Origin: Acidithiobacillus sp.
GTDB lineage: Bacteria; Pseudomonadota; Gammaproteobacteria; Acidithiobacillales; Acidithiobacillaceae
NCBI RefSeq assembly: GCF_023255755.1
Contig: NZ_JAGDVS010000192.1
Span: forward strand, 1-32,918
Direction: 5' to 3'
DNA: 32,918 nucleotides
The notes beneath the pieces were generated by a model. The model was not told the origin of the DNA. It did no database searches and was given only the letters and a program-made list of their open reading frames with translations. Below, one piece after another: positions 1 to 32,918 of the stretch (positions are counted from its first letter, which is position 1; every line of letters begins with the position of its first letter). A program made the position numbers and the translations under genes.

Positions 1-1
1 T

Positions 2-744
2 GGCTCCGCGCAGCGGAAGAATCGTGCTAATCAGGTTGGCTTTTATACCGGGATGGGTCGCACGGGAACATTGCTGGATGCGCGCGCGGATACCCTGGGC
101 ATGGACAACCGATTTACCGTCTTCGAGATGGAGCACCTGTTGACAGGCACGGAACAGGCCAAGCTCACTACGGGGCCGGTATTGCTGTACATCTTCCATC
201 GCATTGAGCAAATGCTGGACGGCAGCCCTACGCTGATCCCGCTTGATGAGGGATGGCTTATGCTGGAAAACCCGCAGTTTCTGGCAAAACTGGCCGAATG
301 GCTGGTGACGCTGCGCAAAAAAACGCGGCTGTCGTGTTTGCCACGACATCTCTGTCCCACCTGGCGAAAAGCCCGCTGCTGCCCATTTTGAAAGAAGCCT
401 GCCATACCAAAATCTTCCTGCCTAACGACCAGGCCACCAGTCAGGACCTGTTGCCCATGTACCGCGACATGGGACTCAATGACCGGCAGGTTGAGCTGCT
501 GCAGATGGCCACGCCCAAGAGTGATTATTACGTTTTCACCCCGGATGGCCATCGGCGGATCAACCTGGCCATGGGGCAGGTTGCCTTGGCGTTCTGTGGC
601 GTGAGCGATCCCCGAGACGTGAAGCGGATTGCGGAGCTCAAGGAAAGCTATGGTCGGCAATGGCCGGTGGCCTGGTTACGGGAACGATTGCCCGCGAATC
701 GGCATGAGTGGGTGGAACAGGCTAAGCGGGGGTTTGGGATGTAA
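2..744 (+). pseudogene. virB4: VirB4/TrbE-type conjugation ATPase, C-terminal part, with a -1 frameshift
   Basis: This is the 3' end of the ATPase that energises pilus assembly and substrate transfer in VirB/Trb type IV secretion systems; the 5' part lies left of the window. The first frame (from base 2) holds a Walker B-type segment, LIPLDEGW at 233-256, followed by the helix ending LRKK at 311-322. The expected continuation (NAAVVFATTSLS, the conserved segment after Walker B) is found only in the -1 frame, from base 322 to the stop at 744. The switch coincides with a run of seven A at 317-323. Left unshifted, translation would stop at 391 with an unrelated tail and lose about 140 C-terminal residues. 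It could be a true inactivating deletion of one A, a sequencing or assembly error in a homopolymer, or slippage that restores the frame. Family assignment is secure; functional status is open. Confidence 0.85.
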
Positions 745-931
745 CGAAGGTTTTTGCAGAAAGGTCAATTTATCTGCCTCTTCTTTTTTGTAGCAGTTAA
801 TCTAGTTTGGTCCGTTTGCTTACAGGCCGCAAGTTACCAGCAAGGGAGTTACACCAGAGCCATCGCCTCGACCTCACGCCCTTGGTCGACGGCCATCTAT
901 TTGTTAGTGGCATGATTCGGTAATTTAGCGC

Positions 932-960
932 TTGACAGCCGTTTATGGTATAGCTATAAA
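932..960 (+). promoter_or_regulatory. Near-consensus sigma-70 promoter with embedded palindrome
   Basis: TTGACA (932-937), a 17-base spacer and TATAAA (955-960) give an almost perfect vegetative promoter, predicting a start near 967. The 10-base palindrome TATAGCTATA (950-959) overlaps the -10 box and could be an operator. It reads into the small membrane-protein gene at 1015. It is the best sigma-70 match in the window and differs from the bipartite promoters of the transfer operons. Confidence 0.7.
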
Positions 961-1014
961 TAACTATATATTGTGGTTTCAGCTTCTCGATTAGCCGATA
1001 TGTGGTGGCCAACT

Positions 1015-1359
1015 ATGTCCGGAAAGAAAATTACACACACTGAACATTACCGTGATTACTGTGGTCGGTGGCAAACACGGACATGGACTACGGATGCGCC
1101 TAAGCCTCTGAGTGAACTGGAAGTGGCCGGCTTGGCCATTGTTGGCATTGTTTGTGTTATAGCTTCTGTTTTGTACGATGCTTATCAATGGGTGACCGCG
1201 CATCTATTATGGACCGGAAGTGCTGTGGCTGTCACTGTAGTTTCGTTTGCGCTCTATCGAATGATCAGCGGAATCCGACTGGAGGATGACTGGTATATGT
1301 ATCCGTTATACTGGGCATCGGATGCGGTTGGTTGCGTGACGGGCTGGTTCCGCTGGTGA
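1015..1359 (+). CDS. Small two-helix membrane protein, unknown
   Basis: I do not recognise this protein (114 residues from ATG 1015). It has a polar, aromatic-rich N-terminus, two hydrophobic segments (roughly residues 36-54 and 62-80), and a Trp/Tyr-rich C-terminus ending GWFRW. The start is uncertain: in-frame GTG 973 lies only about 6 bases after the predicted transcription start, ATG 1000 has no Shine-Dalgarno, and ATG 1015 has a weak GGTGG upstream. It sits alone between virB4 and the next transfer operon, with its own strong promoter, so it may be expressed constitutively. That would fit an exclusion or immunity-type membrane protein, but this is speculation. Confidence 0.6.
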   Translation: MSGKKITHTEHYRDYCGRWQTRTWTTDAPKPLSELEVAGLAIVGIVCVIASVLYDAYQWVTAHLLWTGSAVAVTVVSFALYRMISGIRLEDDWYMYPLYWASDAVGCVTGWFRW

Positions 1360-1393
1360 GCCGAAGCATTAGGCTGTAGTGGCCATGCCACAT

Positions 1394-1421
1394 CTATCTC
1401 GAAGAAGCCTGTGCTATACCC
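1394..1421 (+). promoter_or_regulatory. Bipartite transfer promoter/operator, site 1 (trbJ/trbL operon)
   Basis: CTATCTC at 1394-1400 and GCTATACCC at 1413-1421. The CTAT boxes are 20 bases apart, and TATACC (1415-1420) is positioned as a -10 box for a start near 1427, with the first gene at 1453. The same arrangement occurs at five other transcription-unit starts in the window. A small GTGGC/GCCAC hairpin (1379-1391) lies just upstream. Confidence 0.7.
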
Positions 1422-1452
1422 AATCACCGATGTGTTTGGGACAGGGGGGTGG

Positions 1453-1740
1453 ATGATGAAAAAGGCATTACTGATGTTGCTATGCGTGGTTCCTGTAGTT
1501 TCTTTCGCAGGTGGAGAGGATTTTGGGGCGCCACGTGTTCCCTTGACGACGCAGGTGAAGCGTTTGCAGGCGGATATCGCCAGGCTGAATCCGGGACAGA
1601 CGCGTAAAGCGTTTGATTATGCCTTTGTAGGCCGCAATCTGGCAGCACAGATGCACAACGTGGCGGCTGAAAAGGCTTTTAAGGCGTTTAAGCCGGGCGA
1701 TAGCCTTGCGGCATTGAAGGCAGACGCCGCAAAGCTGTAA
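1453..1740 (+). CDS. Small secreted protein of the transfer operon, unknown
   Basis: A 95-residue protein with a clear Sec signal peptide (MMKKALLMLLCVVPVVSFA, cleavage expected after residue 19) and a short, charged, probably helical mature part of about 75 residues rich in Ala and Lys. I find no recognisable family. The ATG at 1453 (or 1456) is preceded by a G-rich Shine-Dalgarno (AGGGGGG, 1443-1449); an earlier in-frame GTG at 1411 would lie inside the promoter. It is the first gene after bipartite promoter site 1, and the next gene follows after 15 bases, so it probably acts in the periplasm with the TrbJ-TrbL group. Exact role unknown. Confidence 0.75.
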   Translation: MMKKALLMLLCVVPVVSFAGGEDFGAPRVPLTTQVKRLQADIARLNPGQTRKAFDYAFVGRNLAAQMHNVAAEKAFKAFKPGDSLAALKADAAKL

Positions 1741-1755
1741 ACAAGGGAAATGCCC

Positions 1756-2760
1756 ATGAAAAAGACCTTGCTCATTTCCGCCGTATTGTTTGCGATGAGT
1801 GTCGGTACCGCTGACGCGTCCATCCAGACGGCCGTGGCCGCCATGCGGACAGACGCACAAGCGATTCAACAAATGACGGCCACGTGGCCTGAAATCCAGG
1901 ATGCGGCACAAAGCTATGGCGCCCTGGCTCCCTATGCCGCACAACAGTGGGCGGGGCAGGGGCCGATCATCGTCACCCCGCTGGGGGGGCAGGAACTCTG
2001 TCACAACACGCATTGGGATCAGGTAACCAGCGGGTTGGTCACGGGTGGCCTGAACATCACCGGGGATGCCGCAGTGGAAGCTTACGCACTGCAGACCATA
2101 GCCATTGACTTTCAGCAACAGTATGCAAATCTGATGATCGCTGAGGTCCAGGCACATGCGTCGAATGTGCAGCAACTGACACAGAACGAGGCGCAGACCA
2201 AGGCGACACTGAATAACCTGATGAACCTGCTCACAGTTACCGGTCAGCAGTTGCAAGCTGCCATGGGGCCAGGCACCACGCTCCGTCAAATGCCGTTCAC
2301 CAACTGGCAAGCGGGTATAGGGGATGTGCCGAACCTGGCCGAAGCGCAGTACACGGCTGGTCCGAATGACGGCGCGCCTATTGGCTGGTACACGCAGCCG
2401 ACAGACAACGCACTCGCCCGGCTGATTGATCGGTGCCCAACCGGAAGCGGATCGTTGCCCATGATCCCTTTAGCGGCCAGTGTTCAAGGCGCGGCGAACG
2501 TATCGGTACAGGACGAACCCGATGTGCAGCAGGCCATAGCCCCGTTTGAGCAAGGCAGCAGTTACGTGCTCCCCAGCAGTGGCTTCGCATCAGGGTTGCT
2601 CCGTCTTCCCAATTACCCGGTACGCATGCAGATCGTGAGTATCTTGGCCGCTGACATGCCCGCCATCGCCGCTTATATGCAGCCTATCTCACCCGCATTG
2701 CAAGCGTTCAATACCACAGTGCAATCGACCATGGGCGAGGTGGATCAAAATGTGCAATAA
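1756..2760 (+). CDS. Secreted transfer-operon protein, unknown
   Basis: A 334-residue exported protein. ATG 1756 is preferred over ATG 1750 because the Shine-Dalgarno AAGGGA (1743-1748) is 7 bases before 1756 and only one before 1750. The signal peptide (about 22 residues, ending near TADA) is followed by a Gln/Ala-rich helical N-terminal region, two Cys residues (in ELCHNT and DRCPTG) that could form a disulfide, and a C-terminal helical segment. No family was recognised. Its 3' end overlaps trbJ by 11 bases, implying translational coupling. By position and export it is probably a periplasmic or pilus-associated component; a VirB5/TrbJ-like tip function is possible but not shown. Confidence 0.8.
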   Translation: MKKTLLISAVLFAMSVGTADASIQTAVAAMRTDAQAIQQMTATWPEIQDAAQSYGALAPYAAQQWAGQGPIIVTPLGGQELCHNTHWDQVTSGLVTGGLNITGDAAVEAYALQTIAIDFQQQYANLMIAEVQAHASNVQQLTQNEAQTKATLNNLMNLLTVTGQQLQAAMGPGTTLRQMPFTNWQAGIGDVPNLAEAQYTAGPNDGAPIGWYTQPTDNALARLIDRCPTGSGSLPMIPLAASVQGAANVSVQDEPDVQQAIAPFEQGSSYVLPSSGFASGLLRLPNYPVRMQIVSILAADMPAIAAYMQPISPALQAFNTTVQSTMGEVDQNVQ

Positions 2761-3511
2761 AAAAGTGCTTTTTGCAGTAGCCTTGCAGGCGGCAACAATC
2801 CTGGCATGCTTGCCTGTGATGGCGTTCGCAGGCACGTTGACGGGCGGCGCTACCATGCCGGAACAGATCGTGCAGGAAGTCACCGCCATCCAGTCACAAA
2901 TGACCCAGGCCCAGCAACTGGTGCAGCAGATCCAGCAGTACGAGAACATGGTCCAGAACATGGTGACGCTGCCGCAGTCCATGTATGACCAGGTCACGGC
3001 GCCTGTTGCCCAACTCTACGGGCTGGTTCAGCAGTCGGAACAGCTTGGATATGCCGGACAGAACATCGCCGGTCAGTTCCAGAATATCAATGCCAACTTC
3101 AACCCGCAGATCACGTCGCAATACACACAGCAGTACAGCACCATTACCAGCGGCCTGCAGACGGCTATCAACAATGCGTTGCAAACGGCCAACCTGAATC
3201 CGTCAAACTTCGTGACCCAGCAGCAGGCCATGCAGCAGGTGCAGCAGGCGATGAGCAACCCCAATAGCCGGAATGGGTTGCTTCAGGCCGCCGTCAGCGT
3301 AGGCCAAGCCACGGTCGCAGACGATACCCAGCTTCTGCAGACGGCTAATTCCGAGGCGAGCATGAATGCTGCGTGGAAGAAGGCGCAAATGGAGCAAAAG
3401 CAGGCTTCAACTCAGGCGTCGTTTAATTCTATCTTTGGTGGACCAAATCTTAGTACGAGCATGCCACCTGATAACACTGGGCAAGACTTATCAACCTTTT
3501 CCAACCACTGA
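2750..3511 (+). CDS. trbJ: TrbJ-type (VirB5-like) conjugal transfer protein
   Basis: A 253-residue secreted, strongly helical protein. It has a signal peptide (about residues 1-27, ending AFA) and then a Gln-rich amphipathic coiled-coil region beginning TMPEQIVQEVTAIQSQ, with many QQ pairs to about residue 185. The Gln-rich N-terminal helix and the position before a lipoprotein and trbL match TrbJ of IncP-type systems, the VirB5 counterpart thought to sit at the pilus tip or base. The start lies inside the preceding gene, with GAGGTGG (2736-2742) as Shine-Dalgarno. The low-complexity Gln composition makes the family call positional as much as sequence-based. Confidence 0.75.
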   Translation: MCNKKVLFAVALQAATILACLPVMAFAGTLTGGATMPEQIVQEVTAIQSQMTQAQQLVQQIQQYENMVQNMVTLPQSMYDQVTAPVAQLYGLVQQSEQLGYAGQNIAGQFQNINANFNPQITSQYTQQYSTITSGLQTAINNALQTANLNPSNFVTQQQAMQQVQQAMSNPNSRNGLLQAAVSVGQATVADDTQLLQTANSEASMNAAWKKAQMEQKQASTQASFNSIFGGPNLSTSMPPDNTGQDLSTFSNH

Positions 3512-3529
3512 AATTAAAGGAGCTGTATT

Positions 3530-3766
3530 ATGAAGAAAGAAATTACATTTACACTCGCCGTTATCGTTACCAGCGTTGCTTTAATGGGATGTTCGCATGC
3601 TCAATCTGTGAAAGATACGAAAGCACCCGCGCCGATTCAAAAGCCAGCCACGCCGGAACAGCACAGCCAAAAGGTGAACGCTAATGCGCCGGGTGGCAGT
3701 ATTAATAGAACTATGGCAAACATGGCGGCATTTGCTAATATCGGAAAAAAAGGAACTAAAAAATGA
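3530..3766 (+). CDS. Small lipoprotein in the trbK/virB7 position
   Basis: A 78-residue lipoprotein precursor with a Lys-containing n-region, hydrophobic h-region and lipobox LMGC with Cys21, so the mature outer- or inner-membrane lipoprotein has about 58 residues, Pro/Ala/Lys-rich and probably disordered. It has a strong Shine-Dalgarno (AAAGGAG) before ATG 3530 and overlaps the next gene by ATGA. In RP4 the small lipoprotein TrbK, the entry-exclusion factor, lies exactly between trbJ and trbL; VirB7 is another small lipoprotein, which anchors VirB9. Position suggests TrbK-like exclusion or a VirB7-like core role; the sequence alone cannot separate these. Confidence 0.75.
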   Translation: MKKEITFTLAVIVTSVALMGCSHAQSVKDTKAPAPIQKPATPEQHSQKVNANAPGGSINRTMANMAAFANIGKKGTKK

Positions 3767-5316
3767 GGCGTACAGATAAATTGTCGCTTATGCTATTTGC
3801 TTTTTTATTAGCAATTCCAGCATTTTCGTCGGCTGCTAGCTTTGGCATATTTAACACAGTTACTAATCAGATACAGCAACAAATTATGGGCTCATGGTTT
3901 AAGCCAATTCAGCAACATGCAATCCACCTGTTCGGGATACTTGCCGCTTTAGAAATGACATGGATGGCTGCGACTTGGCTGCTCTCTAAAAAGATGCTTG
4001 AGGACATGTTCCCAAGCCTCATAAAGAAAATCATTACATTGAGTTTTTTTCTGGCTATTCTATTGCATGCTAACACATGGTTGTCGGATATTTTTGATTC
4101 ATTTTTACAGATTGGTGACCAGGTTAGCGGGGTTAATATCACCCCGTCCAGCATTGCCAATGAATCTTACACCGCCTTCATGACCATCATGGGTCTACCC
4201 TTTGTTTCTGTCACTCATAACGTCGGGGGTGCCATCAGTTCGTTATGGTCCGGCAATATTTCACAGTTTGTATCAGATGTTGGGGCGTCTGCAAAGAGCG
4301 CTGTTATCGACGCTAACCCGTTCTCACAGATAGCATTTTTTGTTCTTGCTTTCGTCGTCGCTTTGTCTATTCTGTACCTTGCTATAGAGTTTATGATGGT
4401 TCAGATCGAGGCGTTTGTAGTGATTGGCGCTGGTGTCATTATCTTGGGATTAACCGGGTTAAGATTTACCACAAAATATGCCAGCGGTTATATGGATTAT
4501 AGCATCACGTTAGGAGTCAGGATGATGATTATAACGCTACTGGCTGGATTTTTTCAGACCTACATGCTCCCAGATATGCAAAAGGCGCTGATTGATAGCG
4601 GTGGGGCCATACAAGGACCGTTCATAGCTATGACCATCGGGTTGATTATCGCGGCTATGGTCAAGAAACTGCCACAGATTGCAACCTCCATCATGAACGG
4701 ATCGAGCAATATGGGCAGTGGTGACTTCACTGGTCCGGCCAAGGGTGCCGCCATCACCACAGCTGCTGTAGCGACTGGCGCCGTCGTTGGCGCATCCGTG
4801 GTTGGTGCTGCTGGTATGACGGCATCTGCGGGCGAAATGGGGGCTAGTGTCGGGGGCGCAAATGCGGTTTCTGGGGCTGGTAGTATGAGTGGATCTGGCG
4901 CCGCAGCTTCTGGTGCCCCGTTCGATGCGGCAGCGGGCGTGCCAGCACCCAAATATTCGCCGCCGCCGTCGGATTTGGGTGTGCCAGCCCCCACAACACC
5001 TATGAAAGTGTTTCCGGAGTTCGCCCAAAACACGGGAAGTACGACTACACGGCCTGCACCAGCCAGTTCCGGCCCTGTATCTGGTAGTGACGCCTCTGCA
5101 AATGCTTCCCCGGCCACGTCAACAGGCCCAGGGGTAAGTGGCGGCGCGAACACGGGCAGTGCTGCTAAGCCAGCCCCTACAGCGTTTCAGGAAGGACAGG
5201 ATGCTTTTAGATCCACTCAACGATCCTTGAACGCGATCCATGACAATATCGCCCACGGCCCGGCAGATTCGAGCGTTCCGGCCTCGCGAGGCGATCTCAA
5301 GCACCCGGAAGATTAA
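3763..5316 (+). CDS. trbL: TrbL/VirB6-type polytopic inner-membrane protein
   Basis: A 517-residue membrane protein, start overlapping the lipoprotein stop by 4 bases. It has a signal-like N-terminal hydrophobic segment (residues 8-25), then further membrane segments near 50-72, 87-106, 190-210, 215-235, 250-270 and 285-305. A long Ala/Gly/Ser/Pro-rich, low-complexity C-terminal tail (about 330-500) is followed by a short polar end. This is the layout of TrbL, the VirB6 homologue that forms the inner-membrane channel part of the conjugation machine. The 5' two thirds is visibly more AT-rich than the tail and the flanking genes. Function by family and by position after trbJ. Confidence 0.85.
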   Translation: MRRTDKLSLMLFAFLLAIPAFSSAASFGIFNTVTNQIQQQIMGSWFKPIQQHAIHLFGILAALEMTWMAATWLLSKKMLEDMFPSLIKKIITLSFFLAILLHANTWLSDIFDSFLQIGDQVSGVNITPSSIANESYTAFMTIMGLPFVSVTHNVGGAISSLWSGNISQFVSDVGASAKSAVIDANPFSQIAFFVLAFVVALSILYLAIEFMMVQIEAFVVIGAGVIILGLTGLRFTTKYASGYMDYSITLGVRMMIITLLAGFFQTYMLPDMQKALIDSGGAIQGPFIAMTIGLIIAAMVKKLPQIATSIMNGSSNMGSGDFTGPAKGAAITTAAVATGAVVGASVVGAAGMTASAGEMGASVGGANAVSGAGSMSGSGAAASGAPFDAAAGVPAPKYSPPPSDLGVPAPTTPMKVFPEFAQNTGSTTTRPAPASSGPVSGSDASANASPATSTGPGVSGGANTGSAAKPAPTAFQEGQDAFRSTQRSLNAIHDNIAHGPADSSVPASRGDLKHPED

Positions 5317-5327
5317 GGAAACAAACC

Positions 5328-5576
5328 ATGTTATTCGAGAGTGAGGAACAAAAAAGGCTGCGGCGCGATGCTTATGCTGGCCTTGTGCAAATGCTAAAGG
5401 AAGTCTGGAGAGAAGACCGCCCGGCCTTTTGGCGGGGGGTGCTCGCAACCTCTATTTTTCTAGTAGGTTCCGTGGTTTTCTTTATCGGCACTTGGCAATC
5501 CCAGCTCTTCGCAGGGGGATGTGCTGGGGCGTGGATCGGCCTAGTCACATCGGCATACATTAGGAAGAGAGATTGA
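5328..5576 (+). CDS. Small membrane protein, last gene of the trbJ/trbL operon
   Basis: An 82-residue protein with a charged N-terminal cytoplasmic segment (about residues 1-36) and two adjacent hydrophobic segments (about 38-55 and 60-77), ending in YIRKRD. A good Shine-Dalgarno (AAGGAAA) lies 6-8 bases before ATG 5328, and it follows trbL by 11 bases. No family was recognised. It is probably an accessory inner-membrane component co-expressed with TrbL. It is the last gene before the antisense brnTA cassette. Confidence 0.7.
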   Translation: MLFESEEQKRLRRDAYAGLVQMLKEVWREDRPAFWRGVLATSIFLVGSVVFFIGTWQSQLFAGGCAGAWIGLVTSAYIRKRD

Positions 5577-5598
5577 GCGGGTGGGCGTAGTGAGTCAG

Positions 5599-5636
5599 TC
5601 CGTCAGCGCGCTCACGACGACGCCCGCTCTGACGGA
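5599..5636. terminator. Perfect inverted repeat between convergent genes
   Basis: TCCGTCAG (5599-5606) and CTGACGGA (5629-5636) are perfect 8-base arms with a 22-base loop; a second pairing (GGGCGT with ACGCCC) is possible around it. It lies between the converging ends of the + strand small membrane-protein gene and brnA. There is no T tract, so if it terminates transcription it would not be a classical intrinsic terminator. Confidence 0.35.
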
Positions 5637-5651
5637 AGTCTGGATTGGCCA

Positions 5652-5933
5652 TCATACGCGGGTAGGGGAGTGGGTCTTGAGCCAGTCTTTCAGGGCGGAA
5701 TCCACGCGGGTTTGCCAGCCCTCGCCCGATGCACGGAAGGCTTGTACGACCTCAGGTGACAGACGGATGGTGATGCGCTCCTTGGTCGCGGTTGCCAGCG
5801 GCCTGCCGCGCTTGACGGCTTCCCATTCCGCATCAGTGTAGGGCATGGCGTCAGGGTCGGACATCGCTGCCGCCGTGATGGCAGCGTCTTCTTCCGGAGT
5901 AGGGATAATGGTTCCGGGCTTAAGCTTCGGCAT
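5652..5933 (-). CDS. brnA: BrnA-type antitoxin
   Basis: A 93-residue antitoxin of the BrnT/BrnA type II family. The N-terminal part is Pro/Ala/Asp-rich and probably binds toxin. It carries the typical PYTDAEWEAVKRGRP segment near residues 31-45, and the C-terminal part (TATKERITIRLSPEVVQAFRASG then WQTRVDSALKDWL) is a ribbon-helix-helix DNA-binding domain. In known pairs BrnA neutralises the BrnT ribonuclease and represses the operon. The ATG at 5933 lies inside the 3' end of brnT (14-base overlap), the usual toxin-first order. Both residues and context support the call strongly. Confidence 0.92.
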   Translation of the reverse strand: MPKLKPGTIIPTPEEDAAITAAAMSDPDAMPYTDAEWEAVKRGRPLATATKERITIRLSPEVVQAFRASGEGWQTRVDSALKDWLKTHSPTRV

Positions 5934-6186
5934 AGCGTTTCACCTCTCGCTGGTTGGCCTTGCGCAGGCTGATGATGCGCCGGCCATCGGCGCGATCCAC
6001 AAAGGCCACATAGTACAATCGCAGCCCGATGTAGCCGATGGCGGCCATGCGCGTTTCGCCATACTCGCGCCGGACATCGGGCCAGGCCACCGCCGATTCC
6101 CACTCCAATTCGATTGCCAGCGCCAACGATACACCATGCTTGGCGACGTTGGCAGCGTCCTTGGTCGGGTCGTAGGTGATTTCCAT
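5920..6186 (-). CDS. brnT: BrnT-type ribonuclease toxin
   Basis: An 88-residue toxin of the RelE-like BrnT family, which cleaves mRNA and is inhibited by BrnA. It begins MEITYDPTKDAANVAKHGVS, the family signature, and ends with RIISLRKANQREVKRYAEA, including the C-terminal Arg/Lys/Glu residues typical of BrnT catalytic surfaces. ATG 6186 is preferred over a start 36 bases upstream at 6222 because the family begins at this methionine and because the predicted promoter (-10 at 6199-6194) lies between them. It is antisense to, and sandwiched between, two + strand transfer operons, a common position for a stabilising toxin-antitoxin module on a mobile element. Confidence 0.92.
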   Translation of the reverse strand: MEITYDPTKDAANVAKHGVSLALAIELEWESAVAWPDVRREYGETRMAAIGYIGLRLYYVAFVDRADGRRIISLRKANQREVKRYAEA

Positions 6187-6193
6187 GTGAATT

Positions 6194-6222
6194 ATTGTAT
6201 GCACACAAATAGCAGTGGTCAA
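6194..6222 (-). promoter_or_regulatory. brnTA promoter with candidate BrnA operator
   Basis: Reading the - strand: TTGACC (6222-6217), a 17-base spacer and TACAAT (6199-6194), directly upstream of brnT. A near-palindrome TTGTATGCACACAA (6195-6208; 12 of 14 positions symmetric) covers the -10 box and is a good candidate for the site bound by the BrnA ribbon-helix-helix domain. The promoter is divergent from bipartite transfer promoter site 2, whose first box begins at 6236. Confidence 0.7.
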
Positions 6223-6235
6223 CGGCTGTTTACGC

Positions 6236-6263
6236 CTATCTCTTCACCCCCGCCGCTATACCC
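6236..6263 (+). promoter_or_regulatory. Bipartite transfer promoter/operator, site 2 (virB8 operon)
   Basis: CTATCTC (6236-6242) and GCTATACCC (6255-6263), with boxes 20 bases apart and TATACC at 6257-6262 as the -10-like element. The flanks match site 3 closely: both read GCCTATCTCT, 11 bases, then GCTATACCC. A start near 6269 is expected, with virB8 ATG at 6292. CCCA (6261-6264) can pair with TGGG in the Shine-Dalgarno (6287-6290), a weaker version of the hairpins at virD4 and traF. Confidence 0.75.
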
Positions 6264-6291
6264 ATAATAACGAGAGACGGTCGAGGTGGGA

Positions 6292-6975
6292 ATGAGCTAC
6301 GAAAACCAGCAACAGGACAAACGCTATCTTGCGGCCAGGCGGGATTGGCTGGAACGCGATGGAGACAACATCGCACGGGCGAAAAACTGGCGAATGATGG
6401 CTTTCGCGGCCATCGGCATCGCGGCATGCTTCGGGGCGGGCATGATCTACGAAGCGGACCGGGTGCATGTGGTGCCCTACGTGGTAGCAGTCAACAAGCT
6501 TGGTGCGTCCGTTCATCTGGCGCAGGCCGTGGACGCCGGCACATATCAGCAGCCCATCGTGGCCCATGTTCTTACACACTGGATTTGGCTGGTCCGGTCA
6601 AGGACGCCGTCCGTGCCTACAGAAAAGACCCTGATCGACGACAGCTATCATTATGTGGACAAGCAGAGTGAAGACCTGATCAACGCCTATTTCAAGCGGC
6701 ATTCGCCCTACATCGATTACACCAAGCGGCTGGGTGGGCGCACCGTGAAAATCACTTCCGCCCTGCCCATCGGCAAACTCAAGTCCACTGGCGGAGCTTT
6801 TCAAATTGATTGGACCGAGACCCAGTACGACGGGAACGGTGGTATCGCCAACAAGCAACATTATCAGGGCATTATTAATTACGCGGTCATAAAACCCGGC
6901 AACAATCCGAATGTTCTTGCCGGTAATCCGTTCGGTATCTATGTGACCACCTTCAACTGGAATCAGACCCTATGA
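6292..6975 (+). CDS. virB8: VirB8/TrbF-type inner-membrane assembly protein
   Basis: A 227-residue bitopic inner-membrane protein of the VirB8/TrbF family. It has a short cytoplasmic N-terminus (about 35 residues), one membrane helix (roughly 36-54, MMAFAAIGIAACFGAGMIY), and a periplasmic NTF2-like domain containing the conserved pattern around DDSYHYVDKQSEDLINAYFK and a C-terminal beta-rich part. ATG 6292 is chosen because GAGGTGGG (6283-6290) precedes it; GTG 6286 would lie inside that Shine-Dalgarno. The stop overlaps virB9 by ATGA. It nucleates assembly of the core complex with VirB9 and VirB10, whose genes follow directly. Confidence 0.88.
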   Translation: MSYENQQQDKRYLAARRDWLERDGDNIARAKNWRMMAFAAIGIAACFGAGMIYEADRVHVVPYVVAVNKLGASVHLAQAVDAGTYQQPIVAHVLTHWIWLVRSRTPSVPTEKTLIDDSYHYVDKQSEDLINAYFKRHSPYIDYTKRLGGRTVKITSALPIGKLKSTGGAFQIDWTETQYDGNGGIANKQHYQGIINYAVIKPGNNPNVLAGNPFGIYVTTFNWNQTL

Positions 6976-7994
6976 ACACCGCCAAACCACTGCGAAAACT
7001 GGTTACGATGGTTGTACTGTCGATTCTGCCTGGATTGGCTGAGGCCGGTGTCATTGTGCCGAAAACGGGAAGTGACCACCAGGTGCCGGCCATTCAGGGT
7101 GGCCCCGCGGCTTCCGGTTCGGGTGTGAACGATGCCCAAACGTGGCAGAAGATCGTTGCCGCCCCGCCTTCCGCAAAGATGAGTTTCCGTACCAGGGCGG
7201 AGGCTGAGAAATCGCTCACGCAAGCATACGCATCCGGAAAACTGAATGATCTGCCGCCCATCGCGGGGTCCGATGGGACCATTCTGTACCCCTATGGCGG
7301 TTCATGGCCTACGGTCGTAGCGTCACCATTACACATCAGCATTATCGAGTTGCAGGCGGGGTGTCACCCGGAGCAACTGGATATCGGCGCACCCTCTGAG
7401 TGGATCCTGAATCAGGCTATGGCCGGGAATACGCCCATTCTCACCGTATCCCCCCGTTTTGCAGGGCTCCACACCAACCTGATGATCACAGCGACCAGCC
7501 AATCTGGAAAGCCGCTGATCTACTACGTGAATCTGGTGTCCGACCACTCGAAGTACACGCCGAAAGTGGGTTTTTACTATCCGCAGGATATTCAATCCAC
7601 CTGGCATTTGCAGACCGCAAATGCGCAGGCGGCCAAGGCTAAAGCGGATGCCGAGACGATTGCCACACTACCCAACATCAATGCGGCCGACCTCGATTTT
7701 CGCTGGAAGACGCATTGCGCAGGCGGTGGATGGTTCAGCGATAGCGCCTGCGGGAATATTCGACCGGTGCGGATCTTCGACGATGGCACGCACACCTACA
7801 TCCAGATGTCCTCCGGACAAGCCAGCCGTGGCGGCATGCCGACCATCCTGGCGGAAAACAGCGCCGGGCAACCCGCGATCATCAACTGGCAGTATCGGGA
7901 TCACTATTTCATTGTTGATTCCGTCCCGCATCAGATCTTGTTGCTGGCCGGGAAGGGCAGCGCCGGCAAGGTCGTGAAGATTACGCATCAATAA
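6972..7994 (+). CDS. virB9: VirB9/TrbG-type outer-membrane core component
   Basis: A 340-residue secreted protein with a signal peptide of about 25 residues (ending LAEA). A variable linker is followed by the VirB9/TrbG beta-domain from about residue 95: the stretch from DGTILYPYGGSWPTVVASPLHI through IDIGAPSEW-like and NLMITATS strands to NLVSDHS is typical of the family. A C-terminal domain (from about 235) contains RIFDDGTHTYIQM. VirB9 forms the outer-membrane ring with VirB7 and VirB10. Its start overlaps the virB8 stop by 4 bases, and virB10 follows after 10 bases. Two Cys residues near CAGGGWFSDSACG may form a disulfide. Confidence 0.9.
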   Translation: MNTAKPLRKLVTMVVLSILPGLAEAGVIVPKTGSDHQVPAIQGGPAASGSGVNDAQTWQKIVAAPPSAKMSFRTRAEAEKSLTQAYASGKLNDLPPIAGSDGTILYPYGGSWPTVVASPLHISIIELQAGCHPEQLDIGAPSEWILNQAMAGNTPILTVSPRFAGLHTNLMITATSQSGKPLIYYVNLVSDHSKYTPKVGFYYPQDIQSTWHLQTANAQAAKAKADAETIATLPNINAADLDFRWKTHCAGGGWFSDSACGNIRPVRIFDDGTHTYIQMSSGQASRGGMPTILAENSAGQPAIINWQYRDHYFIVDSVPHQILLLAGKGSAGKVVKITHQ

Positions 7995-8004
7995 GGGCTT
8001 GCGG

Positions 8005-9297
8005 ATGAACTGGAAATTCTGGGAAAGAAACCCCTCCAACGGCACGAATGCACGGGCCGACGAGGATCAGCAGGCACCTGGTTTTCTGAGGGGCGACATC
8101 AAACCGGATGGCGGGATGATGGCTGCCTTCATCAATAAAAAGCCGCTCTGGATCGCGTTGGGCGCAGCCGGTGCGTTGTATTTCGCATTCAACGAATATC
8201 GATCTTACGAAGCATCGCACAAGGCGACAGAGCGTGTTGTTAAGAAAATTGGCCCGGTGTCTTCGCATCCTGAATACGCTGCCGCTCCACCCCCTGTGGC
8301 TCCGACATCCAGCGCCGTTTCAGCGGCAGCGGCGCATCCCAAGCGCGGGGCCTCATCGCAGTCCGCGCAGGGTCCTGGACAAGGGGCGTCGGGAGGGCAT
8401 GCGCCACCTCCGCAGCCGCAACCTGTTAGCCCGCAGGTACAGGCGTTGCAGACGTCGTTGGCGGGCGGCCAATCATCCGCCATGGTGCCCTGGCCCACTA
8501 CAAGGGGTCCCGCGAAGGCGGGAACTCCGCCAGCGACCGGGGAGTCATTCCCGGTCAAGTCGGCGGTTCCCGCACCAAAAAGCCATGCGGAATCCGGCGT
8601 GGGTGTTTATGACCAGCACCTGGTACGCAAGGAAGCGTCGCCGTATGAACTGCTGCAAGGCAGTGTGATCCCGGCAATTCTCAGCACGGGCATCGACTCG
8701 GATATCCCTGGTGAGGTCACCGCGGTGGTCGCACATCCAGTCTACGACAGCAACAGCGGCGCCTACCTGCTGATCCCTGCGGGCAGCAAGCTCGTGGGTA
8801 TCTATGCCAGCAGGGTCATCGCCGGACAAACCAGAGTGGCCATGGGATGGGAGCGGGTCACCTTTCCGAACGGAACATATATCAATTTAGGCTCCATGTC
8901 CGGCGCGGGTCCGCGTGGTTTCTCCGGGTTTCATGACGAGGTGGATGACCATACATGGGCCATCTTCAAAGACGCCTTGCTGATGTCGGTGATCAACGTC
9001 GGCATGGCCATGGCGTCGCCAACAAGCACGGCAACCAACACGACAGGGGTTACCGGCAATCAGGCGCTGTCTAATAGCGAACAGGCATTATCGCAGACCT
9101 TCGGTCAGGCGGAGGCAGGGATACTGCAGAAGGGCATGAATGTCTCGCCGACCCTGAAGATCCGCCCGGGGTATGCGTTCGAGGTCGTGGTGACCAAAGA
9201 CCTGGTATTTCCGGGAACGTACAACCCGGCGCCGCAGGAAGCTTCCGCGACCCCATCCGCCCCGGCGTTGGCGGCGATGATCAATCCGTACCGGTAA
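8005..9297 (+). CDS. virB10: VirB10/TrbI-type core complex protein
   Basis: A 430-residue bitopic protein that spans the envelope and couples inner-membrane ATPases to the outer-membrane pore. It has a cytoplasmic N-terminus (about 40 residues), a membrane helix (about 48-62, PLWIALGAAGALYFAF), a long Pro/Ala/Ser/Gln-rich periplasmic linker (about 85-185), and the C-terminal TrbI beta-barrel domain from about 205. That domain carries the family motifs GSVIPAILSTGIDSDIPG, AYLLIPAGSKLVG and PGYAFEVVVTKDL. ATG 8005 has AAGGG (7993-7997) upstream; TTG 7999 has no suitable spacing. It is the third gene of the virB8-9-10 block. Confidence 0.93.
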   Translation: MNWKFWERNPSNGTNARADEDQQAPGFLRGDIKPDGGMMAAFINKKPLWIALGAAGALYFAFNEYRSYEASHKATERVVKKIGPVSSHPEYAAAPPPVAPTSSAVSAAAAHPKRGASSQSAQGPGQGASGGHAPPPQPQPVSPQVQALQTSLAGGQSSAMVPWPTTRGPAKAGTPPATGESFPVKSAVPAPKSHAESGVGVYDQHLVRKEASPYELLQGSVIPAILSTGIDSDIPGEVTAVVAHPVYDSNSGAYLLIPAGSKLVGIYASRVIAGQTRVAMGWERVTFPNGTYINLGSMSGAGPRGFSGFHDEVDDHTWAIFKDALLMSVINVGMAMASPTSTATNTTGVTGNQALSNSEQALSQTFGQAEAGILQKGMNVSPTLKIRPGYAFEVVVTKDLVFPGTYNPAPQEASATPSAPALAAMINPYR

Positions 9298-9309
9298 AGG
9301 AATAAGTTC

Positions 9310-9600
9310 ATGCAAAGTTACGTTGTTGTACGACTGGATATCGATGCGATCCCGGATGGGCTCCCGCCCATGGCTGAACGCGGCCAACGGGTGTCGACAT
9401 TGATACAAGACATGAGCGATGCGGAGCTGCAGGCCCTGGCGCAACGCCGTGGACGCAGCAATCCGCCAATGAATCTGCGCCCGGTCGCCATCACCATGGA
9501 TGAGCAAGCCCTGCGCAGACTCAAGAATTTGCCGCGCGGGGCCAGCGTATCGGCCTTGGTGCAATACCTGCTTGGTATGGGGATATCAAGGGAGGCGTGA
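9310..9600 (+). CDS. Small protein with ribbon-helix-helix-like C-terminus
   Basis: A 96-residue protein. The N-terminal half is charged and helical. The C-terminal half (about residues 57-92, from RPVAITMDEQALRRL through SVSALVQYLLGMG) has the strand-helix-helix pattern of a ribbon-helix-helix DNA-binding domain, with a conserved-looking strand followed by two amphipathic helices. A strong Shine-Dalgarno (AAAGGAA) overlaps the virB10 stop, and topB starts 4 bases after it. Such a protein could be an operon regulator, perhaps of the bipartite transfer promoters, or an auxiliary protein of topoisomerase or relaxosome. That role is inference. Confidence 0.65.
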   Translation: MQSYVVVRLDIDAIPDGLPPMAERGQRVSTLIQDMSDAELQALAQRRGRSNPPMNLRPVAITMDEQALRRLKNLPRGASVSALVQYLLGMGISREA

Positions 9601-9604
9601 CCAG

Positions 9605-11548
9605 ATGACCAATCTTTATATCGCTGAAAAGCCGTCGCTCGGCAAAGGCATTGCGCAGTATCTGCCGGGGCCACATAAATCCGGCAACGGGCATATTGTG
9701 TGTGGTGGCGGGAATATCGTCACCTGGGCTCGCGGCCATATTTTTGAGCAAGCTGATCCAGAATTGTACACACCTGATGACGTGCCATTGAATAGCGAAG
9801 GGAAAAAGCGATGGCGTTTGCAGGAACTGCCTATCTTCCCCGAACAGTGGATCAAGTTACCCAAAGCGGACGCCCGGGCGCAGATCAAGGTCATCCGTGA
9901 CTTGCTCAAGCGGGCGGATACCGTGGTCAATGCCGGCGACCCGGACCGCGAAGGCCAGTTGCTGGTGGATGAGATACTGGAAGAAATGGGCTGGAAAGGT
10001 CCCACGAAACGGATCTGGCTGGCGGCGCTGGACGAACAATCGGTGCGCAAGGCGCTCGCATCGCTCAAGGATAACTCGGATTACCGAAACCTGTCCGCCG
10101 CTGCGGAAGCGCGCAGTAGGGCGGACTGGCTGGTCGGCATGAATCTGACACGTGCATTTACCCTGGTCAATACGGGTTCTGGCGTGCTGTCCATCGGTCG
10201 GGTGCAGACGCCGACCCTGGCGCTGATCGTGCGCCGGGATGAGGCCATCGAGCAGTTCAAGGCCAAGGACTTTTTCGTGCCCCGCATCCAGACGGCCAAG
10301 GGTCCGACATCGTTCTGGTCGGCCTGGGTGTCCGTCGAGGGCGCACCGGGTCTGGATGAAGAGAACCGATTGACGAACAAATCGGTTGCCGACACCCTCG
10401 CGGCGGCCGCGAAGGGGGCAGGAAAAGCGATCGTGGAGGATTTCCAAAGCAAGGAACAGAAACAGTCGGCCCCGCTGGGTTTTTCATTGGCGGAACTGCA
10501 AAAAGCGTGTTCCGCAAAGTTCGGGATGAGCGCGCAACAGGTACTGGACTGCGCCCAGGCGCTCTACGAAGAACACAAAGCCGCCAGTTACCCCAGGACG
10601 GATTGCCGGTATCTGCCTGAAGAACAGTTCGCCGAGTCGGGGCGGGTACTGTCGGCGTTGGCTAAGCATCCAGCGTATGGCCCATTGGTGGCCAAGGCAG
10701 ATATCAAGCTGAAAAGTGGTATCTGGGATACCGGCAAAGTGACGGCGCACCACGCCATCATCCCCACGGGTGAGGTGGAGGGGACGCTCGGCGAGGCCCG
10801 GCAAAAGGTCTATGACCTGATTGTTCGGTCTTATCTCGCACAGTTCTACCCACCTTATGTGTACCGGGCCACGAAGATTGTCCTCGTTTGTGTCACGCAA
10901 AGATGGCAAGCCAACGGCAAGGTACCGGTATCGGCGGGTTGGAAGGCCGTGTACGCGTTATCAACTTCCGAAGACGGGGATGAGGACGATCAGCAGGGAT
11001 TGCCCGTGGTCCTGAAAGGAGATGAGTTGCCGGTAGTGGCCAGCGATGTGCAGGCCAAACAGACGAAGCCGCCGAAACGGTTTACCGACGGCACGCTTAT
11101 TGAGGCCATGTCCAGCATTCACAAGTATGTCGAGGATCCGGAGGCCAAAAAGAAGCTCAAGGAAACGTCCGGCCTTGGCACCGAGGCCACTCGCGCGTCA
11201 ATGATCGAGAAGTTGCTGGAGCGCGGATTTATCGAGCGCAGAAGCAAGGCGCTCCAGAGCACCAGTGTCGGTAGAGCCCTGGTGAACGGGCTACCCAAGG
11301 TGCTGACCGACCCTGTCACCACGGCACAGTGGGAAGATGTGTTAAGCGCCATTGCCGACGGTCGCGTGCGGTCGGACGTCTTTGAACAGAAACAGCAGAG
11401 TTTTGTTGAAGTGCTGATACAGGTTGCCAAGAAAACCCGGATCAATGTGGGTGCGGTTTCACCCAAGTCTGGAGCAGGCGGTAGCAGCAAAACACCAACA
11501 CGATCGAAAAAAGGAAAAGGCAATGGCCAATCTGCAGCACATCGCTGA
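9605..11548 (+). CDS. topB: DNA topoisomerase III (TopB/TraE type)
   Basis: A 647-residue type IA topoisomerase, close to the E. coli TopB length of 653. It passes single strands through transient nicks to resolve replication and recombination intermediates; plasmid-borne copies (TraE of RP4) are common in transfer regions. The TOPRIM domain starts at MTNLYIAEKPSLG and has the metal motif DPDREGQ at residues 112-118. The active-site motif SYPRTDCRYL places the catalytic tyrosine at residue 329. The C-terminal GLGTEATRA motif is present, and the tail is Lys/Ser-rich. ATG 9605 is preferred over an upstream in-frame start at 9500 because AAGGGAGG (9588-9595) precedes it and the family starts here. 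Confidence 0.96.
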   Translation: MTNLYIAEKPSLGKGIAQYLPGPHKSGNGHIVCGGGNIVTWARGHIFEQADPELYTPDDVPLNSEGKKRWRLQELPIFPEQWIKLPKADARAQIKVIRDLLKRADTVVNAGDPDREGQLLVDEILEEMGWKGPTKRIWLAALDEQSVRKALASLKDNSDYRNLSAAAEARSRADWLVGMNLTRAFTLVNTGSGVLSIGRVQTPTLALIVRRDEAIEQFKAKDFFVPRIQTAKGPTSFWSAWVSVEGAPGLDEENRLTNKSVADTLAAAAKGAGKAIVEDFQSKEQKQSAPLGFSLAELQKACSAKFGMSAQQVLDCAQALYEEHKAASYPRTDCRYLPEEQFAESGRVLSALAKHPAYGPLVAKADIKLKSGIWDTGKVTAHHAIIPTGEVEGTLGEARQKVYDLIVRSYLAQFYPPYVYRATKIVLVCVTQRWQANGKVPVSAGWKAVYALSTSEDGDEDDQQGLPVVLKGDELPVVASDVQAKQTKPPKRFTDGTLIEAMSSIHKYVEDPEAKKKLKETSGLGTEATRASMIEKLLERGFIERRSKALQSTSVGRALVNGLPKVLTDPVTTAQWEDVLSAIADGRVRSDVFEQKQQSFVEVLIQVAKKTRINVGAVSPKSGAGGSSKTPTRSKKGKGNGQSAAHR

Positions 11549-11774
11549 TCGCATTTTCCGGCACGTTGATGCCGGGCACCTGGAGGCGGGATATTCCGCC
11601 TCCATGGGGGCGCTGATTGATGCCTATGACGACGATCCGGATTTCCACGCATGGGTGGATGCCGTGCCTGGTAGTGCGGTGGAAAAACTGCTGGTCTGCA
11701 TGGTGCGAAAGGGAAAATGGGGTGATCCGGCCTGGCTCGTTACATGGATCCAACGCGATCAGGTGGTAGCTTGA
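11523..11774 (+). CDS. Small acidic protein downstream of topB, unknown
   Basis: An 83-residue protein overlapping the topB 3' end by 26 bases in another frame. ATG 11523 follows AAGGAAAAGG, a clear Shine-Dalgarno; an earlier in-frame start (11424) lies deep inside topB without support. The sequence is soluble and probably all-helical, with an Asp/Ala-rich middle (IDAYDDDPDFHAWVDAVPG) and a Trp-containing C-terminus. No family was recognised. Tight coupling to topB suggests an accessory role in DNA processing. Confidence 0.7.
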   Translation: MANLQHIADRIFRHVDAGHLEAGYSASMGALIDAYDDDPDFHAWVDAVPGSAVEKLLVCMVRKGKWGDPAWLVTWIQRDQVVA

Positions 11775-11846
11775 CGAGTAACCCATAGATTTATGAAGAA
11801 GAACTAAACTCAAACCTATTTGCCCAGAAAACGGGAAGTCATAAAA

Positions 11847-12734
11847 ATGCCCCTTTACATCGAACCAAATGCAGGCCCCGCGCCCATCCTCCAGGTCATC
11901 CAGTCCGCCCGCCATGAGATCAGCGCGGGCGTGTATTATCTCTCTGACCGGCCCATCCTAAACGCCATGAAAGCCGCTCATGCGCGCGGGGTGGACGTGC
12001 GCATTATCATCGAGGGCCGGCCTTATGGGATGAAGCCGTGGCAGGTACGCAAGGAGGAAAGGGCCATAGCGGCGACAGGGGCGACACTGCATCTGGCGCC
12101 TTATCGTTTCGAGTCGCGCGGTAACCACTATGCGTTTCAGCACAGCAAATATATCTGCAATGGCCACGAATGCGAGATCGGCACCGCCAACTTCGATTGG
12201 TCGGCCTTTCATAAAAACCGGGAATACCTTTATGTGACCCAAAATACCCAAGTGGTAGATGCGGCCAACGCGGTTTTCAATGCCGATTGGCGAAACCAGC
12301 ATGCACCCGCAGTCGCCCATCGGGTGCTGGTCCTGTCTCCTGGTACGTCGGCCGCGCAAATCATCGGGGTCATTGATCAGCCTGGGCCGGTGGACATCGA
12401 GAGTGAGGAGCTAGGCCCATATGCCCCGACGCTGGACGCCATCGCGGCCAAAGGCGCGCGCGCACGGGTCATTCTGCCCGCCAGCATCAATGCCAATGGC
12501 AAACGGGATGTGGCCTTTCTGCGGTCGCACGGCGTCCAGGTCCGGTTAATGCCGAAATCGCCATTGTACATGCACGCCAAGATGATTGTCGGTGGATCTG
12601 AGGCGTTTGTCGGCTCAGAGAATTTCAGCCAGACCAGCATGGAGGCCAACCGCGAAATGGGGTTGCTGCTGGGCGGGCGGGATATTGAGGATTTGCAGGC
12701 CCAATTCGACAGGGATTGGAATCGAGCCAATTGA
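11847..12734 (+). CDS. Phospholipase D-superfamily protein with two HKD motifs
   Basis: A 295-residue PLD-superfamily protein without signal peptide, so presumably cytoplasmic. Two catalytic HxK motifs are visible. The first is H99-x-K101 followed by GTANFDWSAF (Asn115), the second H243-x-K245 followed by GSENFSQTS (Asn259); each half has a conserved Glu downstream (NREY, NREMG). Superfamily members include phosphodiesterases, nucleases such as Nuc (one motif, dimeric), and two-motif nucleases or lipases. In a conjugation cluster a DNA-cleaving or DNA-end role is plausible but not shown. The ATG 11847 is preceded by GGGAAG (weak, 10-base spacing), and 72 bases separate it from the previous gene. 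Confidence 0.88.
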   Translation: MPLYIEPNAGPAPILQVIQSARHEISAGVYYLSDRPILNAMKAAHARGVDVRIIIEGRPYGMKPWQVRKEERAIAATGATLHLAPYRFESRGNHYAFQHSKYICNGHECEIGTANFDWSAFHKNREYLYVTQNTQVVDAANAVFNADWRNQHAPAVAHRVLVLSPGTSAAQIIGVIDQPGPVDIESEELGPYAPTLDAIAAKGARARVILPASINANGKRDVAFLRSHGVQVRLMPKSPLYMHAKMIVGGSEAFVGSENFSQTSMEANREMGLLLGGRDIEDLQAQFDRDWNRAN

Positions 12735-12941
12735 CACTCTGATGTGCGAAAGGACGGCGGTAGAATATTCATTAGGTTGGCGACTGGTGGCGGGAGGTTG
12801 GGGTGGATGCACAACAACAGGCATCTGGCATTGCCGGCTGGGTCTGGCGCAGAGCGAAGACGATATACCCACGCCGCCGGTCAGGAGGTTCCAGTGAGCG
12901 GATTCAAAAAGGTTCAACCCCGAACAGAAAGGGCGTAGAAA

Positions 12942-12956
12942 CAACTTCGGAAGTTG
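12942..12956. repeat. Perfect 15-base palindrome, candidate centromere site
   Basis: CAACTTCGGAAGTTG has two perfect 7-base arms around one G. It lies 27 bases upstream of the predicted promoter of the partition operon. ParB proteins with a central helix-turn-helix bind palindromes of this size, so it could be parS or an operator. I did not see a second exact copy nearby, and dyads of this size also occur as operators for other regulators. Confidence 0.4.
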
Positions 12957-12982
12957 ATAGTATCTCCAACACCATTGGGCCA

Positions 12983-13011
12983 TTGACAACAGAGATGTCG
13001 GCGACTAAGTT
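12983..13011 (+). promoter_or_regulatory. Promoter of the partition operon
   Basis: TTGACA (12983-12988), a 17-base spacer and TAAGTT (13006-13011). The -35 is perfect and the -10 is poor (3 of 6), as expected for a regulated promoter. A start near 13018 falls inside the 18-base palindrome. Confidence 0.5.
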
Positions 13012-13027
13012 ATTGCTATAGCAATAA
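13010..13027. promoter_or_regulatory. Perfect 18-base palindrome at the par operon start, candidate operator
   Basis: TTATTGCTATAGCAATAA is perfectly self-complementary. It covers the end of the predicted -10 and the transcription start, and ends 11 bases before ATG 13039. This is where an autorepressor would sit. The first gene of the operon encodes a ribbon-helix-helix-like protein, and ParA or ParB are other candidates. Confidence 0.6.
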
Positions 13028-13038
13028 TGGAGCAGGGG

Positions 13039-13482
13039 ATGAGAATCTTCACGGACAAGCGTAGCAAGCAGCAGTATGCGGAGATCCCGACGCGCGCGCC
13101 GGTTAAGATGCATCTGTACAGCAAGGCGCTGGGCTTTGCCTTGGGCATTTCCCTCAAGCAGATGTACAAGGACATGGCCACGCAGTTTTTGCAGGAAAGG
13201 CCGTGGGAGTATGGCCTTTCGTGGCGGCCTACCAAAGGTCTCACGCAAACCATGTCGGAAGCCATTGGCGAAAAGCAGGCGACCGGATGGATGCAAGTGA
13301 ATATTCGCATTCCCGCCGAGTTGGCCACTGAATTGGAGCGTTTGGCTATCAAGGAAAACGTATCCCTTTCATCCTTGAGCTATACCCTTTTGTACTGGTG
13401 GACGTGGTACAAGTATCCACCCGTCCAGGAACGCCGTCGCAGGGAAGAGATTTTGCGCAAGCAGGGAGAGCATTCCACATGA
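13039..13482 (+). CDS. Ribbon-helix-helix-like protein, first gene of par operon
   Basis: A 147-residue protein. The N-terminal part is basic (RSKQQYAEIPTRAPVKMHLYSKALG). The middle region (about residues 91-128, MQVNIRIPAELATELERLAIKENVSLSSLSYTLLYWWTWY) has a beta strand with IRIP followed by two helices, the pattern of a ribbon-helix-helix DNA-binding protein. ATG 13039 is chosen because GGAG (13029-13032) precedes it; in-frame ATG 13027 lies inside the palindrome. The gene overlaps parA by ATGA. It is probably the autoregulator of the partition operon, acting on the adjacent 18-base palindrome; this is inferred from position. Confidence 0.75.
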   Translation: MRIFTDKRSKQQYAEIPTRAPVKMHLYSKALGFALGISLKQMYKDMATQFLQERPWEYGLSWRPTKGLTQTMSEAIGEKQATGWMQVNIRIPAELATELERLAIKENVSLSSLSYTLLYWWTWYKYPPVQERRRREEILRKQGEHST

Positions 13483-14252
13483 AAACGATTACGGTAGCCA
13501 ATCAAAAAGGCGGCGTGGGGAAGACCACCATTGCCCTGCACATTGCTGCGGCGGCGCATGCCGCAGGTCTCAAAACCTTGCTGGTGGATCTGGACCAACA
13601 AGGATCTGCATCATTTTTGGCGACGGGAGACCAGAATGCTCATCGCACCAAAGAGAACACGGCGTTGGATTTGTGGTACGAAGATCGGGAACCAGTTTTT
13701 ACCGAGAGTCTATTTGGCTTTCAGCTACTAAAATCATCTGACGAAATTGACGCGGTGGATGATGACGTGCAGGAGGGCATCGTAGCGCTAAAACGCCTGG
13801 GAAATTATGGTTTCGACTGTGTTATTTTGGACGCGCCGCCGGCGCCTGGTGTACGTCAGGTGGTTCCATTGATGATGTCGGACCTGCAGGTGGCGCCGTT
13901 CACCGCGGATGCGCTGGGCACGCAGGGTCTGGTCAGCATGATCATGGGCTGGCAGGACCTCAAAAAAAGACGCCCATCCATGAAATTGCGCGCTCTGGTT
14001 AATCTGCACAAGGTCGTGTCCGGCACACAAAAGGCTATCATCGAAGGGCTACGGCCTAAGTTGGGCGAATTGCTGCTCCCGGAAGTGCTGACGGACCGGG
14101 AAGTCGTGAAGCACGCATTACGTAATGGCAAGCCGATCTGGGAATATGCACCCAAAGACCCGGCGGCAGACGTGTGGCGGGCAGCCTGTGAACGCCTGAT
14201 ACAGGAAGCTTCGGAAGCTGATAGTGACTATGCCGGGGAGGAAGTGGCGTGA
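13479..14252 (+). CDS. parA: ParA-type partition ATPase
   Basis: A 257-residue Walker-type ATPase of the ParA/Soj/MinD superfamily, small (type Ib-like) because it lacks the N-terminal helix-turn-helix extension. The deviant Walker A motif KGGVGKTT is at residues 10-17, with the switch region DLDQQGSA near 41-48 and the DAPPAPG Walker B-like segment near 122-128. ParA forms nucleoid-bound gradients that position plasmid copies with ParB on parS. The start overlaps the previous gene by 4 bases, and parB follows with a GTGA overlap. The ATG at 13479 fits the family start; in-frame codons back to 13398 are inside the upstream gene. Confidence 0.95.
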   Translation: MKTITVANQKGGVGKTTIALHIAAAAHAAGLKTLLVDLDQQGSASFLATGDQNAHRTKENTALDLWYEDREPVFTESLFGFQLLKSSDEIDAVDDDVQEGIVALKRLGNYGFDCVILDAPPAPGVRQVVPLMMSDLQVAPFTADALGTQGLVSMIMGWQDLKKRRPSMKLRALVNLHKVVSGTQKAIIEGLRPKLGELLLPEVLTDREVVKHALRNGKPIWEYAPKDPAADVWRAACERLIQEASEADSDYAGEEVA

Positions 14253-15643
14253 GAAGATCGATTATGGCCAGTTTGGAAGATGCCTTGGGAGCTGCCGTCC
14301 AGGGCGTCGGCGAAACGTCAAAAAAGCAGCGGAAGGAAAATCAGGCCGCTCCGGCGGTGACCGCACTTTTTGTGCCGCTGGATGACATCCAGCCCGATCC
14401 GGACCAGCCGCGTAAATTTACCGAAGGTGGTGCGATCGATGAGAGCTTGGCATTGATGGCGGAGAGCATTCTGCAGCACGGCGTATTGCAACCGATATCG
14501 GTCAAGCCGCTGGGCGAAGGGAAGTACCAGATAGTCACCGGCGAGCGCCGGTGGCGCGCCTCCAAGCTGGCCAGGAATCGAGGTGAAGCTTGCAGGCGCA
14601 GGGGGTATGACCTGGAGCGCATCCCGGTCCACATCCTGGAGCCGGCGAGCGACTCGGATAAGCTTGAGATGCAGCTCGTGGAAAATCTGGCACGCTCTGA
14701 CATGAGTCCGGAAGATATTGGCAATGCGTTGCAACGGTTGCTGGATGATACCAAGCTGAGCAAGGAAGCGCTCGCGAGACGCCTTGGCCGCTCTGCGACC
14801 TGGGTCAAGAACCTGTTGGCCCGGGCGAATCCGGAAGCGCAGGCCATGGCCGAACGGCTGGGTGTGCCCATGGATGAGATCGGCAGCAATGAAATGGCTC
14901 GTATGCTCGCATGGTCTCGTGATGCCAATAAATGCGTGGTCATCGACTGGGTGTCCGCACGGCTTCAGGCGGGTGAAACGCTGACGCGCAATCTGCTGGT
15001 GGAAGAAGAGGATCGTTACGAGATAGAGGTCAAGCTGGAGTTGCAGGACCGTGGATTATCGCTGGAGGATTTGCGCAAAGTCAGGGACTTCGTGCAAAGC
15101 GAGAAACCGGAGGAGCGGGGCATCGCCACTCGTGTTCGTGCGGGGATGAGTCTTGCGGAGGCTTATGCCATGCCTTCGGTGACCCATTCAGAGGAATCCG
15201 TTGAGGACGGTCCTCGCCAAGATCCCGCGCAGGAGGATTATGGTAAGGCTGCCGCAGGACGCCCTATGTTCTTTCCTGATTCTGGTGATGCCGAGGGCAC
15301 TTTTGAACGCATGGGCGATGCCCAAGAACTACAGGAGGCGGCGTTCGCGGCGCGCCGAGCTGGGGAAATGGCCCAACAAGTCACCCGGCCAGCGGTCAAT
15401 GCGGGGACGGAAACCAGAGGGACAGCGACCTTTGAGGGGGCCAGCGCCCGAGAAAGTACGCCCATTCGCGATGCGGCTACGGCATCCAGTGCCGCCGACG
15501 GCTACGCACCGCTGATTGTCGTTCGGGTACCGCAGGAGATCGCTGCAGGTTTGTTGGAAAAGGCGGGTAGGGCCGATATGGAACTATCCGGTGATGCGGT
15601 GCTGGAAGCTTTGCGGTTGATATTAAACCCATGTTCTGTATAA
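14249..15643 (+). CDS. parB: ParB-type partition protein
   Basis: A 464-residue ParB/Spo0J-family protein. The N-terminal nuclease-fold domain has DIQPDPDQPRKF (about 45-56) and the CTP-binding motif TGERRWRAS (about 96-104). A central helix-turn-helix lies near residues 170-192 (LSKEALARRLGRSATWVKNLLA). A long variable linker follows (about 300-440, with Ala/Glu/Arg-rich low complexity), then a short C-terminal segment. Start choice: GTG 14249 has GGGGAGGAAG (14235-14244) well spaced and overlaps the parA stop; ATG 14264 is the alternative. The last codons (after LRLILN) abut the IS-derived tnpB region, so the natural C-terminus may have been replaced at insertion. Confidence 0.93.
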   Translation: MRRSIMASLEDALGAAVQGVGETSKKQRKENQAAPAVTALFVPLDDIQPDPDQPRKFTEGGAIDESLALMAESILQHGVLQPISVKPLGEGKYQIVTGERRWRASKLARNRGEACRRRGYDLERIPVHILEPASDSDKLEMQLVENLARSDMSPEDIGNALQRLLDDTKLSKEALARRLGRSATWVKNLLARANPEAQAMAERLGVPMDEIGSNEMARMLAWSRDANKCVVIDWVSARLQAGETLTRNLLVEEEDRYEIEVKLELQDRGLSLEDLRKVRDFVQSEKPEERGIATRVRAGMSLAEAYAMPSVTHSEESVEDGPRQDPAQEDYGKAAAGRPMFFPDSGDAEGTFERMGDAQELQEAAFAARRAGEMAQQVTRPAVNAGTETRGTATFEGASARESTPIRDAATASSAADGYAPLIVVRVPQEIAAGLLEKAGRADMELSGDAVLEALRLILNPCSV

Positions 15644-15644
15644 T
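15617..15644 (+). promoter_or_regulatory. Promoter spanning the parB end, driving the tnpB remnant
   Basis: TTGATA (15617-15622), a 16-base spacer and a perfect TATAAT (15639-15644). The predicted start is about 15651, the A of the tnpB ATG, so the transcript would be leaderless or nearly so. The -35 box lies within parB codons. Confidence 0.5.
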
Positions 15645-15650
15645 AAAACC

Positions 15651-16169
15651 ATGAGAATTCAGAAGGCCGTTCGCTATCGTTTGGAGCCCACATTGGAGCA
15701 GGAATCGCTCCTGTCGCGGGCTGCCGGTTGCGTGCGCTTCGTCTGGAACAGGGCGCTGGCTATCCAGAAATCCTATCTGGAATCGGGTTGTGGCATTCTG
15801 TCCTATGTGGAACTCGCCAAGTGCCTGACCACCTGGCGCAATGGCGAACCTTTCGGCTTTTTGTCCGAATCCCCTGTCCATCCACAGCAGCAGGCACTTA
15901 AAAACCTCGACCGGGCATTTCAGGAAGCCTTTAATCCCGCCAATCCCAAACGCTTTCCGGTCTTCAAAAAGAAAGGTCGCAACGATGGTTTCCGCTACCC
16001 GGCACCGGAACAGATCAAGCTGGATTTGCAGACTGCGGACCCCGACGGGCGGCGTATTCTGCCGCGCATCTTCCTCCCGAAGATCGGCTGGGTGAAGTTT
16101 CGCAAGTCCTGCCCCGTGGGTGGCGAGATTCGCAATGCCACGGTGCGGCGCATGGCGGGACGCCAGTAG
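15651..16169 (+). pseudogene. tnpB: Truncated TnpB (IS200/IS605 or IS607 type), N-terminal part only
   Basis: The 172-residue frame begins MRIQKAVRYRLEPTLEQE and continues with the AAGCVRFVWNRAL helix, the N-terminal domain of TnpB/OrfB. Full TnpB proteins are roughly 350-450 residues with a RuvC-like nuclease (D-E-D) and a zinc ribbon; none of that is present. The frame ends at a TAG in ordinary sequence 68 bases before virD4, so the 3' part, including any guide-RNA end of the element, has been lost. No tnpA was seen. It has its own promoter-like sequence and is inserted between parB and virD4. It is a remnant; whether the fragment is translated is unknown. Confidence 0.85.
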
Positions 16170-16179
16170 TGGATTCAGC

Positions 16180-16207
16180 CTATCTCTCATGGCGCCGGGC
16201 TATACCC
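16180..16207 (+). promoter_or_regulatory. Bipartite transfer promoter/operator, site 3 (virD4)
   Basis: CTATCTC (16180-16186) and GCTATACCC (16199-16207), 20-base phasing, TATACC at 16201-16206. The flanks are shared with site 2 (GCCTATCTCT, 11 bases, GCTATACCC). Transcription would start near 16213, inside the hairpin described next. Confidence 0.75.
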
Positions 16208-16237
16208 TCATGACAACCATCGTCAGAGGGTATTTTT
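16202..16237 (+). terminator. Hairpin plus T5 over the virD4 Shine-Dalgarno
   Basis: Arms ATACCCTC + TGAC (16202-16209, 16211-16214; one bulged A) pair with GTCA + GAGGGTAT (16222-16233) around a 7-base loop, followed by T tract 16233-16237 and ATG 16238. It has the form of an intrinsic terminator, and its 3' arm contains the virD4 Shine-Dalgarno GAGGG. The 5' arm overlaps the -10 of site 3, so only transcripts arriving from parB/tnpB can form it. Read-through would be stopped or left untranslated. Confidence 0.7.
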
Positions 16238-18433
16238 ATGGCAAAGAAGAATCAGGCGCACCGGCCAGACCAGAATCTGTTTGACTACCAGACGCAGCGC
16301 AAAGCCCGATTTGCGACCCACGATGCCATCACCGGTGCCATCTTCGGTGGCATTATCGGGAACTTGGTCGGCGGCACGGTAGGTGCACATATCCTGGGCT
16401 CTACTGCCCACGACTTCATGCCGCTGTATAAACCCATGACGTTTGTCGGTGGCTTCCAGGCTTACAGCCTGATCCCCTTCTTCAAGCCGTTCCTCGAATA
16501 CTACACGAAATACCCGCTGATCTCCGATGCCTTCTGGGCGGCCGCCGGCATTACGGCGGCTTTCGCCGGCGCTGGTTACTGGGTCGGTAGCAAGAAGGCC
16601 GGGAAGGCCCAGCAACAGATCCTCGAAAATGACATCCACGGCAGCGCGCATTGGGCGACCCGGAAAGAAGTCGAGCGGATGAGCCTCCTTCCGGACACCA
16701 AAAAGAAGAGCGATCGGATTTGCTATGTGGGAGGTTATAAAGAAGGGAAGGTGCTCTATTATCTGCAGGACACGGACACCATCCACATTATCGCCTTCGC
16801 GCCGACGCGATCCGGAAAGGGCGTGGGTTTGGTGCTGCCCACCTTGCTCGGCGGTTGGAAAGACAGCGTGGTCGTCCACGACATCAAGGGCGAGAACTAT
16901 GCCCTGACCTCTGGATACCGCCGCAAGATCGGCAACAAGGTGTTCAAGTTCAATCCGGGTTTCGCCACCGAGAACGACGACGACATGAACCGGAACGAGG
17001 CGCAAAATTGCCACTTCAATCCGCTGGAGGAGATCCGGGTCGGCACCAAGTTCGAGGTCAAGGACGTGATGAACATCGCCACCATGATCGTCGACCCGGA
17101 CGGCAAGGGCCTGAATGACCACTGGCAGAAGACCGGGTTTGCGCTACTGGTTTCTGTGATTTTACATGTGCTGTACACCCAGCCGGATAAAACCATGCGC
17201 GGTGTGTCCGCTTACCTGAATGACCCGGAGTTGAGTAATGTGGACGTCGCTTTTGAACGGATGATGCGGATCGAACATGATCCTGCGGGAAAGTTTCAGT
17301 GGAAAGACCAGCGTGGCAACAGCACCAGGGTGCACCCCGTCATTGCGCAGTCGGCCAGAGAAATGCTCAATAAGGCGGACAATGAAAAATCCGGCGTAAT
17401 CAGTACGATGAATAGTTTCTTGAGTCTTTATCGCGATCCCATTGTCGCCGGGTGGACCGAGTTCAGTGATTTCCGCATCGTCGACCTGCAGGACGCCGAC
17501 GACCCGGTATCCTTGTACCTGGTGACTTCTCCGGAAGACAAAAATCGCCTGAAGCCGCTGATTCGCCTGATCCTCAACCAGATCGCCAGCCGGTTCACGG
17601 CGGAAAACCGCCTTGCGCAAAAGGGCAACAGGATTTCCTGCATCGGCAAGCATCGGTTGTTGCTGTTGCTTGATGAGTTCCCGTCCCTGGGCAAGCTCGA
17701 TGCGTTCAAGGATGGAATCGGGTTCCTGGCCGGCTACAACGTCAAGCTGATGCTGATCGCCCAGAGCAAATCGCAGCTGGAGGACGAAACCCACGGCTAC
17801 GGCAAGGCCGGTGGTACCACCATCATCGAAAATTGCGGTGTTCGCGTCATTTACGCCCCCAACAACATTGATACCGCCGAATGGGTATCCAAGATGCTGG
17901 GTACCCGCACCTTGACCATGGAAAACAACAACCAGACATACCAGGGGTCGGTGCTGCCGCAAGCGCAAGGGTCCAGCACGTCCTTGACGTATCAATCGCG
18001 TGCGCTGCTGACGCCAGATGAGGTTATGCGTCTGCGCGGCCCCAGGAAGGACGGTGAGCTTATCGTGGAGGCCGGTGACATGCTGATCCTGAAGGCGGGG
18101 TTTGCGCCGGTGTATGGGCAACAGATGCTGTATTTCAATGACCCGTTGTTTGCGAAACGCGCAGAGTTCCCCGCCCCCACGGAAACAGACGTGCTCTGCC
18201 ACGGAAAAGATTATGTGAAAATCTTCGGACCACATGGTGGCGTGGTGGAGGCACCCAGTGACGAATTCCCGCAGGCTGCGATGCCGGATGATCTGATCGA
18301 GGAGATAGACGCCGGCCGTAAGTCTGCCGCTACTCAAGGTGGCGGCGACGAAGTGATTTCCGATGAAGCGGTAGCCGACGCGCTGGCCGCTGTCAGTGCC
18401 TTGCCGGAGGAATTCCTGAATCTGATCCGTTGA
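16238..18433 (+). CDS. virD4: VirD4/TraG-type coupling protein
   Basis: A 731-residue type IV coupling protein, the hexameric inner-membrane ATPase that brings the relaxase-DNA complex to the secretion channel. Hydrophobic segments lie near residues 31-52 and 96-117. Walker A (APTRSGKGVG, Lys194) and Walker B (LLLLDEFPSLGKLDAF, about 475-490) are intact, as are the VHDIKGENY segment after Walker A and the GYNVKLMLIAQS motif. The C-terminus is acidic. The start is set by GAGGG 7 bases upstream, which is inside the hairpin. The gene ends 3 bases from the converging lytic transglycosylase gene. Clear family member with all catalytic motifs. Confidence 0.95.
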   Translation: MAKKNQAHRPDQNLFDYQTQRKARFATHDAITGAIFGGIIGNLVGGTVGAHILGSTAHDFMPLYKPMTFVGGFQAYSLIPFFKPFLEYYTKYPLISDAFWAAAGITAAFAGAGYWVGSKKAGKAQQQILENDIHGSAHWATRKEVERMSLLPDTKKKSDRICYVGGYKEGKVLYYLQDTDTIHIIAFAPTRSGKGVGLVLPTLLGGWKDSVVVHDIKGENYALTSGYRRKIGNKVFKFNPGFATENDDDMNRNEAQNCHFNPLEEIRVGTKFEVKDVMNIATMIVDPDGKGLNDHWQKTGFALLVSVILHVLYTQPDKTMRGVSAYLNDPELSNVDVAFERMMRIEHDPAGKFQWKDQRGNSTRVHPVIAQSAREMLNKADNEKSGVISTMNSFLSLYRDPIVAGWTEFSDFRIVDLQDADDPVSLYLVTSPEDKNRLKPLIRLILNQIASRFTAENRLAQKGNRISCIGKHRLLLLLDEFPSLGKLDAFKDGIGFLAGYNVKLMLIAQSKSQLEDETHGYGKAGGTTIIENCGVRVIYAPNNIDTAEWVSKMLGTRTLTMENNNQTYQGSVLPQAQGSSTSLTYQSRALLTPDEVMRLRGPRKDGELIVEAGDMLILKAGFAPVYGQQMLYFNDPLFAKRAEFPAPTETDVLCHGKDYVKIFGPHGGVVEAPSDEFPQAAMPDDLIEEIDAGRKSAATQGGGDEVISDEAVADALAAVSALPEEFLNLIR

Positions 18434-18436
18434 CCG

Positions 18437-19111
18437 CTATGGGTTGATATGGAGGCGCACGGGGCCGCTGGTAGTCAAAGCGGCCTTTTTCGTGGCCGGT
18501 TTTGCTCGCTGTGGGGGATAAACCAGCTGGGCCACCGTCCACTGCATGAACCCATCGCCAGGCTTCTGCGCCGCAGGATCCCAGTTAGTCTGAACGGGCA
18601 GGACAAATGCGGATGCCTGCACGGCGTGATAGCGCATGGCGCCGTCGTTCTGGATATAAACGGGTATGCCCGCTGCGGCCAGGACATGATTCGCATAGCC
18701 GCGGTCGCCGATGGGCGCGCCCGAGTTATAGATTTCAAAGGCATGGAAGAGTGCGCGTTGCGGGTTGCCGGGATATTCACGCCGTGTCGTGTCCCAGGCG
18801 GCCTGCAGAATGGCAGCGCCGGCGTGCAGATTGGTGCAGGCATTCAGCGCCGTAGCAGGGGTGAGCCCATATTTCCGGAAGTTTTCGGTATCCACCTGGG
18901 CGATGCCCACGTCCACCTGGTGACGGGCCGCCATCAATCGCCGCAGAATAGCCAATGCTTGGCCCAAGGTGTGCGGGCGATAACCTTTGTGTGCGGTGTT
19001 GTCCCACATCGCCAGCGGATCCCCGCCGGATTCCACCCGGACGATCGCCGCCATGGTGACCGGTGCAATTTGCGTTGCGCATTGTTGAATGGCCGACTGA
19101 ATGGGCAGCAT
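18437..19111 (-). CDS. virB1: VirB1-type lytic transglycosylase
   Basis: A 224-residue protein with a SLT/VirB1 lysozyme-like domain that opens the peptidoglycan for the conjugation channel. The catalytic Glu is E27 in IVRVESGGDP, and the VDVGIAQVDTENFRKYGL motif and the later AFEIYNSG segment are typical of the family. No signal peptide is obvious at this start (MLPIQSAIQQ...), a feature shared with some VirB1 relatives exported unconventionally. It overlaps the upstream metallopeptidase gene by one base (TGATG), so it is translationally coupled. It is the last gene of the traF operon, converging on virD4. Confidence 0.93.
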   Translation of the reverse strand: MLPIQSAIQQCATQIAPVTMAAIVRVESGGDPLAMWDNTAHKGYRPHTLGQALAILRRLMAARHQVDVGIAQVDTENFRKYGLTPATALNACTNLHAGAAILQAAWDTTRREYPGNPQRALFHAFEIYNSGAPIGDRGYANHVLAAAGIPVYIQNDGAMRYHAVQASAFVLPVQTNWDPAAQKPGDGFMQWTVAQLVYPPQRAKPATKKAALTTSGPVRLHINP

Positions 19112-19653
19112 CAGAGCCGGTCCCGAAGGTTCCGCAGCCGATCCTGCATGATGGCATCATTGGGCTTCCCGCGAGCCACTATGGCGATTTGCATGCCGCG
19201 AATCATGGCGTATGCGCCGGCCTTGGGATCACCGAGATGAACCCCCAGTGCCGCTGCGCCCCATAGGTCCGCAGCGCGCTCTGCCTTGGGTAGAGCATAG
19301 AGGCCCACGATGCTGCCCCCCAGCGCCGCCAGCCAGAACGCCTGAAACAGCCCGATCGTGAACGACAGGAAAAACAGGATGATGGCCAGGAACCAAACGA
19401 TGGCGTCTTTTTTGGCCGGATGGTGCCAGGCCACATGCCCCAACTCATGTGCCAGGACATAGCGGCGCAGCTCCGAGTCGGTCAGGGTTTTGGCGTGCAG
19501 GAATACCTTGTGTTGGGACGATGTATAGCCGAAGCCAGTGAGCTTGCGTTTCCAATCAGACGCGAACAATCCAACGGTGGGGCAGGGGCCATCACCCTGG
19601 CCATCCCGCCAGAGCACTTCGGCCTCCTGCTGGACGTCGTCAAGTGTTGCCAT
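19111..19653 (-). CDS. M48-like membrane zinc metallopeptidase
   Basis: A 180-residue protein (from ATG 19653) with the zinc motif HELGH (in VLAHELGHVAWHH) and a downstream ERAAD that can supply the third ligand, as in M48 peptidases. Two hydrophobic segments lie between them. It is shorter than most M48 proteases. TTG 19659 is an alternative start with better Shine-Dalgarno spacing (AGGAG overlapping the traF end); the ATG is 13 bases from it. The gene lies between traF and the transglycosylase with overlaps, so it probably acts on an envelope or pilus substrate. Processing of the pilin C-terminus before TraF cyclisation is an attractive inference. Confidence 0.85.
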   Translation of the reverse strand: MATLDDVQQEAEVLWRDGQGDGPCPTVGLFASDWKRKLTGFGYTSSQHKVFLHAKTLTDSELRRYVLAHELGHVAWHHPAKKDAIVWFLAIILFFLSFTIGLFQAFWLAALGGSIVGLYALPKAERAADLWGAAALGVHLGDPKAGAYAMIRGMQIAIVARGKPNDAIMQDRLRNLRDRL

Positions 19654-19661
19654 GCTCAATC

Positions 19662-20279
19662 TCAATCTCCTTTCTGCAGCCAGTATTGCGATCCGGGTAT
19701 CACCAGGAAGGCTCGGGCCGATCCGATGATGTTCCCGATGGGTACTGGCCCATAATACCGGCTGTCGTAGGCGTAATTGCCCGGTGCATAGTCCCAGAAG
19801 GTGCCCGGCTTGATGTAATAACTGCCATAGGGCATATGGATTACCTGCCGGCCGCCGGGGCTGGTGGTCATCATCTGGCTATTGGGCAATTTCTTGCCAT
19901 CGACCCATGCGCCGTCGCTCTTCACGAGAACAGTTTGGCCTGGTAGGGCGACTATCTTCTTGAGGAAGGGGGTGAGGTGTCCAGGGCAGGACCATGGCCC
20001 GCCCGAAGTGCGAGAAACCCAATGCCGTCGGATAGCCTGACGCATTGATGCGTTATGGATGGGCGGGCAGAGATACACCATGTCGCCGTCTTTCAGGGAG
20101 ATGGGGGTGTTGCCGCGTTGATAGAAGCCCACGGGGAAGCATGTCGTGGTGTTCAGGGACAGACGGTCAGCGGCGCTCAGGGACGCCACGGCCATGGTCA
20201 GGACGCCGACGGCGATCACGGTCCACATGCTGACCGTGGCTACCACGCTGATGATGTGCTTCCATTTCTTTGCCGCCAT
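19662..20279 (-). CDS. traF: TraF-type S26 signal peptidase with Cys in the nucleophile position
   Basis: A 205-residue inner-membrane peptidase of the TraF (S26) family, which in P-type systems trims and cyclises the TrbC pilin. It has an N-terminal membrane segment (about residues 10-33), the nucleophile region NTTTCFPVGFY (Cys47), and the lysine region LKKIVALPGQTV (Lys near 103). The C-terminal GPVPIGNIIG segment is also family-typical. The usual pattern is S-x-P-x-G; here the codon is TGC (20141-20139), giving C-x-P-x-G. ATG 20279 is chosen because CAGGGG lies 7 bases upstream; TTG 20294 is inside the hairpin stem. First gene of the maturation operon. Confidence 0.9.
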   Translation of the reverse strand: MAAKKWKHIISVVATVSMWTVIAVGVLTMAVASLSAADRLSLNTTTCFPVGFYQRGNTPISLKDGDMVYLCPPIHNASMRQAIRRHWVSRTSGGPWSCPGHLTPFLKKIVALPGQTVLVKSDGAWVDGKKLPNSQMMTTSPGGRQVIHMPYGSYYIKPGTFWDYAPGNYAYDSRYYGPVPIGNIIGSARAFLVIPGSQYWLQKGD

Positions 20280-20280
20280 G

Positions 20281-20312
20281 AAAAACCCCTGCAAGCGGAT
20301 TGCTTACAGGGG
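20281..20312 (-). terminator. Hairpin plus T5 over the traF Shine-Dalgarno
   Basis: On the - strand CCCCTG (20312-20307) pairs with CAGGGG (20291-20286) and AAGC (20305-20302) with GCTT (20296-20293), with a T-G wobble between and a 5-base loop; T5 (20285-20281) and one base separate it from ATG 20279. The 3' arm holds the Shine-Dalgarno. The 5' arm overlaps the -10 of site 4. This repeats the virD4 arrangement with different bases, so base pairing rather than sequence is kept. Confidence 0.7.
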
Positions 20313-20337
20313 TATAGCGGGGAATGGATTGAGGTAG
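20309..20337 (-). promoter_or_regulatory. Bipartite transfer promoter/operator, site 4 (traF operon)
   Basis: On the - strand CTACCTC (20337-20331) and GCTATACCCC (20318-20309), 20-base phasing, TATACC at 20316-20311. A start near 20304 is predicted, within the hairpin stem, leaving the Shine-Dalgarno free in locally initiated mRNA. Confidence 0.7.
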
Positions 20338-20344
20338 CGTTGGT

Positions 20345-21019
20345 CTATCTGGCCAGCGTCTGAGACTTTAACCACTGTTCCGGGCTGGCGTAGAATTTCT
20401 GTACCTTGCTCAATGCCTGTTGCGAATATTGGCTGAAACCGGGTAATGGCCTAACGCGGCTGATTTCCCTATCCCAATGTGACTTATTAGTGGCATAAAA
20501 TGCCAAGCGTCTTTGTATGTCATCAGTTCGCGCGGTGAGGATGCCAAGATTCTTTTTTACCACGGAGGGATCCTTTGTCAGGAATACCGCCATGTCAAAT
20601 ATGTCGCGCGCCGTGAAGCCCTCCGCACGGTAGAAACATTTCTTGGCGATGATCTCTTCCGGCTTGTCCAGCAAAACCTTACGGCCATGAATGGTCGCCG
20701 CCTGAGTAGAGTTCGCTACCAGGCGCGGTGCAGCTACAAAGTCCACTTCACCCAAGTCATCAAAAATCAGCTTGACGTGTTGGGAGTCTTCACGGTAGTG
20801 GACGGTGAGGTCTTCCACCTTGTCATTCAAACGTGGCGATAAGGCGGTCAGATATTGCGCATCCGTGATAAAAATATCGACATCGTGGCTTAACCGGTGA
20901 CGATACTTAAACATAAGCACCGTGCCGCCGCCAATGGTCCATTCGAGCCTGGGCAGATGAGGGGGTAAAGAATCTATTGCCACCATGGCCTTGTCGAAAA
21001 GCGGTTCCCAGGAATCCAT
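20345..21019 (-). CDS. AbiEii/AbiGii-like nucleotidyltransferase
   Basis: A 224-residue protein of the nucleotidyltransferase-fold family annotated as AbiEii/AbiGii toxin-like. It has the GG(G)T..L...R.S.D.DIF motif (WTIGGGTVLMFKYRHRLSHDVDIFI, about residues 27-51), a third acidic residue in VDFVAAP, and the C-terminal signature LDKPEEIIAKKCFYRAEGFTARDIFDMAVF. AbiEii toxins transfer nucleotides (to tRNA ends in characterised cases) and are controlled by AbiEi antitoxins, but no AbiEi homologue is recognisable here. The start overlaps the upstream 92-residue gene by one base (TGATG). It is the last gene of a four-gene block, probably a toxin or defence component with a novel partner. Confidence 0.85.
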   Translation of the reverse strand: MDSWEPLFDKAMVAIDSLPPHLPRLEWTIGGGTVLMFKYRHRLSHDVDIFITDAQYLTALSPRLNDKVEDLTVHYREDSQHVKLIFDDLGEVDFVAAPRLVANSTQAATIHGRKVLLDKPEEIIAKKCFYRAEGFTARDIFDMAVFLTKDPSVVKKNLGILTARTDDIQRRLAFYATNKSHWDREISRVRPLPGFSQYSQQALSKVQKFYASPEQWLKSQTLAR

Positions 21020-21297
21020 CAGGCAGCCCAGGCATCCAGCGGAAAATGAAAGTCATTCGGAAACCCGGGTCGGACGTACTGGTCTAGGGTGGCGAGCGCC
21101 TGTTCTACGGGGATGTGGCGGCCACGCATAAACCCGAGCTGTGCCCCAAGGTCGCACTCATAAAAGAACGTCTGTAGCCCCATGGTATCTACCTCAGAGG
21201 TGCCGCGCAGCCAAGCCTCCAGATCATCGCCCGTCACCATGACGTGTCGCGGGGCGTTGATTGTGGTTAATACCATCCAGTCATTATTCGGCCTCAT
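21019..21297 (-). CDS. Small protein paired with the AbiEii-like gene, unknown
   Basis: A 92-residue soluble protein without a recognised family; it contains VMVTGDDLEAWLRGTSEVDTMG and a Pro/Phe-rich C-terminus. It overlaps both neighbours (ATGA with the upstream DUF6036-like gene, TGATG with the AbiEii-like gene), so stoichiometric co-translation is likely. By position it could be the antitoxin or a specificity partner for the AbiEii-like protein. Confidence 0.7.
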   Translation of the reverse strand: MRPNNDWMVLTTINAPRHVMVTGDDLEAWLRGTSEVDTMGLQTFFYECDLGAQLGFMRGRHIPVEQALATLDQYVRPGFPNDFHFPLDAWAA

Positions 21298-22205
21298 AAA
21301 CCATGCCCCTTCTTGCCCCGTTCTTTATCGCGGTCACGCACGATCAGTTTATGCCCCTGTTCGAGCAGAGTCACCAATTTACCCTTGAATGCGGACAATT
21401 CTGGCATGGCTTTGTAATCACCGCGGTAGACAGCGATCATGTCCCGTGCGGGGCTCAGGAAGGCCACGGAACGGTCTTCACTTAAGCTGATCAGTATGCC
21501 AGTAATCTGCCCTCTGGACAGGCAATGCGTTGGTAACTCAGATCCTCCACCTTCTGCCAGCCGCTGCGCGTCGTTGCGTTTCAGGCGCGTGGGTTCCGGG
21601 GGAATATATCTGGAAGGCGGTGGCTGGATGGTTGGCTGATATCCCATATGGTGTAGTGCAGTTATGGTATTGTGGTGAACCTGTCCCACATTTCCCACGT
21701 AATAGCGCATAGCGGCTGCAGCGCGGGTTTCCAGTGCCTGCGGAGTGATCAGCCTGTCGGTATAAAGCTCTTGAATATCCCGCTGGTCATTGTCGGCATA
21801 TCGCCCCAGCTTGGATACTGCCAGATCGACCGGCGAAAGCACCAGAATGTCGAACTGCCTATCTGGCGACTGCGCCACAAAGATGGCGTCCTCCTCCGCA
21901 TCTGGATGCATCAGGCTGATGACTGGCGCGTAATTACGATCCCAAGTCAGCGTGCAGCGCCGTCCGTGCTCATCCACGTAGGGTACAAGCACTTCTGGCA
22001 AAACTATCCGGTGGGAGAAAATAGCGTCCACGTCCTCCGAGCTGCGGGTCGGGGAATATAGAGCCATGGCGGCACCGCCCGTCATGATAAGGCGTACCGG
22101 CTCTTCCAGATGACCGTTCATACTGGATTCGGTCTGCCGGATCAGCTCGCGCGCGGCCTGAAAGATGGGCCGTTCGGTGTATAGGTGCGGGTACTCAGCA
22201 GACAT
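21294..22205 (-). CDS. DUF6036-like nucleotidyltransferase-fold protein
   Basis: A 303-residue protein with an N-terminal nucleotidyltransferase-like core: LIMTGGAAMALYSPTRSSEDVDAIF (about residues 34-58) has the GG and D-x-D elements, and QFDILVLSPVDLAVSKLGRYADNDQRDI (about 113-140) matches the second part of the DUF6036 type. The C-terminal ~130 residues (after about 175) form an extra domain with a Pro-rich linker and a basic end (RDRDKERGKKGHGL). ATG 22205 is chosen because the family-like part starts here; it lies 11 bases inside the upstream gene. The open frame further upstream is a shadow of that gene. Second nucleotidyltransferase-fold protein of the block. Confidence 0.8.
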   Translation of the reverse strand: MSAEYPHLYTERPIFQAARELIRQTESSMNGHLEEPVRLIMTGGAAMALYSPTRSSEDVDAIFSHRIVLPEVLVPYVDEHGRRCTLTWDRNYAPVISLMHPDAEEDAIFVAQSPDRQFDILVLSPVDLAVSKLGRYADNDQRDIQELYTDRLITPQALETRAAAAMRYYVGNVGQVHHNTITALHHMGYQPTIQPPPSRYIPPEPTRLKRNDAQRLAEGGGSELPTHCLSRGQITGILISLSEDRSVAFLSPARDMIAVYRGDYKAMPELSAFKGKLVTLLEQGHKLIVRDRDKERGKKGHGL

Positions 22206-22704
22206 ATGGCGGCCGCAACAACCGCTTGAGACGGTCATAGAGCGCTCCGGATGAGAGACGCCAGCGAGCTGCCAGGGCATCCATGGGATTGTGCCGTGAA
22301 TCTCTGGGAAAAAACGGCAACAAGGGGACTTCTGGCAATTGTTTTGCCACGTCATCCAGCCATGGCAACAAAGAATGCTGCCATTCCTCATGCTGCGGAG
22401 CGAAATAGCAGAGCAAATCCAGCAAATAGCCTCCCCGTTGGACGACAGGCCAGTCATGTTGCCGCAGGTTGAGTTCCACGGCGTCCCGCAGCCCCGCGCC
22501 ATCCAGATCTGGATCGGCGTGGCGCGTAAAATAACCGAGAGGTGGTTCCAGGTCGCGCAAGGCCATATCCGGTTGAGGGTTACTCAACAACCGGAATAGT
22601 GTGGCCGTCGACAGATCTTCTCGCTGACCTAAGTAGTATAAAGCGGTCAGGGCAGAGTCGCGGCCATGAGGATCAACCATTATTTGCTTCATAATGGGAA
22701 GCAT
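22195..22704 (-). CDS. Helical protein with possible C-terminal HTH, unknown
   Basis: A 169-residue, Leu-rich, probably all-helical protein. I recognise no family. The last 30 residues (DALAARWRLSSGALYDRLKRLL) resemble a helix-turn-helix, so a regulatory or nucleic-acid-binding role is possible. The start is uncertain: ATG 22704, 22692 and 22680 are all in frame and none has a good Shine-Dalgarno; 22704 is 6 bases after the preceding stop. It overlaps the DUF6036-like gene by 11 bases and heads the four-gene nucleotidyltransferase block. Confidence 0.7.
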   Translation of the reverse strand: MLPIMKQIMVDPHGRDSALTALYYLGQREDLSTATLFRLLSNPQPDMALRDLEPPLGYFTRHADPDLDGAGLRDAVELNLRQHDWPVVQRGGYLLDLLCYFAPQHEEWQHSLLPWLDDVAKQLPEVPLLPFFPRDSRHNPMDALAARWRLSSGALYDRLKRLLRPPYVC

Positions 22705-22710
22705 AGCACT

Positions 22711-23010
22711 TTAAAGCGAAATGCCCAGCGCCTGCCCAGCCAGGTGCATTCCCGCTTCCTTGCGGAGCTCCTGCCCAGGCGTCTCATAACCCAAGCCTGC
22801 CGCCTCCTGTGTGAGTTTCTGGATGCGGCGCTCAGCCAGAAAGCGTTCCGTGCTGCCGACGGTGAGGCCTGCTGGATCCGGAAGCCTGGCGGACACCTGT
22901 AGGTGATCCATGAGCTGCCGTAGCTTGCGCTGCCGCTCAATATCTTTCCGTTTATCCGCATCGGCGTATTCTCCGATGGCCCATGCCCTGATTTCTCCGG
23001 TCGCGCTCAT
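22711..23010 (-). CDS. Small charged helical protein, unknown
   Basis: A 99-residue protein, charged and probably helical, with a basic coiled-coil-like stretch (DKRKDIERQRKLRQLMDHL). No family was recognised. ATG 23010 overlaps the stop of the solenoid-repeat gene by ATGA, so it is coupled to that gene. Function unknown. Confidence 0.7.
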   Translation of the reverse strand: MSATGEIRAWAIGEYADADKRKDIERQRKLRQLMDHLQVSARLPDPAGLTVGSTERFLAERRIQKLTQEAAGLGYETPGQELRKEAGMHLAGQALGISL

Positions 23011-24287
23011 CGTTCGACCCCCTTGGCTTTAGCCTGTTCAACCAGTTTTACTGGATCCACATCCAACTTTTCCCGGAAGAATGCTGCCGTCCGGTTATTT
23101 TCTGCATTTTTCAGAATGGCTTCATTCGGCTTGAGCCAGCCACCCTGTCCCTGGACACGCTCGAAGCGCCTGTCCTTGTCCTGCTCTTCCGGGTGAAACT
23201 CGGTGAAATCCGCCCGGGCAATCCGGATCTCGCCAGCCTTCACGTTCGGCGTTTGCACGTTCATGTACAAGGTTGGCTTGTTTTCCCGTTCAATCTTTGC
23301 GCTGTAATAACGATCCCCGTTTTGCCCACGTTCCTCGAAAGAGACCTTATGACTTTCATCAACGCCGGACTCCTTGTTGCTGATCCGCACCGTAGCGCTC
23401 AGCTGACCTTCGTTGTCGACGTAGACACCAGACGAATACCAGGTACCTTCCGGCGTTTTCAGGGCGGATTCCATGCGCGGTAGCTGCTCCCTCGGCCGCG
23501 GTGTTTGGCTGGCAACGCGGACAGACAACTTTTTTTCCGCCGCAATCCGCACATCTGCGTCCTCATCGCCAACTGCCCGGTCCACCTGCGCGTCGGTCAT
23601 CCTCTGGTGTAAATGCGTCACGCCAGCCAGCCGGACCTCTGGCTGTAGGTCGGTTAGTACGCGCTCAACCTGGGCGTCGTTCATCCGTTCGGCAAAACGC
23701 TCTGTGGCCACCTCTCGCCAGGCGGCGTTACGGATGGTCAGTTCCTTCTCTACCTGCTCGTCTGACAGGCGTGAGCTGAGATTGCCGAGCGCTTGCGCCC
23801 GCATTCTGTAATCCGGATCATGTAGTGCCCGGTCGACTTGCGCATCATTCATGCGCATCACCAGACTCTTTGTCGCCTCCGCTCGTACTGCAGGATCCTT
23901 ATCCGTCAACGCGTTCTCCACTTGCTGGTCCCGCATGCGCGGCGCCAGATCGCTTAGTACAGAGGCGCGAGTCTGTACATCCGGGTCAGCTAGCGCCCTG
24001 TCCACCTGCGCATCATTCATGCGCCCTGCAAACCGATTGACGGACATGTTCCTGACCGGCGCGTACTCGTCGGTTAAGGCACGCTCGACCTGTACGTCAT
24101 CCATGGATTTTGACAAGCCGGCTACGGCGAACACTCGTACATTCTCGTCGGAATCGGTTAAGGCACGCTCCACCTGTTGTGCGGTCAGAATATCCGCGTA
24201 GTTGTGGACCGCCTCCAGGCGCGCCACACTATCCGTACTGGTCAGCTGCACCTCGATTTCTGCAGGGTCGATTTCCATAGTGCTCAT
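23007..24287 (-). CDS. Nine-repeat alpha-solenoid protein with the primase C-terminal domain
   Basis: A 426-residue protein. Residues 10-261 consist of exactly nine 28-residue units with the pattern QVxRALxDxDxxVRxxAxxxLxxRMxDA, a HEAT- or LRV-like helical repeat. Residues 269-426 form a module (PRMESALK...GTWY...GQL.ATVRI...FTEFHPEE...QGQGGWLKPNEA...AKGVER) that also ends the upstream primase and occurs a second time, more divergent, within it. The primase also has two of the 28-residue units just before its modules. This gene therefore looks like a partial duplication of the primase 3' end followed by repeat expansion. It overlaps both neighbours by 4 bases (ATGA). Probably a scaffold or ssDNA/protein-binding partner of the primase; function unproven. 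Confidence 0.8.
   Translation of the reverse strand: MSTMEIDPAEIEVQLTSTDSVARLEAVHNYADILTAQQVERALTDSDENVRVFAVAGLSKSMDDVQVERALTDEYAPVRNMSVNRFAGRMNDAQVDRALADPDVQTRASVLSDLAPRMRDQQVENALTDKDPAVRAEATKSLVMRMNDAQVDRALHDPDYRMRAQALGNLSSRLSDEQVEKELTIRNAAWREVATERFAERMNDAQVERVLTDLQPEVRLAGVTHLHQRMTDAQVDRAVGDEDADVRIAAEKKLSVRVASQTPRPREQLPRMESALKTPEGTWYSSGVYVDNEGQLSATVRISNKESGVDESHKVSFEERGQNGDRYYSAKIERENKPTLYMNVQTPNVKAGEIRIARADFTEFHPEEQDKDRRFERVQGQGGWLKPNEAILKNAENNRTAAFFREKLDVDPVKLVEQAKAKGVER
23010..23483 (-). repeat. Module copy 3 (direct repeat with 24287-24769)
   Basis: The DNA encoding the C-terminal module of the solenoid protein is visibly similar to 24287-24769, especially in the last 60 bases (both end in GGGGGTCGAACGATGAGC-type sequence) and around the FTEFHPEE and QGQGGWLKPNEA codons. 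The two copies are about 1.28 kb apart in direct orientation, so recombination could delete one gene. Confidence 0.75.
23505..24260 (-). repeat. Nine tandem 84-base units encoding 28-residue repeats
   Basis: Nine consecutive in-frame units of 84 bases encode the solenoid of the 426-residue protein. DNA units are diverged, with conserved codons at QV-R-L, D, VR, A, L and R(M/L). Unit length is constant with no indels, suggesting selection on spacing or relatively recent expansion. Confidence 0.8.
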
Positions 24288-26758
24288 CGTTCGACCCCCT
24301 TGGCTTTGGCCTGTTCAACCTGTTTTACCGGGTCCACATTCAGCTTCTCACGCATGAACTGCATCGTATGATCCTTGTCGCCTTTGGCGAGCATGGCCTC
24401 ATTGGGCTTGAGCCAGCCCCCCTGACCCTGGATGCGGTCAAAGCGTTTGTTCTTGTCCTCTTCTTCAGGATGAAACTCGGTGAAATCCGTGCGGCCAATC
24501 CGGATACGGATGTCACCTTCCCCTGCGGCTTGAGCCTGCACGTTCATGAATACGGACGGTTTGTCCTCGCGCTCAATCTTTGCGCTGTAATAACGCCCTC
24601 TGTTACCTTCACGCTCTTCGAAGGAAACCTTGTGGTGTTCATCCAGACCGGTTTCCTGGTGATTGATGCGCACGGTCGCTTTCAGTTGGCCGTCCTTATC
24701 GGCATAGACTCCAGCGGTATACCAGGTGCCATCTTGCGCCTTCAGAGCTGACTCCATCCGGGGATACTGCCGTTTTTCTTTGTCAGGGGCGGGTCCTTCG
24801 AGGTAATTGACCCCCAGCTTCTCCCCGATGGTTTGAATGGTCTTATCCTTGGCACCATGTGTGCGTGCGGCCTCATTGGGTTTGAGGGTTCCACCTTGTC
24901 CTTCGATTTGAAGATGCTTTCTGTTTTTCAACTCCGTAAACGACACCATGGCGACTTTGCTTTCGGCGTCTGGACGAACAAAAACGTGAACATCCGGGCG
25001 ATCAGGAATCTGCACTTTTGCGTGTAAAAAAGGCTTTCCATTTTTGTCCTTTTTGGCCTCGTACTCTACCTTGTGCCGCTCATCAAGGGGCTGGTCTTTG
25101 TTGGTAATGGAGACCGTCCCCTTCAATTGACCTTCCTTGTCCGCATATAGAGTCGCCTGGTACCAGGTTTCATCTTGTGCTTTAAGCGAGGCTTCCATTC
25201 TGGGGTATTGCCGGGTGGCCTGCGGCGTGTTGGCTTGCTGTTCCATGTTGTGACTCCTTTCTGGCGGTGTTTGCGGAGGGATTGGGTTGTCGAAATTGGT
25301 GTTGTCGGGAAGTCCCAAAATCGCGGCTACATCTCTGCTGTCGTTTGGGTCCGTGGACATGCTGGGTTGTTGCATAGATACCTCCTTCTTTTTTGATGGA
25401 TATGGTGCAAAACGATCTTGAAAGGCGGCGAGCGCGCGTGTATGGACCGCCGGTATTTTGTCCTCCACGAGGTTTTTTGCATGCGTTCTATCAATTTCCT
25501 CTGTGCGCCCGGCCATCTGCAGGGTGTACAGCGTATTCAATCGCACGACCCAATAAGGATCTTCCAATGCGCTGTTGATTTGTCGTGGTGACATGTACGG
25601 CACCACGGCGGCTATGCCAGATGCACGTCTGTGATCGTCTGGGAGGGCCAGTGCCGCATCAACTTCATGACTATGCGCTTCTCGATACGCCGCCCGGTTG
25701 TTTTGCTGATCCATACACTGTGTCAGTGCCACCCGGATTCCATCAGGCCCCAGTTCTTGCCGCGCATCCGCCCAATCAGCGCCTTTGGGTCCGCCGATGA
25801 TCTGAGTTGAAGGCTCAAGATAGCGTGCGGCCAGTCCTGCCTCATCCAGACTACTAATGGCGTCCCGAGCACCGCGCTGCCCAACTCTATTGACATCGCG
25901 GTCAACCAGAACGCCGATTACGGGAACGGCTGTCCCCAGATTGGCAGGTTTATGTGCTGCCTCGGCTTGTTCCATAGCCCATTTCTGAACGCCTCCCACG
26001 TCATAGGCGACGATGCCGGGCATGCCGCTAGCCTGGATGGCTACCGCTGTAGTCTCGAAGCCTTCTCCCAGCAGGAGCATGCCTTTCTCCTGGGCAGTGC
26101 CCGAGAGAGGCATGGGCACTGCTTCAGGTGGCGGTGGAAGGCGAATGACACCTTTCCGCCCCAGCATCTTACGATCCAGTTTTTGCCCGTCATCGTTGAT
26201 AAATGTCTGTTGTATGCCGCAGATGTTCCCGTCGCGGCGCATGGGCAGGATCATGACCGCGCGGGTGCCTTCCGGTGAAAAACGGTCCGGCAGGCCGATT
26301 CTGACCTGGCCCAGCCAGTGGGCATCCTCCAGACCGCGGTGAAAAAGATATTGCACAGTGACGTCTTTGGCGGCCTGCCATTGCGCGCGCCGGGCGCCCT
26401 TGTTCATGGCAGAGAGACCATTCAGGTCCGGTCCACTGTATAATTCATGCGGGGTTTTGCAGACCCATGCGTTATTCCACAGGGTGCGCGCTAACTGGGA
26501 ATTGTCTGTTTGGCGCGCTATCGGCTGATCTTGGGCAACCGATGGGGAGGGGTTCAAATCCATAGCCCGCAACAATCCCTCGATCGTGCCTCCTGCACCC
26601 GTCGCCGAGTCTAAGTACACGCCTTTGGCAGGATTGATCTTGTGCGTTTTGTGCCCCGTACCTAGAACATCCGCCTCTATCTCGCGGCCCAGTATTTGAT
26701 AGGGGATACCCGCTGCCGCCAGTGCGGTCACGATGGTTTCGCGGTTATAGGCATTCAT
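24284..26758 (-). CDS. TOPRIM-domain primase-like protein with repeated C-terminal module
   Basis: An 824-residue protein. Residues 1-220 are a plasmid-primase-type N-terminal region. Residues 227-335 form a TOPRIM domain with the catalytic Glu in LLLGEGFE (231-234) and the acidic pair in VLVDRDVN (Asp286, Asp288), plus the GGPKGADWAD segment typical of plasmid primases. Residues about 364-420 hold two of the 28-residue helical repeats. Residues 517-650 and 664-824 are two copies of the module shared with the downstream protein. It probably primes replication of the transferred strand or vegetative replication; no zinc ribbon was seen at the N-terminus. The start is one base after the ardC stop; the stop overlaps the next gene by ATGA. 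Confidence 0.85.
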   Translation of the reverse strand: MNAYNRETIVTALAAAGIPYQILGREIEADVLGTGHKTHKINPAKGVYLDSATGAGGTIEGLLRAMDLNPSPSVAQDQPIARQTDNSQLARTLWNNAWVCKTPHELYSGPDLNGLSAMNKGARRAQWQAAKDVTVQYLFHRGLEDAHWLGQVRIGLPDRFSPEGTRAVMILPMRRDGNICGIQQTFINDDGQKLDRKMLGRKGVIRLPPPPEAVPMPLSGTAQEKGMLLLGEGFETTAVAIQASGMPGIVAYDVGGVQKWAMEQAEAAHKPANLGTAVPVIGVLVDRDVNRVGQRGARDAISSLDEAGLAARYLEPSTQIIGGPKGADWADARQELGPDGIRVALTQCMDQQNNRAAYREAHSHEVDAALALPDDHRRASGIAAVVPYMSPRQINSALEDPYWVVRLNTLYTLQMAGRTEEIDRTHAKNLVEDKIPAVHTRALAAFQDRFAPYPSKKKEVSMQQPSMSTDPNDSRDVAAILGLPDNTNFDNPIPPQTPPERSHNMEQQANTPQATRQYPRMEASLKAQDETWYQATLYADKEGQLKGTVSITNKDQPLDERHKVEYEAKKDKNGKPFLHAKVQIPDRPDVHVFVRPDAESKVAMVSFTELKNRKHLQIEGQGGTLKPNEAARTHGAKDKTIQTIGEKLGVNYLEGPAPDKEKRQYPRMESALKAQDGTWYTAGVYADKDGQLKATVRINHQETGLDEHHKVSFEEREGNRGRYYSAKIEREDKPSVFMNVQAQAAGEGDIRIRIGRTDFTEFHPEEEDKNKRFDRIQGQGGWLKPNEAMLAKGDKDHTMQFMREKLNVDPVKQVEQAKAKGVER
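24287..24769 (-). repeat. Module copy 2 at the primase 3' end
   Basis: It encodes residues 664-824 of the primase and is the nearest relative of copy 3 (23010-23483). A more divergent copy 1 lies just upstream at 24809-25210 (residues 517-650). Confidence 0.75.
24809..25210 (-). repeat. Module copy 1 inside the primase gene
   Basis: It encodes residues 517-650 with the same order of motifs as copies 2 and 3 (YPRMEASLK, TWYQATLYADKEGQL, HKVEYE, GQGGTLKPNEA) but is clearly more divergent and lacks the FTEFHPEE and AKGVER end. It is the oldest of three copies. Confidence 0.7.
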
Positions 26759-26759
26759 G

Positions 26760-28748
26760 TCAGCGCCCCAGTGAATTCACTTTTTGAGGCGTGCGGTCTT
26801 CCACCTTGAGTTCGCCGGTCCTGGTGGGCTTTACTGTCACGGTATGTCCAACCATGGCCCTGATTTCCGCCTGATGTACCTTGTCCGGATCACGACCAGA
26901 TATCAGCATGGGTTTTCCAGCCGGCTGAATTTCGATCAGATTGGTATCATGCACATGCGTTAATTTTCCGGTGATCTGCATGGCATCAGAGCGGTCCATT
27001 TGTTGGAACGGCATCAACCCAAACGGTTTGGCCGGGGTGTCGAAAATATCGGTAGCAGGCTGTGGACCTAGTTCAGGGTTGTGGATTTTCAGTATTCGAC
27101 CATCATTGCTGAGGGAAACATCAATATGTTTGTCCATGGCTTTATGTAGGTAAGAATCACTAAAGCCGTCCTCCATAAACCGCTTGCCGATATCCACATG
27201 AACGACACCGTATTCTTTGGTATCCAACAGCAAGTTATCCTTTTCAAAATTTTTCAGTACACCGGAAATGCTCTGGCGGTTGTGGTTCTGGATTTCCAGA
27301 ATGGGTTTGTCCGGATCCACGGGTTCCTGGCGCACATAGTCGGGCAGGTCCTTCCGGTGAGACAGAATAACCCGGTGATGCACCTGCTTATCCTGCTCAA
27401 GCTGGATAGTGCTTTGGTGCATGACGGACGCCACCCGGAATTCGAGGGCCGCCTTAACACCGGGGATTCTTGCAGCATCGGTTTCACGGGATGCACTTTG
27501 CATATCCAGCTTTCCAATGCCGGGCACGGTGTTGGGCAGGTGACTGGTAATGCTTTGCTGATCCAAATGCGCCAAAGAATCACCAACAGCTTGAATCTTA
27601 GGCTTTCCATCCGGGCCGGGCAGTACCGCTTTGTAGCGCACCTGCTGGTCCAGGTTTGTATCCTGCAACACGATACCCGTAATTTTATGACCACTTTCAT
27701 CACGGAACTGAATTAAATCCCCACGGTTAAGCTGCATGACTTCTGGTTCCATAACATTTTCCTTTGTGGGGGCCGCAATGGCTTTTTCCTGACCGACTTC
27801 GAGCAATTTCTGCTGTGCGATGACATAATCCGCCATCTTTTCTGCGTCCCGTGCAGCGTGGTAGATTTCGTTCTTGTCGTTTTTTAGAACGGATATCCAG
27901 CCCTTCACGTAGGACTCATGATTCTCAGGATGATGGGGTATGCCCGTTTTCTCGGAAATGATGTAGGACGCCATTTCCGCACGCAGCTCTTCTTTGGCCC
28001 GCAATGTATGGTCAGAGGCCGTCCCGTTCTGAAACTGCTGTAACCTGCTCCGATTCAGGCGATGCTCTGCCATGGTGGAGTGCGCAATCTCATGCGCCGC
28101 CGTGGCATATAAATGTCCGGCATCAAGGAAGGATTCCCTGGGCGGCAAGTGAATGTCATCATTTTTAGGGCTGTAAAAAGCCTGTCCCGGACTATCGAAT
28201 AGAATGGGGGCGGACTTCTCATTCTGGTCAAACAGCTTTTCACCTACCGCATGCATGTCGAAATCGTGCGTTTGCGATGGATCCATCTCATAGGGCGGGA
28301 TCCCATCGATCTGTGAGGCGTGGAATACCGTGTAATACTTGGCGAAACGCCGGGTTTCCTTCTCTGCCGCCGCAATTTCCTTACCCCCGAACTTCGGGCT
28401 CTCGCCGCTGGATCGCTCTATGTCTTTTTCATAGCTCTTCCAGACCTCGATAGGGATACCGTGCTCCCCTTTTTTGACTTGCCAGCCCTGTTCGGCAGCT
28501 TGTTTGTATGTCACCCAGCGGGGATCCCCAGTGGGGGCGACGGTAGCTAACAACACATGGTTGCCACCGTTATATTCTTTGCCGGTAACAGCATTGATAG
28601 GGCCGGATCTGGGGCCACCGTCATACGGCCGCTGCCAGGGTGCAGTATTTTCTTCTACTGCGGCGACGATACGATTGGTGACTTCCTGGCGAACATCACG
28701 TTTCTCCCGGTTGGTGGGCGTGGTTGTACTATGTGTCTGGGTTGGCAT
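26760..28748 (-). CDS. ardC: ArdC-type antirestriction/ssDNA-binding zincin with long C-terminal extension
   Basis: A 662-residue protein. Residues 15-150 are the ArdC N-terminal ssDNA-binding domain (beginning RQEVTNRIVAAVEENTAPWQRP, with NGGNHVLL at 60-67). Residues about 165-300 are the zincin-like metallopeptidase domain with HEIAH at 219-223 and a likely third ligand in AKEELRAEMAS. ArdC of pSa-type plasmids is about 300 residues; here another ~340 residues follow, of unrecognised fold, with repeated short beta-rich segments (for example GKLTHVHDTNLIEI). ArdC protects incoming single-stranded DNA from restriction. It is the first gene of the long operon with the primase, so it is expected early after transfer. 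ATG 28748 is preceded by GAGGA. Confidence 0.88.
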   Translation of the reverse strand: MPTQTHSTTTPTNREKRDVRQEVTNRIVAAVEENTAPWQRPYDGGPRSGPINAVTGKEYNGGNHVLLATVAPTGDPRWVTYKQAAEQGWQVKKGEHGIPIEVWKSYEKDIERSSGESPKFGGKEIAAAEKETRRFAKYYTVFHASQIDGIPPYEMDPSQTHDFDMHAVGEKLFDQNEKSAPILFDSPGQAFYSPKNDDIHLPPRESFLDAGHLYATAAHEIAHSTMAEHRLNRSRLQQFQNGTASDHTLRAKEELRAEMASYIISEKTGIPHHPENHESYVKGWISVLKNDKNEIYHAARDAEKMADYVIAQQKLLEVGQEKAIAAPTKENVMEPEVMQLNRGDLIQFRDESGHKITGIVLQDTNLDQQVRYKAVLPGPDGKPKIQAVGDSLAHLDQQSITSHLPNTVPGIGKLDMQSASRETDAARIPGVKAALEFRVASVMHQSTIQLEQDKQVHHRVILSHRKDLPDYVRQEPVDPDKPILEIQNHNRQSISGVLKNFEKDNLLLDTKEYGVVHVDIGKRFMEDGFSDSYLHKAMDKHIDVSLSNDGRILKIHNPELGPQPATDIFDTPAKPFGLMPFQQMDRSDAMQITGKLTHVHDTNLIEIQPAGKPMLISGRDPDKVHQAEIRAMVGHTVTVKPTRTGELKVEDRTPQKVNSLGR

Positions 28749-28791
28749 GGGCGTCCTCGCTTATGCATCTGCATGTCTGAACCAACATGGA

Positions 28792-28820
28792 GGTATAGCG
28801 ACGGACTTGGTGGTATAGCG
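28792..28820 (-). promoter_or_regulatory. Bipartite transfer promoter/operator, site 5 (ardC-primase operon)
   Basis: On the - strand two identical boxes CGCTATACC (28820-28812 and 28800-28792) are repeated at exactly 20 bases. The proximal TATACC (28797-28792) is the -10-like element, and the distal box takes the place of CTATCTC. This site shows that the two boxes of the element are versions of one sequence. Confidence 0.7.
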
Positions 28821-28858
28821 CTTGATGGGTGAGTACTGGTAGGATTGATCAGTTCAGT

Positions 28859-28882
28859 ACCGAGTTACCGAGTTACCGAGTC
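28859..28882. repeat. Three tandem 8-base repeats
   Basis: ACCGAGTT, ACCGAGTT, ACCGAGTC in tandem, between the divergent ardC operon and the 28971 gene. GTACTG (28833-28838) and CAGTAC (28855-28860) form a small inverted repeat just upstream. They could be a binding site for a regulator of the divergent pair. Confidence 0.5.
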
Positions 28883-28904
28883 GCGACGTCCGGTATGATC
28901 ACGC

Positions 28905-28924
28905 AGCCTTATCAGGCTTTTCTT
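28905..28924 (+). terminator. Short hairpin with T tract in the leader of the 28971 gene
   Basis: AGCCT (28905-28909) and AGGCT (28914-28918) with a 4-base loop, followed by TTTCTT. The stem is only 5 bases, so it is a weak terminator or attenuator in the + direction, before the membrane-protein gene at 28971. Confidence 0.35.
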
Positions 28925-28970
28925 CGGTGTTGGGGGTTACGTAAGGATTTGCGATGGGCAGGAGAATATA

Positions 28971-29792
28971 GTGTCGGAAAGTCCTAAGACGGCTGATTTA
29001 ATAGATTCACTGAAGATTTTTATGCATGAGGTCAAGGAGAAACATTTCTTTAAAATTTGCGCGTTTCTTTCTGGTGCGGTAGGTCTTCAACCGTTTTATT
29101 ACTACTTTTGGGAAGTTTCCTATTTCCCATCTGGAATGGCGGATCTGGTATATTATGGCATAATGCCATTCTTCTTGTCGATATTTATCGTGGGTTACAT
29201 ATTGATATCTGTAGTGCTCCCAATACTCGGTTCTAATTTGAAGATAAAATTCGCTTATTCGCTGCCCGCGATTTTTGTTGGAACCGTTTTATTATTGAGC
29301 ACAAATAATGAAATGCTAAGTTCTTTATATAATTTCATGTTGCGGCACGCATGGGGGGTTGTCGCGGTAGTTTCTGTATTCTCAGCGGCTGCCATTATAT
29401 CCCTTTTGTTGGTCGCGGTGGCGTCATTTGTTGCGTTTATTCTGCTGGTAAATACAAAGGACATAAAGTATCTTGTATTGATGGTGCTAATTGGAATTAA
29501 TGTTGGCGTATTTCTTCTTGATAGTAATACTATGTATGCGTTTAACATTATGCAGCATGCTGGCTTTAGAAGGGTTGATGTTTGTATTTCTCTTAAAGGT
29601 GATGAGGCATTTTTTCCTGTTGGAATACACAACTCTCACGCAGGTTGTTATGGCAAAATGGTTTCTGGTAACATAGTTTTTTATGGGTTTCATCGCTCTT
29701 TTTTAGAAATCAATGGAAAAAAGCATTTTGTCACGTCGATTGTTCAGAATAGGAATTTTCTATTTTACAGCATTCATAAAAATCCCGCCTAA
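28971..29792 (+). CDS. AT-rich polytopic membrane protein with soluble C-terminal domain, unknown
   Basis: A 273-residue protein starting at GTG 28971 (AGGAG 7-10 bases upstream). After a short charged N-terminus there are about five hydrophobic segments (near residues 27-46, 55-82, 90-108, 123-160 and 165-183), then a soluble C-terminal domain of about 80 residues with two Cys (DVCISLKGDE, HAGCYG). No family was recognised. The gene is markedly more AT-rich than its neighbours, suggesting separate acquisition. It converges with, and overlaps by 33 bases, the membrane-protein gene at 29760-30056. An exclusion, phage-defence or envelope role would fit but is not shown. Confidence 0.75.
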   Translation: MSESPKTADLIDSLKIFMHEVKEKHFFKICAFLSGAVGLQPFYYYFWEVSYFPSGMADLVYYGIMPFFLSIFIVGYILISVVLPILGSNLKIKFAYSLPAIFVGTVLLLSTNNEMLSSLYNFMLRHAWGVVAVVSVFSAAAIISLLLVAVASFVAFILLVNTKDIKYLVLMVLIGINVGVFLLDSNTMYAFNIMQHAGFRRVDVCISLKGDEAFFPVGIHNSHAGCYGKMVSGNIVFYGFHRSFLEINGKKHFVTSIVQNRNFLFYSIHKNPA

Positions 29793-30056
29793 AATTATTC
29801 CGGTATCGAATGCTGTTTCAATTAAGGCGGTAAACGGTATGATGAAAGGGTATGTCAAGTATGCGTGCTGCTTGTTAACGAATAACACTGTTGCGACAGT
29901 TGCTATTATAGAGAAAGCGACAAAGAATATTTTGCAGAAAACGCCGCCGAAAGCGAAAGGCCAGTCCTTGTTGCGTAGATAAACACTTTCCATGCCAAGA
30001 TAGCCAGCTATAAAGCCAGCCACAATAAAAAATATAATGAGTGATATTCCTTCCAT
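29760..30056 (-). CDS. Small polytopic membrane protein, unknown
   Basis: A 98-residue protein with three hydrophobic segments (about residues 4-20, 35-62 and 70-95). ATG 30056 has AGGAGC 5 bases upstream. It is transcribed from bipartite site 6, unlike the converging AT-rich gene whose end it overlaps by 33 bases, so this gene appears to belong to the transfer regulon. No family was recognised; small multi-helix proteins in such positions are sometimes surface/entry exclusion proteins. Confidence 0.7.
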   Translation of the reverse strand: MEGISLIIFFIVAGFIAGYLGMESVYLRNKDWPFAFGGVFCKIFFVAFSIIATVATVLFVNKQHAYLTYPFIIPFTALIETAFDTGIILGGIFMNAVK

Positions 30057-30093
30057 TTTTGCTCCTGAGTTTCATTTTCTGAACCGGCGTGGA

Positions 30094-30120
30094 TGTATAG
30101 CGGTGAGAGTGGTGATATAC
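30094..30120 (-). promoter_or_regulatory. Bipartite transfer promoter/operator, site 6
   Basis: On the - strand GTATATC (30120-30114) and GCTATACA (30101-30094), 20-base phasing, TATACA as -10. Sequence downstream of the box is shared with site 5: 21 of 25 bases agree from CGCTATAC to GGTTCAGA, so the two sites probably derive from one another. Confidence 0.65.
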
Positions 30121-30201
30121 TTTCTACCACGGCATGTGAGTAGCAAGGATCTGTTGTCACAAAATAGACTCGGCTTTTTGATCGCCTATGCGGTGATAAA
30201 A

Positions 30202-31116
30202 TTACGCGGCATCTTCATCGCCATGCCCGCCCCCCGGATCAGAGAAATCAAACAGACTGCATTGCTGAGAGTTTTCAGCGGCAAGCCGCTTCTGTAACGC
30301 GATGTTTATCCAGATGCTCTCCCTACGGGAGGGATCCACTTCTTTGCCGCCTGCCCTGGGTTGCCGGGTGCGGCCGGCACCACAGACGGCATCGAAGTCC
30401 TGTCTTTGCCATCCCGCATCCTCCAGCGCTTCGTAGCAATCGTTCTGGTAGCCGGAGAGGGCAGCCATCCCCTGGATGCCCAGCAGGACGTCCACCAGTT
30501 CCTGGTGGGCATGGTGATCCATCTCATGCACGTATCCGCCATCTGCCCGGGTAAGCGGGTGGTACGGCGGATCGCAATAGAAGACAGTGGTCGCGGCATC
30601 CCATCGGTGGATGACGCCTAACGCTTCGTCATTTTCCACATAGACCGTCCGCAGTCGTTCGGCCGTAATCAGCAGATCCTCATCAATCACGTGTTTCGCG
30701 GCACGTGCCCGATTGTCGTCTACCCGGGCATAGGCCCAGCTGGGCTTTCGGGATAAATCACCGTGAAAAGAAGCGCGAGTCATGATGAAGAACCGCGCTG
30801 CGCGTTCAATGTCCGACAATGCTGAAGGGTTGGCGATGTCACGCCATGCGTTAAATATTTCCCGGCTGTAGGGGGTGAGCTGCAGGTATCGCTGCAAAGC
30901 CTCTGGCTGATTCCGCAGCATGCTGAAAAAGTGTGTCACTTCGGAATCCAGGTCATTGATGACCTCGACGCCTTTGGCGGGACGCGAAAACAACATACTC
31001 GCGCCGCCACAGAACGGCTCGACATAGCACAGGTGCCGGTTTGGTTTCGGGAGTGCGGTGTTGATTCTGTCCGTGAATCGGCCTTTGCCGCCGATCCAGA
31101 CCAAGGGGCTGCGCAT
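30202..31116 (-). CDS. D12-class (Dam-like) adenine-N6 DNA methyltransferase
   Basis: A 304-residue methyltransferase of the alpha (D12/Dam) class. It has an N-terminal [13 protein letters not shown] segment (the family K/GGK motif), SAM-binding motif [13 protein letters not shown] (about residues 32-43) and catalytic motif IV DPPY (about 184-187). The C-terminal 60 residues are variable and acidic. No restriction endonuclease gene is next to it, so it is a solitary methylase, probably masking the element from host restriction or marking its DNA for replication control. ATG 31116 overlaps the upstream stop by one base and has GGAGG before it. It is the last gene of the right-edge operon. Confidence 0.93.
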
Positions 31117-32327
31117 CAGACACCTCCGACTTTTGTGCTGGTTGTGGACCGATCATCGCCGCTCATGAGGTCTAAGATGTGCGTCGCAAGGACGGCTGTG
31201 GGGGCCTTTGTGCGGGCGTGGCGGGCAAGTCCCCGGCGGATGTTCCGCATACCGTCACTTCTTCGGGTCAAAAAATGGGCAATCTCCGTAGCCACGGCCA
31301 ACTCGCCCCGTGGATCCTGTGAAACGCGCAGAAGCACTTCGCGTAAGGAAACTGGCGTCCGGTCCTCACTGCCCATAGAGTCCTCGCCGTTCGGAACAGG
31401 GGCTCCAGCGTTCTGGCGCATCAGTCGCATTACGCGAGCGTTTTCCTGTTTCTGGATGAGGACCTCCATGGGGCTGTCCGTATACCGGCAGAGACCGGCA
31501 TTCAGCGCGTCTGGATGGGCGTGATCCGGGTGCAGTAGGTCGATGTCCACCACATCGTCGCCGTTCTGCTCCTCGTGGCCGGGACTGATGGGCTTGGCGT
31601 GGGCCATATAGTAAATATCTTGATGAGACACGCCGATACCTTCGGCGATGAACGTGCGGAATTGGGAGATGGTCTGAAAGTAACCCGAACACATTTTGTC
31701 GATGTTAAGGTTGGGTATGCGTTTAAAATCGTGGGATTCTATGACCTGGCGCAGTATTCGGGACGCCGCATCCCGTGCATCGGCATGGTCAGCGATGATG
31801 AGTTTTTTGCGCAGATAGGTACCGACGGCGAGGGTGATGGCGGCGATGGACTTGTTGAGGTACCAGTGCACGGCATATCCCACATCTGCGGACAATTGAG
31901 CCCCTTCGATCTGTTCCCGGTACACGGGGACCGACTTTCGCAACCAGCGGTGAAAATTCTGCGCTGATGCGTGTGTGGTAACACTGGCGCGCGGATCCGG
32001 GATAAGCCGGTCATGTGGATCCGGATCGACGAGGGGGTTGCGCGGAGTTGCCACGGCTTCAACCTCTTCGTTGTCATCCATCTCAAGCCCTTCGTACCAT
32101 TCCGGCGCTACCGCATAATCATCACCGTCTGCGGCGGCCTGAATCGCTTCGGGATCATCCAGGAGGAGGTTGAAGCTATCCGGCCTCTCGAAACGCCGCG
32201 ACGTGGTGCCCCAGGTTTGACGCGCCAATTCTTCACGTTCCGCCAGCGGAAGCGGATAATCCGCATCGATATCATCATCGCCGGCGTCGATAAAATCATT
32301 TTCGTCTGGGTTGGATGGCTTGGGCAT
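31116..32327 (-). CDS. 403-residue transfer/replication-region protein, unknown
   Basis: I do not recognise this protein. It has an acidic N-terminus (about residues 1-110, many Asp/Glu including [11 protein letters not shown]), a central helical domain (about 120-260, including [19 protein letters not shown] and [18 protein letters not shown]), a His/Asp-rich linker, and a basic C-terminus. ATG 32327 has GGGAG 8 bases upstream; the longer open frame to 32465 is a shadow of the ATPase gene. It lies between a DnaC-like loader (28-base gap) and a DNA methyltransferase (one-base overlap), so it is plausibly a DNA-processing factor. Confidence 0.75.
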
Positions 32328-32355
32328 CACACAATCTCCCGGTTTTGCATATAGT

Positions 32356-32918
32356 TCATGCCCCGGTCCTCCCGCGGCGATAGCTCTGCCAATCAAAGAG
32401 CAGCAGCCCACCGTTCTGACACAGCCGATCGAATGCGTCCGTCCCCAGGTACTTCTCCACACCATTTACCCCTTCGTTGGAGAGGATGATGGTCGGCTTC
32501 ATGTCGCGGGAGCGGTGGTTGATTACCTCGAAGAGATGTACCTGCGCATGCCTGTCGAACGTTTTCCCAACTTCGTCGATGATGAGCAGGCCCGCTTCTG
32601 CAAACCCGCGAATGACTTCCAGCTCCGTGCTGTTGCCGATGCCGTGCTGCCAGGTCTGGCGAATCCGGGCAGTGATTTCGTAGGCGGTCGCAAAGATCAC
32701 GCTATGTCCCATGGACAGCACTGTCCGGGCAATAGCCGATGCCAGGTGGTTTTTGCCGGTGCCGGGATTCCCGCAGAGAATGAGGCTGGATCCCTTGCTC
32801 GCCCGCTCCGCGAAATGCTCGGCGTAGTCCCAGCAGACATCCAGGGCCGTCTGCTGCCCAGGGACATCGACCACGTAGTTGTCGAAATCACAGTCGATAT
32901 AGCGGCGGGGGATGGCGG
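32356..32918 (-). CDS. DnaC/IstB-like AAA+ ATPase, partial at the right edge
   Basis: The visible 187 residues begin mid-protein (RRYIDCDFDNYVVDVPGQ, the segment before the ATPase core in DnaC-type loaders). They contain Walker A GNPGTGKNHLA (32795-32763 region), Walker B LLIIDEVG and the sensor-1-like IILSNEG. The frame runs off the window at 32918, so the start is not visible. Such proteins load the replicative helicase, or assist transposition as IstB; no IstA gene is seen, so a plasmid replication role is preferred. Confidence 0.88.
   Translation of the reverse strand, partial: AIPRRYIDCDFDNYVVDVPGQQTALDVCWDYAEHFAERASKGSSLILCGNPGTGKNHLASAIARTVLSMGHSVIFATAYEITARIRQTWQHGIGNSTELEVIRGFAEAGLLIIDEVGKTFDRHAQVHLFEVINHRSRDMKPTIILSNEGVNGVEKYLGTDAFDRLCQNGGLLLFDWQSYRRGRTGA

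Follow-up and report, generated by a model that had tools for sequence, protein, structure and literature searches.

A predicted promoter and a terminator-like hairpin share the same bases before virD4 and traF

The leaders of virD4 and traF in an Acidithiobacillus conjugative element probably combine a promoter and a terminator on the same bases, with each gene deaf to neighbouring transcription and answering only to its own promoter. At both genes the start region doubles as an RNA stop-hairpin, a design that should silence read-through. The anatomy and fold of these leaders, their recurrence with different paired sequences, and a spacing of start codons that marks the -10 box are directly supported.

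The window, i.e. the whole stretch of 32,918 nucleotides that was analysed (contig C73 of genome G000), is part of an Acidithiobacillus-type conjugative element carrying IncP-like trb/tra genes, parA/parB-like genes, topB, virD4, and the S26-peptidase gene traF. Its closest named relatives are Acidithiobacillus ferruginosus CF3 (L099, which equals contig C285 of G009, L131) and bin YP4.bin20 (L098; G007). Likely sources of read-through are the parB-like gene for virD4 and the AbiEii-like gene for traF (Table 1), the latter being part of an AbiE-like pair whose stop codon lies 28 nt ahead of the -10 box. In G009, parB stands directly 5' of virD4 and ends 45 nt ahead of the -10 box. The IS605-type insertion found in the window at this place has left the virD4 promoter and hairpin untouched.

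Table 1. Features of the virD4 and traF leaders and their neighbouring genes in the window.
Feature	Coordinates	Strand	Basis
parB-like gene, 5' of virD4, co-directional	14249..15643	+	Pfam ParB_N
IS605-type OrfB fragment between parB and the virD4 promoter	15651-16169	+	absent in A. ferruginosus CF3 (L131)
Box CTATCTC, upstream member of the virD4 two-box promoter motif	16180..16186	+	exact match to CTAYCTC-N13-CTATACCC
CTATACCC box of virD4	16200..16207	+	TATACC 16201-16206 read as -10; shared motif; start-codon spacing in related elements
virD4 hairpin 5' arm: ATACCCTC (16202-16209), bulged A16210, TGAC (16211-16214)	16202..16214	+	folding; covariance model R1
virD4 hairpin loop	16215-16221	+	
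virD4 hairpin 3' arm GTCAGAGGGTAT: GTCA (16222-16225) and GAGGGTAT (16226-16233)	16222..16233	+	folding; accessibility calculation
virD4 Shine-Dalgarno GAGGG inside the 3' arm	16226-16230	+	
virD4 T5 run, spacer from SD to ATG and putative terminator U-tract	16233..16237	+	sequence; terminator score +17.8
virD4/traG coupling protein gene, ATG 16238	16238..18433	+	Pfam T4SS-DNA_transf, E 1.4e-100
traF, S26 signal-peptidase-like gene, ATG 20279	19662..20279	-	Pfam Peptidase_S26
traF T5 run, SD to ATG; U-tract of the would-be terminator	20281..20285	-	sequence; terminator score +39.7
traF hairpin 3' arm GCTTGCAGGGGT (20296-20285)	20285..20296	-	folding; covariance model; accessibility calculation
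traF Shine-Dalgarno AGGGG inside the 3' arm	20290-20286	-	
traF hairpin loop AATCC	between 20302 and 20296	-	
traF hairpin 5' arm ACCCCTGTAAGC (20313-20302)	20302..20313	-	folding; covariance model built without traF, E 8.7e-5
CTATACCC box of traF	20310..20317	-	TATACC 20316-20311 read as -10; start-codon spacing
Box CTACCTC, upstream member of the traF two-box promoter motif	20331..20337	-	shared two-box motif
AbiEii-like toxin gene, directly 5' of traF, co-directional	20345..21019	-	Pfam AbiEii

In each leader, the -10-like box CTATACCC supplies the 5' arm, and the Shine-Dalgarno (SD) lies in the 3' arm, followed by T5 and the ATG. This arrangement had been noted in a preliminary description, and both hairpins proved real, their folds beating all shuffles. 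For virD4, the minimum free energy is -16.2 kcal/mol (z -4.55; 0 of 200 shuffles fold as well), and for traF it is -22.0 kcal/mol alone and -30.7 kcal/mol with flanks (z -6.6; again none of 200 shuffles). The stems (8+4 bp in virD4, 12 bp in traF) both exceed those listed before. A GC-rich stem directly followed by a U-run, as in an intrinsic terminator, is present at both leaders, and in RNA initiated upstream the SD of both is enclosed by the 3' arm of a stable stem. In the window, the loose pattern TATACCC-N12-30-GGG-N0-2-TTTT matches only at the virD4 and traF sites, with no match in 100 shuffles, and the traF hairpin ranks first among terminator-like sites in a scan of positions 14000-32918. 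No Rfam family matched at the gathering score in the window.

Promoters folding on the incoming single strand can be found on conjugative elements, and such a single-stranded-DNA promoter, or a protein signal on the strand transferred in conjugation, might be considered here. However, the stem contains only the -10 half of the promoter, the virD4 and traF hairpins are on opposite strands, and the T-run and the placement of the SD would be left unexplained, and we regard this reading as extremely improbable.

Predicted local starts would leave the Shine-Dalgarno free

The two-box motif CTAYCTC-N13-CTATACCC has four exact copies in the window, at 1394-1421 (+), 6236-6263 (+), 16180-16207 (+), and 20310-20337 (-), the first two being referred to below as sites 1 and 2. 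With at most one mismatch, it was found up to seven times per genome in 29 genomes of the family, at about 40 places in all, and a reversed-pattern control in the same genomes gave none in nearly all of them and one or two in three. The two boxes stand 20 bp apart and resemble each other (CTATCTC/CTATACC). The motif is probably the promoter of a regulon in these elements, and its candidate partner is a dedicated activator or sigma factor.

Several long open reading frames of related elements have their start codon 5-6 nt past the second box (L082, L128, L135, and L163; also L045 and L046), the distance expected if transcription began at the A of the ATG downstream of a -10 hexamer TATACC, and this position, recurring in independent genes, supports TATACC as a true -10 box. 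The mRNAs of these genes apparently look leaderless. Taking TATACC as the -10 box, transcription is predicted to start at 16212/16213 for virD4 and at 20305/20304 for traF, inside the 5' arm; the -10 spacing and the start-codon positions past the same box agree with a start inside the stem. The local starts proposed earlier (16213 and 20304) are thus those that the sequence would imply.

At the gene's own two-box promoter, polymerase would therefore begin 6-7 nt past TATACC, and the resulting RNA, missing most of the 5' arm, could not fold and would present a free SD, a U5 spacer, and the AUG. Polymerase arriving from upstream (from parAB before virD4 and from the AbiE-type pair before traF) would copy the whole palindrome; the nascent read-through RNA would form an intrinsic terminator that ends in the U-run, and in transcripts that escape, the SD would still be locked in the stem. 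We infer all four of the actual start site, termination, the translation block, and read-through silencing as the selected function.

The calculated cost of forcing the SD open is 14.8 kcal/mol for virD4 and 22.6 kcal/mol for traF in read-through RNA versus 3.8 and 3.7 kcal/mol, respectively, in RNA from the predicted local start. A d'Aubenton-Carafa-type terminator score, computed by script, is positive at both leaders (Table 1) and ranges from +6 to +41 across another six, five of them from trbF and the sixth from a different gene; sites 1 and 2 score -53 and -64. By these models, the earlier proposal that read-through RNA folds and either hides the SD or terminates appears to hold. Sites 1 and 2 had been described as weaker versions of the same hairpin (at 1414 and 6256; CCCAA/TTGGG and CCCA/TGGG), a claim that we do not uphold: their folds are not above shuffles (p 0.36 and 0.28) and their arms are broken in the closest relatives (TTGGG to TTGGA in L088, TGGG to CGGA in L074 and L124), implying that these pairings are due to chance.

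It might also be considered that transcription starts further upstream, with CTATCTC as a -10 box of its own, in which case all transcripts would carry the hairpin and some factor or condition would open it. A hairpin with a U-run has the textbook shape of an attenuator, and CTATCTC does resemble the box 20 bp away. However, the ATG lying 5-6 nt past the second box in other genes leaves no space for an SD and agrees with initiation beyond this box, the leaders showed no alternative antiterminator pairing, and many two-box sites lack any hairpin, so that such an attenuator seems unlikely.

The layout recurs before different genes

Among 54 sites with the two-box motif, ten were significant at p <= 0.01 when the downstream DNA was shuffled for comparison. 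The covariance model (R1) was built from six leaders (virD4, four of trbF, and one small gene), with traF left out; the virD4 leader of the window is one of its sequences, and the model recovered the traF leader of the window at the E value given in Table 1. In the 29 family genomes, it detected leaders of virD4 in G000, G007, and G009, of trbF/virB8 in eight genomes (nine places, as G011 has two), of topB in G010, G004, and G019, and of three further genes in G008, G004, and G011. Good matches before open genes carry the box, the hairpin, the T-run, and the start codon. In a class-level search of 274 genomes, the one match at E <= 0.01 beyond the window's own genome was a plain terminator outside the family that lacks TATACC, and a search of a plasmid database returned only trbF coding matches and not the leader. 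Within the 29 family and 274 class-level genomes searched, the layout was found only in elements of the Acidithiobacillus family. In a pattern scan of IMG/VR, 80 loci were inspected and gave 15 strong hairpins, but the best 14 all lack the upstream box (4-7 mismatches) and hence look like ordinary terminators; they were not retained.

In 1.68 Mb of redundant loci, ten sites with a hairpin, T4 or longer, and ATG start in TATACC, and nine of them open a reading frame of more than 200 aa; 19 such sites have no box, and just three of these open one of at least 100 aa. These data bear on another explanation, in which the hairpins are plain terminators of the upstream operons (parAB, abiE) that overlap the next promoter by chance and silence it only incidentally. 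Close co-directional maintenance genes do lie upstream of both window sites, and ordinary terminators beginning with CCC before an ATG arise by chance in very large collections, but a start in the -10 box and an end in the SD recur before different genes with different neighbours, antisense ones included, and the virD4 hairpin is unchanged whether parB or the IS605-type fragment precedes it. We therefore consider a plain terminator quite unlikely. An antisense gene lies upstream of some hairpin leaders (trbF of G011 and topB of G010), a setting in which read-through is less evident, and site 2, without a hairpin, lies within the trb run of the window. The distribution would fit hairpins placed where transfer genes border other transcription.

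In our judgement, the chances are about even that the layout represents a transferable promoter design of Acidithiobacillus conjugative elements, in which the -10 box serves as the 5' arm and the SD as the 3' arm of an intrinsic terminator, and which came into being, or was rebuilt, in front of six or more different genes (virD4, traF, trbF, topB, and others), each transfer operon hearing only its own promoter.

Pairing is kept while the sequence varies

The -10 box and the SD by themselves account in part for four outer pairs of the stem (ACCC/GGGT). Because these pairs are partly forced, the remaining ones were tested by exchanging SD regions and 5' arms among 31-32 gene clusters in 5000 permutations. 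The true pairs were stronger than in all 5000 (z -4.9 to -6.5), a result that holds after removal of the loci found by the hairpin model; when the sites of the window were removed, z was -3.55 and two of 5000 permutations were as good. Interior pair 5 is C-G, T-A, A-T, or G-C in different leaders, and topB orthologues with about 77% protein identity have CCCCTCT/AGAGGGG versus CCCCTGC/GCAGGGG, i.e. two compensated pairs. The swap test, pair 5, and the topB pairs together bear out the earlier view that pairing rather than sequence is kept.

For the virD4 and traF sites of the window, close relatives provide little covariation. In the traF leader of G009, a C-G pair has become a U-G wobble and one outer pair is disturbed; this leader still folds at -15.5 kcal/mol, and its terminator score drops to -12. 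The identity of the virD4 leader in G009 was rejected as proof of selection: it sits in a near-identical block (97% at the parB 3' end and 98% at the virD4 start over 60 nt) and so proves nothing. In many distant virD4 and trbF orthologues, the CTATACC box is kept and the hairpin is absent, suggesting that the hairpin is not obligatory and is an optional extra of the promoter. Homologues with non-complementary arms, named in the preliminary description as evidence that would speak against it, are thus found among these distant orthologues, and the interpretation given there is partly supported overall.

An inverted repeat over a promoter is also a common operator layout, and the two-box motif itself is probably bound by a regulator of the element, so the arms might be two half-sites in DNA for a repressor or activator rather than an RNA stem. 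Against this, the arm sequences and their distances vary between leaders while complementarity stays, wobble pairs are present, and the T-run stands at the position expected of an RNA terminator, all of which makes a palindromic operator very improbable.

Relation to known systems and significance

In IS10/Tn10 and IS50, the transposase of the mobile element is protected from external promoters, its SD being hidden in read-through mRNA; the hairpin is supplied by the terminal inverted repeat of the element and serves one gene per element. In contrast, the virD4 and traF hairpins are internal and start in the promoter box. The resemblance to IS10 pointed out earlier remains valid as one of several precedents, but T4 late genes and Bacillus subtilis sigG match the anatomy better. 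SD-sequestering hairpins are known for the T4 late genes I-TevI, I-TevII, I-TevIII, segB, soc, and e, where upstream transcripts fold over the SD and the transcript from the gene's own late promoter lacks the 5' arm; these are phage genes and not conjugative elements, and the part of the review available to us describes neither a U-run terminator as the spacer between SD and ATG nor one -10 box reused as an arm before many genes (PMC2988022). In sigG, a large hairpin formed only in spoIIG read-through blocks translation, and own-promoter transcripts cannot form it, but this concerns one gene with a stem of 20 bp or more, and no terminator U-run is reported in the accessible sections of that study (PMC5942855, Fig 1D). 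Terminator T1 of Tn916, as proposed for the hairpins considered here, shields conjugation genes of an integrative element; it insulates them from read-through out of the host, and a fitness benefit of this has been measured. Unlike the hairpins, it is a separate terminator near the element end, working with the antiterminator canT that serves transcription of the element itself, and does not lie within each promoter/SD (PMC11658703).

A promoter inside an SD-hiding stem is thus known logic (T4 late genes and sigG), and, with regard to the open-access literature, what the Acidithiobacillus leaders add is a terminator U-run as SD spacer, a fixed -10 arm, and reuse across transfer genes, none of which we found described there. 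Literature on ICEAfe1, in the portions available, concerns another transfer system and contains no description of such a layout. Mobile elements must hold their transfer genes off while residing beside active genes, and in Tn916 a missing insulator lowers host fitness (PMC11658703). The insulator proposed here adds no DNA, with promoter, terminator, and ribosome site within about 40 shared bases, and the design could become a compact insulated promoter. Since the design reappears in front of different genes with its stem re-paired, the rule that pairing is kept and sequence is free is directly testable.

Related hairpins and palindromes at promoter boxes

Some further promoters of these elements carry other inverted repeats. 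In a second topB group (L210, L212, and L214), the -10 box segment ATACCCTC could base-pair with GAGGGTAT directly 5' of the ATG; the loop between them is longer and itself contains a hairpin, and this is possibly the same device in a larger form. In L075, L200, and L199, SD-hiding hairpins begin in the -10 box and have no proper T-run, and a translation block without a terminator is predicted for them. Upstream of virD4 in L014, a palindrome (GTATAGC...GCTATAC) surrounds the promoter box, and GGCTAT...ATAGCC is present in L023 and L029; both are possible candidate operators.
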